Under the pieces are notes generated by a model, which saw nothing but the letters and a program-made list of their open reading frames with translations, made no database searches and was not told the origin of the DNA. 64,000 nt of DNA from Acidobacteriota bacterium (lineage in GTDB: Bacteria > Acidobacteriota > Blastocatellia > UBA7656), in contig JBBPIG010000002.1 in NCBI GenBank assembly GCA_038040445.1, positions 1 through 64,000 of the forward strand, in the 5' to 3' direction. Made by a program: the position numbers and the translations under genes. This document shows positions 1 to 64,000 of the stretch, piece by piece; the first letter of the stretch is position 1, and each line of letters starts with the position of its first letter.

Positions 1-1744
1 CCACACATATGACGTGGAGGCGTTCGCCATTTCCCCCGATGGCAGCCGCATCGTTTCGGCCTCCGACGATGGAACCCTTAGGCTTTGGGATGCTAAGACA
101 GGAGCCGAACTGGCGACCCTTGCGCGCCACACAGATGGGGTGTCGGCGTGCGCCTTTTCGCCCGATGGCAACCGCATAGTTTCGGCTTCTCGGGATGAAA
201 CCCTGAAGGTTTGGGATGTTAAGACAGGAGCTGAACTGGGCACCCTGAAGGGCCACACGAACAAGGTGACGGCGTGCGCCTTTTCCCCCGACGGCCGCCG
301 CATCGTCTCGGCTTCCGAGGATAAGACCCTGAAGCTTTGGGATGCTCAGACAGGGACCGAAGTGGCCAGCCTTACGGGCCACACGAAGGAGGTGGTGGCG
401 TGCGCCTTTTCCCCAGATGGCAGCCTCATCGTTTCTCGCGCGCGCGGCGCGGTCATCAACATCACTAAACAATCTTCTGAGATTCCCGGTGCTTCCGAGG
501 ATATGAAGATTTGGGATGCTCAGACAGGAGTCGGCTTAGCAACGCTTGCGGGCCACACAGACGTTATAGGCTATTACGACGAGTGGTTAACGTCTTATAT
601 CCAACGGGTGAACGCGTGCACCTTTTCCCCCGACGGCAGACGCATCGTTTCGGCTTCCGTGGATAGGACCCTGAAGCTTTGGGATGTTCAGACAGGGACC
701 GAACTGGCCAGCCTTTCGGGCCACACGGAGGAGGTGGTGGCGTGCGCCTTTTCCCCCGATGGCAGCCGCATCGTTTCAGGTTCCGAGGATGGAACTCTCA
801 AACTTTGGGATGCTCAGACAGGAGCCGAATTGGCCACCCTTGCGGGCCACGGGCGCGTGACGGCGTGCGCCTTTTCCCCCGATGGCAGCATCGTTTCGGC
901 TTCCTGGGGTAGCCTGATGCTTCTGAATGCTCAGACAGGAGTACAGATTTGCGAATATCAACTCGAAGCCCCGGACAAGGCTACTGCTTGGAGCCCCAGG
1001 GGCGGTAATCTAGCGGCGGCCGACCGCTTGGGCCACTTCTTGATTCTGCGGCTCCACAACGTTTCCTTCGGTCCCTTCATCGTGACCTCGTGGCGTCACG
1101 ATCCGCAACCGTCGGATTCGTCGGCGCGCCTTCATTTTGGCTGTCCGATGTGCCGGGTGTGGTCTGAGGGGGCCGCATCGGCGCTCGGCTCCGTGATTCC
1201 ATGCCCTCACTGCGGCGAGCGCGTCAAGCTCAATCCTTTTACCATCAATGCCGACTGGCGCCCCATCGCCGAAGCCTGGAAAGTGAGGAAAAGTGAAACC
1301 GGACCAGAGTACACGCAGGAAACGTACGTCATTGCTGACAGCGAATCTGATGCGGTCGATAAGACGGATGTAGGCTTAACCGCAACATCGCGTGACGAGG
1401 AGCGACGGCCATTTGATGTTTCAGAAGCAGAGTCAGCCAAAGCGGAGAATGTGGCGCTTCCAGCCGCAGAAGTGCCTTCGGTAAAGAGAAATGAGTTGAG
1501 ATCCATCGGTCCTATCGTCATAACCCCATGGCGACACAATCCGGAGCCGTTGGATTCCCTGGAGGCACCTATTCATTTTGGCTGTCCGCTATGCCGGGTG
1601 TGGTCTGAGGTGGCCGCATCGGCGCTCGGCGCGGTGATTCCATGCCCTCACTGCGGCGAGAGCGTCAAGCTCAATCCTTTTACCATCAATGCCGACTGGC
1701 GCCCCATCGCCGCAGCCTGGAAAGCGATGGTGAATGATGAATGA
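1..1744 (+). CDS. WD40 propeller protein with two C-terminal zinc-ribbon modules (5'-truncated by window edge)
   Basis: The frame is open to base 1 and reads H-T-Y-D before the first GTG at 14, so a WD40 blade is already under way and the gene starts outside the window. At least eight blades of the form ACAFSPDGxxIVSAS...LKLWDxxTGxELAxLxGHT are visible. Two blades carry irregular insertions, around bases 430-510 and 560-610. After the propeller come two copies of a module with GPxIVTxWRH, then CPxCRVWS, CPHCG, then [15 protein letters not shown], at about bases 1060-1280 and 1505-1725. The four cysteines of each copy suggest a zinc-binding treble clef or ribbon. The blades are very alike at DNA level (phrases such as gcgtgcgccttttcccc recur), which suggests recent amplification. 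It converges on the minus-strand island and shares its C-terminal module with genes there. Likely a sensor or scaffold; the ligand is unknown. Confidence 0.85.
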   Translation, partial: HTYDVEAFAISPDGSRIVSASDDGTLRLWDAKTGAELATLARHTDGVSACAFSPDGNRIVSASRDETLKVWDVKTGAELGTLKGHTNKVTACAFSPDGRRIVSASEDKTLKLWDAQTGTEVASLTGHTKEVVACAFSPDGSLIVSRARGAVINITKQSSEIPGASEDMKIWDAQTGVGLATLAGHTDVIGYYDEWLTSYIQRVNACTFSPDGRRIVSASVDRTLKLWDVQTGTELASLSGHTEEVVACAFSPDGSRIVSGSEDGTLKLWDAQTGAELATLAGHGRVTACAFSPDGSIVSASWGSLMLLNAQTGVQICEYQLEAPDKATAWSPRGGNLAAADRLGHFLILRLHNVSFGPFIVTSWRHDPQPSDSSARLHFGCPMCRVWSEGAASALGSVIPCPHCGERVKLNPFTINADWRPIAEAWKVRKSETGPEYTQETYVIADSESDAVDKTDVGLTATSRDEERRPFDVSEAESAKAENVALPAAEVPSVKRNELRSIGPIVITPWRHNPEPLDSLEAPIHFGCPLCRVWSEVAASALGAVIPCPHCGESVKLNPFTINADWRPIAAAWKAMVNDE

Positions 1745-1939
1745 TTCACAGGTGTTCAAAGATCCAGGAGGCATGAGTCGGCTGAAACGACTCCCCTTGC
1801 ATGAAGGATCCGTACGCTCCCAAACCCACCCCGGAGTCACCCGGACCGAGCGCGAGCTGCAAGATCCTGAACGTCTGCCCGAGTTGAGGAGTTGAGGTTG
1901 GGAGGTTGAGAACAGCAGCAGTTGAGTTGGGCTTCGTCG

Positions 1940-2455
1940 TCAAGCGCGAGGATCGCCGGCGTCTCCCGGGCGATAATTGATAATGTCCTCTTCGGGGACC
2001 CCGGCGTCGAACGCCTCGTTAATCCTGCCGATCTCCGAAGCATGGCGGTTGGCGCCGCCGAAGTCTTGGTAGTCGCCCTGCACAAGCTCGGGTTCAGGAT
2101 CGCCGAAATGATCTCTGATGAAAAGTTTCGTCCACTCGAGCAGCTCGTGCATATTGAAGTCGTCGATTCGCGCAACCATGTCGAGCAGCGGAGTTATGAA
2201 ATAGTCTCTGTCGCCGAGCAGCCGAAGGTTCATCTCTCGTACGAGTTGGGAACCGCCAAACCCGCAGAGTGGATCATCGGGGTCCTCGGGATACTCGCCC
2301 TCGATACCAGCCGCGCCGAACGTAAGCGCGTTGAGAGTGAACCAGTATGACTTGCCTTCGTTGCTGCCATCTTCGGGCAACAGCCACACATCCTCCCAAA
2401 CCGTTCTGCTTTCAGGAGACTCCCAAACGTGAGGAATGTAATATTTCCACTTCAT
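1940..2455 (-). CDS. Hypothetical protein (171 aa), acidic
   Basis: I do not recognise this protein. The start at 2455 (MKWKYYIPHVWE) is preferred over an upstream in-frame ATG because AAGGA lies seven bases before it. The product is acidic and rich in D, E, G and P, with no signal peptide or membrane segment. It has the phrases VWLLPEDGSNEGKSYWF and LLEWTKLFIRDHFGDPEPE. It is the most downstream gene of the minus-strand WD40/NACHT island, separated from the last WD40 gene by about 480 bases holding a decayed fragment and a palindrome. That spacing suggests it may be a separate unit. Function unknown. Confidence 0.6.
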   Translation of the reverse strand: MKWKYYIPHVWESPESRTVWEDVWLLPEDGSNEGKSYWFTLNALTFGAAGIEGEYPEDPDDPLCGFGGSQLVREMNLRLLGDRDYFITPLLDMVARIDDFNMHELLEWTKLFIRDHFGDPEPELVQGDYQDFGGANRHASEIGRINEAFDAGVPEEDIINYRPGDAGDPRA

Positions 2456-2541
2456 TGTACTGTCCTTGTTAGAAGCATCGCTCACGGCTCCGTTGATCAT
2501 GCTGCCTGGCCGCACAGGTCGGACTCGTGTCAGAACTCATT

Positions 2542-2561
2542 GCATAGTGCGAGCACTATGC
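2542..2561. repeat. Perfect palindrome in the intergenic gap
   Basis: GCATAGTGC and its exact reverse complement GCACTATGC are separated by GA, and a third half-site (CACTATGC) follows directly. There is no T-run, so a protein binding site is as likely as a terminator. It lies about 85 bases upstream of the 171-aa gene. I see nothing else in the rest of the gap 2456-2787. Confidence 0.5.
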
Positions 2562-2787
2562 CACTATGCGATGACCGAAAACCAAAGAAATCAAGCTGCC
2601 TCGCATCGCGTTCGTTGAGTTCCCGAGTTGATTGGCTCCTGACGACCATAGACTCAACGATTGATCGTGGCTCAAAACGCGAAGCGTTATGTTAGCGGCA
2701 TAGCTTTCTTGTCATGCTGCACGAAGCCCACCGCATATTTGTTGATCAACTCGTGTCTATGGCCATGGCGGCGGAACGAGACCCGCT

Positions 2788-2913
2788 TTAGAAAGCAATT
2801 CTGAACTGCTGGAAAACCAACTGAGGATATTTTTGAAAGACGTGACCCTCTGCTCGAATGAAGAGCAGCCAGTCGCGCAACTGATTGCGAAGTGTCTCGC
2901 GCGACTGAAACAT
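2788..2913 (-). pseudogene. Decayed fragment of the WD40-family N-terminal module
   Basis: A 41-codon frame on the minus strand (ATG at 2913, TAA at 2788) reads MFQSRETLRNQLRDWLLFIR followed by AEGHVFQKYPQLVFQQF. This aligns with the N-terminal module of the two large WD40 genes here ([20 protein letters not shown], then YPHLLFQQ). The frame stops just after the FQQ position, and no WD40 blades follow. It lies directly downstream of the 2940-5636 WD40 gene, so it is probably the stump of a lost paralogue. A tiny expressed adaptor is the alternative. Confidence 0.55.
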
Positions 2914-2939
2914 CTCGTTTGACCGACCTGTAGACAGAT

Positions 2940-5636
2940 TCACTGGTCCTCGACAACCCTGGTCCGCGGGGCAGCCCGAGTGTCAACGATGAACGGGTTA
3001 AACCGCAGCGGCCGATGACAGAGGGGGCAATCGCTGAGCAGGTGTGGCTCGTCCCAGGCTTCGTCAGGCAATGCGGCGCATGGCGACCGCTCGGCCACGA
3101 AATTGGCGTCGCGTGTCACTCCGGCGATCACGTCCAGGACCCGCACCGGTACGGGAAACCGCTCCTTACACCACGCGCACTGAGCGGTCATTTGGTCATC
3201 CCAGACTCCCCCTCGCGCTGCCGAGAAGAACCTCAGCATCCTTCCCGAGTGTGGAGACAGCCACAAGCGGATCGCAGTCGTGACGGGCGGACCGGGCTTG
3301 TGATTTGCCAGGCTGAGCAGGTTCAATCCTGTCTTGCCCTCAGGCACCGCAAAAGAAGCGTCGGCGCCGCAGAAGACTAACCTCGCGTAACCTCTTCCAA
3401 AGAAGTTAGCGATCTCCTCCCCCGATCTCGCGTCCCAAACCGTGATCCGACCTTGCTGAAAGGCCCCGACCACAGACGATCCGTCGCTGGTGAAAGAACA
3501 ACCTTCGGTCTTCTCGTCTCGATGCTCCACAGTCCACACCCGCGTCTCGTTACTCGATCTCCACATGATCGTCTCGGAGCCCGATGTGGACACAAAGTGG
3601 CGGCCGTCCGGCGAGTAGCGTATGTCTGTTAGCTTGTCCGAATGATGAGAATGAATCGCAAGCTGAGTTGCCGTGCCTACGTCCCAGGCTCTAACGGTCT
3701 GATCAAAATAGCCCGAAACAACGCGCCTGCCGTCTGGAGACACCGCCCACCTGGCGTTTGGACTACTGTAACCGTGGAACCTAACGAGCTTGGTCCCGTT
3801 GAGAGAGTCCCAGACCGCGAGATGCGTATCTCGCTCGAAGGACGGCGGCGACCCAATTTGGGCGAGTTGCTTTGCCAGCTCGACTGAAACCTGCTTGGGC
3901 GCTTCAGAGGAAACAAAGACGTCTCTCCCATCGACTGAGAACGCACAGGCCTTTACGCGACCCACGACCCTGGAAAGGGCAAGTGAAATCCGGCCAGTCC
4001 CGGCATTGCAGATCTGTACAGCTCCTGGCTGCTCGAGGCCCTGGGACCCGACGACTACGCGGCCACCGTCTGGCGAAAACGCGCACTCTGACACTTCTTC
4101 GTGAACGCGCGCAGGTTTTGCTACCTGCCGTCCGCTGTCCACGTTCCATATCCGAAGCGAGTGGAAGCCGCGCTCTGATGCGGGCTCAAGGCTCGCAGCG
4201 AGGTGGTCCGTCTTCGGCGACAGAGCGCAAGTCGAAATCCGAGTCCCTCCGACGTCCAACGAAGAAAGCAACTGGCCTCTATTCTCAAGCCATACTTCGA
4301 GCTTCGGGCCGGGGAGGACCCTCACAACGCGCCAGTCGTCGAGCTTCGATGCGCAACTCCACACTCCTCCTCGATCACGTTCGGGGCGCTCGGTCATTCC
4401 GCGTGCGCTTGCGTCCCACAACTTAAGCTCACCGCCCAGCGGGGACTCTCCCGCCGACGAGGCGACTTCACGGCCGGTTGGTGAATAAGCGCAAGCCCTG
4501 ATCGGCCAAGAGTGACTACCCGGACTGGCGAGGTCTGCGCCTGTGCGAGAGTCGATGAAGAACAGCCGGGAGTCGGAACTCGCCACCACCCTGGCGCCGT
4601 CGGGCGCGAAATCACAATGAGAGATATGCCCACGCGGCCCGTTGACGCTCGCTATCGCTGCGCCAGTCTCTGAGTTCCAGGTTTTTATCTCAATTTGCCC
4701 CGACGAGTTTGCCAACGAGATGATGCTGCGGCCGTCACTGGAGAAACAGCAGCCGACTACACGACCGTTGTGCCCGGAAAGCGTAACCAATGTCTGGCCG
4801 GAAGTGACATCCCATACGCGAAGCGTTTGGTCATCAGATCCTGAAACCAGGCGGGAACCATCACGAGAAAACGCGCCGCAATTGACCAGGTTTTCGTGCC
4901 CGGTTAGTCGGAAGACCTCCGTGCGGCTCTGAACTTCCCACAGCGTCAGCTCACTGACCGGGGCCCTCAACAGGAAACCGCTGTCCCCGCCGCCAGAGAC
5001 GGCAAAGCGCCCATCCGGCGAAAACTCGCATACCGTCACTCTGTGTCTTTGTTTTCCAAGCTCGCCGATCTCGGCTCCGGCTGTCGCGTCCCACAGCTTC
5101 ACCGAACCTTCCTTTTCACCGGAGATAATGAGACTGGAGTCGGGTGAAACGGCCAGGGCGGTGATCCAGTTGTCCCGATTTACGCCGCCCACATCGCTGA
5201 GTCCCCGCAAGTAGAGCAGAGCAGTGCGTATGTCTTCGGCTTTCCGGTCACGCCGGACACTCATGGTTACGACCTGTTCACCGTTGAGCGCGTTCCACAC
5301 GGTGATTCGGCCATCGGCCGAGCCGGACACCAACATCGTTCCGTCCCGCGAGAACGCGCAGGCTCCAATCTCTTCGCTGCCGACCTCCAGAGTCATCAGG
5401 CACTGCGCGAGGCTGTCAGGTTTGTTGATCCACCGAAGCCATGGGCGCTTTTCAAGTCCCGTCTCAAACCGCTGCCGCGCCATTTGCGCCGGCAAGGTCG
5501 AGTCGGGGTGGTTGGCCACTTGCTGAAAGAGAAGGTGAGGGTACTCTCGTAGAATGCGGCTCTCGCCGCGAATGAACCGCAGCCAGTCTTGCAGTTCTTC
5601 GCGCTTCGAGTGCTGACGGATTTGCTCTTGTGACAT
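2940..5636 (-). CDS. Large WD40 protein with island N-terminal module and C-terminal zinc ribbon
   Basis: The start at 5636 ([18 protein letters not shown]) matches the start style of the 8373-11420 paralogue; an upstream ATG at 5648 is possible. Residues 1 to about 80 form the shared module ([42 protein letters not shown]). About 14 WD40-like blades follow, enough for two propellers. The C-terminus has C-x2-C (CAWC) and CPLC pairs followed by [12 protein letters not shown], a second kind of ribbon that is also found alone in the 12165-12401 gene. No catalytic domain is visible. It lies downstream of the NACHT ATPase and probably supplies ligand sensing or scaffolding to it; that role is inferred. 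Confidence 0.85.
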
Positions 5637-5731
5637 CCAGACCCTCAACCCAGCAGCCTTTCAGTCGGAGGGAACCTATTTCACACGGGGACTAATATCA
5701 CACCACGATCCACCTACGCGGCCGTCCGTTT

Positions 5732-5854
5732 TCATCTCTCACCCAGCCATGCCTTAGCAATCGGCGCCCAGTCTGCGTTGATGTGACTCTCGCCGCTAAT
5801 GAACCGTAGCCATTCTTGCAACTCATCGCGCGCCGTTTGATATGGAGGGGGCAT
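5732..5854 (-). CDS. 40-aa chimeric microgene joining the N- and C-terminal WD40-family modules
   Basis: A short frame starts at ATG 5854, four bases after AGGAAGG, and encodes ARDELQEWLRFISGESHI followed directly by NADWAPIAKAW. The first half is the start of the shared N-terminal module; the second half is the end of the shared C-terminal module (FTINADWRPIAEAWK in the other genes). Everything between, meaning the propeller and the cysteines, is missing. This looks like an internal deletion of a former WD40 gene that stayed in frame. It sits just after the NACHT gene stop (5880). It could be dead, or a small competitor of the full-length proteins. Confidence 0.5.
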   Translation of the reverse strand: MPPPYQTARDELQEWLRFISGESHINADWAPIAKAWLGER

Positions 5855-5879
5855 CTCGCCTTCCTGTTCCGGGAGACTT

Positions 5880-8312
5880 TTATGCTGGGAACTTCTCGAG
5901 CGCGCGGCGGTAGTCCTCTTGAAGCTCGTACACACCGCCATGGATCGTCTTCGCGTCCTCGCCCTTTCCCGACGTGATCACCGAAACGTGAGTACATTTG
6001 GCTTCGAGAAACTCAAAGTCAGTCAGCGTGGCGTGAAGCTCGTCCCACTTCTCGCCATACGTCTGCTGATACGGAAGCTCAGACAGCTTCCTGATGTTCG
6101 GAGTCTTCTTCTCCTTCTCGAATAACTCCTGACTCGCGAAGTACTCAGCTAGACTCGAATGGCGCGCGCCCTTGTCATTCCCCGCCAGGAAGGTCTCTTC
6201 CACTACCTCGCGAAGCTGACGGTGGTAGAAACTCATCAGAGATGCGCCGTCTGCGCTACGCTCGGCCAGGTATGGCTCAAGGTCGAAATACAAACGCGAC
6301 CAGACGATCACCGGCAATCGCTCTTCGGGCGGCGTGTGCTTCGCGCGAGACTTGAAATCCCCAAGCACTTCTTCGTCTCGCGATAGCACGTCGAGTAGCT
6401 CGTCTTCGGTTAGGCCGTTCTTTGACGCAGCCAGATAGCCCAGGCTCCGCGACACCACGACCTTGCCGTGGTTGGCATCCAGCGAAAGCCGTTCAAACAA
6501 CTGACGAATGATCCCTGGGATGTCCCCGGCCAGGTCGGCTATCGGGCTGTAAGACTTCCACCGCCGCGCTTCCTCAAATGCCAGCTTCAAATAGAGCGGC
6601 ATTCCACCTTGCTCTCTACTCCCGCTACTTTCGCCCGTAGGTCTGGCGGAGGCGTCGAACATGCGCAGTACTTCATTCTTCTGTGGCGACTGCAGCGTTC
6701 TGTCCGCGTCCGCCAACCAGGCTTCCAGCAATTCGTCTGCTTCTGCTCTTGGCATCGGTTCGAGTTTCAACAGGTTCGACGGCAGCTTTCTATCGAGCGC
6801 AACCTTGCACTCGCCAGGAAGCGTAGAGACGACCAGGTGTACGTGCTCGGGTAGCTCGCCGGGAAGCCAGATCAGATTGCGGGCGTGATCGGCGTCCGAT
6901 AGTTGATCGAGCGCATCGAGAAAGACGGCCAGCGGCTTGTCCGGCCGCGCTAGAGCGAGCCGTTGCGGCATCTCTTTCACCAGTTCTTTGTATTCGGTTG
7001 GAATCGTCGTCTCGTCCCCGCCGTAGATCCGAGTCACCTGGCGGCAAAGACTTTCAACCAACGACCGCGCATCGGATGATCCGGGAGTCGCCCCGATGAA
7101 TCTCGACACAAGCACGGCGTTAGGAATCCGCGATGCGCAATCCGCAATCGCCTTCGCCATCAAAGCAGACTTTCCAGAACCGGACTCGCCCCACACCGCG
7201 AGCGGATGACGGTCTTCCCGCGCAACGTAATCAAGGATCGTTTTGAGAATAGACGCTCGACCGATGAATGACTTGGCGCGGTTCTCAGCGAAGTCCTTGT
7301 GATCGGCGACTTCTTTTTCGAGGGCCTCGATCTTTTCGAGCCGCGCGATCTCTTCGAGGATCACTGTTGCCAGCCGTCGCCAGACGTCAAAGCACAACCC
7401 GGTGCTTGCGCTCTCGTCCTCGAGCAGCCTCATGCACTCTTCAAGGTTTTCCGGCAAAACGCCGATATGATTGGCCGTGATACCACCGCCAGTCCAGCTC
7501 GCGGTGTAGTGATGAAAGTTTCCAGGCAGCCGCTTTTCGACCCGGCCTTTCAAACTTTTTAACTTGTCGCTCGCCTGGCGGTCCAACGACCCGGTTTCGT
7601 CCACATCGATAAAATCTCTAGCGCTCTGGCTTTCCGGCAGCGCGCTGATAGCGCGAAAGAAGCAGAAGACATGTTCGTTCGCGTCGCTAACGGTCATCGC
7701 ACCCGCGTCGATCTCCTGTTCCGTCGCGGAATCTTCGTACTTCTTGCGGTCGCCTTCCGCCAGGTTCATTCCCTCGATTGCTTTGAGTAGTATTCCGCGC
7801 AGTGGCCGCTCGATCTCCTTCTCCCACGTGTTGAAGTCAGCAAACTCACTTTCTTTTCTTCGCGGCTGGAGTCTGTAGACGGGAGGCTTGGCGTTGTCAT
7901 CGCATCGATACCAACCCTTGTTGTTTTCGGGCTGCTGGTCCGTCCAGAGGAGAAGTTCTCTCTCCTCCGGCGTGACGCGCGGGAGAATGGCTTCGAGCTC
8001 GTTAGCTGGAATTTCAGCGGGCAACGGTCGCCAGCCATACCGATCGCCGAGCAGCACAATGAAGTTCGGCCGCGGCGAAGAGCGCTGTGACCGTGAGACC
8101 TCGTCCAGGCAGATCTTCATGGTCTGCTGGTCGAGCCCGGCTTCGTCGCGCACTCCCCATCGCAGATCTATCGCCTGGAAGCGACAGCCGTGCTGCGTGC
8201 AGAGTTCGCGCAGCCGCGGAAAGACATACTTCTGAAGCGCGTTCCGCTCTTCTATCAGGTCGCTGAAAGTAGAGCTGACGAAGACTCGAAATGTTCTTGT
8301 AGTTTGTCCCAT
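5880..8312 (-). CDS. DUF4062-NACHT (STAND-class) ATPase
   Basis: Residues about 5-95 (TFRVFVSSTFSDLIEERNAL, then RFQAIDLRWGVRDEA and IVLLGDRYGWRP) fit DUF4062. A P-loop GESGSGKS lies near residue 375 and a Walker B-like LAVFLDALDQL near 462, followed by helical regions typical of NACHT/STAND switches. The C-terminus (FYHRQLREVVEE, YFASQELF, SELPYQQTYG, FLEAKCT) resembles the stretch that precedes the propeller in NACHT-WD40 fusions such as TEP1/NPHP3-like proteins. Here the protein stops at 810 aa with no propeller, and separate WD40 genes lie on both sides. The start at 8312 has GGAGGGG upstream. Likely an oligomerising ATP-dependent switch in defence or signalling; the trigger is unknown. 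Confidence 0.88.
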   Translation of the reverse strand: MGQTTRTFRVFVSSTFSDLIEERNALQKYVFPRLRELCTQHGCRFQAIDLRWGVRDEAGLDQQTMKICLDEVSRSQRSSPRPNFIVLLGDRYGWRPLPAEIPANELEAILPRVTPEERELLLWTDQQPENNKGWYRCDDNAKPPVYRLQPRRKESEFADFNTWEKEIERPLRGILLKAIEGMNLAEGDRKKYEDSATEQEIDAGAMTVSDANEHVFCFFRAISALPESQSARDFIDVDETGSLDRQASDKLKSLKGRVEKRLPGNFHHYTASWTGGGITANHIGVLPENLEECMRLLEDESASTGLCFDVWRRLATVILEEIARLEKIEALEKEVADHKDFAENRAKSFIGRASILKTILDYVAREDRHPLAVWGESGSGKSALMAKAIADCASRIPNAVLVSRFIGATPGSSDARSLVESLCRQVTRIYGGDETTIPTEYKELVKEMPQRLALARPDKPLAVFLDALDQLSDADHARNLIWLPGELPEHVHLVVSTLPGECKVALDRKLPSNLLKLEPMPRAEADELLEAWLADADRTLQSPQKNEVLRMFDASARPTGESSGSREQGGMPLYLKLAFEEARRWKSYSPIADLAGDIPGIIRQLFERLSLDANHGKVVVSRSLGYLAASKNGLTEDELLDVLSRDEEVLGDFKSRAKHTPPEERLPVIVWSRLYFDLEPYLAERSADGASLMSFYHRQLREVVEETFLAGNDKGARHSSLAEYFASQELFEKEKKTPNIRKLSELPYQQTYGEKWDELHATLTDFEFLEAKCTHVSVITSGKGEDAKTIHGGVYELQEDYRRALEKFPA

Positions 8313-8372
8313 AACTGCCCCTCCAGCGATTGGCGTACTTCATTACTCGGTGCGAAAACTGGCGCAACTAAT

Positions 8373-11300
8373 TCAAATCCCCACCGGGCGAGCGGGCCTT
8401 CTTAGTATCAACCGTTTCCACCAAGGTAACTCCTTCCACCGGGCCAACGCTCGCTGGTATTCCAGGTTGAGACGCGAAGCACTATCAGGATTTGCTTTTC
8501 GGTGCGGGATGGGGATGTCAACGGCCAACTCTCCTGATACTTCCTTCGCGGGTACATCAATAAGATGGGCAACAAGTTGTCGGAGAGAAGCTTGCTCGGC
8601 TTCGGTTATGCCTGCTTCACCGGCGATGTTCTTTGGCAAACTCTTGCGAGCTTTGGGCGACAAGCTTGCACCGGTGCTTTTGGTTCCGCTTCTTTTGGTC
8701 GAAGCGCGATTAGGCCTTCCCTTGAGCAGTCGCCAATCCATTTCAATTGTAAAAGGGTTAAGCTTCACCCGAGTTCCGCATCCGGCGCAAGAAAGCTCCG
8801 AGTCTATTGCCGACGCTAACACGTCGCTCCACTTCCCGCAGGCCGGACAGTTTAGAGCATGATCGAAAGCGGGTGCGGGTGTTGCTTCTTCCGCTCCTTT
8901 TCTTCGCCGCCGCTTTCGCCGGCGTGCAGTCACAATCAGTGGCCCGCGAAGAATGTTCTCCAGAGTGAGAAAGTGAACTTCGCCGGAGGAACCCCCTGCA
9001 GCGAGTTGCAAGCCGTCGGGCCTCCAGGCCAGTGACCCTACATGTGCTCCTCCTTCGTAGTCGCAGGCGATTCTTCCGTTTGCAATATCCCAAACCCTCA
9101 ACTTCCCCCTTCCACCCGAGCAGGCGAGTAGCCTTTGATCCGGGGAGAACGCCAGCGGGTATGATCCCTCAAATGTCGCCAGCTCCGCGCCGTTTTCGCC
9201 GCTGCTTAGCCTAACAACGCCGTAGCCCGAAGAAGACGCCGCCATCGTTCCGTCAGGCGAGAATATGCAACTGTCATCGCGGGAACTACTCCCTCCGAAA
9301 TCGCGAGAACCTCGCCCCCCGAAATCGGTAGCCCCGCCGAAAGTGACCAGTTCTTTCCCGGTCGTTGAATCCAATATCACACCCCCTGCAAGTACGCGCT
9401 TGCCGTCGGGAGAAAAATGGCACGGCGCGCACCCTTTTTCCAGTTCCAGTAGAGGAGCGCCGGTCGCCCCATTCCGAATCATCAACCGGCCCCAAGCGCT
9501 GCTGCACAGCAGATGCTTCCCGTCAGCAGAGAATTTAGCGACGAATTGGAGGTGTTCGGGTGAGTTCCCAAGGCTGAGGCGCATCAATTCCGTCCCCGAA
9601 GAGGCATCCCAATACCTCAATGTGTGATCGCCGCAGCCGGCGGAGACGATCTGCGTGCCATCGACCGAGAATGCACATTGCCGCACCGTGTCTTCGTGTC
9701 CAGCCAGATCAGCCAGGAGCTCGCCCGTCGCCGCGTCCCAAAGTTTTATTTCACCTTTCGAATACTCACCGCCCCAGGACAAAACTTTTGCGCCGTCAGG
9801 TGAAAAGGCGCAGCCTCCTATTCCAATCTCATGGCCGGTTAGCGTAAGGCGAGCCGTCGCGCTTCGGGTGTCCCAGAGTTTGAGGGTCTTATCGCCTGAA
9901 GCCGAGGCCAGCCGGCTGCCGTCGGGCGAGAAAACGAGCGCCGACACGAATTTCGAGTGGCGCTCCTCGATTTCGTCTGAAGTAACTGCCGAGGCATTCC
10001 AGAGCTTCAAAGTTGAATCGCCGGATGCCGACACGAGCAGGCTTGAATCAGCCGAGAAGGCTATGGCTCGGATTGTCGAACCGTGGCCCTCGAAGGTTGC
10101 TCGTTCAGCACCAGTTTCCGTGTCGCGTAACTTGATTGTGTGGCGATTAACAAAGGCAAGCTTTGTCCCGTCGGGCGAGAAAGCGAACTTCTCGATCATA
10201 TCATCCGTCATCACCGAGTCACGCTGGCTTGAAACGGAAGCCAGCTCGCGCCCTGTCTTCGCATCCCACAGCTTCAACTCTGCGCTTTCGCGGTCGAACG
10301 AATGCGCCAGTGAAACTATGCGGCTCGCATCTGGTGAAAAAGCACAATCGACCATCAACAGCCAGTGCCCTCTCAGCGACTCTATGAGTGTGCCGGAGGT
10401 TGCGTCACGTAACTCTACCAGGTTGTCCGATCCTACAAGCACCTGCCGGCCATCCGGCGAGAACCTGCAAGCAGCACCCAGGCCCGGTTTTGCCGGGAAC
10501 TCGCAAACCTTGGCGCCCGACTCGACATCATAAACTCGCACCGCGCTGCCCCATGCCCCGACTATCCGCTTGCTGTCGCGCGAGAAGCTACAGCCGTCTA
10601 CCTTTTCGCCTGTTAAGGACAAGATCTCTTGATAATGCGCCGAGCGCTGTTCGAATATCTTCAAGGTGCTTGCAGACATATCGCCCCACACGGCAAATAT
10701 CCTCCTGCTGTCGGGTGAAAAATGACAAAGGCCGATCTCCTTTTCGCCGCTTGCCGCAAACAACGCGCGAGCGCTCCTCACGTCCCAGACCTTAATCTCG
10801 CGGCTTGGGTAAAACTCGCCTCCGGCGGCAAGGATTTGCGCTCCGTCGGGCGAGAACCGGCAGGAGTTTACCCTTGTGCTTTTGGCGTCCGATATTTGAA
10901 ACGTATGCAAGCAGACGCCAGTCATCGCATTCCACAGCTTGATTACTTCCCGGGTATTTCCTGCATAGCTGCTGTTTGACTTTGACAGTATGAGAGAACC
11001 GTCGGGCGAAAAGTCTGCCGACTCGACCGTCCCCTCATGGCCTGCCAACACAGCCAGCTCAGACCCGTTTCCCGCGTCCCAAAGTCTAAGCGTGCCATCA
11101 CCTGAACCGGAGAGTATGCGTGCTCCATCCGGCGAGAACATGCAACAGGTAACCCCTCGCTCGTGGCCCGTCATCGTAGCCAGACACGGCGAGGCTGCGT
11201 GAACCTTATTGGCCCTGCGTAGCCAAGGGCGCTTCTCAAGTCCGCTGTCGAATTTGTTCTTCGCCTCTCGCGCGGGAGCAGTCGAGTCAGGTTGGTTGGC

Positions 11301-11420
11301 GGCCTGCTGAAAGAGCAGCGCCGGGCGCTCGCGCAGGATGTGACTCTCGCCGCGAATAAACCGCTGCCAGTCTTGCAACTCCTCGCGGCCGGATTTCGGA
11401 TGAGTTAGGTTTTGCGACAT
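8373..11420 (-). CDS. Large WD40 protein with island N-terminal module and C-terminal zinc ribbon
   Basis: The start at 11420 ([18 protein letters not shown]) is chosen because it matches the paralogue at 5636; an upstream ATG at 11510 would overlap the preceding gene. The shared N-terminal module ([44 protein letters not shown]) is followed by about 14 WD40 blades. Then come [12 protein letters not shown], a basic linker, and CPACGKWS / [19 protein letters not shown], the four-cysteine module. A basic 110-aa tail ends in [15 protein letters not shown], unlike the other family members. The stop is 60 bases before the NACHT start, so co-expression with it is likely. Confidence 0.85.
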
Positions 11421-11478
11421 TCTTCTCAACGTTCCGCGGTCCTCTGGTGGTCGCTGCCCGCTGCTAATGAGCTTGTCG

Positions 11479-12147
11479 TTATCCCTTTCGTCTGCTCCAT
11501 GCCTTCGCAATCGATCGCCAGTTCGAGTTGATGGTGAATGGGTTCAGCTTGAGACGACTGCCGCAGCTCGGGCAAGGCAGTTCTGTGCCCAGCTCAGAAT
11601 CCCGCACCGGCGACCATCGGCGGCACGCAGGACATCCGGCGCCGAGCCGCTTTGCCGATACCCACGGCAGTCTCGAAGAGCCCTTCCACGCGGTAACTAC
11701 AGCCGCTCCATTGATGATGTGCTCCGCCCGCAGAAGCACGATGGTGCTGCGTTTCGTGCCCAGGGCCAGGCGGCCATCGGCGCTGACAGCTATTGCTCCA
11801 CTCAAGTCTCCGATCCAACGGCAAATCGTTTGCCCCCTGTCGAGGTCCCATAACCTGACCGACCCATCATCAGAGCAGGTGGCAATCCGGCAGCCATCCG
11901 CAAGAAAGCTGGCTCGGACCCTTCCGGCATGTCCTTCTAGTGTCGCTAGATTGGCCCTTGTATCAGAATCCCAGATCCTCGCTGTTCCATCGAACCCGCC
12001 GGAGAGAATGTATCTACCATCTGGCGAGAACATGCAGTCGCCCACTGCCGCCGAGTGACCAGTTAGCGTCGCCAGCCTGCTTCGAGACGCGGGTTGAATC
12101 GCAGCGGCGGCTGGCAGCTTGGACACATGGTACCGGCAACGCATCAT
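11479..12147 (-). CDS. Short WD40 protein with C-terminal zinc ribbon
   Basis: The 222-aa product begins with about three or four WD40 blades ([20 protein letters not shown] and similar), too few for a closed propeller. It then has the joint [10 protein letters not shown] and the four-cysteine module CPACRRWS / [23 protein letters not shown]. It lacks the N-terminal ELQDW module found in the large paralogues. It may pair with another propeller, or be a shortened copy that survives mainly for its ribbon. It starts 17 bases after the end of the 78-aa ribbon gene. Confidence 0.75.
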
Positions 12148-12164
12148 TGTCAGAGTGACCAGCT

Positions 12165-12401
12165 TCAGTTGATGACGAATGGATTCTCTCGGTTATCTAC
12201 GACGAACGGATTATATTTTAGAGGCTCGCGGCAAAGCGAGCAGCATGAGAGTAATCGTGGCTCGTCCCAGGCGTCATCGGGCATCTTCATGCACGGCGAA
12301 TCGCCGGGCCCCAGGTTTGAGATCGTGGCAATCCCGCTGATTTCATCGAGTACCAGCGATGGCAAGTCGTCGCCGGTAAGATTTTCAAGAGTCACAGCCA
12401 T
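12165..12401 (-). CDS. Small zinc-ribbon protein (78 aa)
   Basis: The second half (SPCMKMPDDAWDEPRLLSCCSLCREPLKYNPFVVDNR) aligns over its length with the C-terminus of the 2940-5636 WD40 protein ([36 protein letters not shown]). The first half is acidic (LENLTGDDLPSLVLDEIS) and not recognised. It is therefore a free-standing copy of the second ribbon type in the island. It lies between the broken FHA/RING-like gene and the short WD40 gene on the same strand, with short gaps. Probably a small partner or adaptor. Confidence 0.6.
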   Translation of the reverse strand: MAVTLENLTGDDLPSLVLDEISGIATISNLGPGDSPCMKMPDDAWDEPRLLSCCSLCREPLKYNPFVVDNRENPFVIN

Positions 12402-12442
12402 AGTGTTAACTCTCCGCCGAAGAGCGCAGTGCAGTGAGCCTC

Positions 12443-13002
12443 TCAGTCTTCAGGGCGCCACTCAAACTGTGCGTGCAAGTCTGTGGCTTGCGAACACACC
12501 GCGCACGACTCACTCTGCGTCCAGCACGGTTCATCTTCTGACTGATGATGCCAGCTCTCACACTTTGGGCAACACACGGCCTGGGTGAACGGTTCGATAC
12601 ACCGCTCACATTGCGGGCATATGACCGGCCGGTCTTCGTGCGTTCCCGAGTTAGCCCCCTGTACTTAATCACCATCGGCGGGCTCTTAGCAGCGAAGTAG
12701 AACCGCTTCGTTCTGATCCGAATCTCGTCGCGATCCTGGAGCAAACGAAACCGATCTAACAAGGCACCGCCGTTGACTCGAGTTTTGGCCTGGCTGCCCG
12801 CGGTCAATACCCAAAGCGGATTTGCGGTCCACAGCGAACCCATCGGTTCCTCGACTCGCACGACTGCAACAGTGCGCTCACTACGATCGTCGCGTTGTCG
12901 GGGCGCCAAATCGCGCGCGTCATAGTCAAGGAAGTTGAACCAGTCATCGAGCGGCTTCACCGTCCATTGACCCGCTTCGACTTGCATCCACAAGTGGGCC
13001 AT
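12443..13002 (-). pseudogene. FHA-like/RING-like protein gene with a frameshift
   Basis: From MAHLWMQ at 13002 the first frame encodes an FHA-like core (TRVNGGALLDRFRLLQDRDEI). After about residue 115 that frame turns into unrelated sequence and runs on to 12406. In the neighbouring frame the expected ending appears: EDRPVICPQCERC, AVCCPKCESWHHQ, CWTQSESCAVCSQATDL, FEWRPED, stop at 12443-12445. This aligns residue by residue with the intact paralogue at 14143-14676. The two frames meet near the five-base C run (G run on the coding strand) at 12655-12659, so a one-base indel there explains the break. It could be a true pseudogene, a sequencing error, or slippage. Confidence 0.8.
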
Positions 13003-13034
13003 CGCTTAACACCTGAATTGGACGTCCGTTGGCT

Positions 13035-14141
13035 TCATATCTCATAGTGGTGCTCAGCGCTGCGTTCATCGATGCTGAACACATCGCCCGGCCGTAGCCC
13101 GAGGCTGCGAAGTGAGCGCGCCAACGCATTGCGCGAAACAGTGGCCGCATTCAGGCGTTCCAGCAAGTCGAAGCCCGTTGCGATCATCCGTTGCCCGCAC
13201 CTACCGCACTTTCTTTGCCTGTCACTCAGCGAACACTCGAGCCGCAACAGTGAGCGTGTCTCTCCGCAGCCTGGACAAGTCAGCCGCTTCACAAACGGCT
13301 TGCCTTCAACTTGCAGCCCCGAACCGTTTTCGCCCGCCGCCGCCGGGACGAGACTCAAGGCTTGCTCGAGGCTGATCTCATCGATTGACCGATTCAGTCT
13401 TTCGATCTGCCAGACTTCGTGACCTGTGAAGCGGCAGTTTGGATTGCGGCTAAAAGCCGTGACATAGTGTTTGTGGTATGACGCGTCAATCAACACTTGC
13501 TTACTTACCGCGGCTCGATCCATCTGTCCGGTCAAAAGTTTTTGACACTCGATCGCTTGAAGCGACGCCGCCAATGCGCCAAGGCTCGACGGAGCATTCG
13601 TAGCTGGCGCGTTCGAGGTGAAGCCGAGGCAAGCATAGGTCTGCTCGAGCGCGTCATAGTCGCGATCGTCCCACGCACATTCTAGGCACGGTGTATCAGG
13701 TCCCGGCACGTAGACGTTGACTCTTGCGAGCAAGCCACCCGCTTCAACACCGGCGTCAATCAGCGGAACCCCAAGCCGCCACGCGAACTGATTCACTCGC
13801 TGACGAGCAATGCGCGAGTCAAGACACGAAAGAACCACGTCCGCTCGCAGCTTGCCCAGAGGTACGCGCTCCACTGCATCGGCGATCGCTTGAACGCGAA
13901 GTCGCGGGTTGATTCGTTTGAGCCGGCGAGCTTGAACGACCGCTTTTCGATTGCCGACGTCGTTCGGCGTTATGTCTTGCGTCTGAAGATTCGACGATTC
14001 GTAGATATCCCTATCGATCAACGCGACGCTGAAGACCTGTTGCATTCGCGCAAGGTGAGGCCCCAGATGCGAGCCTATGTTGCCGCCCGCGCCTACAACC
14101 ACGACGCTCTTCTGTGAATCACTGGAATTGGCTACTCGCAC
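13035..14141 (-). CDS. E1-like (ThiF/MoeB/HesA family) adenylyltransferase with C-terminal zinc ribbon
   Basis: Residues 13-45 show the E1 nucleotide-binding fold: VVVVGAGGNIGSHL, then LIDRDIYESSNLQTQ. The usual NLxRQ is NLQTQ here, so the conserved arginine is replaced. VLSCLDSRIARQRVN and PCLECAW follow. A candidate catalytic cysteine lies in YACLGFTSNAP, before the GALAASLQAIECQKLL helix. At about residues 284-318 CPGC and CGRC pairs form an extra zinc ribbon. The start is GTG 14141, one base after the stop of the upstream FHA/RING-like gene, whose end supplies the GAGGAG ribosome site. This implies tight coupling. Such enzymes adenylate a small protein or peptide C-terminus; no ubiquitin-like substrate is seen here. 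Confidence 0.88.
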   Translation of the reverse strand: MRVANSSDSQKSVVVVGAGGNIGSHLGPHLARMQQVFSVALIDRDIYESSNLQTQDITPNDVGNRKAVVQARRLKRINPRLRVQAIADAVERVPLGKLRADVVLSCLDSRIARQRVNQFAWRLGVPLIDAGVEAGGLLARVNVYVPGPDTPCLECAWDDRDYDALEQTYACLGFTSNAPATNAPSSLGALAASLQAIECQKLLTGQMDRAAVSKQVLIDASYHKHYVTAFSRNPNCRFTGHEVWQIERLNRSIDEISLEQALSLVPAAAGENGSGLQVEGKPFVKRLTCPGCGETRSLLRLECSLSDRQRKCGRCGQRMIATGFDLLERLNAATVSRNALARSLRSLGLRPGDVFSIDERSAEHHYEI

Positions 14142-14142
14142 T

Positions 14143-14676
14143 TCACAGCTCCTCGGGCGTCCATTGAAAGCCCGCCGACAGATCGGTTGGCTGAGCGCAC
14201 AACGCGCAGACTTCGGAATAGGTCCAACAATTCAACTCTTCAGTCTGATGGTGCCACACGCCGCACCCTGGACACTTGACGGCGCTTGAGGCGTTCTCAA
14301 TCCCCTGCTTGCAACGGGGACAGAACAAGGTTTGACCGGAACCCGGCAACTCCTCGACTCTGGCAAGGCTTTCAGTTGAGAAGTAGAGACTGCCGGCGCC
14401 GGGGATGTGAATCTCGTCGCGATCCACGACGACCCGCATTCCCGCGGCGAGGGGCACGCCGTTTACGCTAACGCCCGAGCGCGCCGCGGCGACTAGCACC
14501 CAGTCAGGGCTCTGGGCGCCACGAGCGCTCACCAGCAAGATGCTGGAGAGCGCGTCGCCCTCGCCGAGCGGGCGGCGAATCGGTTGGGGTGGATTAGCCG
14601 CCAACGTGAACGCCTCGTGTCCGAGCGGTAAGACCGCCCATCGTTCCGCCTCGTCTCTTACCCATAGATGAGCCAT
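14143..14676 (-). CDS. FHA-like domain plus RING-like zinc-finger protein
   Basis: The start at 14676 (MAHLWVRDEAERW) matches the MAHLW start of its broken paralogue and follows GGGGAA. Residues about 40-95 carry an FHA-like beta core (SGVSVNGVPLAAGMRVVVDR, then DEIHIPGAG). Residues about 110-170 carry CPRC, CPGCGVWHHQ, CW, and CALC, with spacing like a cross-braced binuclear RING/treble clef. Prokaryotic RING-like fingers have been described beside E1-like genes, and here the E1 gene follows after one base. A phosphopeptide-reading E3-like or adaptor role is plausible but inferred. Confidence 0.75.
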   Translation of the reverse strand: MAHLWVRDEAERWAVLPLGHEAFTLAANPPQPIRRPLGEGDALSSILLVSARGAQSPDWVLVAAARSGVSVNGVPLAAGMRVVVDRDEIHIPGAGSLYFSTESLARVEELPGSGQTLFCPRCKQGIENASSAVKCPGCGVWHHQTEELNCWTYSEVCALCAQPTDLSAGFQWTPEEL

Positions 14677-14805
14677 ACATTCCCCGAACATTGATGATCG
14701 CGCGTCGATTCGCGGCGTCAGAAACGCAGGCCCAACATCACCGTTAGCATTGCGCCCTTCGCCCTGCGACAAGAGCGTTTATCCGGCCTATGCTCATAAC
14801 GATCA

Positions 14806-15465
14806 TCACCGGTCGCTGGTGATCACCGGGCTCGGCTTACGCCGCAGGGCGAATCTGACTCCGCGCCGGCGGTTGGTCTGAACCAGATACGGGTTCACGC
14901 CTCCGCGGTCGAAAAGCTCCTTGCGCAGCCGGTAAACATTTTGAGTGATCGCTCGCTTGCTTACCGGCCTGCCCGACTGCCGGGTCAGATACTCGGCGAT
15001 TTCCTTGATCGTCTTCCATCCCACAAATGCGTCCTCGCTCAACCCGTTGTCGATTGAAAGAGCAGTCATCAGATCCGCCAGCGTCGGAGGAAGTGTAAAT
15101 TGCTTGCCGCCATCGATTCGGATGTCGGCCATCCCATCAGGGCGGGCTTTGATCTCGAGCAATGCCGTTCCCGATTCCGCAAGATACCGAAGCGGCTTAT
15201 TGCTTTTCGGTTGCGGTTCCCGGCCAGAGATTGGACCAACATCGCCCGCGAGGTCTTTGGCGCCCTGATCGAAGATCTCCTCCATCATCTTCAAGAGTTG
15301 AAACATCTCGTACTCAATGAAGGTAGCATTCATCTCGGCTTTGCTGATTCTGTTGACCAGGTTCTTGTAGCGCCGAGCAAGGCCGCGCATCAGGATGAGC
15401 GCTTCTGTGTGAGGCCGCGGCCCCGCTTGCTTGACGTTCTGGATTGTATCGCCTGGTCTTTGCAT
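14806..15465 (-). CDS. Winged-helix (OmpR/PhoB-type) DNA-binding regulator
   Basis: The C-terminal third (ISKRAITQNVY-like stretch: VSKRAITQNVYRLRKELFDR, then PYLVQTNRRRGVRFAL) fits the winged helix of transcriptional regulators of the Trans_reg_C type. The N-terminal part is helical (NLVNRISKAEM, EYEMFQLLKMMEEIF) with no receiver aspartates that I can place. I chose ATG 15465 (MQRPGDTIQN), which has GGGAA upstream; the frame stays open to 15651, and ATG 15339 (MNATFIEYEM) is an alternative. It lies at the head of the minus-strand island, 130 bases before the FHA/RING-like gene, and probably controls it. Confidence 0.65.
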   Translation of the reverse strand: MQRPGDTIQNVKQAGPRPHTEALILMRGLARRYKNLVNRISKAEMNATFIEYEMFQLLKMMEEIFDQGAKDLAGDVGPISGREPQPKSNKPLRYLAESGTALLEIKARPDGMADIRIDGGKQFTLPPTLADLMTALSIDNGLSEDAFVGWKTIKEIAEYLTRQSGRPVSKRAITQNVYRLRKELFDRGGVNPYLVQTNRRRGVRFALRRKPSPVITSDR

Positions 15466-15599
15466 AACAGCATTTCCCGAAGGCGAATGTTGTGCCGCGA
15501 CGAATGCTTTGCGGGATGCAAGAAATCCGGGCTGATGCGCGCTTAACGACGCTCGGACATTGAGTAGCAGGTTGAGATTGGCGAGTGAGATGCAAGTCA

Positions 15600-15805
15600 A
15601 CTCAACCGACATTAGAGGACAATCCCAACGGGATTGCATCTCATAGCCCAAGGTTGTCGTACTCGGCTACCTTGGGACGCCGGATCGCGATGGGTCCCAA
15701 CCCCAACGGGGTTGCGCCTCTGACGCCCATGATGAACGAAACGTGTCGGCGCTGTGTAGCGGCTACCGTGGGCCGCAACCCCCTCGGTGGAAGCGTCTCA
15801 AGGTA
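15600..15805. repeat. Two REP-like palindromic units
   Basis: Two direct, diverged units each begin with a short hairpin (ATCCCAACGGGATTGC near 15624; AACCCCAACGGGGTTGC near 15700). In the first, a larger hairpin follows with CCCAAGG and CCTTGGG arms; in the second that part is degenerate (GGCTACCGTGGGCCGC). They lie between the divergently transcribed regulator gene and HigBA-like pair. The rest of the gap 15466-15866 shows no gene. Confidence 0.55.
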
Positions 15806-15866
15806 AATAAACCTGAGCCGCCGAGGGGAATTTGAGTCGAGGCAAAGATTGAGAACCCCTAAGAAC

Positions 15867-15891
15867 TTGACTCCTATCCTACCTGGTAGGA
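15867..15891 (+). promoter_or_regulatory. Candidate promoter/operator of the toxin-antitoxin pair
   Basis: TTGACT at 15867 could be a -35 box, and a near-perfect palindrome TCCTACC-T-GGTAGGA lies at 15877-15891. The right half of the palindrome overlaps the AGGAG ribosome site of the toxin gene (GTG 15902). HigA-type antitoxins bind such palindromes, so autorepression is plausible. No clear -10 box is seen. Confidence 0.4.
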
Positions 15892-15901
15892 GAATGACCC
15901 C

Positions 15902-16270
15902 GTGAGCGCGGAAAGCCGAAAGCTCTATACGTTCGTTGAACTCCCGGTGTTTTCGCGTCAGCTTGAGGCACTGGCTTCATTCGAGACGCTCTATGCAATT
16001 CAGGCTGATCTACTGGCTGACCCGGAGCGGTGGCCGATGATTAGGGGCACAGGTGGCGCGCGCAAGGGGCGCATCGCTGATCCGCACAGCTCACGCGGAA
16101 AAAGCGGGAGCTTCCGTTACATCTATCTGTATCTTGAAGATCGCGGCCGCATCTTTTTGCTGCTATTCTTCAGCAAGAACCAGCAGTCCAACATTTCACC
16201 GGAGCAGGTTCGGCAGGTTGCTACTGCGATTGCGAGGATCAAAGAGGCGAACAAAGGGGATGAGTCATGA
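15902..16270 (+). CDS. RelE/HigB-type toxin
   Basis: The 122-aa product has the layout of RelE/HigB ribosome-dependent mRNA endonucleases: helices at the start (FSRQLEALASFETLYAIQ), a glycine/arginine loop (MIRGTGGARKGRIAD), then GKSGSFRYIYLYL and FLLLFFSKNQQSNISPEQV. The start is GTG 15902 with AGGAG nine bases upstream. It overlaps the antitoxin start by four bases (ATGA), giving toxin-first order as in higBA. Acts in the cytoplasm. Family assignment is by pattern only. Confidence 0.75.
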   Translation: MSAESRKLYTFVELPVFSRQLEALASFETLYAIQADLLADPERWPMIRGTGGARKGRIADPHSSRGKSGSFRYIYLYLEDRGRIFLLLFFSKNQQSNISPEQVRQVATAIARIKEANKGDES

Positions 16271-16617
16271 AGCCCACCAATAAGAGAGAAAACAGGAAGC
16301 TGAAGACAGACAAGTACATGAGCCATGAGCTGTTTGGCGAATTGATTCAATCGCTTGACCAGGCGTTGCAATTCTCCCGCGGCGAACAGATCAACGCTCG
16401 AATCACTGTGCTTCCAGCGCCGCCCAAGCCGATGTCGAAACGGGAAATCATCGATCTGCGCCAACGGTTGAACCTCTCGCAAGCGGTGTTCGCGCGCCTG
16501 CTCAATGTCAGCGTCAAAACCTTGCAGGCATGGGAACAGGGTCTGCGCGTGCCCAGCGACGCCGCCCTGAAATTGCTCAGCGTTGCGAACCAGCATCCCG
16601 AAGTGCTTCTTTCCTGA
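16267..16617 (+). CDS. HigA-type antitoxin with HTH domain
   Basis: The 116-aa product has a Cro/Xre-type helix-turn-helix at about residues 58-105 ([20 protein letters not shown], then [17 protein letters not shown]). This fits HigA-like antitoxins, which neutralise the toxin and repress their own promoter. The start overlaps the toxin stop. The N-terminal 50 residues are charged and probably contact the toxin. The downstream AAA/RyR gene starts 58 bases after the stop. Confidence 0.78.
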
Positions 16618-16675
16618 CGGGGCCCGGCAAGTACGATACGAAGCACACGACCACCCATCGAGCCTCAGAGCACAT

Positions 16676-19396
16676 ATGACCAACACCCATAATCCCAAAG
16701 TTGTAGTTGTCACCGGAGACGTGACGATGGATTGGAACCTCGCCCGCACTCGGCGCTCGGATAGCGGCGGAGATGCGTGGAACGCGGATGATTGCACGCG
16801 CGCTTACTGGCAGCGAGGGGGGGCCGCGTTGCTCGCCGATCTGATCGAAGCCGTTGCCGGCGAGTTGAGGCTTTCCGGACAGGCCGACTACTCATTGCGC
16901 GAGATGGGAGCTCCCCGAGATCAAGCCCTCCCCGCTGATCTTCGATTCCATCACTCATATGCGATGTGGTCGCTGTTCGATTACGATGTCAAGAGTTCTC
17001 GCGGCAAAGACAAACCGCCGCAGGCATGGCGGGTCGGTGAATTTCTCGGGCTCGACCGATGCACAACCGGCGCGGGTGCGGCCGAGTGGAAGCGGGTGCA
17101 GGACGATACGCCTGAAGCCGAGATAGTTGTGTTGGATGATGCGGACCTTGGCTTTCGAGATCATCCTGAACTCTGGCCACGAACGCTGGCGAGTGAGAAC
17201 GCGCAGCCCTGGATCCTGTTGAAGATGGCGCGGCCCGTTGCGCAGGGAGAACTGTGGGACCATCTGCACAAGCACCATGCCGGCCGGCTCATCGTCGTGA
17301 TGTCGGTTAACGATCTCCGTCTTACGGAAGTGCAGATCAGCCGCGAGCTATCCTGGGAACGCACGGCGCAAGACCTGGCTTGGGAACTCGTTCACAACCC
17401 GCGAGTCAACGCGCTCTCACACTGCGCTCACGTGGTGATCTCGTTCGACACCGCTGGCGCACTCTTGCTTTCGAGACGGCAGGATGCCGCGCCCAGGTGC
17501 CGTCTGTTCTTCGACCCGAAAGTGATCGAAGGCATGTGGGGGAAGAATTACGAAGGCAACATGATCGGCTACACGTCCTGTTTGACCGCGGGCATCGCGC
17601 GGCAGTTGATGCTGTCGGCGGCGGCGCCGGACATCGATCGAGGAATTCAAAGCGGACTCGGCGCTATGCGCAAGCTTCACCTGGAGGGATACGGTGCTCG
17701 GGGTGCGCCGGCGCCTGACGCCGCGCTCGCATTCCCGGCCGCGCTGATCGCTTCCGAGCTAAGCAAGGACTCGTCGCAATTCTCGGTGGCCGAGGTTCAG
17801 GACCCGTTGATTTATGTTACCGAGCCGTCTGCCGAGACGCGAAGGCAACTGGAGCGAGGGTTCTGGACCATTCTTGAAGACCGGTACACGGATAGCCTGG
17901 GCAAGGTTGCGGAGCAGATCGTGGAAGAAGGGGCGGAAGCAGCCTTGAAAGATGTGCCGCTCGGGCAGTTCGGAAACCTGCTGACGGTCGACCGCCGTGA
18001 GATCGAAAGCTTCCGCAGCATACGCGCGCTTGTCAGCGAGTATTGCCGCAAAGAGCGCCAAAAGCGCCCGCTCTCAATCGCTGTGTTCGGAGCGCCAGGC
18101 TCGGGCAAATCATTCGGCGTCATTCAGGTCGCGGAATCGCTCAGACCGGGAGAGATCAAGGTACTTGAATTCAACCTCTCGCAGTTCAGCGACACCGGTG
18201 ATGTGCTCGACGCGTTGCATCAAGTGCGCGATGCAGGTTTGTCCGGGCTGATCCCTCTGGTTTTCTGGGACGAATTCGACACGACTCTCAACGGGCAGCG
18301 ATTCGGATGGCTTCGCCATTTTCTCGCTCCGATGCAAGACGGCCGCTTTCAACAGGGACAGATCAGCCACCCGATCGGACGCTCGATATTCGTTTTCGCC
18401 GGGGGCGTCAGCGAGACGATGGGGTCCTTTGGTGAGGGCATGTCCGAGCAGGATTTCCGCGATGTAAAGGGGCCCGACTTCATCAGCAGGCTAAAAGGCT
18501 ACGTGAACATCCTCGGTCCTAATCCCCCCAAGACGACGTCCGATCCGTACTACGTTATCCGCCGAGCGATTCTGTTGCGCTCGATCCTGAGCCGCGACGC
18601 TGCCCAGCTTTTCGAACGGAAGCGCGACAAAGACGTGTTGAATATTGACTCGGGCGTGCTCAGGGCGCTGTTGCATACGAGCAAGTATAAACACGGTGTT
18701 CGATCGATCGAATCAGTCATCGCGATGAGCCAGCTCATAGGCAAGCACCGCTTCGAGCGATCGTGTTTGCCCGCTGTGGAGCAACTCGATCTACACGTCG
18801 ACGCGCATGACTTCCAGGCGCTGGTGCAGAGGATGGAACTCGAGGACGAGCTGCTCGAGAAACTGGCGGAGGCGGCGCACGAAGTATTCGTCCAGGAGTT
18901 GCTTGATGGAGGCTACAGGCTCGGTCAGCAGACTGACGACGAATTGAAGACCCATAGCTCGCTGAGGCCTTACTCGGAACTCCCCGAAGACGAGAAGCAA
19001 CAAAATCGGAGCAACGTGCGTGATATTTCAAACAAGCTCGCCCGCGCGGGATATGTGATGATTCCCGCTCGCAGCAATGAGCCGCCCTTCGACTTTCCCG
19101 GCGCGGACCTGGAGATGTTGGCGGCAATGGAACACGAGCGCTGGATGAAGACCAAGATCGATGCAGGATGGCGCTGGGCCCCCGAAACTGACAAGTCAAA
19201 CCAACTCCACAAGGACTTGCTGGCCTGGCGCAAGCCGGCTGACGATGAGCGTGCGCGTCTCAGTCCTGGTGAAGCGGCGGCGATCGGACCCGGCGAGTTG
19301 CCCGAGCAAGAGAAAGAGAAAGATCGAGTGCTGGTTCGAGGCATCCCGAAAATATTAGCGCAGGCAGGCTACACCGTTGTAAAAGTTTCGCAGTGA
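16676..19396 (+). CDS. Large ATPase: kinase-like N-terminus, AAA-type NTPase, two C-terminal RyR domains
   Basis: The start ATG 16676 (MTNTHNPKVVVVTGDVTMDW) is chosen because the protein fold begins there; the frame is open upstream to 16583. Residues 1 to about 370 resemble a ribokinase/PfkB-like fold (VVVVTGDVTMDWNLA; IVVLDDADLGFRDHPELWP; NDLRLTEVQISRELSWERT); this part is the least certain. A P-loop FGAPGSGKS lies near residue 472 and a Walker B-like PLVFWDEFDT near 528. The C-terminal 170 residues hold two RyR-type domains (SLRPYSELPEDEKQQNRSNV near 760; EHERWMKTKIDAGWRWAP near 820, with LPEQEKEKDRVLVRGIPKIL). RyR domains in bacteria are linked to nucleotide-sensing conflict systems, and a SLOG gene follows directly. 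Confidence 0.8.
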   Translation: MTNTHNPKVVVVTGDVTMDWNLARTRRSDSGGDAWNADDCTRAYWQRGGAALLADLIEAVAGELRLSGQADYSLREMGAPRDQALPADLRFHHSYAMWSLFDYDVKSSRGKDKPPQAWRVGEFLGLDRCTTGAGAAEWKRVQDDTPEAEIVVLDDADLGFRDHPELWPRTLASENAQPWILLKMARPVAQGELWDHLHKHHAGRLIVVMSVNDLRLTEVQISRELSWERTAQDLAWELVHNPRVNALSHCAHVVISFDTAGALLLSRRQDAAPRCRLFFDPKVIEGMWGKNYEGNMIGYTSCLTAGIARQLMLSAAAPDIDRGIQSGLGAMRKLHLEGYGARGAPAPDAALAFPAALIASELSKDSSQFSVAEVQDPLIYVTEPSAETRRQLERGFWTILEDRYTDSLGKVAEQIVEEGAEAALKDVPLGQFGNLLTVDRREIESFRSIRALVSEYCRKERQKRPLSIAVFGAPGSGKSFGVIQVAESLRPGEIKVLEFNLSQFSDTGDVLDALHQVRDAGLSGLIPLVFWDEFDTTLNGQRFGWLRHFLAPMQDGRFQQGQISHPIGRSIFVFAGGVSETMGSFGEGMSEQDFRDVKGPDFISRLKGYVNILGPNPPKTTSDPYYVIRRAILLRSILSRDAAQLFERKRDKDVLNIDSGVLRALLHTSKYKHGVRSIESVIAMSQLIGKHRFERSCLPAVEQLDLHVDAHDFQALVQRMELEDELLEKLAEAAHEVFVQELLDGGYRLGQQTDDELKTHSSLRPYSELPEDEKQQNRSNVRDISNKLARAGYVMIPARSNEPPFDFPGADLEMLAAMEHERWMKTKIDAGWRWAPETDKSNQLHKDLLAWRKPADDERARLSPGEAAAIGPGELPEQEKEKDRVLVRGIPKILAQAGYTVVKVSQ

Positions 19397-19445
19397 AGGT
19401 TAGCGACAAACTGAAGTTTGCCGGACATTTCTGAAAGGGGAACGC

Positions 19446-20000
19446 TTGATACGCATCGGAGTGACGGGACATCGCATACTGGCCGAACCGGACAAGATCG
19501 AAGCAGGCGTGGAACAGGCGATTCGGCGAATCGAGCAGGCGTTTCCGGGAGAGCGGCTGACAATCATCTCGGCGCTCGCGGAAGGCGCCGACCGCATCGC
19601 GGCCCGTCGCGTCCTTGCGCGGGAGGGTGCCGGACTGATCGTGCCCTTGCCGCTCCCCAAGTCTGATTACTTGAGCGATTTCAAATCCGAAACGTCGCGT
19701 GCGGAGTTCTTGAGTTTGCTGCAACGCGCCGATCAAATAGAGGAGATGTCTTCAGCGGCAACACGAGAAGAGGCATACGAAGCGGCGGGAGAGTACGTAT
19801 TGAACAATGCGGACGTGCTCATAACAGTCTGGGATGGCCAGAATGCTCAAGGCGAGGGCGGCACCGGCGAGATAGTCGCGCGCGCCAGGGTTCGGGGGCT
19901 CGCCATCGCCTGGGTCCACGCAGGAAATCGCGAACCGGACACTGACCAGCCCACCACGCTTGGCGATGAGCAGGGGCGTGTGACGTTTGAGAACATCTAG
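19446..20000 (+). CDS. SLOG-family Rossmann protein (predicted nucleotide-derivative sensor)
   Basis: The 184-aa product starts MIRIGVTGHR, followed by ISALAEGADRIAARRVL and a C-terminal VLITVWDGQ ... GGTGEIVARARVRGLAIAWV. The GxTGHR start and the GGTxE loop are features of the SLOG (SMF/DprA-LOG) superfamily, proposed to sense or cleave nucleotide ligands. The start is TTG 19446 with AAAGGGG upstream. It lies 49 bases after the AAA-RyR gene on the same strand, and the pair is probably one functional unit. The gap carries a small hairpin (CAAACTGAAGTTTG). Confidence 0.78.
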   Translation: MIRIGVTGHRILAEPDKIEAGVEQAIRRIEQAFPGERLTIISALAEGADRIAARRVLAREGAGLIVPLPLPKSDYLSDFKSETSRAEFLSLLQRADQIEEMSSAATREEAYEAAGEYVLNNADVLITVWDGQNAQGEGGTGEIVARARVRGLAIAWVHAGNREPDTDQPTTLGDEQGRVTFENI

Positions 20001-20050
20001 CCGGAAGGCCAGGGCCCGCCGGATGCACCAAACACGTGAACCCGTGAAGC

Positions 20051-20332
20051 CCTAGCAGGCTGCTGAAAAAGTCGATGACCACACAAGTATTCAGGTGCAA
20101 TCCCACCAACGCAGTTGGTGGTGCGTTCATACTCAGCCTACACGCAGCACAGGGCGGCGGTCCCGAATTCCACCAACGCAGTTGGTGGATCGTTCATATC
20201 CAACCTGGCTGTCATCAGCCGGAAAGTGAATCCGAGCGGAGAGTTAGGCTGGGTATGAACGAACCACCAACTGCGTTGGTGGGATTGGCCGTAACCGTTG
20301 TGTGTTACCGATTTTTTCAGCAGCCTGCTAGG
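20051..20332. mobile_element. MITE-like non-autonomous element with 20-bp perfect terminal inverted repeats
   Basis: CCTAGCAGGCTGCTGAAAAA at 20051-20070 matches exactly the reverse complement of 20313-20332. Inside are three copies of a palindromic unit with core CCACCAACGCAGTTGGTGG followed by CGTTCATA: two direct (near 20102 and 20171) and one inverted (near 20256-20282). There is no open transposase frame. Ends of this kind are typical of insertion sequences moved in trans. It lies between the SLOG gene and the RNase H gene. Confidence 0.7.
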
Positions 20333-20406
20333 CGAAACTGCAAGTGCACTTTTCCCTTGCATCGCCGCCGATTGACCGCCCTCGATCTCTGATTCAGAAT
20401 CCGTTT

Positions 20407-21378
20407 GTGGCTAAATATCAATTCGAACCTAAGCTGCGCGGCCGCGCCCGCAAGTTCATCCGCGCGCTAAAGGCCTCCGGGATTGAGGCCGAAATCATCG
20501 ACGATTCTCTTCGCGAATACACACTCAAGATCGCCGTTTCAAGCAAGGAAAAAGACTTTGGCGCCGCCGTTGTTTACTACAGCGCGAAGTCAGATTCGTT
20601 CTCGCTGAAGACGCACGAGTTAAAGGACAAATCGATCGCGCCCTTGTTGCAAGAATGCTGGGAGGGGCGGTCGCCCGCCAGCAAACAGGCTGACTCAACG
20701 TATGAGATATACGTCGACGGATCGTTCATCAACGGCGCAACAGGCTACGGCGCGGTCATACTCAAAGATGGCAACGTAGTGGATGAACTGTCCGGGGCGG
20801 TCGACGCATCCGAGGTCAATGACACGCGTCAGGTCGCAGGCGAACTGATTGCCGTGAAGGAGGCTTTGAATTGGTGCCGCGAGCATTCGATCAATGAGGT
20901 CTCGATCTATTACGACTACCTCGGGATTGAGAAATGGGCGACGGGCCGATGGAAGACAAATCAGCCTCTGACCCAAGAGTATGCCAGGTTCGTTCGCGAG
21001 AGCCCCATCAAGATTCATTGGCACAAGGTTGATAGTCACACCGGGAATCGCTGGAATGATAGAGCAGACTTGTTGGCCAAGAAGGGCGCCATGTCGATTC
21101 AGCCTGCTGTTGTAGAGACGACCCTGGCCGCGGAGCTGATCAAAAAGACGGAGACCTGGATCGAATTCCTGATGGTCAAGGGAATTGACGCTCGCTTTGA
21201 TCGAGTGTACAACGAGCAGTTCGCGAGAGTTTACATCATGGTGGCAGACCAAACCGTTGGGATCTTCGATTTGTACAACACCAAGAAAAAGAAGTTCTCA
21301 CCTTACTTGCATAATTTTCGCGACGAAGCTTTGAAGCTGCGAATTGAAACTCTGTGGAGAGAGTTTCTTGGTTGCTAA
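20407..21378 (+). CDS. Type 1 RNase H-domain protein with N- and C-terminal extensions
   Basis: The RNase HI core lies at about residues 100-228: YVDGSFINGATGYGAVI (first D), AGELIAVKEAL (E), YYDYLGIEKW (D), and HTGNRWNDRADLLAKKGA (H and last D), so all catalytic acids are present. The N-terminal 90 residues (basic, FIRALKASGIEAEIIDDS) and the last 95 residues are extra and not recognised. No good ribosome site is seen. GTG 20407 (VAKYQFEPKL) is preferred; GTG 20344 just inside the MITE flank is possible. It probably cuts RNA in RNA-DNA hybrids. Confidence 0.8.
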   Translation: MAKYQFEPKLRGRARKFIRALKASGIEAEIIDDSLREYTLKIAVSSKEKDFGAAVVYYSAKSDSFSLKTHELKDKSIAPLLQECWEGRSPASKQADSTYEIYVDGSFINGATGYGAVILKDGNVVDELSGAVDASEVNDTRQVAGELIAVKEALNWCREHSINEVSIYYDYLGIEKWATGRWKTNQPLTQEYARFVRESPIKIHWHKVDSHTGNRWNDRADLLAKKGAMSIQPAVVETTLAAELIKKTETWIEFLMVKGIDARFDRVYNEQFARVYIMVADQTVGIFDLYNTKKKKFSPYLHNFRDEALKLRIETLWREFLGC

Positions 21379-21610
21379 GCCCGCGTAGCGGGCGAAAGCG
21401 TGTAGCCCAGGGCAAGTCCGCGCAGCCCTGGGAGGTCGGCACGTTGGCTGGCAAGCCCGCGCAACGGGCGGCAGAAGCTTCGCACATCGCTTACTCGTCT
21501 ACTCGTCTGTCGCCCACTGCGTGGGCTTTCGGTCGCCGGCCGCATGCTAACCCAGGGCTGCGAAGACTTGCCCTGGGCTACACGCCGCCGCCCACTGCGT
21601 GGGTTGAAAT
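21377..21610. repeat. Composite REP pair in inverted orientation (BIME-like)
   Basis: Two arms of about 95 bases (21377-21471 and 21516-21610) are inverted copies of each other. Each contains a CCCGC/GCGGG-type or CCCAC/GTGGG-type hairpin on both sides of a central hairpin with CCCAGGGCAAGTC and GCAGCCCTGGG. The left arm begins at the RNase H stop, so it may also act as its terminator. No gene is seen in 21611-21848. Confidence 0.6.
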
Positions 21611-21848
21611 TCCAAACTTTAGTCAACTGCTACGCGGTTGCTGTCCACGGCGTAAACCCTGTTGCCCGTTTAGGGACGGAACTACAGAACTCACCGCGTA
21701 ATCATTGACACGACGCGCAGGGTTCGGATAGTCTTGCGCCCGGTTAACGCAACCGAACTCCTGGGTAAGAGATCCACGCAGACAGCGTTGCCTCTCGTTT
21801 TGCTCGTTAACTTCAGAATAGCAAATGAACTCGTAGTGACCGACGAAC

Positions 21849-22179
21849 ATTTCCACGGGCCTCCGGGGCTTCGACCTGACGGGCTATCTCGACTCCGGTT
21901 TCGGTATGATCCGAGGCAGCCAGCCAGTGAAATAGTGATCGAGTTCGACGAGTACCAATCGCGCTGGATGCGTGAGAGCGCGCGCCGTTTCACCCGATGT
22001 AGCAACGCGAGGAGTTGCCGCACGGTCGCCTGCAAATCGGGATGACGGTGACGGCGCTTGATGGTGTGAAACGATTTGTGATGCAGTACGGCTTTCAGGT
22101 GCGGGTGCTCGCGCCAGAGGCAGTGCGCATCGAGCCTCGCGAAAAGTTATCGCAGAGCTTGAAGATTGAAGATGTATGA
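21849..22179 (+). pseudogene. Decayed WYL-domain transcriptional regulator (C-terminal part)
   Basis: Three frames in succession encode the C-terminal part of a WYL-domain regulator: first GFDLTGYLDSGFGMIRGSQP, then EIVIEFDEYQSRWMRE, then HPM-stop-QREELPHGRLQIG, MTVTALDGVKRFVMQYG and VRVLAPEAVRIEPRE ending at TGA 22177-22179. At least two frameshifts and one in-frame TAG break it. The N-terminal HTH half is not found. It ends 24 bases before cas3, a common position for WYL repressors of cas operons, so the locus seems to have lost its regulator. Confidence 0.72.
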
Positions 22180-22203
22180 AAAGTGAAAGGACAAGCAGCA
22201 TCG

Positions 22204-24636
22204 ATGAGTGAACCCAACAAAGACTTCCGCGACTTCTTCGAAACAGCCTTTGGCCTTGAGCCGTTCGACTATCAAACGCGGCTAGCAACTGATGAGGTCA
22301 TGCCTTCGTTGGTGAACGTACCGACCGGCGCGGGTAAGACAGCGGCAGTGTTGGGCGCGTGGCTGTGGCGACGGCTTCAAAGTAACCCTACCGTCGGCCG
22401 GCGGTTGATCTATTGCCTGCCAATGCGCACGCTAGTTGAGCAGACCCACCGCGTCGCAATCGAAGCGGTCAAGCGGCTGGGCTTACAAGATCGCTTCGGC
22501 ATTCACGTTCTGATGGGTGGCGATGTTGACAACGAATGGGAAGCACAACCGGAACGCGAATGCCTGTTGATCGGCACGCAAGACATGCTGCTTTCGCGTG
22601 CGCTCAACCGCGGTTATGCAATGAGCCGGTTTAAGTGGCCTATCCACTACGGACTGCTTAACAACGATTGCCTCTGGGTCTTTGATGAAGTGCAATTGAT
22701 GAGTGACGGCCTGGCAACTTCGACGCAACTCGCCGCATTCCGTGAGCAGTTCAGGACCTTTGGTCCGTGTCATTCGATTTGGATGTCAGCAACACTCGAC
22801 CGCGAGTGGTTGAAGACGGTTGATTGGGCTTCGCATGTCGACGCCCTCACGAAGCTGGAGCTTTCCGAGACTGACCGCGCCACACCGATACTCGAACAAC
22901 GATTGAACGCGAGGAAGATCGTCGAGCAAGCTCCGCCGGATTGTCGCACGCCCAATGGTTTGGCAGACTTCATCAAGAGGCAACACAAGCCAGGGACACA
23001 GACCCTTGCCGTCGTAAACCGCGTCGCGCGCGCTCGTGAACTCTACAGCGCGCTGTCTGAGGGCTTCTCGAATGACGAACTAAAGCTGATGCATTCGCGC
23101 TTTCGCCCAAAAGAGCGGGCGCTGTGGGCGACGATGCTAGACGAAAAGCCGGCCGGCAACGGCAAAATCATCATTGCAACCCAGGTCATTGAAGCGGGTG
23201 TAGACATATCGTCCCGTCTGCTCATCACCGACCTCGCGCCTTACGCCAGTCTCGTGCAACGTTTCGGTCGCTGCAATCGCACGGGCGAGCCTGAAGAAGC
23301 GCTTATCTATTGGGTTGATCTGCCGCTCGACCAAGGTGATGCGAAGCTGATTAACAAAGAGGAACTTGGCGAAAAGGAACTACGCAAGATCGCGCTGCCC
23401 TACGACTGGGAAAATCTGAAGACGGCGAAGGGCTTGTTGCAGGAGATGCAATCAGGGTCGCCCGCCGACCTCGAGAAGATCGCCCACCACGATCAGTTTG
23501 CGCCAGCGCACGTGCTGCGCCGCCGCGATCTCATTGACCTCTTTGATACGACGCCTGACCTGTCCGGTTTCGACCTCGATGTCTCACGGTTCGTGCGCGG
23601 CGGTGATGTACGTGACGTCTCGGTGGCATGGCGGAACCTCAACGGGCAGGAGCCGACCCGCCACGAGCCGCGACTGGCGCACGACGAACTATGCCCGGTT
23701 TCAATCGGAGAGTTTAGAGAGTTCATCAAGACCAAAGAGACGGCGCGTCGGGCATGGCGGTGGGACGCGCTTGACGGGGAATGGCAAAAGATCAGTGAAG
23801 AGGAGCTGCGTCCTGGATTGACGCTGCTGGTCGACGTCAAGGCTGGCGGCTACGATCAGCTCACCGGCTGGGACAAGAACCTCAAGCGGACCGTGCCTGT
23901 CGTTGAAGTCGAGACAGACCAAAACGACGCGTTAAACGACGACCCGGACAGCTTCAAGCGGTACGTGCAAACGCTCGCTGCTCATTCACGGGAAGCCCGA
24001 ACCGCCGCCGAAGCGATCACACAAGCCCTCAGCACTCTTGCGCTTGATGAGTATCGGGACGAGTTGGTCATCGCCACCCACCATCATGATTGGGGCAAGG
24101 CGCACGAAGTCTTTCAGGAAACGTTGCATCGCGGAATGGAAGATTCTTTGAGCGAAGTCCTGCTCGCCAAATCGGATCGAAGTCGGACGTCGGCGAATGG
24201 AAAGCGTGGACATCAACGCTCACGCTTTCGTCACGAACTGGCGAGCGCGCTGGCGCTGCTGCAGACCGACGCGAGCGATCTGGTCGTCTACCTAGCTGCG
24301 TGTCATCACGGCAAAGTCCGCCTGAGCATCCGGGCTCTACCGGGCGAAGACAAACCTGACGACCGCGAGAAGAAATTCGCGCGCGGCATCTGGGACAATG
24401 ACGAACTGCCAGCGCTCGACCTCGGCGATCTAACCAAACCCGCTGTCACACTCGATCTCGAACCGATGCTGCTTGGCGCGAGCGAAGATGGCGCGCGTTC
24501 GTGGCTGGAGCGAATGATCACGCTCCGCGACCGCGTCGGCGTCTTCCGCTTGGCGTTTCTTGAAGCCCTGATCCGCGCGGCCGACGTTCGGGCGAGCAGC
24601 AATCCACAAGATTACTGGGCGAAGGAGACGGTGTGA
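22204..24636 (+). CDS. cas3: Cas3 helicase-nuclease, type I-G (C-terminal HD)
   Basis: The superfamily 2 helicase core comes first: P-loop VPTGAGKTAAV near residue 39, DExH-type WVFDEVQLM near 160, SATLDREWLK, and the C-terminal helicase motifs IIATQVIEAGVDIS and LVQRFGRCNRTGE. The HD nuclease comes last (HSREARTAAE, then ATHHHDWGKAHEVF near 625, and ACHHGKVRLS). An HD domain after the helicase is typical of the I-G (former I-U) form, unlike most Cas3 proteins. ATG 22204 is preferred over GTG 22183. The stop overlaps the csx17 start by four bases. It unwinds and degrades target DNA after recruitment by the surveillance complex. Confidence 0.95.
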   Translation: MSEPNKDFRDFFETAFGLEPFDYQTRLATDEVMPSLVNVPTGAGKTAAVLGAWLWRRLQSNPTVGRRLIYCLPMRTLVEQTHRVAIEAVKRLGLQDRFGIHVLMGGDVDNEWEAQPERECLLIGTQDMLLSRALNRGYAMSRFKWPIHYGLLNNDCLWVFDEVQLMSDGLATSTQLAAFREQFRTFGPCHSIWMSATLDREWLKTVDWASHVDALTKLELSETDRATPILEQRLNARKIVEQAPPDCRTPNGLADFIKRQHKPGTQTLAVVNRVARARELYSALSEGFSNDELKLMHSRFRPKERALWATMLDEKPAGNGKIIIATQVIEAGVDISSRLLITDLAPYASLVQRFGRCNRTGEPEEALIYWVDLPLDQGDAKLINKEELGEKELRKIALPYDWENLKTAKGLLQEMQSGSPADLEKIAHHDQFAPAHVLRRRDLIDLFDTTPDLSGFDLDVSRFVRGGDVRDVSVAWRNLNGQEPTRHEPRLAHDELCPVSIGEFREFIKTKETARRAWRWDALDGEWQKISEEELRPGLTLLVDVKAGGYDQLTGWDKNLKRTVPVVEVETDQNDALNDDPDSFKRYVQTLAAHSREARTAAEAITQALSTLALDEYRDELVIATHHHDWGKAHEVFQETLHRGMEDSLSEVLLAKSDRSRTSANGKRGHQRSRFRHELASALALLQTDASDLVVYLAACHHGKVRLSIRALPGEDKPDDREKKFARGIWDNDELPALDLGDLTKPAVTLDLEPMLLGASEDGARSWLERMITLRDRVGVFRLAFLEALIRAADVRASSNPQDYWAKETV

Positions 24637-27053
24637 TGCGAAATCAAATCTTGCTCCGTGGCTGCGCACCTGAACCGTTGATTCACTATCTCAAAGCGCT
24701 GGGCATCTTTCGGCTCGTGTCCGAACAATGCTTCGATGCCGAGGTACGCGGGGCTTGGCGTGGCGATGCGTTCGCGTTGGAAACAGAAAAGACGGCAGAT
24801 GAGCTGGTCGCGTTCTTCCTCAATCAGTACAGTCCAACCCCAATCGTCGCACCGTGGAATGGTGGGAGTGGATTCTACGATGGCGATGACACTTCTGGTC
24901 GAGAAGCAATTCAAGCTAGTAACAGCAAGCGACTTGAAAATTATCGTCAAGTCATCAACCAGATAATGCAGTTCCCGGAGTTGCCTTCCATAAGTCATCT
25001 GAATGTCCGAGAGATGATTGGCTTGGTTGAAGAAGCAACAGCCAACTCCAACGATAGTAGGAGTGAGGAGTGGAAGGATCTCGTTTCAGTTATCAGGGTA
25101 CAGCTTTCTTCTCTTCAGGACACCACTCCTCTAGCCGAGATGACAATTGATCAACTTGGAGCTCACAAGAACGAGTTAGGCGATGATGAGCAGACCCGTG
25201 CCAGAACCCTTAAAGAGCTACTGGGCCAAGTTAAGAAGTTGAGAGGCGCGCTGAAGAAGATAGGTCGTGTCGCCAGAAAAGACACGATCGTTCAAGCCTG
25301 CCGAAATCGTCTTGGCGATCAGACCGTGAGCTGGATTGACGCTGCACTCGTGCTTAGCGAGACAAATTCAGAATCTCCGCTGCTTGGCTCGGGCGCAATC
25401 GATGGGCACTTGGAATTCACTAAGAACCTCATGGGGCGTTTGCGGGAAGTACTCCCAGAGCTGATAGCAGATGCCGGCCGGCCGAGGGACATAGACAAAA
25501 GAACTCAGCAGAGCGAAGAGCAGCTTCGCGGCGCACTCTTTCTCGATCGGTCCGCGAGGTTGGTGAACGCCGCCGTCGGCCAATTCCACCCAGCGGGCGC
25601 TGGCGGCGCGAACGCATCGCAGGGAGTGAGCGGAGGTTCCTTTGTGAACCCCTGGGACTTCATTCTCGCCATCGAAGGCACACTCGTTCTGGCGAGCGCG
25701 ACCGTTCGTCAACTCGCTGCCGGAGCGCGGTCGCGAGCTTCCTTTCCTTTCACCGCCAGAAACTCCGCCGTCGGCTACGGCACTGCCGTTGGTGGCGAGA
25801 AAATGCGTGCTGAAATCTGGTTGCCGTTGTGGTCCCGCTTAGCGAGCTTCGCGGAAGTCGCGCATATCTTCGGCGAGGGGCGCGTGCAGTTTGGCGGCGC
25901 GCAGAAGCGCGTGGCCAGGTCCGGCTTTGATTTCGCGCGCGCCGTAGCCGAGCTTGGCGTTGACCGTGGTATTGATGCTTTCCAGCGATATGGTTTCATC
26001 GAGCGCAACGGACAGGCCAATCTTGCAGCGCCGCTCGGACGCTTCGAGGTGCACGAGCGGCCCAGTTCCGCTCTGATCTATGACGTGGACCGCTGGATTG
26101 AAAGATTGCGCGGAGCAACAAGGGACGCCAAGCGTACACCGCCTCGATTCGTTCGTGCGCGGACAAGCATAGAAGACGCCATCTTCAATCTGTGCGCCAG
26201 TGGAGAGGCAGAGCATCTGCGGGCTACTCTTGTCGCGCTTGGTTCAGCAGAAAACGATCTTGCGAGAACCCCACGATTCCGCGACGAACAAGGATTGCGA
26301 CCGCTCGCTGGTCTAACAGAGCGCTGGGCTGTCGAGTGCGACGACAACTCATTCGAGTTTGAACTCGCTACCGGGATTGCTTCGATCACGGGCGAGGGCA
26401 AGCGCGGCCCGTTCCGCACTAACATTGAGCCGGTCGAAATCACCAAGGCCGGGATCAACTGGACCAGTGATGATGCTGGTGCTGTTTGGAGCACCGCATC
26501 CCTCGCCAACAATCTTGCCGCTGTCCTGCACCGGTGTTCCATAGATGCACGCACTGCTGGCGCCTCACATCCGGCGTTGTCGAGCAAACAGTTCGCATCA
26601 CTCGGTGCTATTGATCTATTCCTTCGCGCCGAGACAGATGACGAGCGGATTGAAGAGTTGCTGCGCGGTCTCGCTCTCATCGACTGGAGCGCAGTCACCG
26701 CGCGATCGACCGGCGCATCGATCGCACTTCCGCCCTCGCTGCCAAGAGCCTACGCGCTCCTGAAATTACTCTTTCTTCCCGACGGCGAACTGAGCCGGGC
26801 GCCACTTGGCGAGCCCGTAACGATTCGGCATGAGCCGAGCATAGTCCCGCTGCTACGCGCGGGTCGAATCACCGACGCTCTGGAGACCGCCGAGCGAAGG
26901 CTACGCTCTTCGGGACTTGTGCCATTCTCCAGTCAGCTCCACTTTCCAGAAGATGAAGGTGCGCGGCTAGCGGCCGCACTACTGGTCCCGATTGGCGTAC
27001 GGTCTGTCGCGTCGTTAGCCGCACTGGTCCTGCGCCCAGTTGTCCCAGGATGA
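24633..27053 (+). CDS. csx17: Csx17 (Cas8g), large subunit of type I-G Cascade
   Basis: The 806-aa product begins ILLRGCAPEPLIHYLKALGI, the characteristic opening of the Csx17 family, and later has GGFVNPWDF-like SGGSFVNPWDFILAIEGTL and ELWLPLWSRLASFAEV-like motifs (EIWLPLWSRLASFAEVAHIF). Csx17 is the signature protein of subtype I-G and acts as the large subunit in place of Cas8. Position between cas3 (ATGA overlap) and cas7 is the standard order. The stop is 120 bases before the cas7 ATG. Confidence 0.93.
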   Translation: MMRNQILLRGCAPEPLIHYLKALGIFRLVSEQCFDAEVRGAWRGDAFALETEKTADELVAFFLNQYSPTPIVAPWNGGSGFYDGDDTSGREAIQASNSKRLENYRQVINQIMQFPELPSISHLNVREMIGLVEEATANSNDSRSEEWKDLVSVIRVQLSSLQDTTPLAEMTIDQLGAHKNELGDDEQTRARTLKELLGQVKKLRGALKKIGRVARKDTIVQACRNRLGDQTVSWIDAALVLSETNSESPLLGSGAIDGHLEFTKNLMGRLREVLPELIADAGRPRDIDKRTQQSEEQLRGALFLDRSARLVNAAVGQFHPAGAGGANASQGVSGGSFVNPWDFILAIEGTLVLASATVRQLAAGARSRASFPFTARNSAVGYGTAVGGEKMRAEIWLPLWSRLASFAEVAHIFGEGRVQFGGAQKRVARSGFDFARAVAELGVDRGIDAFQRYGFIERNGQANLAAPLGRFEVHERPSSALIYDVDRWIERLRGATRDAKRTPPRFVRARTSIEDAIFNLCASGEAEHLRATLVALGSAENDLARTPRFRDEQGLRPLAGLTERWAVECDDNSFEFELATGIASITGEGKRGPFRTNIEPVEITKAGINWTSDDAGAVWSTASLANNLAAVLHRCSIDARTAGASHPALSSKQFASLGAIDLFLRAETDDERIEELLRGLALIDWSAVTARSTGASIALPPSLPRAYALLKLLFLPDGELSRAPLGEPVTIRHEPSIVPLLRAGRITDALETAERRLRSSGLVPFSSQLHFPEDEGARLAAALLVPIGVRSVASLAALVLRPVVPG

Positions 27054-27173
27054 TCACAACACGAAGCCACCGTACGAGCTGATCAGCATCATTCGGAGAA
27101 GCACAATCCGCTTCAGCTCGCGCAGGGCCGCAGTGTTCAACGTAATTTGATATTAACAATCGAAGGAGAATAC

Positions 27174-28283
27174 ATGACCGACAAACTGCAACAGATGCTC
27201 GACGCGCTGGAAGACCAACCTCGCTTACTTGTGGAGGCATCACTTCACCCAGTTCAAGGAGATCGCTTCCAGCCGACGGGGTTTCCAGACCTGGGCGCAG
27301 CAGTCTACAAACGACCGGATGGCACGCCGATGCTGCTGGTTGAGTCGGCGCAGTCAATGGCCAACCGCCTCGAAGCGGTCTGCTGGGACGACGCGAAAGA
27401 CGAAATCGCGGAGCCGCTAAAGGGGTTGCCGCATGTCGTTGTCGATTTGGGCAACACCCGGAAAACCAGTTCGATTCGGGAAGCACACCGGCTAAACTCG
27501 ATTTATATCATCACCGATAAGGTGTTCAGAGAAAATCTCCTGACTTCGATTCAACAGGTGGATGGAGGCGAGGTGAATCGAAGGGCTCTAGCGAAGGGCG
27601 TTTTCAAGCTGGACCCTTGCTCGCTTCTGCATGGAGTCTTCTTTGCTAGAAAAGACATAGCAGGGGGACGCGCTCGATTGCAGCGCCTTCTCTCAAGTTT
27701 CATTGAAGCGATCAACGTAGCTCCCGCAACCAGCGGCGGAGTCAAAAATGAAACTGTTGACCCAACGGGCGTTGATGCTCTCGCTCGCTACTCCGGGATC
27801 GAGCAGAAGAAAAATCTCGATGCAGCCAAGAGTATCCCTTATCCAAGAACTGAATACGTAGCCGAGAGCGTTGTCGCCTACTTCAACCTCGATCTCGCTT
27901 CCATGCGCGGTTACGGACTGGGCGACCCCGCCAACAGGTTGCTGGTCGCGCTCTCCATCTACAAGATAGTGAAATTCCTCGAAGGCGGAATGCGACTTAG
28001 AACCGCCTGTGATTTTGAACTGAAGTGCCTGGCCGTCAAGCGTCCCGAGGGACTCTCTTTCGCTCCCTCGGTGGAGCTTCTTCAGGAACTTCAATCGAGC
28101 TTACCCAATTTGATTAAGGATTGTGATTTTGGCGAGTCGCCCAAGACCCTCATAACGGCGCCGACTCTGACTGAGAAGGCATTGAAGAAGGCCCGAGAGG
28201 CGTTGAAGAAGGCTGAGAAGGAGAAGGATGTCTCGACGGATAACGCCGCCGCCTTAACCAACCCAGAAGGAGATGCGCAATGA
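27174..28283 (+). CDS. csb1: Cas7 (Csb1/GSU0053 family), Cascade backbone
   Basis: The start ATG 27174 follows AAGGAGAA with good spacing; the open frame upstream to 27147 is ignored. Features of the GSU0053/Csb1 family include RLLVEASLHPVQGDRFQPTG, FPDLGAAVYKRPDGTPMLLV and ESAQSMANRLE near the start. The C-terminal 60 residues are lysine-rich helical sequence. In I-G complexes multiple Cas7 subunits coat the crRNA. The stop overlaps the next gene by four bases. Confidence 0.93.
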   Translation: MTDKLQQMLDALEDQPRLLVEASLHPVQGDRFQPTGFPDLGAAVYKRPDGTPMLLVESAQSMANRLEAVCWDDAKDEIAEPLKGLPHVVVDLGNTRKTSSIREAHRLNSIYIITDKVFRENLLTSIQQVDGGEVNRRALAKGVFKLDPCSLLHGVFFARKDIAGGRARLQRLLSSFIEAINVAPATSGGVKNETVDPTGVDALARYSGIEQKKNLDAAKSIPYPRTEYVAESVVAYFNLDLASMRGYGLGDPANRLLVALSIYKIVKFLEGGMRLRTACDFELKCLAVKRPEGLSFAPSVELLQELQSSLPNLIKDCDFGESPKTLITAPTLTEKALKKAREALKKAEKEKDVSTDNAAALTNPEGDAQ

Positions 28284-29785
28284 TCGCCATCAAAATGCGG
28301 TTTCTCGCGGGCAGGCTGCACGCTACGCCCTGGGGGCATCACGTGAACGAAGGCGTCGTTGAGTACCCGCCATCATTGTTTCGCTTGCTGCGTTCGCTGA
28401 TTGCCACAGCACGCCGCGCGTGTCTGAATGAGGTTACGGAGGAGCAACTGCGTCGGATCGTGGCCGCGCTGCGCACACCGCCGGAGTTTCATTTGCCACT
28501 GGCTGCGGTCGCCCACACGCGTCATTACGACAACGCGCACGGAACACCAAAGAAACAAACAGACGGAAAGATCACAGTAGTAGACATTCCGTTCTTTTTT
28601 GACACGTTCGTTGCGCTCGGCCCGCAAGATGAACTCTCTTGGGTGTGGCATGAAGCCAACCTTGACGAAGCCGACCGCGTAGCGCTAGCGACGCTGCTAA
28701 CTGCCCTCGGCACTTTTGGGCGTGCAGAATCTTGGTGCGAGGCGGAACTGCTCGGCGATGGAGAAGTGGAAGGGCTTTCTGCAAATCTCGAGATCAACAG
28801 TCTGCCGTTTGATAGCACCACCAGTCTCAGCGGACAAGAGACCATCCGCTTGTTGATGCCCCATGAGGAACTGGATGCTGACAAACTGATGAAGGTTCTT
28901 GAGACTGATACATCAACAATGCGCAAGAACAAACAACTTGAACCGACTGGAACGCATTGGGTGACCTACGCGCGACCGGCGGGCATCCTAACGCCGCGCC
29001 AGTTCAGTCCGGAACGCAGAAGGAGCAAAACGAAAACCGTAACCTTGGTGGCGCACTACGCGCTCGATTCAACGGTGCTGCCGCTGGTTCAGGACTCCCT
29101 GCCCTTCGCTGAGCAAGTTCGACGAGCGCTCATTCGCAATCGAGTTGATACCTCTCATTCCGAAGCCATTACCGGCAAACTCACCGACGGGACTCCGCTC
29201 GAAGGGCACGAGCACGCTCATTACTTCCCTACCGACGAGGATCACGACGGGCGGATCGATCACATCACCATCTATGCTCCGCGAGGCTTCGATGAAGGCG
29301 ACCTGGAAGCGCTCGGGTCCCTCAGAACTATCTTTCGTTCGGGGAATCGGCCCGAAGTCAGAATGGTGCTCACCGGGCTTGGCGGACAAGAGATGCTCTC
29401 GGACGTTTCGATCTTTGGAAAAGAGGTTTCGATCTTCGCCGAGGCTCGGCGCTGGAGATCGGTCACGCCGTTCTCGCTGCCGCGCTTTCCCAATCGAGGA
29501 GGCGGTAAACCTCCAAGGCCTCGCGATCTTCCCGAAGGGCAACTCATTCGCGAGCTGAAGAATCGCGGGCTGCCCGAGCCCGTCTCGATCAAGCGTGTCA
29601 AAGGCTATCAAGTCGAAGGCCGGCCATTGGTGCGATGGTTGGAGTTTCATACAACGAGATACAACGGGACGAAGGGCAACGGCTTAGCCGGGTTCGAGAT
29701 CGAGTTTCCAGAGCCGGTGCGCGGCCCAATCGCGGTAGGCTTCGCCTGTCACTTCGGGCTGGGATTGTTTCTGCCAGTCTCGTAG
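28280..29785 (+). CDS. csb2: Cas5-Cas6 fusion (Csb2/GSU0054 family)
   Basis: The product starts MIAIKMRFLAGRLHATPWGH and has YPPSLFRLLRSLIAT, typical of the Csb2 (GSU0054) family, in which Cas5-like and Cas6-like RAMP folds are joined. The second half has HAHYFPTDEDHDGRIDHITI, a His/Asp-rich stretch that may belong to the Cas6-like nuclease site, and GLGLFLP near the end. It should cut pre-crRNA at the repeat hairpin and hold the 5' handle. The start overlaps cas7 (ATGA). REP elements and a RAYT gene follow directly. Confidence 0.92.
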   Translation: MIAIKMRFLAGRLHATPWGHHVNEGVVEYPPSLFRLLRSLIATARRACLNEVTEEQLRRIVAALRTPPEFHLPLAAVAHTRHYDNAHGTPKKQTDGKITVVDIPFFFDTFVALGPQDELSWVWHEANLDEADRVALATLLTALGTFGRAESWCEAELLGDGEVEGLSANLEINSLPFDSTTSLSGQETIRLLMPHEELDADKLMKVLETDTSTMRKNKQLEPTGTHWVTYARPAGILTPRQFSPERRRSKTKTVTLVAHYALDSTVLPLVQDSLPFAEQVRRALIRNRVDTSHSEAITGKLTDGTPLEGHEHAHYFPTDEDHDGRIDHITIYAPRGFDEGDLEALGSLRTIFRSGNRPEVRMVLTGLGGQEMLSDVSIFGKEVSIFAEARRWRSVTPFSLPRFPNRGGGKPPRPRDLPEGQLIRELKNRGLPEPVSIKRVKGYQVEGRPLVRWLEFHTTRYNGTKGNGLAGFEIEFPEPVRGPIAVGFACHFGLGLFLPVS

Positions 29786-29794
29786 TCCGTTAGC

Positions 29795-29967
29795 AGGAGC
29801 GTTTCGTAGTGGGAGCGTTTCGTAGTGGGAGCGTTTCGTAGTCCCGCCTTCAGGCGGAATCTGAGCTTGTTTGTAATCCCTTCGTTGTCCCACGTTGACA
29901 AGGTGGCGGGCGTAGACTCAACGAGGATTCCGCCTGAAGGCGGGACTACGAAACGCGAACTACCATT
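29795..29967. repeat. REP pair upstream of the RAYT gene
   Basis: Two head-to-head REP units have the hairpin CCGCCTTCAGGCGG (near 29845) and its inverted partner CCGCCTGAAGGCGG (near 29929). The conserved tail GTTTCGTAGT precedes the left hairpin as three tandem copies of a 16-base unit GTTTCGTAGTGGGAGC, the third one diverging at its end. This is the cognate REP of the transposase gene that follows. Confidence 0.8.
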
Positions 29968-29976
29968 CACCGAGCA

Positions 29977-30576
29977 ATGTACGACTATCGTAAAATGACC
30001 CCTGCCCAGCGCGCCGAAATCGTCGAGCACCGCCGACGCCGCCATCAGCCGCTTCACTCGCCGCCCCATTGGGACCTTGGAATCAGCGACACGTACCTCG
30101 TCAGCGCTGCCTGCTTCGAGCACGCTCAAATAATCGGAAAACAGCCAGCCCGGATGAGCGATTGCGAAGACTGCGTGCTGGCTGCCTGCCGTCAGGCAGC
30201 AACAGAGACTTACGCGTGGTGCGTCTTGCCAAACCACTATCATCTGTTAGTGCGGACCGACGACCTGAAGCGGCTAACTAAGACGCTCGGTCAATTCCAT
30301 GGCCGTTCATCCTACGAATGGAATCAGGAGGACGGCGCCAGGGGACGAAAGGTCTGGCACCGGGCCTTCGATCGGGCTATCCGTTCGGATCGGCACTTCT
30401 GGGCGACGGTCAACTACATACATCACAACCCCGTTCACCACGGCTACGTCGACAAATGGCAGGATTGGATATGGTCGAGCGCGAAGGAATTCCTTGAGCT
30501 AGTGGGGAGAGACGAAGCAACACGGATATGGGGTGAGTATCCGTTATTGGACTACGGTAAGAAGTGGGACGTCTAG
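29977..30576 (+). CDS. REP-associated tyrosine transposase (RAYT, Y1/HUH family)
   Basis: The 199-aa product has the HUH motif in CVLPNHYHLLVRTDD and the conserved ending FWATVNYIHHNPVHHGYV, then WIWSSAKEF, where the catalytic tyrosine is expected (NYIHHNP). This fits the IS200/IS605-related RAYT family, which nicks and spreads REP hairpins. It has matching REP pairs on both sides. It separates the interference genes from cas4-cas1 and cas2, so it is an insertion into the cas operon. The start ATG 29977 has no clear ribosome site. Confidence 0.92.
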   Translation: MYDYRKMTPAQRAEIVEHRRRRHQPLHSPPHWDLGISDTYLVSAACFEHAQIIGKQPARMSDCEDCVLAACRQAATETYAWCVLPNHYHLLVRTDDLKRLTKTLGQFHGRSSYEWNQEDGARGRKVWHRAFDRAIRSDRHFWATVNYIHHNPVHHGYVDKWQDWIWSSAKEFLELVGRDEATRIWGEYPLLDYGKKWDV

Positions 30577-30585
30577 AGTTGGCTT

Positions 30586-30717
30586 CGTAGTCCCCGTTTC
30601 GTAGTACCCGTTTCGTAGTACCGCCTTCAGGCGGAAGTTCCTTAGTCGCCTAATGGCCAAGATTCCGCCTGAAGGCGGTACTACGAAACGGGTACTACGA
30701 AACGGGGACTACGAAAC
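30586..30717. repeat. REP pair downstream of the RAYT gene
   Basis: The same hairpins as upstream occur (CCGCCTTCAGGCGG near 30623; CCGCCTGAAGGCGG near 30666), again in inverted pairs. The CGTAGT-containing tail is present three times on each outer side (tccccGTTTCGTAGTACCC style on the left; ACTACGAAAC repeats on the right). The whole block is nearly self-complementary. No gene is seen from here to 30947. Confidence 0.8.
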
Positions 30718-30947
30718 AACAATTAAGCGTGGACTTTCCTCGAACTTCGCCCTATCCTATTCGAGCCTTCAACGTACTAATAGCTACCACGCATAACGCA
30801 ATTGTCTGAAGCGCGTAATCAAAGACTGAATTCTCAGACGCGCTTAACGAAAAGCGAAGCCTCTGTAGTCCGAAACAACTAGACCGGAAACCCGGAACAT
30901 GCGAGACGAGCCTCGCAGTCTGGACCTGAAGCGAAGGAGGTCTGCCG

Positions 30948-32657
30948 ATGTCATCAGCCCAATCCCTCTCACCAGAACAATTCCCCGCTCGAATGATCAA
31001 CGAGTTCTCATACTGTCCCCGCTTGTTCTATCTCGAATACGTCCAACAGGAGTGGGACCACTCCGCCGACACGCTCGAAGGCAAGTTCGTTCATCGCCGC
31101 GTGGACACTCAATCAGGCTCGGCGCCGGCCGCCGCTGATTTGGAGGACTCGGTTCGTATTCACGCGCGCTCGATTGACGTCGGCTCGGAGAAGCTCGGCG
31201 CGATTGCTCGGATTGATTTACTTGAAGGCGAGAGTGGATGGGTAACTCCTGTTGACTACAAGCGCGGCTCGGCGCCCGACACACCCGAGCGGGCGTGGGA
31301 GCCCGAGCGCGTACAGCTCTGTCTTCAAGGCTTGCTGCTTCGCGACAACGGCTACAACTGTGATGAAGGAGTGATCTACTACGCGAAATCTCAAGAGCGC
31401 GTGCCGGTCCCTTTCACCGCTGAGCTGATAGCGCGCACACTGGAGATGCTCAACGAAGCTCGAAGCACGGCGGAGTCGGGGCAGATACCGCCGCCGCTTG
31501 TTGATTCGCCAAAGTGCCCGCGCTGCTCACTCGTCGGGATCTGTCTACCAGATGAAGTGAACCTGCTGGGCCCATCTCAACTGCCGCTGCCGCTTCAAGA
31601 ACCGGATTCTCGACCCGAGCCGCGCGTTCGCAATCTGGTGCCCGCGCGCGACGACAAGCTTGCGCTGTACGTGCAGGGTCAGGGCCACAGCGTAGGCTTG
31701 AAGGGTGACCTTCTGGAGATTCGCGACAGGAAAGAAGTGGTGGCCAAGGCGAGGTTGATGCAGGTCTCGCAGCTCAGCCTTTTCGGCAACGTGCAGTTAT
31801 CCGCGCAGGCGTTGCGCGAACTGGCTGCGCGCGATGTGACGATACTACATCTCTCATATGGCGGATGGCTGTCGGCTGTGACGACCCCGCCGCCTCACAA
31901 GAACATCGAGCTGCGACGAAGACAGTTTCAGGCGGCAGGTGAGAAGAATCTCTGCCTGTACCTGGCACAAGCATTCGTGTCGGGTAAGATTCGCAACTCG
32001 CGCACCCTGCTTCGCCGCAACGGGCGTGAGCTCACCGACAACGTGATTCATCGCCTCGCTGAATGGCGGCACAGAGCGGAGAAGGCGGCGAGCCTCGAAC
32101 AGCTTCTCGGGCTGGAGGGCAGCGCGGCGCGTGACTACTTCGGCAACTTCACACGGATGCTCAAGGTGAGCGACAACGCGTGCGCGACGTTCGACTTCAC
32201 GTCGCGCAACCGGCGCCCGCCGCGCGATCCGGTAAATGCGTTGTTGTCGTTTATGTACTCGATGCTGACTAAAGACATGGTTGTAACGCTTATTGGAGCA
32301 GGCTTTGATCCTTACCTCGGTTTCTTCCATCAGCCTCGATACGGGAGACCGGCGTTAGCGCTGGATCTGATCGAAGAGTTTCGTCCTTTGATAGCCGACT
32401 CGGTTGTGATAGGGCTGATCAACAACGGCGAGATACGGCCTTCGGACTTCATCTCTCGGGCCGGGTCTGTGGCGCTTAAGCCGGACGGCAGGAAGCGAGT
32501 GCTCGAGGCGTACGAGCGAAGGCTTGATACCGAGGTGACGCATCCGGTGTTCGGCTATTCGGTCAGCTATCGGCGAATACTTGAAGTCCAAGCTCGTTTG
32601 TTGGGACGTTTTCTGACGGGCGAGATCGCAGGTTACGCTCCGTTCTGTACGAGGTAG
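30948..32657 (+). CDS. cas4-cas1: Cas4-Cas1 fusion, spacer integrase with PAM-processing nuclease
   Basis: The start ATG 30948 follows GAAGGAGG. Residues 1 to about 205 are Cas4: the first iron-sulfur cysteine in FSYCPRLFYLEYV, KFVHRRVD, VTPVDYKRGSAPD (nuclease D and K), and the last cysteines in CPRCSLVGIC. Residues about 235-569 are Cas1: LALYVQGQGHSVGLKGDLLE, LRELAARDVTILHLSYGGWL, LLSFMYSMLTKDM, FDPYLGFFHQPRYGRPALAL and DLIEEFRPLIAD. The fused form is known from I-G loci. It should integrate trimmed prespacers into the array with Cas2. It lies four bases before cas2. Confidence 0.95.
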   Translation: MSSAQSLSPEQFPARMINEFSYCPRLFYLEYVQQEWDHSADTLEGKFVHRRVDTQSGSAPAAADLEDSVRIHARSIDVGSEKLGAIARIDLLEGESGWVTPVDYKRGSAPDTPERAWEPERVQLCLQGLLLRDNGYNCDEGVIYYAKSQERVPVPFTAELIARTLEMLNEARSTAESGQIPPPLVDSPKCPRCSLVGICLPDEVNLLGPSQLPLPLQEPDSRPEPRVRNLVPARDDKLALYVQGQGHSVGLKGDLLEIRDRKEVVAKARLMQVSQLSLFGNVQLSAQALRELAARDVTILHLSYGGWLSAVTTPPPHKNIELRRRQFQAAGEKNLCLYLAQAFVSGKIRNSRTLLRRNGRELTDNVIHRLAEWRHRAEKAASLEQLLGLEGSAARDYFGNFTRMLKVSDNACATFDFTSRNRRPPRDPVNALLSFMYSMLTKDMVVTLIGAGFDPYLGFFHQPRYGRPALALDLIEEFRPLIADSVVIGLINNGEIRPSDFISRAGSVALKPDGRKRVLEAYERRLDTEVTHPVFGYSVSYRRILEVQARLLGRFLTGEIAGYAPFCTR

Positions 32658-32661
32658 CTAA

Positions 32662-32958
32662 ATGAAGACAAGGTATATCGTGAGTTACGACATCTGCGAT
32701 CCGAAGCGGCTGCGGCTGGTTCACAAGACGATGCTCGGCTACGGAGAACCGCTTCAATACTCGGTGTTTTGCTGTGACCTGTCAGCATCGGAGCGTATAC
32801 TTCTGATTTCAGACCTCAGCCCCATCTTGGACCACCTTGAGGATCAGGTAATGCTGATAGACATCGGTCCGGCGGATGCACGAGGAAAGCAAAGTATCGA
32901 GACGATAGGCAAGCGGTTGAAGACGGAAGATCTCGAACGCCGGACATTGATTGTGTAA
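32662..32958 (+). CDS. cas2: Cas2
   Basis: The 98-aa product starts MKTRYIVSYDICDPKRLRLV, with the conserved aspartate of the ferredoxin-fold Cas2 family in SYDICDPKR, then LQYSVFCCDLS and VMLIDIGPADARG. Length and motifs are normal for Cas2, the structural partner of Cas1 in spacer integration. It follows cas4-cas1 by four bases and precedes the array leader. Confidence 0.95.
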   Translation: MKTRYIVSYDICDPKRLRLVHKTMLGYGEPLQYSVFCCDLSASERILLISDLSPILDHLEDQVMLIDIGPADARGKQSIETIGKRLKTEDLERRTLIV

Positions 32959-33133
32959 ATTGGCATGCGAGCGGTTCACCGATGCGCGCATTGCCGGGAG
33001 GCGCTCGCTTGTTGAATTTAAAGGAGTTGACTTGAACGATGAGGAGATGAGTAGTAGGCTTGAGGCGCTTGATCGGCAAGCTCTCGCTTTCGAGCTTTTA
33101 AGCTCTTTGATAGGTGACGTTAGAGGGCGCGCC
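32959..33133 (+). promoter_or_regulatory. CRISPR leader
   Basis: The 175 bases between the cas2 stop and the first repeat occupy the leader position. The last part, with AGCTTTTAAGCTCTTTGATA before the first repeat, is more AT-rich than its surroundings. Leaders hold the array promoter and the signal for new-spacer insertion. Orientation follows from cas2 next to it and from the ATTGAAGC 3' end of the repeat. Confidence 0.65.
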
Positions 33134-36100
33134 GTTTCCACGCGTGAAGACGCGTGGCCCCATTGAAGCCCGCCGCAAAGCCTATCGCGTCCATTGTCGG
33201 ATCTTCAGTTTCCACGCGTGAAGACGCGTGGCCCCATTGAAGCGTGAGCAGGTAAACCATCTCATGCGCCGGCGTCGTTCGAGTTTCCACGCGTGAAGAC
33301 GCGTGGCCCCATTGAAGCTCAAGCTCGTAGAAACGTAGGATGTCTGTAGTAGAGAGTTTCCACGCGTGAAGACGCGTGGCCCCATTGAAGCGCGAAGTTC
33401 CTCGATCTGCTCCCCGCTGATACGCAGCGTTTCCACGCGTGAAGACGCGTGGCCCCATTGAAGCTTTCCGGCCAGTTACAAGCAGGGCCAGTTCGTCATT
33501 GGTTTCCACGCGTGAAGACGCGTGGCCCCATTGAAGCGGTCTTACGCTTGCGCCCGTATTACAGGACAAATGAGGTTTCCACGCGTGAAGACGCGTGGCC
33601 CCATTGAAGCGAAATTCAGCAGATGTCTCAATAAGAGATTTTACAGTTGTTTCCACGCGTGAAGACGCGTGGCCCCATTGAAGCCTAAAACATACTCAAA
33701 CTTTTTGGCTACTGTTCATGTTGTTTCCACGCGTGAAGACGCGTGGCCCCATTGAAGCCACGTTGCCAATCCTTTGTAGGTGTCCAGCACACTTTGTTTC
33801 CACGCGTGAAGACGCGTGGCCCCATTGAAGCTTCTTCTCACTATCTAAAGGCGACTGATTTTGGATTGTTTCCACGCGTGAAGACGCGTGGCCCCATTGA
33901 AGCGCGACCATTTCGGTCACGGCGCAGCGGAGAAGCGCATGTTTCCACGCGTGAAGACGCGTGGCCCCATTGAAGCACGCGAAGCTGGCGTAGCTTCCTC
34001 CGCACGCACGCCACTGTTTCCACGCGTGAAGACGCGTGGCCCCATTGAAGCAGACACGGTTGTGTTGACGATAACGAGTGACTGGCTGGTTTCCACGCGT
34101 GAAGACGCGTGGCCCCATTGAAGCCAGGAGGCGGCGAAGTTCGCAGAGAAGGTGAGCGGGGTTTCCACGCGTGAAGACGCGTGGCCCCATTGAAGCGGTC
34201 ACTGCCGGCGACTGGTGTCGGATTTGCCGTGTGTTTCCACGCGTGAAGACGCGTGGCCCCATTGAAGCCACTTTTTCTCCCGTCAGTTTGTAGCGAAACA
34301 CCCTGTTTCCACGCGTGAAGACGCGTGGCCCCATTGAAGCGTTCACTGCGAGCCGCACATCGCGCTACGGATCAAGCGGTTTCCACGCGTGAAGACGCGT
34401 GGCCCCATTGAAGCTTTTCTCGATCTCGTTGCGTCGCCACAAGATGAACCTTGCGAGTTTCCACGCGTGAAGACGCGTGGCCCCATTGAAGCTCAGACAG
34501 GACACGCTGTTTTGCAAGACCCCGGCGAAAGGTTTCCACGCGTGAAGACGCGTGGCCCCATTGAAGCCCGCTTATAATGTTGCTTATAACTTAGCGAATG
34601 ACACAGTTTCCACGCGTGAAGACGCGTGGCCCCATTGAAGCAACCGATAGCGAGGGAAGACGTGATCGCGGGCCTGTGGTTTCCACGCGTGAAGACGCGT
34701 GGCCCCATTGAAGCATGGTGTCGTGAAGGTCCGTGTGAAAGTCTAATACGGTGTTTCCACGCGTGAAGACGCGTGGCCCCATTGAAGCCTCTAACACTCC
34801 ACTGGCCCAATCCAACTCCCCGAAGTTTCCACGCGTGAAGACGCGTGGCCCCATTGAAGCCTGCGCGTACTGCCCGACCAGACCGATCTCCGTGTCGTTT
34901 CCACGCGTGAAGACGCGTGGCCCCATTGAAGCATCGTGACGTTGCGTCGATCCGAATATGCCCCGAAGCGTTTCCACGCGTGAAGACGCGTGGCCCCATT
35001 GAAGCCGGCAGCACTCGGTCGGCTTGATCAGACTAAGAATGGTTTCCACGCGTGAAGACGCGTGGCCCCATTGAAGCCTCGGTCTCCCGCGCCTCTTACC
35101 AGTCGGTTTTCTAGTTTCCACGCGTGAAGACGCGTGGCCCCATTGAAGCATGTCCTCCTGCAAGCGAGAGAACGTGTCCGCGGTGTTTCCACGCGTGAAG
35201 ACGCGTGGCCCCATTGAAGCTGTGTGATGCCAATCTCTTTAGCCAACTGCATCGAAGAGTTTCCACGCGTGAAGACGCGTGGCCCCATTGAAGCCGAGAG
35301 TCTCACAGAGCCTTACTATCTTGCGCCGCTGTTTCCACGCGTGAAGACGCGTGGCCCCATTGAAGCAACGCTTTCTCTTGTTCGTGCATCAGCGCGATCG
35401 CCGGTTTCCACGCGTGAAGACGCGTGGCCCCATTGAAGCGGCGTTACCCTCGCGGACTCGGGCCGGTTCTCCCTTCGTTTCCACGCGTGAAGACGCGTGG
35501 CCCCATTGAAGCGTGGGGATGCAATGTCAGCGAATTCGCCTTTGTGCGTTTCCACGCGTGAAGACGCGTGGCCCCATTGAAGCGTGCGCGGTAGGTCATT
35601 GGTTGGCCTCGGTCAAGTCGTTTCCACGCGTGAAGACGCGTGGCCCCATTGAAGCGTAGCTGGTGGGTTCGTCCTGACCGGCACCTGTCCGGGTTTCCAC
35701 GCGTGAAGACGCGTGGCCCCATTGAAGCAAAGCGACGGCAGCGGTGACTTCGCAATCGCGGCGCTGGTTTCCACGCGTGAAGACGCGTGGCCCCATTGAA
35801 GCGCTTGGAAGATTTGGAACGCTGCGGTGCCGTCTGAAGGTTTCCACGCGTGAAGACGCGTGGCCCCATTGAAGCAAGGCTTCCCGCGAAGCTACCCTGC
35901 GCGCCCGTACCGTTTCCACGCGTGAAGACGCGTGGCCCCATTGAAGCTTCTCATGATTTAGAGAGAAGAGGAGAAGAGAAGAAGGTTTCCACGCGTGAAG
36001 ACGCGTGGCCCCATTGAAGCCTGTCGAGTCGGTCTTGGTTCGAAGGCCGCCGCCGCGGTTTCCACGCGTGAAGACGCGTGGCCCCATTGAAGCGCGTAGG

Positions 36101-36311
36101 TCGCCGACGAGTAGAAGACTCCATGCGCGAGGTTTCCACGCGTGAAGACGCGTGGCCCCATTGAAGCTCGGCGCGTCTCTTGCCCTCTTCAATTGCGAGC
36201 CGAGTTTCCACGCGTGAAGACGCGTGGCCCCATTGAAGCGTTCTTCATAGGGTTTCATCTTGAAGGTTGCAGCAAGTTTCCACGCGTGAAGACGCGTGGC
36301 CCCATTGAAGC
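33134..36311 (+). CRISPR. Type I-G CRISPR array: 44 repeats, 43 spacers
   Basis: I located 44 copies of a 36-base repeat, the first at 33134-33169 and the last at 36276-36311. It begins GTTTCCACGCGTGAAG and ends GTGGCCCCATTGAAGC. All copies appear identical. The repeat contains a perfect 8-bp stem CCACGCGT/ACGCGTGG with loop GAAG, a site for the Cas6-like enzyme. The repeat-to-repeat period averages 73 bases, so spacers average 37; the one at 34415-34456 is 42. ATTGAAGC at the 3' end would give the crRNA 5' handle. Spacers look unrelated to each other. I could not search for their targets. Confidence 0.99.
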
Positions 36312-36359
36312 GAATGCCCCCGCCGCAAGCGGCGGGGGCATTCGCTTCAATGGGGCCAC
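36296..36359. terminator. Perfect 31-bp-arm palindrome made from the end of the last CRISPR repeat
   Basis: The arm 36296-36326 begins with the last 16 bases of the final repeat (GTGGCCCCATTGAAGC) and continues GAATGCCCCCGCCGC. After two bases (AA) the arm 36329-36359 is its exact reverse complement, ending in the inverted repeat fragment GCTTCAATGGGGCCAC. It lies between the rightward array and the leftward oxidoreductase gene, so a two-way transcription stop is plausible. There is no U-tract on either side. Confidence 0.75.
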
Positions 36360-36450
36360 TTGCTGTTCAACCCCGGCTCGGAATCCTCGGAGTCCTTGTC
36401 CGCTTGCCTGAATGCAGCCATCCTCTAAGCGGTAGCCGAAAGAACATTCT

Positions 36451-37287
36451 TCACCCAATCAACGAAGCGTACTTATCGAGCAAGGGCAACACAGTGTCGC
36501 GCTCGGCGGGCGGAAGCATAAAGATCGCTCGCTCGACTCCTGCGCTTTCCAACTGTTCGAGGGCAGCGGGCTCGGGATTAGCTCCGAAGATCGTTATCGA
36601 AATCGACTTCGGATCGCGTCCGGCCGCTTCAGCTCGCTGACGAAGAGCCGCGATCTTGTCCGAAACATTCCCCACGCGAAACCCAATCGGCATCCATCCA
36701 TCACAGAACTCGATCACCCTGTCAAAAGTAGTAGGACCGTCGCCGCCCATCAGTATCGGCGGATGCGGCTTCTGCAGCGGTTTTGGATACGACCAGACCT
36801 TGTCGAAGTTGACAAACTCGCCGTGAAACTCGGCTTCATCCCTGGTCCAGATCTCTTTCATTGCAAGCACTCGCTCGCGGAGCACTCGCCATCGCTGCTT
36901 GTAATTAGTGCCATGGTTCTCCATCTCTTCGGCGTTCCATCCGCCGCCGATGCCGAAGACAAATCGGCCGCCGGAGAGAACGTCGAGACTGGCTACCTCT
37001 TTCGCCGTTGTGATCGGGTCGCGCTCGATGATCAGACAGATGCCCGTCGCGACGCGTAGCTTTGTTGTAGCAATCGCCGCGGCAGTCAACGCGACAAACG
37101 GGTCGTGGGTGTGCCAATACTCTTTGGGGAGATCTCCGCCCGCGGGATAAGGTGTGCGGCGGTTTGCCGGAATGTGCGTATGCTCCGGCAGCCAAAGCGA
37201 TTCGAACCCGCGTTGTTCGAGCTCGCGAGCCAGTTCGTCCGGACGAATCGCATAATCGGTTGCGAATATTCCTGCTCCGAAAAGCAT
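36451..37287 (-). CDS. LLM-class (luciferase-like) F420-dependent oxidoreductase
   Basis: The 278-aa product has family features: MLFGAGIFATDYAI, GFESLWLPEHTHIPA, DPFVALTAAAIATTKLRVAT, TAKEVASLDVLSGGRFVFGI, GGGWNAEEMENHG and KPHPPILMGGDGPTTFDR. This fits TIM-barrel flavin/F420 oxidoreductases; the substrate cannot be told. The start at 37287 follows AGGAGGG. It is a single gene convergent with the CRISPR array and probably not part of the immune system. Confidence 0.88.
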   Translation of the reverse strand: MLFGAGIFATDYAIRPDELARELEQRGFESLWLPEHTHIPANRRTPYPAGGDLPKEYWHTHDPFVALTAAAIATTKLRVATGICLIIERDPITTAKEVASLDVLSGGRFVFGIGGGWNAEEMENHGTNYKQRWRVLRERVLAMKEIWTRDEAEFHGEFVNFDKVWSYPKPLQKPHPPILMGGDGPTTFDRVIEFCDGWMPIGFRVGNVSDKIAALRQRAEAAGRDPKSISITIFGANPEPAALEQLESAGVERAIFMLPPAERDTVLPLLDKYASLIG

Positions 37288-37357
37288 GTAGCCCTCCTGA
37301 TTTGAAATGTGAGAAGCACGCGCATGATACAGCGCCCCGCGCGATCGGTGCTAGCCG

Positions 37358-37579
37358 AGTAGTGTCCTAATCTTGTGTTGATATTTGCAGGTGGCCGGGC
37401 GCACGACTCGATTACGGGCGACGGAATATTTGGACCGCGGCGGCCTTTGTGCGTTGCCGCCGCTTTTGGTTATCGCCCACGAAACGACAGAAAGCGGTGG
37501 CAACGCAAAGACGCCACCGCAGTATACGCGGTCGCTTGATAAGTGTCCTAGTCGACCAACACAAGATTAGAACACTACC
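37358..37579. mobile_element. MITE-like element (222 bp) with 8-bp target duplication
   Basis: Terminal inverted repeats of about 22 bases (GTAGTGTCCTAATCTTGTG starting at 37359, and its partner ending at 37578) differ at one position. The 8-bp direct repeat GCTAGCCG flanks them at 37350-37357 and 37580-37587, as a target-site duplication. Inside is an inverted REP pair with GCGGCGGC...GCCGCCGC-type hairpins (near 37436 and 37500). No transposase is encoded. I see nothing else in the gap 37588-37757. Confidence 0.7.
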
Positions 37580-37757
37580 GCTAGCCGGGCGGTCAAGAAT
37601 TAGCGGCCGCAGCGTTGATAGGGCGTATCAACGATGGTAGTATGCGCCCTTCTCAATAAGCCAACGCATCACATGACAAACGCTCGCGAGAAGGCGACTC
37701 GCTAGCTAAAGTCGTTGACATTTTGTGCAGGGCTAGAACCTCAAAGGAGCCACCCGA

Positions 37758-38492
37758 ATGCCGGTTGATCATGTGCTGTTGATCTGCGTCGCGATTCTAG
37801 TCGTAGCTTTTCTCTATTCGTCGGTCGGCCACGCCGGAGCATCCGGCTACATCGCCGTAATGACTCTGTTCGGGCTCGCGCCGCCGGTTATCAAACCGGC
37901 AGCTCTCGTGCTGAACATTCTTGTAGCCAGTCTGACTGCGTGGCAATTCTGGAAGGCAGGCCATTTTTCGTGGCGTCTATTCTGGCCGTTCGCAGTGTTG
38001 TCGGCTCCTTTCGCTTTTCTCGGCGGCTACATCAACCTGCCGACTCAAGCTTTCAAGATTCTTGTTGGCCTGGTTCTCCTTTATTCGGCCGCGCGCTTTT
38101 TGATTGAGACAGGGCGCGATCACGAGCCGACGGAGCCTTCAAGACCGATAGCTATTTCGGTGGGGGCTGGGCTTGGACTTCTTTCGGGGTTGACGGGAAC
38201 GGGCGGCGGCATCTTTCTTACCCCCCTGGTGATTTTCATGCGCTGGGCCAGAACCAAAACTGCTTCCGCCGTTTCGGCGCTGTTCATTCTTGTCAATTCG
38301 ATTTCCGGTCTGCTCGGCAACATCAGCAGCACCAAACAGCTTCCATTCTTTGCGTTACCCATGGCTGTTGCCGCCGTAGCGGGCGGGGCGGCCGGCTCTT
38401 ATCTCGGGAGCCGGCAGTTCTCTCCCGGTTTCATCAAGAAGCTCCTGGCTATCGTGCTTACGATTGCCGGAATAAAGCTGATCTTCGCGTGA
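37758..38492 (+). CDS. TauE/SafE-family permease
   Basis: The 244-aa product is a membrane protein with about eight hydrophobic segments. It has the family pattern LYSSVGHAGASGYIAVMTLF near the start and GLLSGLTGTGGGIFLTPLVI in the second half, plus GAAGSYLGSR. Members move sulfite, sulfoacetate or related organic anions out of the cell or are of unknown specificity. The start ATG 37758 follows AAAGGAG. It is a single gene with no clear partners. Confidence 0.88.
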   Translation: MPVDHVLLICVAILVVAFLYSSVGHAGASGYIAVMTLFGLAPPVIKPAALVLNILVASLTAWQFWKAGHFSWRLFWPFAVLSAPFAFLGGYINLPTQAFKILVGLVLLYSAARFLIETGRDHEPTEPSRPIAISVGAGLGLLSGLTGTGGGIFLTPLVIFMRWARTKTASAVSALFILVNSISGLLGNISSTKQLPFFALPMAVAAVAGGAAGSYLGSRQFSPGFIKKLLAIVLTIAGIKLIFA

Positions 38493-38576
38493 TGATTGAG
38501 CTGATAAGGCATTGTGTCCTGAGCATTGAGCACCCGACATCAACGCCCTTCTGGATTTCAACCGGCCGCACAATTA

Positions 38577-39434
38577 TCAACCGCCCAATTCCTCGCGCAG
38601 CATCTTCAGAGCAAGCTTCTCCTCCTCCTTGAATCGGTTTGCCACGCCCCGCTGCACCGCGGGTGAGGCCCTCGGAAAATGGACTAAAATGCCGTTCGAG
38701 CCTTTCCTTCCTCGCTCAGCGTAAATCGCGCTTATGAGCGCGCCATCGAATCCCGCATCCTCGCGGGTGACACGGACGGCGCCGATCGCCGCACCGACAA
38801 TAGAACTGCCGCTACCATGCTGAACGGAAGTCGACCACACGGCATCCTGCAGTGTGCCGGACCTGCTCTCGACATCCAATCCATTCTCGGTTTTGATTTT
38901 GTTAACCAGCGGATCGAAGTGAGTTTTCTTGATGAAAGCGTGTTGGCTTTCTTGAAATGCTTCTGCGTGGGTGGCAGCAAGGTTCTTCCAAGCTGCTGTG
39001 AAGGCGGGGGTGCCCGGGTCGAGGTCCCTGAAGTTCTCCACAAACGCGAAGCCTGGCTGACGGACAAACCGTTTTGCCGTCCCTCCTCCAGGCTTGCTCG
39101 TCATCTGATAGGAGCCATATGACGGCCCGCCAGGATCTCCTTCTCCGCCTGATACAGTGCCGGGTCCCCTTCCACTCGTTTCAAATCTCTCAGATAGTTT
39201 TCCCAATGTCCTGCCCGCCGCAGCCGGTCGAGATCTCGTTCCAATGGTAGGACCAGGGCTAGTCTCTACCGGTTCAGGCTCGGTGTTACCTGGTATTGTC
39301 ACCTCATCGCCCACGTTTATGGCATTTGGGTGTGTCTTGAATTGAGGGTTGGCGTCGAGCAATTGAGCCAGCGTAATCCCATTGGCCTGGGCAATTCGCA
39401 AGAGGGTTTCTCCTGACTTTACTTTGTGGGTCAC
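38577..39434 (-). CDS. LysM protein with a putative cell-wall-hydrolase-like C-terminal domain
   Basis: Residues 3-48 form a LysM peptidoglycan-binding domain (SGETLLRIAQANGITLAQLL, INVGDEVTIP). From about residue 85 the sequence (SERFETSGRGPGTVSGGEGD, GGPSYGSYQM) resembles lysozyme-like or chitosanase-like domains of phage tail and lysin proteins; this is a weaker call. No signal peptide is seen. The start is GTG 39434 with AAAGGAG eight bases upstream. It may be a prophage or contractile-system remnant or a secreted muralytic enzyme. Confidence 0.7.
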   Translation of the reverse strand: MTHKVKSGETLLRIAQANGITLAQLLDANPQFKTHPNAINVGDEVTIPGNTEPEPVETSPGPTIGTRSRPAAAGRTLGKLSERFETSGRGPGTVSGGEGDPGGPSYGSYQMTSKPGGGTAKRFVRQPGFAFVENFRDLDPGTPAFTAAWKNLAATHAEAFQESQHAFIKKTHFDPLVNKIKTENGLDVESRSGTLQDAVWSTSVQHGSGSSIVGAAIGAVRVTREDAGFDGALISAIYAERGRKGSNGILVHFPRASPAVQRGVANRFKEEEKLALKMLREELGG

Positions 39435-39966
39435 GGTCTAGTCTCCTTTCATTTCGGTGCTAGTCCTACATAAATTGGCATTGAGACGACTACCCAAAAC
39501 GGCGCTTCGTTCCAGGAGTGTGCTCGTATATGTATGCCGGTAGCGCGCAAAAGATTTCTACGTTATTCGGTAGTGCCCATTCAGATTGGTGATCTTCAAT
39601 CAATCGTTATAGCTGTCGCACAGGTCGCATAGCAACCTCTCGGGACATTAACTCTGACGGACTTACACGATCTGTCATCGCCTCGTGACAAGTCGTGCTA
39701 CCTGGGCAGGTGATGTCTTGAGACGTTATGCTTGTACAACAATTAGCTCGATCAAGCTGACGTATTGCGCGTGGCACAGCCATTGCAACTCTTTGCTGCT
39801 CCGAAACCTTAGCCGGTGAAGGTAGCCCAATCGGTTACCGCAAAACTCAAAGAGCGCTGTGAGAGTCGATGTTGGAAGGATGAAGTAACAGGGCGACATC
39901 ATCCTCCTTCGATTTTTGCGCGCCACTTCTAACGAGCAGTTGAGAACAAGGAAAGGCGAACGATTT
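39435..39966. other. Intergenic region with no recognised feature
   Basis: About 530 bases between the LysM gene and the small ORF at 39967. Several short frames occur on both strands, but none has a ribosome site plus protein-like composition that I trust. The base composition is more AT-rich than the flanks, and no clear hairpin or repeat stands out. Confidence 0.5.
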
Positions 39967-40191
39967 ATGCTGAACAGCGTGAATGGGAAGCGAGAACTAG
40001 ACCGCGTGAGTATGCTCATACGTGCTCTCTCTGAAGAGATGACACAGGAGCGACCTCACAGCGTAGGCAGCGCGTCACGAGATGCTATTCCGACACAGAT
40101 GAAAGAAGCATTGTATGAGTTGCGCCTGCGGAAGCTGTTGATAAGCGCCTTGGTTAGCTCCGACCGCACCGCCGATACCATAAGTCACTAG
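39967..40191 (+). CDS. Small hypothetical protein (74 aa)
   Basis: A frame from ATG 39967 (MLNSVNGKRELDRVSMLIRA) with AGGAAAGG ten bases upstream encodes a charged, helical product with no known motif. The ribosome site and codon use make it a possible gene, but its small size and isolation leave doubt. No partner is evident; the neighbouring VIT1-like gene is on the other strand. Confidence 0.4.
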   Translation: MLNSVNGKRELDRVSMLIRALSEEMTQERPHSVGSASRDAIPTQMKEALYELRLRKLLISALVSSDRTADTISH

Positions 40192-40239
40192 CTCTAGGTC
40201 GACGGAGTCTATCAGTGCCGCTTTTGAGTGATCGGCGTT

Positions 40240-40935
40240 CTATGAGATCACCTTCGCGATTAGGAAGGCCGCGCCTGCCGCAAGACTTCCAACAAGCGCG
40301 GTTTCCAATGCGCTTCTAAAAGGCCTCGCTGTAGTGAATCGGCCCTTGATAAAGCCGAAAACAAACAACGCCACCAGCGTGACCGCCACCGAGAAAAGCA
40401 GCGCGCGGTGGATGCTTGAAATCAAAATGTAGGGCGTAAGCGGGATCATCCCTCCAGCCATGTACGCGCCGCCGATCGTCAATGCGCTGATACGCGCGCG
40501 CTCGGGCTTAGGCTCCTCCAGACCCAGCTCAAATCGCATCATGAAATCGACCCAAGCCTTCGGCCGTTCACTCAACGCGTGTACCACCGGAGCGACTTGT
40601 TCTCTTGTAAGCCCGTAACCCCGAAAGACCTGGGCTACTTCTTCCATCTCCTCCTCGGGTATTTCGGCGACTTCCTTTTGCTCGCGGCGTTGTTCGCTGG
40701 CGTAGTGCTCGGCATCGCTCTTCGCCGCCAGGTATCCACCGAGACCCATCGCGATCGAGCCGGCGGCAATTTCGGCGAGCCCGGCGGTCACGATGATAGC
40801 AGTGGAATCGACCGCCCCTGAAAGACCTGCCGCCAACGCGAACGGTACGGTCAGCCCGTCGGCCATTCCTATAACGACGTCTCGCACGGTTGCGCTCGCG
40901 GTGAAGTGGCGCTCAGTGTGGTGTGTTTGTGGCAT
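40240..40935 (-). CDS. VIT1/CCC1-family metal transporter
   Basis: The 231-aa product has the VIT1/CCC1 layout: an N-terminal pair of membrane segments with VRDVVIGMADGLTVPFALAA and AEIAAGSIAMGLGGYLAAKS, a charged middle region (EQRREQKEVAEIPEEEMEE) and three C-terminal membrane segments. Such proteins move iron or manganese, often out of the cytoplasm. The glutamate-rich middle helices are the usual metal-binding part. The start at 40935 follows GGAGAAAG. Confidence 0.9.
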   Translation of the reverse strand: MPQTHHTERHFTASATVRDVVIGMADGLTVPFALAAGLSGAVDSTAIIVTAGLAEIAAGSIAMGLGGYLAAKSDAEHYASEQRREQKEVAEIPEEEMEEVAQVFRGYGLTREQVAPVVHALSERPKAWVDFMMRFELGLEEPKPERARISALTIGGAYMAGGMIPLTPYILISSIHRALLFSVAVTLVALFVFGFIKGRFTTARPFRSALETALVGSLAAGAAFLIAKVIS

Positions 40936-41364
40936 GCTCTTTCTCCGGTTTGATCTTCCGCTTTATGCTAAAGACTGCGGAGTCATCATCATGCGCGCCT
41001 CAGGGCGCGGCGGCAATCCCCGTTCTGAATTGAAGATCCGGGTAGCGTCCTACCCGCGCCTTTACTTTTCATAGGTACGCGAATATTCTTTCGAGGTCCA
41101 CACAGCGAGGCGCTCGTCGCAAATCAATAGCAACGCCATCTGCTCCTAGCGCGCGTGATTGCTAGGTTGGTTCACAAACGGACTAACACACTTAGCGTGG
41201 TGATTGGATCTTTGTAACACCTGACGCCGTCGCTGCCGCGAAGCGCTCCTCCCGAAACGAGCTACGCTGCTCCCGACGGATTGAGGCCCATCGCACTCAC
41301 GGCCAGTTCCTAGACACGATTTCGTAGCTGCGGTGATACTGATCTCACCGAGAAGGAAAGAAGC
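40936..41364. other. Intergenic region between divergent genes
   Basis: About 430 bases between the divergently transcribed VIT1-like gene and the large surface-protein gene. It must hold both promoters, but I could not pick a convincing -35/-10 pair. The only clear signal is GAGAAGGAAAG just before ATG 41365, the ribosome site of the right-hand gene. Confidence 0.5.
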
Positions 41365-44300
41365 ATGAAAAGGCAGTTCGCTTTCGCTTGGATGGCATCG
41401 GGATTGGCTCTGATGCTGCTTCCATTCAGCGTGTTCTTGAAGACTTCGGCAAGCAACTCGATATCGAAAGCCGTAGCGCCTGAGCTCGCCCGCCTTGGTG
41501 ATCGAGCAACCGTACACGCAGTGGGCCTGGGCGCGCCTCGAATCAATCTCGCCGATGGTCGCGAACTGCTAACGGCTTACGCCGGCGATCCGGAAGCTCA
41601 ACGGCTGCTGCAACAGAACCTTGCTCAACCTCTCGCGATTGCCTCGTCCGATTTTGACGAGGATGGCGTGCCGGACCTCGTCACCGGATACGCTGCGCCA
41701 AACGGCGGAGTACTTACACTGCACCGCGGCAATGTCGATTCGATCTATCCCAATACGCTCGAAGCTCAGCAACGCAGGGCCGCCGGCACTTTTACGAATG
41801 CGCCCTTCCTATCGCCCGCGCGGGCCCTCGAAACACCGCGGCCCGGTGACTTCATCGGTTGTGGAGACTTCGACGCCGATGGTCACTGGGACGTTGTGAC
41901 GGCAGCTCGCGGTGGCCGTGCTCTGCACTTCTTCCTCGGAGACGGGCACGGCAATCTGAGCGCGGCCAGACAGCTCGAGCTTTCAGGTACAGTGACTGCG
42001 TTGGCCACGGGAGAAATCAATCGCGCTGACGGCTTGACCGATTTGATTGTTGGAATAGCTGCGGCGGGTGGGCCGCAGGCTCTGGTCTTCGAAGGCCCGG
42101 AAGGAGCTTTGAGAGCCAAACCTGAGACATTTGCTCTGCCGGCGGTGGCGACGGCAATGGCGCTAGGTAGATTGGATGACGATTACACTGCGGATCTCGT
42201 GGTGGCGGCAGGCAGCGATCTCATCGTTGTGTACGGGCGCGATCGAAAGCTATCGATGGGTGAGATAGCACAGAGGAAAGTTCCTCGAGCGCGTATCAGC
42301 CGGCGCTCCCTTGCCTTCGCGGTGCGGTCACTCGCAATAGGCAACTTCAAAGGCGATCAGACGACGGGCCTGTCACTGCTTACAGACAAGGGCAACGTCC
42401 ACCTGCTGAGGCGGACGCCGGTCAACGCAAAAGAGAAGAAGGAACCCAACCGGATCGAGAGGTGGAAAGACGAAATCTTGAGCACCGGGTATTGGCCACT
42501 GGCCACTGCAATGGTTACGGCGCGAGTGTCCAGCGTTCCATCGGATAGTCTAGTGATAGTTGATTCCGGAAGCGAAAAGCTGCACGTGATCGCGGCCAGC
42601 GCCGCGACCCGGCAACAGAAAGCTTTGGGTCTTCAGTCTGTTTCCTTCGACGTCGAGGGCGCGCCGATAGCCGTTCTTCCAATGCGATTGAATTCCGATG
42701 CGCTCAGCGATCTGGTCATCCTTCGAAAGGGAGGGGCTGCGCCGTCCGTGGCAATTACATCCCTAGCGAATACCTTCAATGTGAGTAGCAGCGGTGACAA
42801 TGGCGGAGTGGATCCAGCTCCCAACGGGGACACGGGAACACTGCGACAAGCAATCGTGGATTCAAACGCAACCGTGGGCGCAGACACAATCACCTTTAGC
42901 ATCGGCACGGGACAGCAGACGATCAACGTGCTATCAGCTCTGCCAGACATCACCGAAGCCGTGACCATAGACGGCACCACGCAACCGGGCTTTGCCGGCA
43001 CTCCCCTCATCGAATTGAACGGGGGCAATTTGAATCTCGACGGCCTGACGATCACCGCCGCGGGCTGCACCATTCGCGGGCTGGTCGTTAACCGCTTTGA
43101 CGGGAGTGGTGGGATCGTGATTCAGGGGGCCGGCGCCACCGGCACCCTGATTGAAGGCAATTTCATCGGCACCAACAACGCCGGCATCGACGCCCTGCCG
43201 AACGGAGGCGACGGCGTCTTCATCAGTGGCGCTCCCAACACTGTGGTCGGCGGGACCACCGCGGCGGCTCGCAACCTCATCTCCGGCAATGGCAACGACG
43301 CCATCAACCACCAAGGCGTCAACTCATCGGGGACCCTGATCCAGGGGAACTTCATGGGGACCGACGTCACCGGTACCAGCGCCGTGCCGAACAACAATAG
43401 CGCGGTCTTCTTTTTTAACTCGTCTAACAACATCATCGGCGGGACCGCGCCGGGCGCCGGCAACGTGATCTCCGGCACGAACGGCGGCGACGGCGTTTCC
43501 TTCGACAGTTCCACCACGAACGGCAACATGGTGCAGGGCAACTTCATCGGCACCAACGCCGCCGGCACCGCCCCCATCGGGAATTCGGGCAGTGGCGTTC
43601 TCATACAAAATAGCGCCTCGAACAACCTCGTCGGCGGGACGACGGCCCAGGCGCGCAACGTCATTTCCGGCAACGGCGCTCGGGGGATAGACATCCAGCC
43701 GAACGGGGCGGGGAGCCTGATCCAGGGTAACTTCATCGGCACCAACGCCGCCGGCACCGCCGCCCTCGGCAACGGCGAGTGGGGCGTCAACATTCTAGCC
43801 TCGGGCACCGCGGTCGGCGGTACGGCGGCAGGCGCGGGGAACCGCATCGCCTTTAACGTCCTCGACGGGGTGATTGTTGCCTCCGGCGTGGCTAACGCGA
43901 TTGTGATTCTCTCGAATTCCATATTCTCCAACGGGGAGTTGGGAATCGACCTCAGCCCTGACGGCGTGACGCCGAACGACCTGGGCGACGGCGACAGCGG
44001 GCCGAATAACCTGCAGAATTTTCCCGAGATCACCTCCGCCATGAGCTCGGGCACCAACACGACAATTCAGGGGACGCTCAACTCGGCGGCGAGCACAGAC
44101 TTCACCATTGAGTTCTTCGCCAACCCGGCCTGCGACCCGTCCGGCAACGGCGAGGGCGAGACTTTTCTCGGCTCGACGCTGGTGACAACCAACGGCAGCG
44201 GCAACGCCAACATTAACGTGATACTGGCGAGTGCGACGAGCCTCGGGGAAGCTGTCACCGCAACGGCGACCGATCCAAGTGGAAATACCTCAGAGTTCTC

Positions 44301-46323
44301 GCAGTGCGTGACCGTCACTGCGCTGGGGACGGGGTCCGATCTCCAAATCACCAAATCCGATTCACCCGACCCCGTTGTGACCGGCTCGAACATTACTTAC
44401 ACAATTGCGGTCACGAATAACGGACCCGACCCCGACCCAGGGGCCACCTTTACCGACATTGTACCTGCTGGCACTACGTTCGTTTCGCTAACAAGCCCAG
44501 GGACTTGTACTACACCTCCAGTGGGAAGCACTGGCACAGTCGCCTGTTCGCTCGGCGCACTTGCCTCTGGCGGGTCGGTCACAATCACTCTCGTGGTAAA
44601 TGTCAATGCAGCGCCGGGCGCGACAATCACCAACACTGCGACGGCCAGTGGGATGTCGAGCGATTCGAACCCGGGCAACAACTCGGCCACCGCCAACACC
44701 GCGGTCATATCGGGAACTTGTACGCTTACCTGCCCTCTTGATCTGTTCGCTTCCACTTCACCGACCGCCACATCGTGCAGCACGCCTGTGTCTTACCCTT
44801 TGCCGGCGTTCGCTGGCGACTGCGGCGCACTCACTTGCGCACCGTCACCAGGATCGGTCTTCGCGGTGGGCACAACGACGGTCAATTGTTCCCTTGCGGG
44901 CGGTTCGAGTTGTTCGTTCTCTGTCACGGTTGTAGACGAGACTCCGCCCAGAATCACTTGCCTGACCGGCTTTACAGCCCTTTTGCCAGCAGGCCAGTCA
45001 TCGGCTGTGGTTAATTATCCAGCGGCCACCGCGTCCGACAATTGCACGGCTGCCAGCGTCCAGTGTGTCCCGCCACCGGGAGCGACTTTTCCTGCTGGAA
45101 GCACGCTCGTCACCTGCACGGCTATTGATGAGTCCGAGAATCTCAACCGCTGCTCCTTCTTGGTTACCCTGCTCGACGCGGACGCTCCGGTGATCACGTG
45201 CCCGGCAAACGTGAGCGCTACTCTGCCGGCGGGACAGACTTCAACGGTGGTTGTCTATCCACCTCCTGCCGCAACCGACAACCGTCCAGGCGTGACCGTG
45301 GTATGCATACCGGCGTCCGGCTCGAGCTTTCCAGCGGGAACGACGACGGTCACTTGCACGGCGATCGACGCGGTGCGCAACAGTGCAAGCTGCTCTTTCG
45401 TTGTCGGCGTAGGCGGCCCGGAGTTGAAGGCCACCATCCCCGGCGGTAAGACGTCGATCGACTTCACGGCGGCGGCGGCTCCGTCGCGGAAGCCGCCTAA
45501 GCCGAAAAACAGCCCGTGCTCATTCTTCACACTTGCAAACGTCGGGTTCACTACGTTGTCGGTTACGCTTGACTCGATCGTGCGCACTGGCAGCGATGTG
45601 AACAACGGGCGAATCACTGACCCGAACGACTCGAGGTATTTCAGTTTGAGCGTCATAACTGGAGACTTGACTCTGACGCCGTTTGACATCGGATCGGTGC
45701 TGACACTCCAGCCGGGTCAGGGGCAAACTATTTGTGTCAAGTTCGGAGCGTTGATACCGGCAGTCGCGGGCAAGACGAGCGGGCTCGCGGCAGCTAACGT
45801 CTTACCCGAGACCGTAACTTCGAAGATAGTTTTTAGGCAGAACGGCGCAGCGAATGTCGAGATCCCCCTCTTAGCTCGCGTCGCGACGGGCGTTGTTCTG
45901 ATCGACCCGGTTAATCCGCGCAGACCACCTGTCGTAACCTTTACTCGAAACGGCAACGATATCATCGTCGGCTACTCTCTGTTCGACTCGAATCTCGACG
46001 TGAGCCGCGCAAAGTATGAGTTCCTTGACAGCAGCGGTCAGGTAGTCGCCGGGCCGTTCGAGATCGACCTCGCCGCAGCACTAAGCTCGGCCAATCTGGT
46101 CAGAGGTCAGAGCTTCAGCGTCGAGCAGAGGTTCACCGGTGCAATCGATAACCCTCAAGTCACTGGCGTGCGGCTGACAGTGTTCGATGGAGAGACGAGC
46201 ACCGTTGGCTCTTCATCTGCTTCTGCGTCGGCAGTAGTTGCCTCGAGTATCCAATTGCTCAAGCGGGCGCGAGGCGTTACATTGTATCCGCCAGCACTAA
46301 AGCTCAACCCATCGCTTCCATAA
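41365..46323 (+). CDS. Giant secreted surface protein: FG-GAP/VCBS propeller, beta-helix, DUF11, HYR domains
   Basis: The 1652-aa product starts with a signal peptide (MKRQFAFAWMASGLALMLLP). Residues about 80-470 hold FG-GAP/VCBS-type repeats (ASSDFDEDGVPDLVTGYA; GCGDFDADGHWDVVTAA). From about 480 to 900 a right-handed parallel beta-helix repeats TLIQGNFIGTNAAGTA and GGTTAQARNVISGNG. Residues about 990-1110 match a DUF11 repeat (DLQITKSDSPDPVVTGSNIT). About 1120-1345 has three HYR-type domains with paired cysteines (ITCPANVSATLPAGQTS; FPAGTTTVTCTAIDAVRNSA). The last 300 residues are beta-rich and unassigned. No sortase or PEP motif is seen at the end. It leads a three-gene cluster with the FecR-like and caspase genes and probably acts outside the cell. 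Confidence 0.9.
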   Translation: MKRQFAFAWMASGLALMLLPFSVFLKTSASNSISKAVAPELARLGDRATVHAVGLGAPRINLADGRELLTAYAGDPEAQRLLQQNLAQPLAIASSDFDEDGVPDLVTGYAAPNGGVLTLHRGNVDSIYPNTLEAQQRRAAGTFTNAPFLSPARALETPRPGDFIGCGDFDADGHWDVVTAARGGRALHFFLGDGHGNLSAARQLELSGTVTALATGEINRADGLTDLIVGIAAAGGPQALVFEGPEGALRAKPETFALPAVATAMALGRLDDDYTADLVVAAGSDLIVVYGRDRKLSMGEIAQRKVPRARISRRSLAFAVRSLAIGNFKGDQTTGLSLLTDKGNVHLLRRTPVNAKEKKEPNRIERWKDEILSTGYWPLATAMVTARVSSVPSDSLVIVDSGSEKLHVIAASAATRQQKALGLQSVSFDVEGAPIAVLPMRLNSDALSDLVILRKGGAAPSVAITSLANTFNVSSSGDNGGVDPAPNGDTGTLRQAIVDSNATVGADTITFSIGTGQQTINVLSALPDITEAVTIDGTTQPGFAGTPLIELNGGNLNLDGLTITAAGCTIRGLVVNRFDGSGGIVIQGAGATGTLIEGNFIGTNNAGIDALPNGGDGVFISGAPNTVVGGTTAAARNLISGNGNDAINHQGVNSSGTLIQGNFMGTDVTGTSAVPNNNSAVFFFNSSNNIIGGTAPGAGNVISGTNGGDGVSFDSSTTNGNMVQGNFIGTNAAGTAPIGNSGSGVLIQNSASNNLVGGTTAQARNVISGNGARGIDIQPNGAGSLIQGNFIGTNAAGTAALGNGEWGVNILASGTAVGGTAAGAGNRIAFNVLDGVIVASGVANAIVILSNSIFSNGELGIDLSPDGVTPNDLGDGDSGPNNLQNFPEITSAMSSGTNTTIQGTLNSAASTDFTIEFFANPACDPSGNGEGETFLGSTLVTTNGSGNANINVILASATSLGEAVTATATDPSGNTSEFSQCVTVTALGTGSDLQITKSDSPDPVVTGSNITYTIAVTNNGPDPDPGATFTDIVPAGTTFVSLTSPGTCTTPPVGSTGTVACSLGALASGGSVTITLVVNVNAAPGATITNTATASGMSSDSNPGNNSATANTAVISGTCTLTCPLDLFASTSPTATSCSTPVSYPLPAFAGDCGALTCAPSPGSVFAVGTTTVNCSLAGGSSCSFSVTVVDETPPRITCLTGFTALLPAGQSSAVVNYPAATASDNCTAASVQCVPPPGATFPAGSTLVTCTAIDESENLNRCSFLVTLLDADAPVITCPANVSATLPAGQTSTVVVYPPPAATDNRPGVTVVCIPASGSSFPAGTTTVTCTAIDAVRNSASCSFVVGVGGPELKATIPGGKTSIDFTAAAAPSRKPPKPKNSPCSFFTLANVGFTTLSVTLDSIVRTGSDVNNGRITDPNDSRYFSLSVITGDLTLTPFDIGSVLTLQPGQGQTICVKFGALIPAVAGKTSGLAAANVLPETVTSKIVFRQNGAANVEIPLLARVATGVVLIDPVNPRRPPVVTFTRNGNDIIVGYSLFDSNLDVSRAKYEFLDSSGQVVAGPFEIDLAAALSSANLVRGQSFSVEQRFTGAIDNPQVTGVRLTVFDGETSTVGSSSASASAVVASSIQLLKRARGVTLYPPALKLNPSLP

Positions 46324-46372
46324 CACCGGGACCGGCGCCCGCAGCATCGGACGCCCACGTTGGAGGAACTGA

Positions 46373-47413
46373 ATGAACCTAAGATATGCCGCGACCGGAC
46401 TCCTCTTGATAGCAGCTTTGACGGCCGGTCTGGCGCCCGGTCCGGTGTTCGCGGGTGACAACAGCGCAGATCAAGAGAGACCGATCCGGCTTTACGCGAC
46501 CGCGGGTTTTGGCCCGATAGGCGCGATCAAAGTGAATTCCCTGAGCCGCGGCGCCGTTGCGATTGACGGCCGGATCGCACAAGGCGGAGAGTTGATCTGG
46601 GGCGGCGAGCTGATCAAGGTGCTCGCCGATCGTACGGCGCGAGTGGCGCTCGACTCGATCGGTGAGGTCACGCTCGCGCGAGGCGCAATGGTTAGAATCG
46701 CAACAGCCCGCGCCTCGTCCGATGACGCCGGCTACCGGGTGCTCGTGGCCTCGCTCGCACAGGGAAGCATTGACGTGAAGCTGAACGCCGGCGCTGGAGC
46801 CTACGTGGAGGCTGCCACGTCGGCTTTCATCGCATCGCGCGGCGCGAGTTTCAGCGTGCGGGTGCAAGAAGAGCGCGCGTCGCTTACTAGAATTGTTGGC
46901 CTGGTTCGAGTCCAGGATCAGCCGGTGCCGCAAGACGTGAACATTCGTGTCGTCGATGAACTGGGACGGCCGGTATCATCCGGCTCGCAGTTGAGCGTTC
47001 GGGCGCGCAGCACTCGACAGGTTCAAGTCCAGGTGACCGATAAGAACGACAAACCGCTTCCTGACCTTCCGGTGCTCTTCTCGCTCGGCAACCCCTGTCT
47101 CGGGTCGCTTGGCTTGGGAGCGCTTGCTGGACTAACTCTGGTGCAGAAGACTGACAAGCGCGGAATCGCCGCGGTGCCGTTGGTCGCCGGGGCCGCTAGA
47201 TGCGCAGCCTCGATTGTGGCAAAGGTGGAGGGGACCAACGCATCCGTCAGCATTCAGACAAACGTTCAGAACCCTACGTTCTGGACCGCGCGTAACACGA
47301 CGCTTATGTCGGCCGCCGCGGCGGGAGCGGGGATCGGCATCGGCATTGCTGTTGCAAATTCAGGAGGAGGTCAGAAGATCACCCCGGTTCCTCCTCCGAC
47401 GATCAAGCCGTGA
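46373..47413 (+). CDS. Secreted FecR-like protein with an Ig-like (Big) domain
   Basis: A signal peptide (MNLRYAATGLLLIAALTAGL) is followed by a FecR-type beta domain (residues about 40-185: GAVAIDGRIAQGGELIWGGE, RVALDSIGEVTLARGAMVRI, GASFSVRVQEERASLTRIVG). Residues about 190-310 look like a bacterial Ig-like fold (NDKPLPDLPVLFSL). Near the end lies a hydrophobic glycine/alanine segment (AAAAGAGIGIGIAVA), perhaps a membrane anchor, then a proline tail. The start follows TTGGAGG, 50 bases after the giant protein gene, so co-transcription is likely. FecR modules in Acidobacteriota often go with surface or signalling clusters. Confidence 0.75.
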   Translation: MNLRYAATGLLLIAALTAGLAPGPVFAGDNSADQERPIRLYATAGFGPIGAIKVNSLSRGAVAIDGRIAQGGELIWGGELIKVLADRTARVALDSIGEVTLARGAMVRIATARASSDDAGYRVLVASLAQGSIDVKLNAGAGAYVEAATSAFIASRGASFSVRVQEERASLTRIVGLVRVQDQPVPQDVNIRVVDELGRPVSSGSQLSVRARSTRQVQVQVTDKNDKPLPDLPVLFSLGNPCLGSLGLGALAGLTLVQKTDKRGIAAVPLVAGAARCAASIVAKVEGTNASVSIQTNVQNPTFWTARNTTLMSAAAAGAGIGIGIAVANSGGGQKITPVPPPTIKP

Positions 47414-47517
47414 TGGTTCTGAGTGTGAATTGAAGGGCGATGTAGCCCCGACAGGCTGCTCTGCATCGTTTCTTGCAGACTGATCCTTCAGCTTTCGCGC
47501 AACAACGGAGAAGTAGC

Positions 47518-49929
47518 ATGTCAAGATTTCCAATTTCGCGCTGCGCAGCAGTCGCTTCGCTCTTGTTAACATTGCTCTTGCCGGCCGCGTTTCGAACGAC
47601 CGAGGCGCAAACGAGAGAGCGTGGGCTAAAGATCAAAGTAGGAGCCACCAACATCGAGATGTCTTCAACCAGCGGCCCGCCGGTTGGATTGTGGGCAGTG
47701 TTGATTGGAGTCTCGCGATACCAGTACGGCGATCAAGACCTCGATGGCAATCACATCTCGAACCTCAAGCACGCGGCTGAAGACGCCGACTCCATGCGCG
47801 AGTTTCTGATGAGCCCCGAAGGCGGCGGCTTTCGGGAGGATCACATAATCTCGCTTCTGGATGAGGCCGCAACCAAGGCCAATGTTGTGGCTGCGCTCGC
47901 GAAACTAAAACAAGCGAAACCGAATGACTTCTTCGTCATCTACATAGCAGCTCACGGGGGCGTCATACCTACCATTGACCCGAAGACAAACACCTCCCGC
48001 GATATTCCGTACTTCTTGCTCTACGACAGCGACCTTCGCGAACCCGAGAAGACCGCCCTGAGGATGGAAGCCTTCCGCCAAACGGTCGACGGGCTGGAAG
48101 CCAGGAAAGGCCTCGTGTTGTCGGACACATGTTACAGCGGTGGCGTGCAGTTGATTGGACGAGGCGTGGACGATTCAACGGTCGCGAATCAGCGATACCT
48201 GGACTTGATGAACAAGATTCCCCAGGGAGTCGGATTCATTTCGGCAGCCAGACAGACCGAACGCTCTTATGAAAAAGATGACTTCAACCACGGCGTGTTC
48301 ACCTACTGCCTGGTAGAAGGGTTGAGCGGCGCCGGCGACGCGAACGAAGATGGCAAAGTCACCTTCGACGAGATCGTCCAGTACCTGGACGAGCGAGTGC
48401 CCCCGATGACCGACAACAAACAACACCCGTATGCCAGTACCACCGCGGTCGAGGCGAACTACCTGGCGCTGTCTGTTGTCACCTACGCCAACCTTGCGTC
48501 GAAAGGAGCGAAAGGCGGCTTCGGGTTGTTAAAGATCCGCGTCCCGGACATCGACGGCGTCGATGTGGCCATCGATGACAAACCTGAAGCAACTCTTCAG
48601 AAGGGCGTGGTTAGATCCTTCAGAGTTCCGGCCGGCGAACACCGGCTGCTGTTTTCGAAGGCAGGCACGAAACGCGAATGGCCGACGCGAGTTGAAGCCG
48701 GCAAGAGCTATCCGTTCACAATCAACTTTGCCTTCAGCGAAAGCGGTCTGGCCGACGACACGTTGACCGACCCCGGAGAACAGGTGAACGTTTATCTGCC
48801 TCCCGATGTGAAGGCCCCGAAGGATGCCGAAGATCTCTTGCGCGCGGGTGTCGACCTCTTCAACAAGCAGGACTACAAGAAAGCAGTCGAAAAGCTCAAT
48901 CAGGCGAACGACAAATTCGATTCGAAGTCCAAGGCGGACGGCGGCAGCTACGCCGAGGCGCTGGTGTATCGCGGACGCGCCGAGCAATCGCTCGGTCTGG
49001 AAAAGGAAGCAGTGAAGAGTTTTCAGCGCGCGCTTCAGCTCCGCCCCAGCGATTACGAGACGAAGACTTTGCTTGCGGAAGCCCGCTTCAATGCGGTCGC
49101 CAACCTCGATCAAGTCGAGCGAGACCTGCGAGACGTAACAAACGCGCATCCCGATTTCGCATTCGCGCGAGTGGTGCTTGCAGACTTACTGCATTATCTT
49201 GGCAAGCCTCGACAGGCCGAGTGGGAGTTGAGACTCGCGATCAATGACGATCCGAGCTATCCGGCGGCTTATCTGGCATTGGCCGACGCGCTCACCTATC
49301 AACCTTCGCAGGAAAAACAAAAGGAAGCGATTAAGATGGCCGAGAAGGCGCTCGAGCTTTTCAAGAAAGTAAGCGAGAAGAAGGTGAAGTTTTCGACCGG
49401 ACTCAAGCGGCTGTCGATCTCCCACGTGATCTTCGGGCACGCGAACTATGCGAACAATAACGTGATGGCGGAAGCTCATCACATGGTGGCGAAGACGCGG
49501 ACCCGGTTCGTGCAGTTCAACTCGAGAAAACTCTCTGCGCAGGAAAAGGCCGGCTACCTGGATGCAGCGCGCCTGGGTTTGAACGAGGCGCTCGGCCTCG
49601 CGCAGAAGCTCCCGGAGAAGCGAAGGCTGGCGCTGGTGCTCGAGACCAGCTCGATGAATCACTTCTTGAAGGGCGAGTTGCCCGCGGCAATCGAAGACGG
49701 CAAACAAGCGCTCAAAGTGGCGGCTGCGTTTCCGGAGATGAAAGACTTGCCGGATGTTCATCTGACATTGTATGGCGCTTACAAGAGCTCACAAGACTTC
49801 GCGAAAGCTGCGGAGAACCTGCAGAAGTACATCGACGCCGGCGGGCTGAGCCCTGACGAGTTGACGAGTAGAAAACAAGAAGTGACGAACCTTATGAACA
49901 AGGCCCGCGCGAACGGGCAGATCAAGTGA
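47518..49929 (+). CDS. Secreted caspase-like (C14/metacaspase-type) peptidase with TPR repeats
   Basis: ATG 47518 (MSRFPISRCAAVASLLLTLL) follows GGAGAAG and starts with a signal peptide. The caspase fold covers about residues 50-320: WAVLIGVSRYQYGDQDL, the catalytic histidine in FVIYIAAHGG (about 146), and the catalytic cysteine in LVLSDTCYSGG (about 202). NEDGKVTFDEIVQYL near 280 resembles a calcium-binding loop. About 330-410 has a PEGA-like beta domain (FRVPAGEHRLLFSK). From about 435 to the end are TPR-type repeats. Both catalytic residues are kept, so it should be active in the periplasm or outside. It follows the FecR-like gene. Confidence 0.88.
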   Translation: MSRFPISRCAAVASLLLTLLLPAAFRTTEAQTRERGLKIKVGATNIEMSSTSGPPVGLWAVLIGVSRYQYGDQDLDGNHISNLKHAAEDADSMREFLMSPEGGGFREDHIISLLDEAATKANVVAALAKLKQAKPNDFFVIYIAAHGGVIPTIDPKTNTSRDIPYFLLYDSDLREPEKTALRMEAFRQTVDGLEARKGLVLSDTCYSGGVQLIGRGVDDSTVANQRYLDLMNKIPQGVGFISAARQTERSYEKDDFNHGVFTYCLVEGLSGAGDANEDGKVTFDEIVQYLDERVPPMTDNKQHPYASTTAVEANYLALSVVTYANLASKGAKGGFGLLKIRVPDIDGVDVAIDDKPEATLQKGVVRSFRVPAGEHRLLFSKAGTKREWPTRVEAGKSYPFTINFAFSESGLADDTLTDPGEQVNVYLPPDVKAPKDAEDLLRAGVDLFNKQDYKKAVEKLNQANDKFDSKSKADGGSYAEALVYRGRAEQSLGLEKEAVKSFQRALQLRPSDYETKTLLAEARFNAVANLDQVERDLRDVTNAHPDFAFARVVLADLLHYLGKPRQAEWELRLAINDDPSYPAAYLALADALTYQPSQEKQKEAIKMAEKALELFKKVSEKKVKFSTGLKRLSISHVIFGHANYANNNVMAEAHHMVAKTRTRFVQFNSRKLSAQEKAGYLDAARLGLNEALGLAQKLPEKRRLALVLETSSMNHFLKGELPAAIEDGKQALKVAAAFPEMKDLPDVHLTLYGAYKSSQDFAKAAENLQKYIDAGGLSPDELTSRKQEVTNLMNKARANGQIK

Positions 49930-49978
49930 ATTTGGGAGTGCGCCGCCCTCGGTCCGCATCTTTCATCGGCGCCCGACC

Positions 49979-50114
49979 GGCGGCGCTTTGGCTTGGCGGC
50001 TCAGTCCAATACCATCGCATCTGAGACCCCAGCTTGTGCCTGCACCCTTGAGCAGAGCAATTCTCAAACAAAGCGATGTGTATTCGGAACGCTCGCAGAA
50101 GCCAAAGCGCCGCC
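49979..50114. repeat. Inverted REP-like pair in a 380-bp gap
   Basis: GGCGGCGCTTTGGCTT at 49979-49994 has its exact reverse complement at 50099-50114. Flanking phrases (TGGCGGCTCAGTCCAA near 49995; TGGCGGCGCAGTCCAA near 50146) are also repeated in direct orientation. The block lies between the caspase gene and the ferredoxin gene and could stop transcription of the former. No gene is seen in 49930-50310. Confidence 0.55.
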
Positions 50115-50310
50115 GTAGACGCTGCCTGAGCTGAATCCTGTTTGGGTGGCGGCGCAGTCCAAATAGACTCTGACGAGGGCGGGCATGTGCCAGACGAATA
50201 CGCTCGCGGCCGATGCGCTGCGCTTTTGTGCGTCACCAGTTTTGTGGTAGATTCACTCTTAACGAAATCGAGCGGGCAGTACCTGGACATAATCATTCTT
50301 AGGAGACGCG

Positions 50311-50676
50311 ATGGCTGAAGCTGCGGAGATGATCGAACCGTTTGTGAAGATGGAGCCGATGTCGCACGGCCGGCCCGACCTCAGGAAGAAAAAGCCAAAG
50401 ATTCTTGCCGTCATCCTGGACAACTGCACCGGCTGCGCAGGCTCTCCCGCTTGCGTGGAGTACTGCCCCGTCGACGCGTGCATGTTCTGGGTCCCCGATC
50501 CGAACTACTATCCTAACGGCGTCATCGAAGTTGATCCGAACCTCTGCATAGGCTGCAAGCTGTGCACGGCCAAAGGTCCCGATGGTATGTTCCTTGAAGG
50601 CTGTCCCTGGGATGCGATCGAAATGATGGACACCAGTGAGTGGGAACACCGGACCGGTTTCACGCTCAATCCCTAG
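50311..50676 (+). CDS. Ferredoxin with two 4Fe-4S cluster motifs
   Basis: The 121-aa product has two cysteine sets: CTGCAGSPACVEYCPVDAC, and CIGCKLCTAKGPDGMFLEG followed by CPWDAIE. The second keeps the C-x2-C-x2-C ... CP pattern; the first has three extra residues between its second and third cysteine. The N-terminal 35 residues (RPDLRKKKPKILAVILDN) are an extension. The start follows TTAGGAGACGCG. It probably passes electrons to a partner not seen here; it is a single gene convergent with the oxidase region. Confidence 0.88.
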   Translation: MAEAAEMIEPFVKMEPMSHGRPDLRKKKPKILAVILDNCTGCAGSPACVEYCPVDACMFWVPDPNYYPNGVIEVDPNLCIGCKLCTAKGPDGMFLEGCPWDAIEMMDTSEWEHRTGFTLNP

Positions 50677-50765
50677 CACGTACATTAGACTGTTAAGTGC
50701 GGAGCGCTTCGCAACCGGAAAACCCGTATTGCCCAAGCAAGATGCTCGAAGTAACTCGCGCGTTG

Positions 50766-50838
50766 GATCTTCCGCAGACTGGACCGTCTACAGTACAGGT
50801 TGGCGACGATCTTCCGCAGACTGGACAGTCTACGGTAC
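50766..50838. repeat. Tandem palindromic repeat (two units, 42-bp period)
   Basis: GATCTTCCGCAGACTGGAC at 50766 recurs at 50808. The second unit has a perfect hairpin AGACTG-GA-CAGTCT inside CCGC...ACGG arms. It lies between the convergent ferredoxin gene and HEAT-repeat gene and may stop transcription from both. Confidence 0.55.
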
Positions 50839-50852
50839 ATCACCTCGATACA

Positions 50853-51731
50853 TCACTGCGCCTTCCCCGCCCTCTCGCGAATGGCTTCCAAGGTCGAGGC
50901 CGCTTGCTTCTGAATCCTATCCGGCATCGTTGAAATCGGACGCGCGTATCGCTGCACGTATGAAATGTCTTCAGACTGCCCGACGATGAACAGCGCTCGC
51001 AAGGCCTCCCAAACTTCTTCGGTCGAAGGCGCGAGCGTCATCAGCTCAGCGCCGGCGTCGATCTTAGCCCCGTCCGCAACCGGTATGCTGTCGACTCGGG
51101 CTGCTTCCGGCGCGCGCGTCTCGACGGCGCTTCCGTCACCTTGCCGTATTCGAGCGAGCGGAGCATTCGCCGCAACAGCGATACCTGCCTCTTTGACGAT
51201 CAACTCGACAGCGCCGCCACTCTCAGCATGAACAGCGTACGGCTGGAGCATAGCGATCAGCTCCGGCCGCGCGGATGAATCCCCGAAGCGCACTAGCGCG
51301 AGCGCGGCGTTGTGGCGTACACCGGCACTCGGATCCTTAAGGAGAGGTAAAAGCGCTGAGTGAAAATCCTGATAAGTATTGTCCTGACCCATCACCCAGG
51401 CGGTGGTCATTCGCACTTCGGCCTGTTGATGCTGAGACGTGCCGATGACATCCGGGTAGAAGCGCTTCACCGATTGATCCCCGCCGATGATACGATTCCC
51501 CAACTGCGCAAGCGCGTGTTGAACGTTGCGCGGTTTGTTCCGATCGTGCAGGTATTCCGTCATCTTGGCGTCTGAAAGCGGCCTGCCGAACCACGTTCCG
51601 TACCAGGAGATGAATGGCACTACGACGAACAGGACTAAGACGACAAGGATCGCCCACGGATACCTGCGGCTGGGAGTTCGGCTTTGTGGAGATGTACTCT
51701 CGGCGTCGCTGAGAGGTTGATGGTTGGTCAC
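50853..51731 (-). CDS. Membrane-anchored HEAT-repeat protein with a lipoyl-like (barrel-sandwich) insert
   Basis: From GTG 51731 the product has a membrane segment at about residues 25-45 (WAILVVLVLFVVVPFISWYG), then HEAT-type helices (NVQHALAQLGNRII, LLPLLKDPSAGVRHNAALAL, RFGDSSARPELIAML). About residues 180-245 (GGAVELIVKEAGIAVAANAP, LARIRQGDGSAVETRAPEAA, GAKIDAGAELMTLAP) look like the beta barrel of biotinyl/HlyD-type domains, without a modifiable lysine that I can place. Another HEAT-like helix pair follows. It is the last gene of the leftward oxidase region and may help assembly; this is inferred. Confidence 0.6.
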   Translation of the reverse strand: MTNHQPLSDAESTSPQSRTPSRRYPWAILVVLVLFVVVPFISWYGTWFGRPLSDAKMTEYLHDRNKPRNVQHALAQLGNRIIGGDQSVKRFYPDVIGTSQHQQAEVRMTTAWVMGQDNTYQDFHSALLPLLKDPSAGVRHNAALALVRFGDSSARPELIAMLQPYAVHAESGGAVELIVKEAGIAVAANAPLARIRQGDGSAVETRAPEAARVDSIPVADGAKIDAGAELMTLAPSTEEVWEALRALFIVGQSEDISYVQRYARPISTMPDRIQKQAASTLEAIRERAGKAQ

Positions 51732-51773
51732 TGTTAAATTGTCTCCCAGAAAACCCGCAACTGGAAGGCTGGG

Positions 51774-52040
51774 CATGGCCCTCCGCTAGGAGGGCCATGT
51801 TTATAGACCCAGTGAGGGAGATGCACGCGCCCTCCGCTAGGAGGGCCATGTTTCCGCGCTCCGCTCATACTTCCTCGCCTCACACAGGTCAGAGATCATT
51901 CTCAGTCAGGTTGTGGCATAGAAATCCTGGAGGTGAGAACCAATCCCCATCACCAACCGACATGGCCCTCCTAACGGAGGGCGGCGTGGTCCTGATTGGC
52001 GTCTATAAATATAAACATGGCCCTCCTAACGGAGGGCGGC
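51774..52040. repeat. Four REP-like hairpins in a BIME arrangement
   Basis: Two units with GGCCCTCCGCTAGGAGGGCC-type hairpins (51774-51800 and 51829-51850) are followed by two inverted units GGCCCTCCTAACGGAGGGC (51961-51983 and 52015-52040). The tail CATGTTTATA is shared by the outer units. The block fills most of the 418-base gap 51732-52149, where I see no gene. Confidence 0.7.
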
Positions 52041-52149
52041 CCCCAACCAGAAGTTTGAGATTCCTTCACACCAGCCTACTGCGTCTCTGCCCAATTCGAT
52101 TCCAGGGGCGCACTATTAGCCAAGCAAAGGCTTCCAACAGAGCGAAGAA

Positions 52150-52740
52150 TCAAGCCGAATATACGACCTTTGTTTGATTATTGCGAAGGGTACATGCGCC
52201 GTCAGCATATGCCGCCAGAAACAGACTCTCATCCAACAGGAGAGCCCTGCGAAACGCCGCATTCGTTATGTATCCGGCGGCGCGCACGCCAGCGAAGGTT
52301 AATCCCGCGTAAGCCACCAACGCCGCCGCGATCGGCAAGCCGTTGAACAACAAATCGAGAAACACCGCTACTGAAACCGCTCCACCGATAGTCACCCACT
52401 TGTGCAACGGCGACGACGGATGAGAGAGGTAGAAGGCAAACGCCTGAATGGGCAGCGCCGCAAGCAGCCAGTACTCGCCAATCAACACCGCGGCGACGAC
52501 CGCAGCGATGGCCGCGACTACCAACAGCAAAGAAAGCCCGGCGATGATGGCTTTCTTGAACTTGGTGTTGAACCGCTCGGACCATTCTGCCGCGGCCAAC
52601 GAATCGACTCCTATGTTGAAGCTTCGTATGGCGGTCGCCGCTCTTAACTGGTCGAAGTCCTCAAAGGGAAAGCCCGGGATTTCACCGAGGCTGCTTTGTT
52701 CTTGCTGCGCCGGCCGCCGGCGCGATTGGGTATTGGTCAT
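52150..52740 (-). CDS. Hypothetical membrane protein
   Basis: ATG 52740 (MTNTQSRRRPAQ) follows AGGGCGCT. The 196-aa product has a soluble N-terminal part (IPGFPFEDFDQLRAATAIRS) and about four membrane segments between residues 65 and 165 (AIIAGLSLLLVVAAIAAVVA; WVTIGGAVSVAVFLDLLF). The family is not recognised. It belongs to the leftward run of genes downstream of the oxidase operon. Function unknown. Confidence 0.6.
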   Translation of the reverse strand: MTNTQSRRRPAQQEQSSLGEIPGFPFEDFDQLRAATAIRSFNIGVDSLAAAEWSERFNTKFKKAIIAGLSLLLVVAAIAAVVAAVLIGEYWLLAALPIQAFAFYLSHPSSPLHKWVTIGGAVSVAVFLDLLFNGLPIAAALVAYAGLTFAGVRAAGYITNAAFRRALLLDESLFLAAYADGACTLRNNQTKVVYSA

Positions 52741-52794
52741 AGCGCCCTGGTGCATGAACTCATTGATCCTGGCGGAGCAGATTGACGGTCTTCA

Positions 52795-53340
52795 CTAGTC
52801 GGAGCCTTGAAGTTCGTACCACTTGCCTCGATGGAGGTACCACACCATCGACGCTTTCTCATAGTACCCGTCATCGATTCCATCGTGGTCCAATGGCGAC
52901 GGCGGCTTCGGCCCGCCGTAGGCGCGATAGTGCTCCAGAATGTAGCGTGGTCCGGCTTTCGCAATGACGCGAATAGCGCTGTCCAACTTCCTGGCTATAA
53001 ATGCCGGCTTGCGCGTCGAGCCGCCCCAGAACACGACTATAGTCGAGTACCCACCTCGCGATGCCAGCACCGCCCAATCCCGTTGTCCTCGCCTTGCGAA
53101 CTGCCCGCGAACCACATTCTGATGGTGAGGGTTCTCGGCCACAACGGGGATCGTATACCGGCCGCTCGCCAAGAAGTGAGTAATTCGCCTCGGCAACCCG
53201 GAAAGCGCCGACGGTTGAATGCGCTCGATGACATGGTCTGACGCGACGCGCGGTCTAGGATCAATTTGGGCCGGGCCACCGATCCACGGCGGGAGAAATG
53301 TCACAACATCGAGTACAACGACCCAAGCAACTGCCCACAT
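52795..53340 (-). CDS. Hypothetical protein with an N-terminal membrane or signal segment
   Basis: The 181-aa product begins with a hydrophobic stretch (MWAVAWVVVLDVVTFLPPW), then mixed sequence with RDWAVLASRGGYSTIVVFWG and RKLDSAIRVIAKAGPRYILE. It is not recognised. It starts about 30 bases after the DUF420 gene ends, consistent with one operon. It may be exported or anchored in the membrane. Confidence 0.55.
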   Translation of the reverse strand: MWAVAWVVVLDVVTFLPPWIGGPAQIDPRPRVASDHVIERIQPSALSGLPRRITHFLASGRYTIPVVAENPHHQNVVRGQFARRGQRDWAVLASRGGYSTIVVFWGGSTRKPAFIARKLDSAIRVIAKAGPRYILEHYRAYGGPKPPSPLDHDGIDDGYYEKASMVWYLHRGKWYELQGSD

Positions 53341-53368
53341 GGTTCATACCTGCATACGATCCAAGGCA

Positions 53369-53800
53369 TCAACGCGAAGGATAAATATGGTAAAGCATCA
53401 AGTAAACAATCACACCGGTCACCGAGACGTAGAGCCACATCGGAAAGGTCCATCGAGCGATGGCGCGGTGACGGTCGAACGAACCGCGAAGCGCCCGCCT
53501 AAGAGTCACGATTACCATGGGCACGATTGTAACCGCCAGTATCGTGTGTGAAATTAGAATCGTGTGATAGAGGGGCCGCACCCAACCAGTTCCCGCGAAG
53601 CGCGTCACTCCTGCGCCGAAGCCGACGTGATAAACGAGATAGGAGATCAAGAACAGACTTGAAGTAGTGACCGCACCTAACATGCACGCGCGATGAGCGG
53701 CAATACGCTTGCGCCGAATGAACAAGAACCCCATCACTATCAGGATCCCGGTCGTAGCGTTTAAGATCGCGTTGAACGTAGGTAGGAAGCTGATCGACAT
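53369..53800 (-). CDS. DUF420 membrane protein (CtaM-like oxidase assembly factor)
   Basis: ATG 53800 (MSISFLPTFNAILNATTGIL) is preferred over a TTG at 53812. The 143-aa product has four membrane segments and the family pattern FLFIRRKRIAAHRACMLGAV, YLVYHVGFG, PLYHTILISHTILAVTIVP and RHRAIARWTFPMWLYVSVTG. Conserved histidines are spread over the helices. CtaM (YozB), a DUF420 protein, is needed for heme A oxidase maturation in Firmicutes. Position in the cox operon supports the same role here. Confidence 0.85.
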   Translation of the reverse strand: MSISFLPTFNAILNATTGILIVMGFLFIRRKRIAAHRACMLGAVTTSSLFLISYLVYHVGFGAGVTRFAGTGWVRPLYHTILISHTILAVTIVPMVIVTLRRALRGSFDRHRAIARWTFPMWLYVSVTGVIVYLMLYHIYPSR

Positions 53801-53909
53801 ATTAATTGCCAAAGACTCGTAAGGGCGCCTCCGCGTGGGCGCCCGTGTTAGACAGCCGATATTGCCGCTTCACTACAGGCCGCCGGCGAGCGACGCCCTT
53901 GCGGTTCTG

Positions 53910-54167
53910 TTAATCGAGTGACTGCTCTCTCCGCCCCTGAACGTTCCTATAGCGGTAGAACACTCCGAACAGCCCGGCGAAGATCGTTACCGGCGGGATG
54001 AGCAACACCAGCGCCGCGAGGTTCAACCCCCTGCTCGCCGCAGTCGCGTCCACCGAGTTTTCTATCACCGCCCTACACATCGCGCACTGGGCAAACGCCG
54101 GGTCCCCGGCTAGCGCGACAAAGCCAACCGCGATCGCGACTATCAACAATATGCGTGATGATTTCAT
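53910..54167 (-). CDS. Small exported membrane protein with a CxxC motif
   Basis: ATG 54167 (MKSSRILLIVAIAVGFVALA) follows AAGAGAGAG. A signal peptide ends near AFAQCAMCRAVIENS, placing a CAMC pair at the mature N-terminus outside the membrane. One membrane segment follows (LAALVLLIPPVTIFAGLFGV), then a basic tail. The CxxC could bind copper or act in thiol exchange for oxidase assembly; this is inferred from its place between subunit IV and DUF420. Confidence 0.65.
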   Translation of the reverse strand: MKSSRILLIVAIAVGFVALAGDPAFAQCAMCRAVIENSVDATAASRGLNLAALVLLIPPVTIFAGLFGVFYRYRNVQGRREQSLD

Positions 54168-54195
54168 CTCTCTCTTTTGAAGCAACTACGTGGAG

Positions 54196-54795
54196 CTACC
54201 CTTCGTGTTCAACGTGCTGCTGCACCGGCTCAGGTGGTCTCATATTGTGCAATCGGAAACTGTCCGGGAAAAGTATAGCAAACAGGCACAGCAACACTAC
54301 AAGCGTGGGCACGATGGTCAGGATCAGGCTCAGCCTCTCGAACTTCAAGTGCATGAAGTAGGCGACGATCAGCGCCGCTTTGATGATCGAAGCTCCCATA
54401 AGGATGATCAACATCAGAGTAACATTAATCTGAATGTACGCCAGGAAGACTTCGATCGCAGTGAGCGCGAGCAACGCACCCCACACGATCACGTTCTCGC
54501 GGTTGCTCCCGCCGTGCTCTCCATGGCCAGCTTCCATTTCCATCGCCGCCCCTCCCTCAACCGCCTCATCGGCGAACGGGTTCTTCAACATTCCATTAGC
54601 GTGTGCCCACATCAACGGGGGCACAGCGAACAGCAGCGCCAGCATCAGGCAAACCAGAACCAGAAACACGTCGTCCGTCCCGGCCTTGAAGCGATCCGAG
54701 GCCACGGCCCACACAGCGGCTCCGATCGATAACGCAGACAGTCCCAGCAGGACCACGTTCAACGCTTTGATTTCTCTTGTCTTCGATTCCACCAT
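54196..54795 (-). CDS. Cytochrome c oxidase subunit IV family protein
   Basis: The second half (NVIVWGALLALTAIEVFLAY, LMGASIIKAALIVAYFMHLK, LTIVPTLVVLLCLFAILFP) matches the prokaryotic COX4/CtaF family. The first half adds two more membrane segments and a loop rich in His, Glu and Gly (EMEAGHGEHGGSN), so the protein is about twice the usual length. ATG 54795 (MVESKTREIK) has GCGAGG upstream. It follows a subunit III gene by 16 bases. Confidence 0.8.
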   Translation of the reverse strand: MVESKTREIKALNVVLLGLSALSIGAAVWAVASDRFKAGTDDVFLVLVCLMLALLFAVPPLMWAHANGMLKNPFADEAVEGGAAMEMEAGHGEHGGSNRENVIVWGALLALTAIEVFLAYIQINVTLMLIILMGASIIKAALIVAYFMHLKFERLSLILTIVPTLVVLLCLFAILFPDSFRLHNMRPPEPVQQHVEHEG

Positions 54796-54811
54796 TAGCA
54801 TCCTCGCCAAG

Positions 54812-55474
54812 TCAGGGTTTGATCACTCCTTGATAGTCAACCGACAACAAATAGATCAGCGGGAACACAAACATCCACACCAGGTCGACGAAGTGCCAAT
54901 ACAAACCGGCCACCTCCACATCGTCATTCAGTTTCTTTATGCGCGTGGCGACCACGCCCAGATAAATGACGCCCGTCAAGACGTGAAACATGTGCAGCCC
55001 GGTGATGCCGAAGAACGTCGAGCCGAACAGCGGTGACGCGCCGGGCCATGCCGTCTTCCACTCCTCTGGCAGCTCGAACGGTGTGAGCCCTTCGACTATC
55101 AGGTGATTCCACTCCATCGCGTGCAGCACGATGAAGGTCAGTCCCAGCACCATCGTGGCGAGGATCCATTTGCGGGCGGCCCCTCTCTTGCCGCGCTTCG
55201 AAGCGGCCACCGCGAAGACCATCGTAAGCGAGCTGGATAGCAGCACCAGCGTCATCGTGGTCGAGAAGATGATGCTCGGCTGGAACGGAAAAGGCGTGGG
55301 CCAGTTCACGCTTGCGACCCGCGCATAGCTGTAAGCTACCAGCAGCGAGCCGAACGTCAGCGAGTCCGACATGATAAACAGCCACATCCCCAGCTTGCGG
55401 TGTCCGACGCGATAGGGATGCACTCCTCCGCCCCAATCATTCACCGCCAGACTTTCTGCTCTAGCTTCCGCCAT
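54812..55474 (-). CDS. coxC: Cytochrome c oxidase subunit III (second copy in operon)
   Basis: The 220-aa product has the subunit III pattern: KLGMWLFIMSDSLTFGSLLV, FSTTMTLVLLSSSLTMVFAV, FFGITGLHMFHVLTGVIYLG, and VAGLYWHFVDLVWMFVFPLI near the end. It lies 25 bases after another subunit III gene, so two different copies are made from one operon. Subunit III is a membrane subunit that stabilises subunit I. Confidence 0.9.
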   Translation of the reverse strand: MAEARAESLAVNDWGGGVHPYRVGHRKLGMWLFIMSDSLTFGSLLVAYSYARVASVNWPTPFPFQPSIIFSTTMTLVLLSSSLTMVFAVAASKRGKRGAARKWILATMVLGLTFIVLHAMEWNHLIVEGLTPFELPEEWKTAWPGASPLFGSTFFGITGLHMFHVLTGVIYLGVVATRIKKLNDDVEVAGLYWHFVDLVWMFVFPLIYLLSVDYQGVIKP

Positions 55475-55499
55475 CTATTTGCCTCCGCTCGTCCAGGTC

Positions 55500-56201
55500 T
55501 CATCGAAAGAAAAACAGCAGTCCAAAAAGATAAATCCACAACCCATCCATAAAGTGCCAATAGATCGCCGTCACGTCCACAGCCGTTCTGCGCTTGAACC
55601 CGATACGCATGCGAAGCGCGGCAACGGTAACATAAGAAAGCGCGATGACCCCGCCCAGCAGGTGCACTCCGTGCAGGCTCGTCAGCAGGTAGAAGAACGA
55701 ACTGTGCGGATGACTGTTGATAAAGACGCCTTGAGCCGCGAGCTGCTGCCAGGCTATCAACTGGCCCACCAGGAACGCGACACCGAACAACGTGGTCAGG
55801 CTTATCCACCTCTTGAAGCGCGCGTACTCATTTCGCTTCAATGCCCGGCGCGCAAACTCGATGGTCACGCTGCTCACCAGCAGCACTCCCGTGGTGAACC
55901 ACAAGACTCCCGGCATGGCGATTGGAAGCCAGTCGCTGTCGCCGCCGCTAAGCGCCGGCACGCCTCGAACAATGTAGGCGCTGGTCAGCGCGATGAAAAG
56001 CATCAGGATGCTGGCAAGCCCTACCCACATGCCTATGCGATACTTCTCGGGCTCGATAGCGTCTTCGCTAGTCCAACCCGGGGGCCAGTCCTTCGAGCCG
56101 GCAGGCCCGGAGCCAAACGGATCACCGCCGGGGCCCAGCTTACCGCCCCCGGCTCCGATGCCCGGTTTTATTTCGACGTCTGTTGTCAGCGTAGTCGGCA
56201 T
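55500..56201 (-). CDS. coxC: Cytochrome c oxidase subunit III (first copy in operon)
   Basis: The 233-aa product has a soluble glycine/proline-rich start (residues 1-50), then RIGMWVGLASILMLFIALTS, GVLLVSSVTIEFARRALKRN, SSFFYLLTSLHGVHLLGGVI and VTAIYWHFMDGLWIYLFGLL, all subunit III features. It differs clearly from the following copy. The AT-rich repeat at 56205-56279 separates it from subunit I. Confidence 0.9.
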   Translation of the reverse strand: MPTTLTTDVEIKPGIGAGGGKLGPGGDPFGSGPAGSKDWPPGWTSEDAIEPEKYRIGMWVGLASILMLFIALTSAYIVRGVPALSGGDSDWLPIAMPGVLWFTTGVLLVSSVTIEFARRALKRNEYARFKRWISLTTLFGVAFLVGQLIAWQQLAAQGVFINSHPHSSFFYLLTSLHGVHLLGGVIALSYVTVAALRMRIGFKRRTAVDVTAIYWHFMDGLWIYLFGLLFFFR

Positions 56202-56204
56202 TTC

Positions 56205-56279
56205 TTGATTTTGGATTTTAGATTTTGGATTTTGGATTGTTCGGATCTCCCGGAATCCAAAATCTAAAATCGCAAATCG
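56205..56279. repeat. AT-rich heptad-type repeat with inverted partner
   Basis: The block reads GATTTTGGATTTTAGATTTT with further GGATTTT copies, and after a short GC-rich centre (CGGATCTCCCGG) comes the inverted partner CCAAAATCTAAAATC. It can fold into a long AU-rich hairpin between the subunit I stop and the subunit III start on the minus strand. Confidence 0.6.
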
Positions 56280-56281
56280 AA

Positions 56282-58132
56282 TCAGTCTCCATGCACCTCA
56301 GCGGCGCCGGGCTCCGATTGCATCATGAAATCTCTTGGCGCGCCCGGCACACTGTACTCATACGGCCCTCGGTGAACTTCAGGCAGGATCCCGGCGAAGT
56401 TGTCGTGCGGCGGCGGAGACGGTATTGTCCACTCGAGCGAGGTTGCTTCCCAGGGGTTCTCGGAAGCCTTGCGCCCCTTCGCCCAGCTCCAGACCAGATT
56501 GACCAGAAAGATCAACTGTCCAGCGATGGTGAAAAACGCCGCGTAGGAAACGAAGCGCGTGAGCGGAGTCATGTTGCTCAAGTAGTGCAGTCCTTCGCCG
56601 GTGACCGGATTAAAGTGGAATGAGTAGCGCCGCGTTGCTCCGGCCATTCCCATGATGTGCATCGGAATGAAAATAGCATTCACGCCGATGAAGGTGATGA
56701 AGAAGTGCAGCTTGCCCATGCCTTCATTCATCATCTTGCCGAACATCTTGGGGAACCAGAAGTAAGTGCCGGCGAACATTCCAAAGATCGCCGCCACTCC
56801 CATGATCAAATGAAAGTGTCCTACGACGAAGTAGGTGTCGTGGAGCGGAAGGTCAATCGAGGTCTGGCCGAGGAACAGGCCGGTGATGCCCCCCGATACG
56901 AACAGCGATACAAACCCGATCGCAAACAGCATCGGTGTGGTGAACCGAATCTGCCCGCCCCACAACGTGCCCAGCCAATTGAAGGTCTTGATCGCCGAAG
57001 GCACGCCGATGGTGAGGGTGATGAGCGAGAAAGCGATGGCCGAATAAGGGCTCATTCCGCTGATGAACATGTGATGGCCCCAAACGAAGAACCCCAGCAA
57101 CCCGATCGAGAAGAGGGCATACACCATTACGCGGTAGCCGAATACCGGCTTGCGCGCGAACGTAGCCAGTATGTGCGAGGTCAAACCCATGCCCGGGAGG
57201 ATTGCAATATAGACTTCGGGATGGCCGAAGAACCAGAAAAGGTGCTGCCACAAGATCGGCGATCCGCCCGAGTGCTCGGTTATCAGCTTGCCGTTTACGT
57301 ACGAGTTGCCCGGAATGAAGAAGCTCGTGCCTGCCAGGTGATCGAGCAGGAGAAGGATTCCCGCTGCAAGCAGCACCGGGAATGACAGCAGCGCCAGAAC
57401 CGCGGTCGTGAACCACGCCCAGCACGTTAGCGGCAGCCGCATCAGCGACATGCCCTTCGCTCGCATGTTCAGCATCGTAGTGATGAAGTTCAGAGCCCCC
57501 AGCAGCGATGCGATGCAGAACAGCGCGATACTCGTAATCCACAAGATCACGCCAAGCCCCTGCCCAGGTCCTGCTTTTTCTCCGAGCGCGCTGAGCGGCG
57601 CGTAACCCGTCCAGCCGCCAATCGGCCCAATCACATTGCTAGCAGCAGTCATGCCGAACATAGGAGCGAGTGAATCCGCAAAGAATGCCGAAATCAAAAC
57701 CACCAGTGCCAGGAACGTAATCCAGAACGACATCATGTTCAAAACCGGGAAAGCCATGTCGTCCGCACCGATTTGAATCGGAAGAAAGTAATTGCCGAAG
57801 CCACCCTGCGGCGCAGTCGTCAGCACGAAGAAAACCATGATGGTCCCGTGCATCGTAAGCATTGAAAGGTACAATTCGCCGGAGATCGTCCCGTTCTCGG
57901 CGGCGTTGGGGAACAAGGTCTTGAGAAAGCCCCACTCCTCACCCGGCCAGCCAAGCTGCAAGCGCATCAGCAGCGACAGCGCCATACCGATGAAGACCGA
58001 GAACAAAGCGAGGCACCAGTACTGGATGCCTATAACCTTATGGTCAGTGCTAAATACCCACTTTCGGATGAACCCCGTTGGCGCGGGGTGGCGATGAACT
58101 TCGCCGTGAACTGGATGAACCACGTCTGCCAT
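56282..58132 (-). CDS. coxA: Cytochrome c oxidase subunit I
   Basis: ATG 58132 (MADVVHPVHGEVHRHP) follows AGGAGGCGG. The 616-aa product has the heme-copper oxidase core: STDHKVIGIQYWCLALFSVF, MLTMHGTIMVFF (heme a histidine), WQHLFWFFGHPEVYIAILPG (CuB histidine and crosslinked tyrosine; the E of GHPEVYI marks the A1 type), GHHMFISGMSPY (CuB histidines), and LPLHDTYFVVGHFHLIMGVA (heme histidines). It reduces oxygen and pumps protons in the cytoplasmic membrane. Confidence 0.97.
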   Translation of the reverse strand: MADVVHPVHGEVHRHPAPTGFIRKWVFSTDHKVIGIQYWCLALFSVFIGMALSLLMRLQLGWPGEEWGFLKTLFPNAAENGTISGELYLSMLTMHGTIMVFFVLTTAPQGGFGNYFLPIQIGADDMAFPVLNMMSFWITFLALVVLISAFFADSLAPMFGMTAASNVIGPIGGWTGYAPLSALGEKAGPGQGLGVILWITSIALFCIASLLGALNFITTMLNMRAKGMSLMRLPLTCWAWFTTAVLALLSFPVLLAAGILLLLDHLAGTSFFIPGNSYVNGKLITEHSGGSPILWQHLFWFFGHPEVYIAILPGMGLTSHILATFARKPVFGYRVMVYALFSIGLLGFFVWGHHMFISGMSPYSAIAFSLITLTIGVPSAIKTFNWLGTLWGGQIRFTTPMLFAIGFVSLFVSGGITGLFLGQTSIDLPLHDTYFVVGHFHLIMGVAAIFGMFAGTYFWFPKMFGKMMNEGMGKLHFFITFIGVNAIFIPMHIMGMAGATRRYSFHFNPVTGEGLHYLSNMTPLTRFVSYAAFFTIAGQLIFLVNLVWSWAKGRKASENPWEATSLEWTIPSPPPHDNFAGILPEVHRGPYEYSVPGAPRDFMMQSEPGAAEVHGD

Positions 58133-58207
58133 CTTCCGCCTCCTGTGAGGAAAGTTAAGACTCCAGCCTTGAGACTGAAGGCTCTGCAACTTTCTCCTGT
58201 CGCTCTC

Positions 58208-59062
58208 CTAGTACTGGTATCGACTAGTCAACTCGCCCAGTTGTTCTTTGAACGCTTCCTCCGACATAGCCATCAAGCGATCAAACTCGTCGGCCGGAAT
58301 CACAATCATGTTGCTCTTCATATTGTGGTGAAGACTTCCGCACAGCTCCGCGCAAGGTATCTCGTACTTTCCTTCCTTGTTCGCGGTGAAGTGGACCTTG
58401 ATAGCCATGCCGGGCACGGTGTCTTGCTTGAACCGAAGGGCGGGCACGAAGAAGCTGTGTATTACATCCTTAGACTTCAGCGTCAACTCGACCTGGCGGT
58501 CCTTCGGAACAATGAGCGTCGTCAACTGCGCGTCGTCCTTGCCGGCGGGATCAGTTGGATCCAACCCGACAAAATTGAGCGCAGAGTCGTCGATGTATCG
58601 CGCTTCGGTCCGGCCGAAGGCGCCGTCTGCGCCGGAATAGTGGAAATTCCATTGGAACTGCTGGGCGACTACCTCGACCCGTGCAGCGTTGTCGGCGGCG
58701 GCGGTCAGATGCAACTGGGCCCAGACCCGCTGGCCGAGTACCGCCAGCACGACGAACACGACCGCCGTGACAATGGTCCACGTTACTTCGAGCTTGTTGC
58801 TGCCGTGGCTGTAGACTGCTCGCGCATCGCCCTTACGCCCGAAGCGAATCACTGCGTAACCAAGCGCAACCTGAGCAGCGGTGAATGCTATACCTACGAC
58901 GACGAGCGTTCGCATGAATTGCGCATCAATCAGCGGCGCGTGCTCAGAGATGCCCTCGGGAAACCAAAATAGCCGCGAGCCGAATATCAAATCCTGGCCA
59001 ATGAATAGCAGAACTGAGACGATTGCCAGGATGAACATCAGGATGCCCGTAGTTTTGCCCAT
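58208..59062 (-). CDS. coxB: Cytochrome c oxidase subunit II
   Basis: Two N-terminal membrane segments (MFILAIVSVLLFIGQDLIFG; LEVTWTIVTAVVFVVLAVLG) precede a cupredoxin domain with the CuA ligands: VIHSFFVPALRFKQD (H), then CAELCGSLHHNM (C, E, C, H, M). AQQFQWNFHYSG is the aromatic patch for cytochrome c docking. No heme c motif is seen after the CuA site, so it is aa3-like rather than caa3. The start at 59062 follows AGAGGAG. Confidence 0.96.
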   Translation of the reverse strand: MGKTTGILMFILAIVSVLLFIGQDLIFGSRLFWFPEGISEHAPLIDAQFMRTLVVVGIAFTAAQVALGYAVIRFGRKGDARAVYSHGSNKLEVTWTIVTAVVFVVLAVLGQRVWAQLHLTAAADNAARVEVVAQQFQWNFHYSGADGAFGRTEARYIDDSALNFVGLDPTDPAGKDDAQLTTLIVPKDRQVELTLKSKDVIHSFFVPALRFKQDTVPGMAIKVHFTANKEGKYEIPCAELCGSLHHNMKSNMIVIPADEFDRLMAMSEEAFKEQLGELTSRYQY

Positions 59063-59075
59063 ATCTCCTCTTCGC

Positions 59076-59157
59076 GGTTCCGGGTTTCGGGTTCAGCGTT
59101 CGTGGTTCAGGTCTGATTCAAACCCGGAACCCGGAACTCAGAACTCGGAACCAAGAA
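59076..59157. repeat. Short CGGAA/TTCCG-type repeat hairpin
   Basis: GGTTCCGGGTTTCGGGTTC at the left is answered by AACCCGGAACCCGGAACTC and GAACTCGGAACC on the right. It forms an imperfect hairpin of tandem GGGTTC/GAACCC words between ctaB and subunit II. It resembles the AT-rich block at 56205 in design but not in sequence. Confidence 0.5.
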
Positions 59158-59158
59158 C

Positions 59159-60061
59159 CTATCTATTAAGCACCATCAGTCCAAACAAGATTGGCAGATA
59201 AAGCACCGAAGCCAAAAGCAACTGTCGCGCTTGCCAGGTCGTCCGAACGAGCGCAGCCCGCGCGCTGAAATATAAAAATCCCAAACCGAGTATCGCCGCG
59301 CCCGCCAGGTAGACCGAGCCCGCCAGTCCCATCACTCCAGGCAGCAGGCTCACCGGAACGAGCAGCAACGTGTAGCTGATGATCTGCTGACCGGTGACTC
59401 TGCCTTCAGGTTCAACCACCGGCAGCATCTTGATTCCAGCGCGCGCGTAGTCGTCGCGATACATCCACGCAATTGCAAGGAAGTGCGGAAACTGCCACAA
59501 GAACAGAATCGCGAACAGCACCCACGCCTCGACGGTGATCTCGCCACGCGCGGCTACCCATCCGATCAACGGCGGCATCGCGCCCGGGAACGCGCCCAGA
59601 ACCGTTGACAACGTAGTCTTGGTCTTGAGCGGAGTGTACACGAACAGATAGCCGGCCAGTGTCGCGACGCCGAGCAGCGCGGACAACGGATTGATGAGGA
59701 CCGCGAGATACACGATCGCCACCGCCGAAAGCAGGCTGCCAAACACTGCCGCTTCAACGGGCAAGAGCTTTCCTGCCGGCAGCGGCCTCGCTTGCGTCCG
59801 CCGCATCAAGGGGTCCAGGTCGCGCTCGAGGTATTGGTTGAGAGTCGAGAGTCCCGACGATAGCAACGCAATTCCCAGCGACGTACTAAACAGCCGGAAA
59901 TAATCAATCCCGGCACCAGAACCCATGCAGAACCCAGCGGCGGCTGTCAGCACGACCAGAAAGGTGATGCGCGGCTTGGTAAGCTCGGCATAAGCGGAAA
60001 ACTTATCGGCAAATGATAAGCTCGCTCGATCGATCACAACCTGTCCTGCGAGTGATTCCAT
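59159..60061 (-). CDS. ctaB: Protoheme IX farnesyltransferase (heme O synthase)
   Basis: ATG 60061 (MESLAGQVVIDRA) is chosen because it follows the ctaA stop by four bases; the frame is open farther up. The UbiA-type prenyltransferase core is present: AYAELTKPRITFLVVLTAAA, LNQYLERDLDPLMRRTQARP (first Asp motif NxxxDxxxD-like), and YRDDYARAGIKMLPVVEPEG (second Asp region). It adds a farnesyl group to heme B to make heme O for the oxidase. About nine membrane helices. Confidence 0.95.
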   Translation of the reverse strand: MESLAGQVVIDRASLSFADKFSAYAELTKPRITFLVVLTAAAGFCMGSGAGIDYFRLFSTSLGIALLSSGLSTLNQYLERDLDPLMRRTQARPLPAGKLLPVEAAVFGSLLSAVAIVYLAVLINPLSALLGVATLAGYLFVYTPLKTKTTLSTVLGAFPGAMPPLIGWVAARGEITVEAWVLFAILFLWQFPHFLAIAWMYRDDYARAGIKMLPVVEPEGRVTGQQIISYTLLLVPVSLLPGVMGLAGSVYLAGAAILGLGFLYFSARAALVRTTWQARQLLLASVLYLPILFGLMVLNR

Positions 60062-60065
60062 GTTT

Positions 60066-61040
60066 CTAAACAGCCGCTCCTCGGGCTGATGTCTGAAGCC
60101 CGCGCGCGCCGACTCCGTCGATGACTTGCTCGCCTTGCGGGGCAAGCACTTGATAACACCTCAGCGCGAGCACAACCATCGTGGCAAGTGTCAGCCCTCC
60201 GACAACTAGGTGCGCGACGGTCAAAGAGATCATCGGCTCGAGCGGCTGCGGGTCTCCCACTGAACCCAGTCTCGCGAGATAAGCCGCCACGCCCAGGCCG
60301 AGTTGAACCACCAGCAACGCAACCGCAAGCTTGCCCGGACGAGCCAGATAGTCTTCGCGCTTGTGACGCTGCATCACCACTGCCACAGTTGAAACGATCA
60401 ACAGCGTTACCACCAGAGCGCCGGCGATGTGTGGAATGATGCCAAAAGCCTGATGGCGAAACCCCGCCCCTAGTACAAGCTGAATCAACACCGCGCCAAC
60501 GGCGGCCCCCGCCAGCCTGCGAAGCGGCAAACTGACGGCATCCGCTTTGACTTCCGGCGCCGACCACCAGCTTCGCGAAGTGAACACGGCGACGGCGATG
60601 ACGACCGCGAAAAAGCTCTGCGCCACCAGAGCATGGGGCACCGCGATCAGCGCTTTATATTCGGGAAAGAGCACTCTCAATCCGCCGATGCCGGCCTGGG
60701 CGACGACGCCTGCGAACGCGATCAGTCCCAGTTTCCGCATCCAGGACCGACGCTCGCTGAAATATGTCCATACTGCAAGGAGCAACGTCGTCACGCCGAC
60801 GACGCCCGCGATGAAGCGGTGCGAGTATTCGTAGCGGACGTTCGCCTTGAAGTTATCTGAGCTGATCAACCAGCGCCCGAATGAGACCGGCCAGTCGGGC
60901 ACCGAATCTCCCGCTTCGTTGCTGGTGACCAGCGCGCCGGCCACCAGCAAGACGCCGGTCATGCAAGAAAGTATGATCGCAAGCCGGTGAAGCCCAACGT
61001 TCGGTCTCCCGTTTACTGGCGTACCCTTTTGATCAATCAA
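60066..61040 (-). CDS. ctaA: Heme A synthase (COX15/CtaA)
   Basis: The 324-aa membrane protein has eight hydrophobic segments and the COX15/CtaA pattern: VLLVAGALVTSNEAGDSVPD followed by WPVSFG, YEYSHRFIAGVVGVTTLLLA, VVAQAGIGGLRVLFPEYKAL, VPHALVAQSFFAVVIAVAVF, and in the second half GAGFRHQAFGIIPHIAGALV and LTVAHLVVGGL. Conserved histidines sit in the RF, PH, HI and AH positions. The start is TTG 61040 with AGAGG upstream. It oxidises heme O to heme A. Confidence 0.93.
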   Translation of the reverse strand: MIDQKGTPVNGRPNVGLHRLAIILSCMTGVLLVAGALVTSNEAGDSVPDWPVSFGRWLISSDNFKANVRYEYSHRFIAGVVGVTTLLLAVWTYFSERRSWMRKLGLIAFAGVVAQAGIGGLRVLFPEYKALIAVPHALVAQSFFAVVIAVAVFTSRSWWSAPEVKADAVSLPLRRLAGAAVGAVLIQLVLGAGFRHQAFGIIPHIAGALVVTLLIVSTVAVVMQRHKREDYLARPGKLAVALLVVQLGLGVAAYLARLGSVGDPQPLEPMISLTVAHLVVGGLTLATMVVLALRCYQVLAPQGEQVIDGVGARGLQTSARGAAV

Positions 61041-61068
61041 TCAAAGCCTCTCGATACTCGATCAACGA

Positions 61069-61899
61069 CTATGGCAACACCAACGCCGGTCCAATCTGCA
61101 TTGACGTCGCTCGAGCGGTAGCTCCAGCTTTGTAGGTTATGTCCTGCGCCTTCGACTCCTTGGCGGCGATCGTGATCGGCTGAGTTTTCTCGCCCAGCGT
61201 CTCGTGCCAGAAGACCAGCGTGTAAGATCCGGGCGGCACGTTCTTGATGGTGTAAGAACCATCCTTCGCGCTCACGGCGAAGCACGGGTGCCCGAGCACC
61301 CCCACGTTAGCCTTCATCCAAGGATGCTGATTGCACTTGACCGGAATCAGCGTCTCTGCCCGGGTGAATTTCTTCTCGATCGGAGGAGCGCCCTGCGCTT
61401 GCATCTGGTTCCACTCTTGATTCACCTTCGGGGATGGATGAATGTTGTGAGTGGTCTTATCGCTGTTCTTCACCTCGAGCATCTGGTTGGTCTGAATGCC
61501 CAGCACCCGAGGGTGATACCTGCAACCCTGCTGGTCCAACACCACCGGATCGGACGGTATCGGGAAAGTAAACCTGTCGACTGGACCACTCTTAACGTAC
61601 ACGAACACGTTAGCGAGTTTGCCGTCAGTGACCAGTAGATCGTCGGTGGTCTTGTCGCCCGGCGCCGACGCGCAATTGGCGTCCTGGCTCATGTCGATCT
61701 TTTTGCCCGTGGGCGGAGTGCCGTCGTAGGTGATCTTCCCGGTGATCGTGCCTTCATCGCCCTTCGAAGCATACTGCGGCTTTGAGGAACCATCGCCCGC
61801 CTTGTCGTCCGCTGCGGGCTGCTTCTTTCCGCAGCCGACGGCGATTAACAGCGTCGCCAGTGTCAGCATTACACAAACCGTTCCGATTCTCTTTAACAT
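61069..61899 (-). CDS. Cupredoxin-like lipoprotein
   Basis: The start at 61899 follows GGAGAAAG. A lipoprotein signal ends in LLIAVGC. GTITGKITYDGTPPTGKKI begins a beta fold; blue-copper-type ligands are visible as histidines in DKTTHNIHPSP and the set VKCNQHPWMKANV (C, H, M). GSYTIKNVPPGSYTLVFWHE near the end is a carboxypeptidase regulatory-like repeat. It probably carries electrons or copper near the oxidase on the outer face of the membrane. Confidence 0.82.
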   Translation of the reverse strand: MLKRIGTVCVMLTLATLLIAVGCGKKQPAADDKAGDGSSKPQYASKGDEGTITGKITYDGTPPTGKKIDMSQDANCASAPGDKTTDDLLVTDGKLANVFVYVKSGPVDRFTFPIPSDPVVLDQQGCRYHPRVLGIQTNQMLEVKNSDKTTHNIHPSPKVNQEWNQMQAQGAPPIEKKFTRAETLIPVKCNQHPWMKANVGVLGHPCFAVSAKDGSYTIKNVPPGSYTLVFWHETLGEKTQPITIAAKESKAQDITYKAGATARATSMQIGPALVLP

Positions 61900-61984
61900 T
61901 GCTTTCTCCGATTGCTGATTAATCTCTTACTCGAACGGAAGATCTCAGCTTTGAAAAGTTATTTCGACTCATCAATCAGACTTC

Positions 61985-62057
61985 CCTGGGAGCGCAGGCA
62001 TCTCTGCTCTCTCTTCTTGAGCAACGCCAGGCAGGCAGGGATGCCTGCGCTCCCAGG
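61985..62057. repeat. 18-bp perfect inverted repeat downstream of the cytochrome c gene
   Basis: CCTGGGAGCGCAGGCATC at 61985-62002 is the exact reverse complement of 62040-62057. It lies just past the stop of the multiheme cytochrome gene, in the gap before the lipoprotein gene, and could reduce read-through. REP-like in design. Confidence 0.6.
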
Positions 62058-62060
62058 GCT

Positions 62061-64000
62061 CTACGGCGCTCGAATTGCCGCAATTGTTCCCCGCCCACCT
62101 GTCCGGCGAGACTTTCGATCCATCGTCGCCGTCTTTCCCGCGGCTGAAGCGGGAGCCGTGCTCGGAGCACCGCCACCAGTGCCAAGCCGTTTCTGTTCCT
62201 CGGGTGAAATCTGGAACATATATCTTACAAGCAGATCGACGTGATCCTTCTCATAGGTCTCGAATGACGGCGGAGTCGGACCGTTGAACACCCATCGATC
62301 GTGAGACTGGTCGCGTTTGAACAGCTCCGAAGGCATCGAAGTGCCCGGGCTGATCAACTGCGGATCAAGCAGCCACCGTCGAGTCCAGGCTGGCTTCAAT
62401 CGTTCGGGTGCGACCAGGAAGTTTGGCGCAGTCGCTCGCGCGTCGTGCGCGGGATCGCCGGTCATGTGGCACTTCAAGCAAGGCGCGGCATTCGAGCTGA
62501 ACAGCGCGCGAGCCATGCCCTGCTCTTCGGTCGCCAGTGGATCGAGCCGCTCGGGTATGTACGGTTGAGCTTGAGACGAGGCGCCCATGAAGAAGTTCAC
62601 CAGCGCTTGCAGCTCGTTGGGCGAGAAGTTGAACGTCGGCATGCGCGCCATCAGATATCGCCTCACGCCGTTGCGATTCAAACCAGGTTGGGCGCGCAGC
62701 GCGAGGCTCTCGCTCCAATCGTCGCCTCCGCTTTGCGAGTGACCGGCAATGGCTTGCGCCAGCGACGCTCGCTCGGAGGGCGCAACTTGCGAGGGGTCCT
62801 TCAAGAAGCGCAGCAGCCAGTCCGGATTGACCCGCGCGCCTTCGCTTGTGAGCCTGGGGGGTAACTGTTCCTTCCCGTCAGCGCTCTGATACATCGGCAG
62901 TCCCATCAAGATCGAGTCCTGGCCCACCAACACGTTGTGACAACCCATACAGTTGTACTTCTGAACGATCCACCAGCCGTCCTGGACGGCTTTCTTCCCG
63001 CCGGCCGGGTTGTATCGCATAGATTCCGGGAGATTCGTTTCAACGCTGCCGAGCAGGAAAGTCGCGAGCGCGGTGACGTCGCTGTCGGGCAGGTAGATAT
63101 TCGGCATCCGCAAGCGCTCGTCGGGCGCTTTCGTCTTGCCTCGGTCGTAGATGTCCGGGCTTCGAAGCTTGTTTTCGAAGAAGCCCTTGTGGTCATACCA
63201 CGATTCCCTGCTTCGGCGTTTGATGTGCTCGCCGGTAATCGGATCCTTGCCCTGCATCGCAGGCTCTTGCAACAGAGCGAAGTCGAGCCGCTCGATCGGC
63301 TTGCTTCCTTCCAAGGTCAGCTCGGTTCCGATTCGCTGCTCATCTTCCATGCCCTTGATTTCGTGACACGCCGCGCATCCGTACCTTCGCACGAGCTGCT
63401 CGCCTTGCGACCTCAGCGAGGTATCGTCCAGGAACGAAGCGTTCTTATACTCGACACCAGGCCGCTTCTGCTGCATCAAGAACGTGGCGATGTCGCGAGC
63501 GTCCTGATCTGACAGCCGGAAGTTCGGCATCACCGTCATGTTCTGGATCTGAAGCTCACGCCCATCGACCGGGCTCTTGGAATGATCGTCGTCAAACACA
63601 AAAGGAAGGTTCTTCTTCTTATAGTCGGCCGGGGTAAGGTCACGCTTCAATGTGGGCGAGTAGGGCGCAAGCCGCTCACGCGGATTGTGCACCCAGCGGA
63701 CGATATAGTCGTAATTCGCTTTCTCACCCACGCGCGAGAGATTCGCGGCAAAGTCTCCGCCGATAATCTGATCACCCATGTCGATCGCCTGACCGTTGAT
63801 CGAATGGCAACCTAGACAACCCAGCGTCTTGACCAACTCCTTGCCGTGAGCCGCGTCGCCTTGCGCTTGAGAAGGCAACTTCACATCGATCGCGGATTGC
63901 CAGAGAAAAGCAGAAACGGCTTCGATCTCTTCGTTCTTGAGGAAGCGGAAGGTCGGCATCTTCGTTCCGGGCCGGAATGCCTGCGGATCCGCGAGCCAAA
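62061..64000 (-). CDS. Multiheme cytochrome c (5' end outside the window)
   Basis: The frame is open to the right edge and reads WLADPQAFRPGTKMPTF across the ATG at 63959, so that ATG is internal and the gene begins beyond 64000. Four CxxCH heme sites are visible: TLGCLGCHSI, YGCAACHEI, YNCMGCHNV and APCLKCHMT. Repeated MPxFxxSxxE-type phrases (MPNFRLSDQDARDIATFL; MPTFNFSPNELQALVNFF; MPNIYLPDSDVTALATFL) supply the methionine ligands. It looks like fused cytochrome c domains feeding electrons to the oxidase encoded next. A Pro/Ala-rich tail ends it. Confidence 0.9.
   Translation of the reverse strand, partial: WLADPQAFRPGTKMPTFRFLKNEEIEAVSAFLWQSAIDVKLPSQAQGDAAHGKELVKTLGCLGCHSINGQAIDMGDQIIGGDFAANLSRVGEKANYDYIVRWVHNPRERLAPYSPTLKRDLTPADYKKKNLPFVFDDDHSKSPVDGRELQIQNMTVMPNFRLSDQDARDIATFLMQQKRPGVEYKNASFLDDTSLRSQGEQLVRRYGCAACHEIKGMEDEQRIGTELTLEGSKPIERLDFALLQEPAMQGKDPITGEHIKRRSRESWYDHKGFFENKLRSPDIYDRGKTKAPDERLRMPNIYLPDSDVTALATFLLGSVETNLPESMRYNPAGGKKAVQDGWWIVQKYNCMGCHNVLVGQDSILMGLPMYQSADGKEQLPPRLTSEGARVNPDWLLRFLKDPSQVAPSERASLAQAIAGHSQSGGDDWSESLALRAQPGLNRNGVRRYLMARMPTFNFSPNELQALVNFFMGASSQAQPYIPERLDPLATEEQGMARALFSSNAAPCLKCHMTGDPAHDARATAPNFLVAPERLKPAWTRRWLLDPQLISPGTSMPSELFKRDQSHDRWVFNGPTPPSFETYEKDHVDLLVRYMFQISPEEQKRLGTGGGAPSTAPASAAGKTATMDRKSRRTGGRGTIAAIRAP

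Follow-up and report, generated by a model that had tools for sequence, protein, structure and literature searches.

The locus described here most probably (probability ~0.75) consists of two overlapping things: a conserved operon for conjugation of a ubiquitin-like protein (Ubl) and of Pup, and an inserted TEP1/NWD1-like split STAND family. We analyzed a window of 64,000 nucleotides (positions 1-64,000 of contig JBBPIG010000002.1, here C2; assembly GCA_038040445.1, Acidobacteriota bacterium), in which the locus occupies positions 1-15465. Two other contigs of the same genome, C37 and C17, enter the analysis, and C37 carries the back end of the operon. All genes listed in the initial annotation of this DNA are present and in place. 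The features are:

2..1744, plus strand: 3' half of a NACHT-WD40 gene with two ribbons, running off the contig start and probably continuing on C37
1940..2515, minus strand: 191-aa ORF within the inserted block, without Pfam or NCBIfam match
2806..2889, minus strand: debris, N-module fragment of a WD40 gene
2940..5648, minus strand: WD40 protein with N-module and variant ribbon tail, predicted split STAND sensor subunit
5777..5830, minus strand: debris, N-module fragment of a WD40 gene, in frame with a ribbon-tail fragment
5880..8312, minus strand: DUF4062-NACHT ATPase, predicted split STAND switch subunit (Pfam domains; C17 and C37 alignments)
8373..11510, minus strand: WD40/ribbon protein with N-terminal adaptor module (N-module 11163-11387, ribbon 8718-8948), predicted split STAND sensor subunit
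11479..12147, minus strand: short 222-aa WD40/ribbon protein with a pair of Pfam WD40 stretches and a ribbon at 11494-11712
12165..12401, minus strand: lone zinc ribbon, probably a leftover NACHT-WD40 tail (match to the fused C17 protein)
12443..13002, minus strand: second FHA/RING gene, FHA part and RING part in different frames
13035..14141, minus strand: E1-like activating enzyme, ThiF fold plus C-terminal zinc ribbon (PF00899 3.7e-30)
14143..14676, minus strand: FHA/RING protein, predicted E3 ligase (AlphaFold pLDDT 90; RING cysteines invariant)
14806..15465, minus strand: operon-linked regulator of winged-helix type (Trans_reg_C 0.004, below cut-off; homologues adjoin the operon elsewhere)
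16583..19396, plus strand: RyR-domain AAA protein (RyR 1.5e-21), member of a separate RyR/SLOG/NACHT module

Conservation of the operon

A conserved Ubl and Pup operon opens with the regulator, FHA/RING and E1 genes, located at 13.0-15.5 kb. C37 encodes an E2, an unnamed gene, a beta-grasp Ubl, a JAB protease, an ARC/Mpa-type ATPase, a Dop-like enzyme, Pup, a PafA-like enzyme and a ClpA/B-D1-like ATPase. The initial annotation had suggested that E2, Ubl or JAB genes might lie beyond the window, and this is where they were found. Orthologous loci were identified in several phyla (16 from a scan with E1, and in addition G143), with operon members in Acidobacteria, Verrucomicrobia and Proteobacteria. 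These loci come mostly from draft metagenome assemblies, many of which stop inside the operon; where the contigs reach, the order FHA/RING-E1-E2-unnamed gene-Ubl-JAB-ARC ATPase-Dop-like-Pup-PafA-like is nearly fixed. E2 directly follows E1 in all 17 other genomes, with no WD40 or NACHT gene between them and a gap of 15-288 bp in the 16 measured loci, L047 being counted from gene order. The winged-helix call for the regulator has a weak Pfam match, although the gene itself is kept beside the operon in several other genomes (L032, L042 and others). A search for plasmid spread of E1 returned zero matches among 72,556 plasmids.

The Pup ORFs, with GGQ or GGE ends, sit between the genes for the Dop-like and PafA-like ligases. 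The ARC/Mpa-type ATPase matched TIGR03689 at 2.5e-99 and carries OB domains (PF16450, PF17758); both it and the Pup ligases score under the NCBIfam equivalog cut-offs. No 20S proteasome was found in the genome itself or in the other operon genomes searched. The genome's own matches were HslV and one weak Ntn-type match, and the other genomes yielded HslV only (8 genomes) or no match at all (3 genomes). Single PF00227 matches were considered as 20S subunits and rejected, being HslV by motif or by an HslU neighbor. Two ordinary Pup genomes had 20S subunit genes beside PafA.

Residues and predicted folds of the Ubl branch

Residues D43, K66, D108 and C171 of E1, together with the cysteines C289/C292/C312/C315, are invariant among 12 sequences, as is the H93-P94-N95...C104 signature of E2 (12 sequences). 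The JAMM residues of JAB (E194, HxH and SxxD) are invariant in 7 sequences. Canonical E1s carry an arginine after the NL motif; in our alignment the E1 of the operon has none. The Ubl has an invariant A-G in 11 sequences, which then either end or continue with a short variable tail, a pattern suggesting that its C-terminal Gly would be processable. The AlphaFold model of the Ubl (pLDDT 87.5) matches the folds of SUMO and Caldiarchaeum ubiquitin at about 5e-5.

In the FHA/RING protein the RING cysteines are invariant. Its model (pLDDT 90) gave FHA domains as best fold matches, followed by RING-H2. The Prok-RING_1 match (8e-5) lies under the Pfam cut-off, as does that of E2, and the confident fold supports the RING assignment. 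Judged from this model, the protein is a probable E3 ligase. Two such genes had been annotated initially; both are present, but the second is frameshifted between FHA and RING. A ThiF/MoeB-like cofactor role for E1 was rejected because E2, RING, JAB and Ubl genes share its operon; the initial view of E1 and RING as parts of protein conjugation holds.

Together, the operon proteins would form two tagging branches. Trimming by JAB would expose the ...A-G end of the Ubl, and E1 would adenylate the Ubl and hand it to the E2 cysteine. The FHA/RING protein would then direct the charged E2 to selected targets, which may be phosphorylated. In the second branch, the Dop-like enzyme would deamidate Pup and the PafA-like enzyme would join it to lysines. 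The ARC-type ATPase may then pull tagged proteins, either for remodelling or to feed a protease other than the 20S proteasome.

Split STAND genes and their debris

Sequence comparison places the DUF4062-NACHT and WD40/ribbon genes in one split STAND family, accompanied by gene debris. Pfam identified DUF4062 (5.7e-11), NACHT (2e-10) and an NWD1-like winged helix in the NACHT protein of the window. On C17, a fused NACHT-WD40-ribbon protein shares 53% identity with it across 820 columns. The WD40 proteins with CxxC tails measure 1045, 902, 222 and 576+ aa. When aligned to the fused protein on C37, NACHT residues 1-773 correspond to 1-687, while the 902-aa WD40 protein starts at 713 and the 1045-aa protein at 709. 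This alignment to successive parts of one protein agrees with the earlier description of the STAND ATPase as split. The switch ATPase and its propeller sensors are encoded by separate genes. In the fused relatives a helical adaptor connects the two halves; both large sensors have retained it, so that a single NACHT probably serves as dock for several sensors. The PADLOC models for defense STAND proteins (Avs/AVAST and others) matched the NACHT protein only at E 0.014 or worse.

The lone zinc ribbon is 39% identical over 54 aa to the ribbon of the fused C17 NACHT-WD40 protein (3.7e-12); the gene noted initially therefore exists, but is probably a leftover tail. Such fragments suggest turnover of the sensor genes.

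NACHT/WD40 genes between E1 and E2 were found only in this genome, where they were most likely inserted in the middle of the operon. Over its first 435 bases, the plus-strand WD40 gene matches other contigs only at the start of C37 (78-84%). Most likely it supplies the C-terminal half to a fused DUF4062-NACHT-WD40 gene that begins on C37; this would place C2 and C37 next to each other.

Alternative readings of the locus

Were C2 and C37 not adjacent, the operon would exist as two pieces acting in trans, with the STAND genes merely flanking the E1 piece. No exact overlap was found between the contig ends and no read joins them, as this reading would expect. However, both contigs start within one WD40 repeat family, in matching direction, that a DNA search did not detect on any of the genome's other contigs, and the pieces are contiguous in relatives where contigs reach; we consider the arrangement very unlikely. 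Even less probable is that the E1 and FHA/RING genes are remnants of a locus being lost, with no working pathway. The frameshifts in the second FHA/RING gene and in the NACHT-WD40 gene of C37, the lone ribbon and the N-module fragments fit such decay, but it is confined to extra copies and sensor genes. E1, the first FHA/RING gene, E2, Ubl, JAB, ARC, both ligases and Pup have open frames, and the catalytic residues of E1, E2, JAB and RING and the Ubl tail are kept.

The initial annotation had proposed one system of WD40/NACHT and E1/RING proteins, linked by shared four-cysteine modules. In its integrated form, propeller sensors on the split STAND switch would control E1/RING (and Pup) conjugation. 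The genes share a strand and are tightly packed in the window, and a NACHT-FGE gene lies upstream of the operon in L037. The RyR-AAA gene adjoins the operon in two other Acidobacteria (L039 and L043, the latter alone also with NACHT-WD40), and its presence next to the operon in three genomes is above a simple chance estimate. Against this stands the uninterrupted run of E1 and FHA/RING into E2 in 17 of 17 other genomes; the outcome that had been named as marking separate systems, E1 and FHA/RING genes occurring in relatives mostly without the WD40/NACHT genes, was largely obtained. Moreover, RyR-AAA occurs without the operon in 7 of 7 other genomes, there beside SLOG and/or NACHT/WD40 genes (NACHT/WD40 in two), and the neighboring STAND genes are of differing types. 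The proposed cysteine link found no support: the tails of the WD40 proteins are simple zinc ribbons without clear relation to RING, against which their hhalign probability is only 43%. Their match to the E1 C-terminal ribbon (79%) was rejected as a link, being cysteine-driven on shallow alignments. We regard integrated control as unlikely, and as somewhat less likely still an immune or stress pathway in which exchangeable propellers on the split STAND would trigger Ubl and Pup tagging and the targets would then be extracted at the expense of ATP, no 20S proteasome taking part. RyR-AAA was also rejected as a core operon part, since L039 and L043 are the only other loci where it adjoins the operon; the similar gene in L046 encodes an ATPase of sigma-54 type. 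We thus favor a conserved operon overlapped by an inserted STAND family, and since RyR-AAA lies beside the operon more often than the chance estimate, the two may not be wholly unrelated.

Relation to known systems

A single sentence published in 2020 (PMC7159879) mentions coupling of Ubl and Pup conjugation; this coupling, Planctomycetes included, is common to that report, as far as the available part of it goes, and the operon described here. In that part we found no gene list, no FHA-RING E3, missing 20S proteasome or STAND block, and no description of members in Acidobacteria, Verrucomicrobia or Proteobacteria. Our literature search, which did not extend to Burroughs et al. 2011, where an earlier description is possible, found no gene-by-gene account of the operon and none of the FHA-RING E3, the missing 20S proteasome, the wider range or the STAND insertion.

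With the Pupylation locus (PMC2588565, PMC3511204) the operon shares ARC, a Dop-like enzyme, Pup ending in GGQ/GGE and a PafA-like enzyme, but it carries E1, E2, RING, Ubl and JAB genes as well and is without the 20S proteasome, which is typical of many Pup loci though absent from some known ones. Bil (BilABCD), CBASS type II and 6A have the E1, E2, Ubl and JAB logic in common with the operon, which differs in its separate small E1, RING E3 and Pup branch. The PADLOC E1-E2 models matched E1 (best 7e-11), these models and BilD being matched only in part, and the conserved gene order showed no CD-NTase. The STAND genes share DUF4062, NACHT, the NWD1-like winged helix and WD40 with TEP1/NWD1-like proteins. 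In contrast to these, the window has its switch in one gene and its several sensors in others, and a zinc-ribbon tail is present; the fused form occurs on C37 and C17. Eukaryotic CHFR and RNF8 also combine FHA and RING in one protein, with the FHA and RING-H2 folds being predictions here, but the present protein, a predicted ligase, is much smaller, and nothing indicates that the FHA-RING combination was inherited as a whole from a shared ancestor.

In the split STAND block, a NACHT-WD40 receptor can be seen divided into a switch and sensors with genes of their own. Ubiquitination and pupylation are usually seen as two separate inventions. With both cascades in one conserved operon in several phyla, it can be asked whether the two tags share targets and, as the operon was found without a 20S proteasome, what tagging does when no proteasome receives them.

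Location and conservation of the tagging operon

The window is the beginning of contig C2, which opens with a plus-strand WD40/double-ribbon gene. A minus-strand run between 15.5 and 2.9 kb begins with a regulator, FHA/RING1 (a predicted E3 ligase), E1 and the frameshifted FHA/RING2. Next come a lone ribbon and two WD40/ribbon proteins (222 and 1045 aa), and the run ends with a DUF4062-NACHT ATPase and a WD40 protein of 902 aa. Beyond this run, the window contains:

15902-16617, plus strand: two small genes that read as RelE/HigB-like and HTH antitoxin-like, located between the regulator gene and RyR-AAA
16583-19396, plus strand: RyR-AAA, a RyR-domain AAA protein
19446-20000: SLOG/LOG-like protein (by reading), after RyR-AAA
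22183-36258: putative Type I CRISPR locus (by reading) with a cas3-like gene and a cas4-cas1-like fusion, repeat-rich at 33.7-36.3 kb
47473-49929: caspase-like domain with TPR-like repeats after it (by reading)

The initial annotation had noted that E2, Ubl and JAB were absent from the window and had proposed that either the substrate is atypical or such genes lie outside it. These genes were located in the same genome on contig C37, which carries E2 and the later genes of the operon. Searching the 297 genomes of the phylum with E1 returned two close orthologues, and a profile scan of public genomes identified 16 orthologous E1 loci in Acidobacteria, Planctomycetes, Verrucomicrobia, Proteobacteria and others. 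Note that one of these 16 loci comes from the same genome as G110 of the phylum set. Six-frame annotation revealed a single gene order: FHA/RING, E1, E2, an unnamed gene, Ubl, JAB, ARC, Dop-like, Pup and PafA-like. The unnamed gene between E2 and Ubl (working label "CesT") had no Pfam match. An AAA protein is an extra operon gene in some loci, and in one of them (L025) it is placed before PafA. The spacing between E1 and E2, measured at 16 loci, was 15-288 bp. At one Planctomycete locus, the operon is preceded by a gene for a NACHT-FGE-sulfatase protein (L037, 5107-7398).

Contigs C37 and C2 probably join at their starts, judging from the sequence of the two ends. Both starts fall in WD40 repeats, and in a DNA search of the genome the 435 bases that open the window matched the C37 start at 78-84%. 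The same bases had a further match within the same window gene and a weak match in the 1045-aa gene (74% over 94 bases). Apart from a frameshift in the C37 part, the reading directions at both ends are consistent with one fused DUF4062-NACHT-WD40 gene. Joining the ends would place E1 and E2 on the same strand, about 20 kb apart. The join is one that we infer, because no exact overlap of the C2 and C37 ends was found. Between the C37 NACHT-WD40 gene and E2 lies a gene for a TrkA-N and RyR protein (L056, 3683-5503); RyR domains are recurrent in the surroundings of the STAND genes here.

Conserved residues and predicted folds of the tagging components

Conserved residues and predicted folds provide evidence that the parts of the operon can work. 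E2 has an HPN motif and Cys104 that are invariant in 12 sequences, and in JAB the residues E194, H260xH262 and S287xxD290 are invariant in 7 sequences. The nucleotide-site residues of E1, its Cys171 and four C-terminal zinc cysteines are likewise invariant (12 sequences), while the arginine found after NL in canonical E1s is changed. Ubl has an invariant A-G (11 sequences) followed by a variable tail; AlphaFold predicts a beta-grasp fold, with SUMO and Caldiarchaeum ubiquitin as the nearest structures. For the AlphaFold model of FHA/RING (pLDDT 90), FHA domains were the top matches (Foldseek probability 1.0, E about 0.01), and RING-H2 domains came next. Pup is represented by small proteins with GGQ/GGE ends, encoded between the two ligase genes.

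A 20S proteasome was not found in this genome or in the 11 operon genomes checked with PF00227. This genome encodes HslVU and one weak Ntn-type match. A single PF00227 match was present in each of 8 operon genomes and was assigned to HslV, as judged by motif or an HslU neighbour; the other 3 had no PF00227 match, one of them being an 85% complete assembly. No conserved docking motif was detected at the ARC C-termini. Ordinary Pup ligase loci of the same phylum (L082 in G006 and L083 in G057) offer a natural contrast with the hybrid operon: 20S subunit genes adjoin PafA there, and no genes of the E1 operon lie nearby. Pup loci without proteasome genes were noted in 2008 in Plesiocystis and Rhodopirellula (PMC2588565).

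The split STAND ATPase and its relation to the operon

The STAND ATPase of the window is split, as the initial annotation had claimed: the NACHT and WD40 proteins match successive parts of one fused C37 protein. Residues 1-773 of the NACHT protein align to residues 1-687 of the fused protein, and the 902-aa and 1045-aa proteins align from its residues 713 and 709, respectively. The split is therefore located at the helical module between the winged helix and the propeller. Contig C17 of the same genome encodes another fused protein, which shares 53% identity with the NACHT protein of the window over 820 columns:

C17, 3937-9837 (L058): fused DUF4062-NACHT-WD40 protein, 1966 aa, with ribbon and helical tail

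Fragments of the ribbon and of the N-module, the helical adaptor at the N-terminus of the two large WD40 proteins, suggest loss or turnover of genes in the STAND block.

RyR-AAA is present in 8 of the 297 genomes of the phylum. In all 7 other genomes it occurs without the operon, adjoined by SLOG in five and by NACHT or WD40 genes in two; a homologue of the SLOG/LOG-like protein of the window adjoins RyR-AAA in several other genomes. RyR-AAA adjoins the operon at L039 and L043, and at L043 NACHT-WD40 does so as well. For RyR-AAA beside the operon at 2 of 8 loci, a simple chance estimate is 2.5e-7, or 1.6e-4 if the genes are confined to 200-kb islands. L039 and L043 are not independent cases, because they are related (E1 61% identical). 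The simplest reading is that RyR-AAA and NACHT-WD40 genes are found near the operon through common siting in conflict-gene islands.

Follow-up and report, generated by a model that had tools for sequence, protein, structure and literature searches.

A perfect foldback at the trailer end of a type I-G CRISPR array as a candidate template-switch scar that masks the terminal repeat

The type I-G CRISPR array in the window (the whole 64-kb stretch of DNA that was analysed) ends in a 31-bp perfect inverted repeat. We argue that there is an even chance that this foldback is a template-switch scar that masks the extraneous-crRNA site of the terminal repeat, a reading built on sequence comparison and predicted RNA folds. 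A repeat search places the two arms on the + strand at 36296-36326 and 36329-36359, and they are 100% complementary around a 2-nt loop, AA. The left arm is the terminal repeat's last 16 nt plus 15 nt, and the right arm contains an exact 16-nt anti-repeat (36344-36359). The earlier note had claimed that the last 16 repeat bases and 15 further nt are followed, after 2 nt, by their exact inverted copy, and this holds at 31/31 positions. The next-longest perfect hairpin in the window is 11 bp, and none of at least 15 bp exists there besides the foldback. In other parts of this genome, 400 kb in all, internal perfect hairpins reach 14 bp at most. A chance origin of the 31-bp foldback is far too improbable. 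Even when up to 3 mismatches are allowed, the palindrome core has no second copy in the genome, which rules out a dispersed palindrome or REP/BIME element, and no known RNA family matches the site. The start of contig C4 of the same genome has a 25-bp perfect hairpin with a 10-nt loop, 53 nt from the contig end (L245, 53-112).

It is worth considering the locus as a whole. The genes of a type I-G system are present, each on the + strand: cas3g (22183-24636; NCBIfam TIGR02621, E 1.8e-227), cas8g1/csx17 (24633-27053; TIGR04113, E 1.1e-196), csb1/cas7g (27147-28283; TIGR02570, E 7.7e-31; PF09617), csb2 (28280-29785; TIGR02165, E 1.5e-44), which is a Cas5-Cas6 fusion and the predicted crRNA-processing RNase, a cas4g-cas1g fusion (30948-32657; NF049935, E 5.6e-240) and cas2 (32662-32958; TIGR01573, PF09827). 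Every cas gene exceeds its NCBIfam cut-off, so the I-G assignment made earlier stands. A gene for a RAYT (REP-associated tyrosine transposase; 29977-30576, NF047646) is inserted between csb2 and cas4/1 in the CRISPR operon. The array itself (33134-36311, + strand) has 44 identical 36-nt repeats, GTTTCCACGCGTGAAGACGCGTGGCCCCATTGAAGC, and 43 spacers, and its leader end adjoins cas2. Its orientation was set by the cas2 side, the 3' motif of the repeat and the degenerate distal repeats in relatives. For the I-G system that has been studied biochemically, the Csb2 cut falls 4 nt 3' of the hairpin and the handle left by it is 8 nt long (PMC9638904). The architecture of the 36-nt repeat, CCACGCGT-GAAG-ACGCGTGG-CCCC|ATTGAAGC, with a hairpin and an 8-nt handle 4 nt 3' of the stem, agrees with that rule. 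The terminal repeat (36276-36311, + strand) has its Csb2 hairpin at 36280-36299 and its handle, ATTGAAGC, at 36304-36311, and the same rule predicts a cut between 36303 and 36304, CCCC|ATTGAAGC. Before it lies the last, and oldest, spacer (36240-36275, + strand), whose end, GGTTGCAGCAA, recurs inverted downstream of the palindrome. A search of viral contigs for the 20-nt repeat end gave no match, and on this ground we rejected a viral source for the repeat. The convergent gene (36451-37287, - strand) reported earlier is real and encodes an F420-dependent luciferase-like (LLM-class) oxidoreductase; its stop codon is about 90 bp from the foldback. Beyond it the window has a MITE-like inverted-repeat element of about 222 bp (37356-37581) with the ends AGTGTCCTAATCTTGTGTTG and CAACACAAGATTAGAACACT. 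At least 13 other copies are found in the genome at 89-95% identity, and a short related stretch also occurs in a flank from the same family (L044).

The inverted copy is longer than the earlier note had it: it extends to 36372, interrupted by a 20-nt gap and by an insertion of 2 nt (TT). The continuation (36360-36372, + strand) reads TTGCTG-TT-CAACC and matches, in reverse complement, the end of the last spacer, GGTTG-CAGCAA. The copy thus restarts exactly at the repeat/spacer border. The skipped 20 nt are the core of the repeat's own hairpin, flanked by two AC dinucleotides, and after the skip 11 nt are copied from the last spacer. When random genomic 16-mers are put to the same matching rule, only 26 of 399,680 pass (about 7e-5 by chance), and the last spacer is the best match to the continuation among all 43 spacers. 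The RNA fold also pairs the continuation with the end of that spacer. Template switching can create perfect stems in one event (PMC8794818). What is found here is a 31/31 copy beside its source followed by 11 nt of further templated copying, and on the sequence an extended inverted copy of this kind is the expected signature of template-switch (foldback) synthesis. We infer that a polymerase copied its own folded-back strand and slipped past the hairpin in its template. A foldback replication error had been proposed as the origin, and it is the best explanation because the copy runs into the last spacer and because there is a second, independent case (G025, below). For the ancestral state, the same-genus genome (G001) lacks such an array, and the array of a same-family genome (G003) has no foldback and an unrelated trailer. 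In a comparison of native flanks through orthologous oxidoreductase genes, the downstream flanks of relatives do not align.

The earlier note called for a comparison with the trailer ends of related I-G arrays. We gathered I-G loci by Csb1 and by the Cas4-Cas1 fusion and called arrays by script, which left 47 usable ends. Anti-repeats of at least 10 nt, with the trailer scan covering the first 100 nt, are present in 2/47 trailers, 0/44 leaders and 0/1,339 spacers of these type I-G arrays. The two trailers are that of the present array (16 nt) and that of G025, a genome of the same class (13 nt). The last repeat in G025 is GCTCCATTGAAACCTTTGCAAGGCTTCAATGGAGC. Its 13-nt foldback at the trailer end also breaks at the repeat hairpin, and its trailer has a degenerate trace of the remaining inverted repeat. 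A pattern search for CCATTGAA..TTCAATGG foldbacks returned about the numbers expected by chance; only the present array and G025 have one at an array end, and one further match is inside an array. The repeat was not found in G001. The only other same-family genome found with a csb2 relative is G003, and its 167-repeat array has a mutated terminal repeat and no foldback. The foldback is therefore not a feature of the I-G subtype, being found in 2/47 trailers and absent in a genome of the same family. Judging from these sequences, the event is rare, recurrent and not conserved. It must be noted that the G003 I-G locus (L261, 15421-17728) apparently has two csb2-like reading frames, one of 477 aa and another of 265 aa. 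The latter is similar, at 76% identity, to the C-terminal half of Csb2 from the window, which gives the impression of a partial replacement of one system by another.

The terminal repeats of the other arrays give another line of reasoning. Across the I-G arrays the terminal repeat is mutated in 30/47 cases (64%) versus 86/1,292 internal repeats (7%). Where the damage is moderate, 56 of 94 substitutions fall in the last 8 nt, which is the handle, and the hairpin is mostly kept. The last true crRNA needs this hairpin for its 3' end. The bias toward losing the handle fits selection against extraneous crRNA, and it fits relaxed constraint too, which can account for handle loss in these other arrays. 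Masking by the trailer is not enriched across the 47 I-G arrays (combined p = 0.08, or 0.27 with both foldbacks left out), and arrays with an intact terminal repeat show no stronger masking than the rest (p = 0.89). We reject general trailer masking in type I-G on these values, and because masking is not enriched in general the present foldback is an individual event and not a subtype feature. At another trailer end, that of G017 (L170 and L171), the last three repeat-spacer units have one spacer in common, TGGGAAGAGATAGAGGCGAGGAGTGAGCAGAGAGAG: this array has a tandem duplication at its old end.

The predicted fold of 36276-36375 has an energy of -75.2 kcal/mol (z = -11.4 versus dinucleotide shuffles). 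In this fold the cut site and the handle bases, 36300-36311, pair with the anti-repeat at a probability of about 1. At its foot the Csb2 hairpin largely loses two base pairs, whose probabilities are 0.05 and 0.32. Pairing of the terminal repeat's last 10 nt is 1.00, the highest of the 47 I-G arrays, while it is 0.46 for the internal repeats of this array, which by the fold have no competitor like the anti-repeat. None of 60 shuffled trailers attains the foldback's pairing of the terminal repeat. The predicted fold thus upholds the earlier proposal that the 3' half of the last repeat is out of reach within the stem, and the hidden part would include the predicted cut site of Csb2, the Cas6-like cutter. 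The same proposal had the anti-repeat pairing with other repeats as well. This is unlikely because the stem in cis, at about -68 kcal/mol, far outweighs an anti-repeat/repeat duplex in trans at -32 kcal/mol, and a trans-acting anti-repeat of the tracrRNA type is thermodynamically disfavoured for the same reason. Type I-G uses Csb2 for processing and is not known to have a tracrRNA.

What would such a stem do? In class 1 systems the terminal repeat is a predicted source of a spacerless "extraneous" crRNA (PMC13187072), and Cas12a terminal repeats have been shown to yield extraneous crRNA (PMC6610086). Leader-repeat hairpins block it in type VI (PMC13187072), and II-C blocks it by mutation, terminators or hairpins (PMC12080349). 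The present foldback sits at the one repeat without a spacer on its guide side, the last repeat. The scenario we favor is as follows. One template-switch (foldback) event at the trailer end would have copied the 3' half of the last repeat in inverted form, skipped the repeat hairpin, taken some of the last spacer and returned to the normal template. A transcript that reaches the array end would fold into the 31-bp stem, or about 42 bp with the extension, and this would hold the terminal repeat's Csb2 cut site and 8-nt handle in duplex. Csb2 would then be unable to release the spacerless extraneous crRNA that starts at the terminal handle. The stem may also supply a 3' end of the RNase III type or one that resists exonucleases. 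The genome encodes RNase III, and the 31-bp stem is a plausible substrate. Transcription through the array end, the block to Csb2 and a benefit to the cell are all inferred in this scenario. In this array, then, the terminal repeat is intact but predicted to be masked, versus mutated in most other I-G arrays. The protection of the array end that the earlier note proposed is more aptly described as a block to the extraneous crRNA that the terminal repeat would give (PMC13187072, PMC12080349). The wider claim, that class 1 arrays can silence the spacerless crRNA of a terminal repeat by a one-event inverted copy that masks the Cas6-type site, is rather doubtful.

The main rival of the masking scenario is a neutral mutational scar. 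Here the foldback would be the recent product of a template switch with no benefit, tolerated where the oldest repeat and the trailer are dispensable. We consider this a real possibility, though one that falls short of being probable. The foldback is rare, the perfect arms suggest a recent origin, and with the two cases set aside trailer masking shows no enrichment in the I-G arrays. Since the foldback is absent from G003 and from all but one other I-G array, the sequences offer no conservation that would show selection. All 44 repeats are identical as well, so the intact terminal repeat may simply belong to a young or truncated array. However, the foldback would take away the very site that mutation has destroyed in most other I-G arrays, and neutrality must also deal with two independent cases in trailers versus none in leaders or in 1,339 spacers.

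One can also imagine that the array was broken. Older repeats would have been lost and the break sealed by a foldback in what was formerly the next spacer (GAATGCCCCCGCCGC). The terminal repeat is identical to the 43 others, as if it had once been internal, when most I-G terminal repeats are degenerate. We find truncation unlikely all the same. No further repeat remains downstream, the 15 nt cannot be demonstrated to be a spacer, and one local template switch is enough.

A transcription or RNA 3'-end element is quite unlikely. In this scenario the hairpin, acting on both strands, would terminate transcripts of the array or, as the earlier note suggested, stop antisense transcription coming from the convergent gene. 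The predicted hairpin is indeed very stable in RNA of either strand, the convergent oxidoreductase gene ends close by, and one report proposes hairpin clusters as transcript ends in many bacteria (PMC8355165). But the genome has no family of such hairpins, and a terminator scan was negative at the site. A classic intrinsic (Rho-independent) terminator is unlikely because no T-run follows the stem on the + strand. Least probable is an assembly or amplification artefact, since although inverted chimeras are a known artefact of amplified DNA and another long hairpin of this assembly sits 53 nt from a contig end, the foldback lies 36 kb into a 387-kb contig and is flanked on either side by normal sequence, its 64-bp palindrome is short enough for a single short read, and a skip of the repeat hairpin with a restart at the spacer border is not expected of a random chimera.

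If the masking scenario is right it matters beyond this genome. At the end of every class 1 array stands a repeat from which a useless or self-matching guide could be loaded into the effector. The need to stop extraneous guides has been shown for some class 2 systems; in the literature we found neither a class 1 demonstration of this need nor a direct class 1 test that extraneous crRNA forms. The present array is a natural test object, with a terminal repeat that is letter-perfect, so that only structure could stop its processing. The survey of 47 arrays adds that mutation is about ten times as frequent in terminal as in internal repeats and falls mostly in the 8-nt handle, with the hairpin needed by the previous crRNA retained.

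The closest known cases differ in telling ways. In the II-A and type VI leader-repeat hairpins (PMC13187072) a sequence outside the array likewise pairs with a repeat that gives a spacerless crRNA, and these hairpins have been shown to block processing. They are at the leader end and widespread in their subtypes, whereas the present hairpin is at the trailer end of a class 1 (I-G) array and is not conserved. Its partner is also an exact inverted copy of the repeat, unlike those of the leader hairpins. The II-C countermeasures are a mutated extra repeat, a terminator and a hairpin that traps the guide (PMC12080349). The extra repeat is mutated in 60% of II-C arrays versus 5% of other repeats, close to the 64% versus 7% in I-G. 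Hairpins that trap the extraneous guide are common to both, but the present duplex covers the cut site and handle besides the guide, with 31 perfect pairs, and here processing is by Csb2 with no tracrRNA. Template-switch mutations in RNA genes (PMC8794818) share with this case a single replication event that puts a reverse-complement copy beside its source. Those cases are not CRISPR arrays, and the present copy skips a hairpin in its template. In Cas12a systems (PMC6610086) the extraneous crRNA from the terminal repeat is functional, and mutations in native terminal repeats serve to prevent it. Cas12a is class 2 and relies on mutation, while the present array would rely on an inverted copy. 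If this is true, a template-switch inverted copy would be an instant alternative to mutating the terminal repeat.
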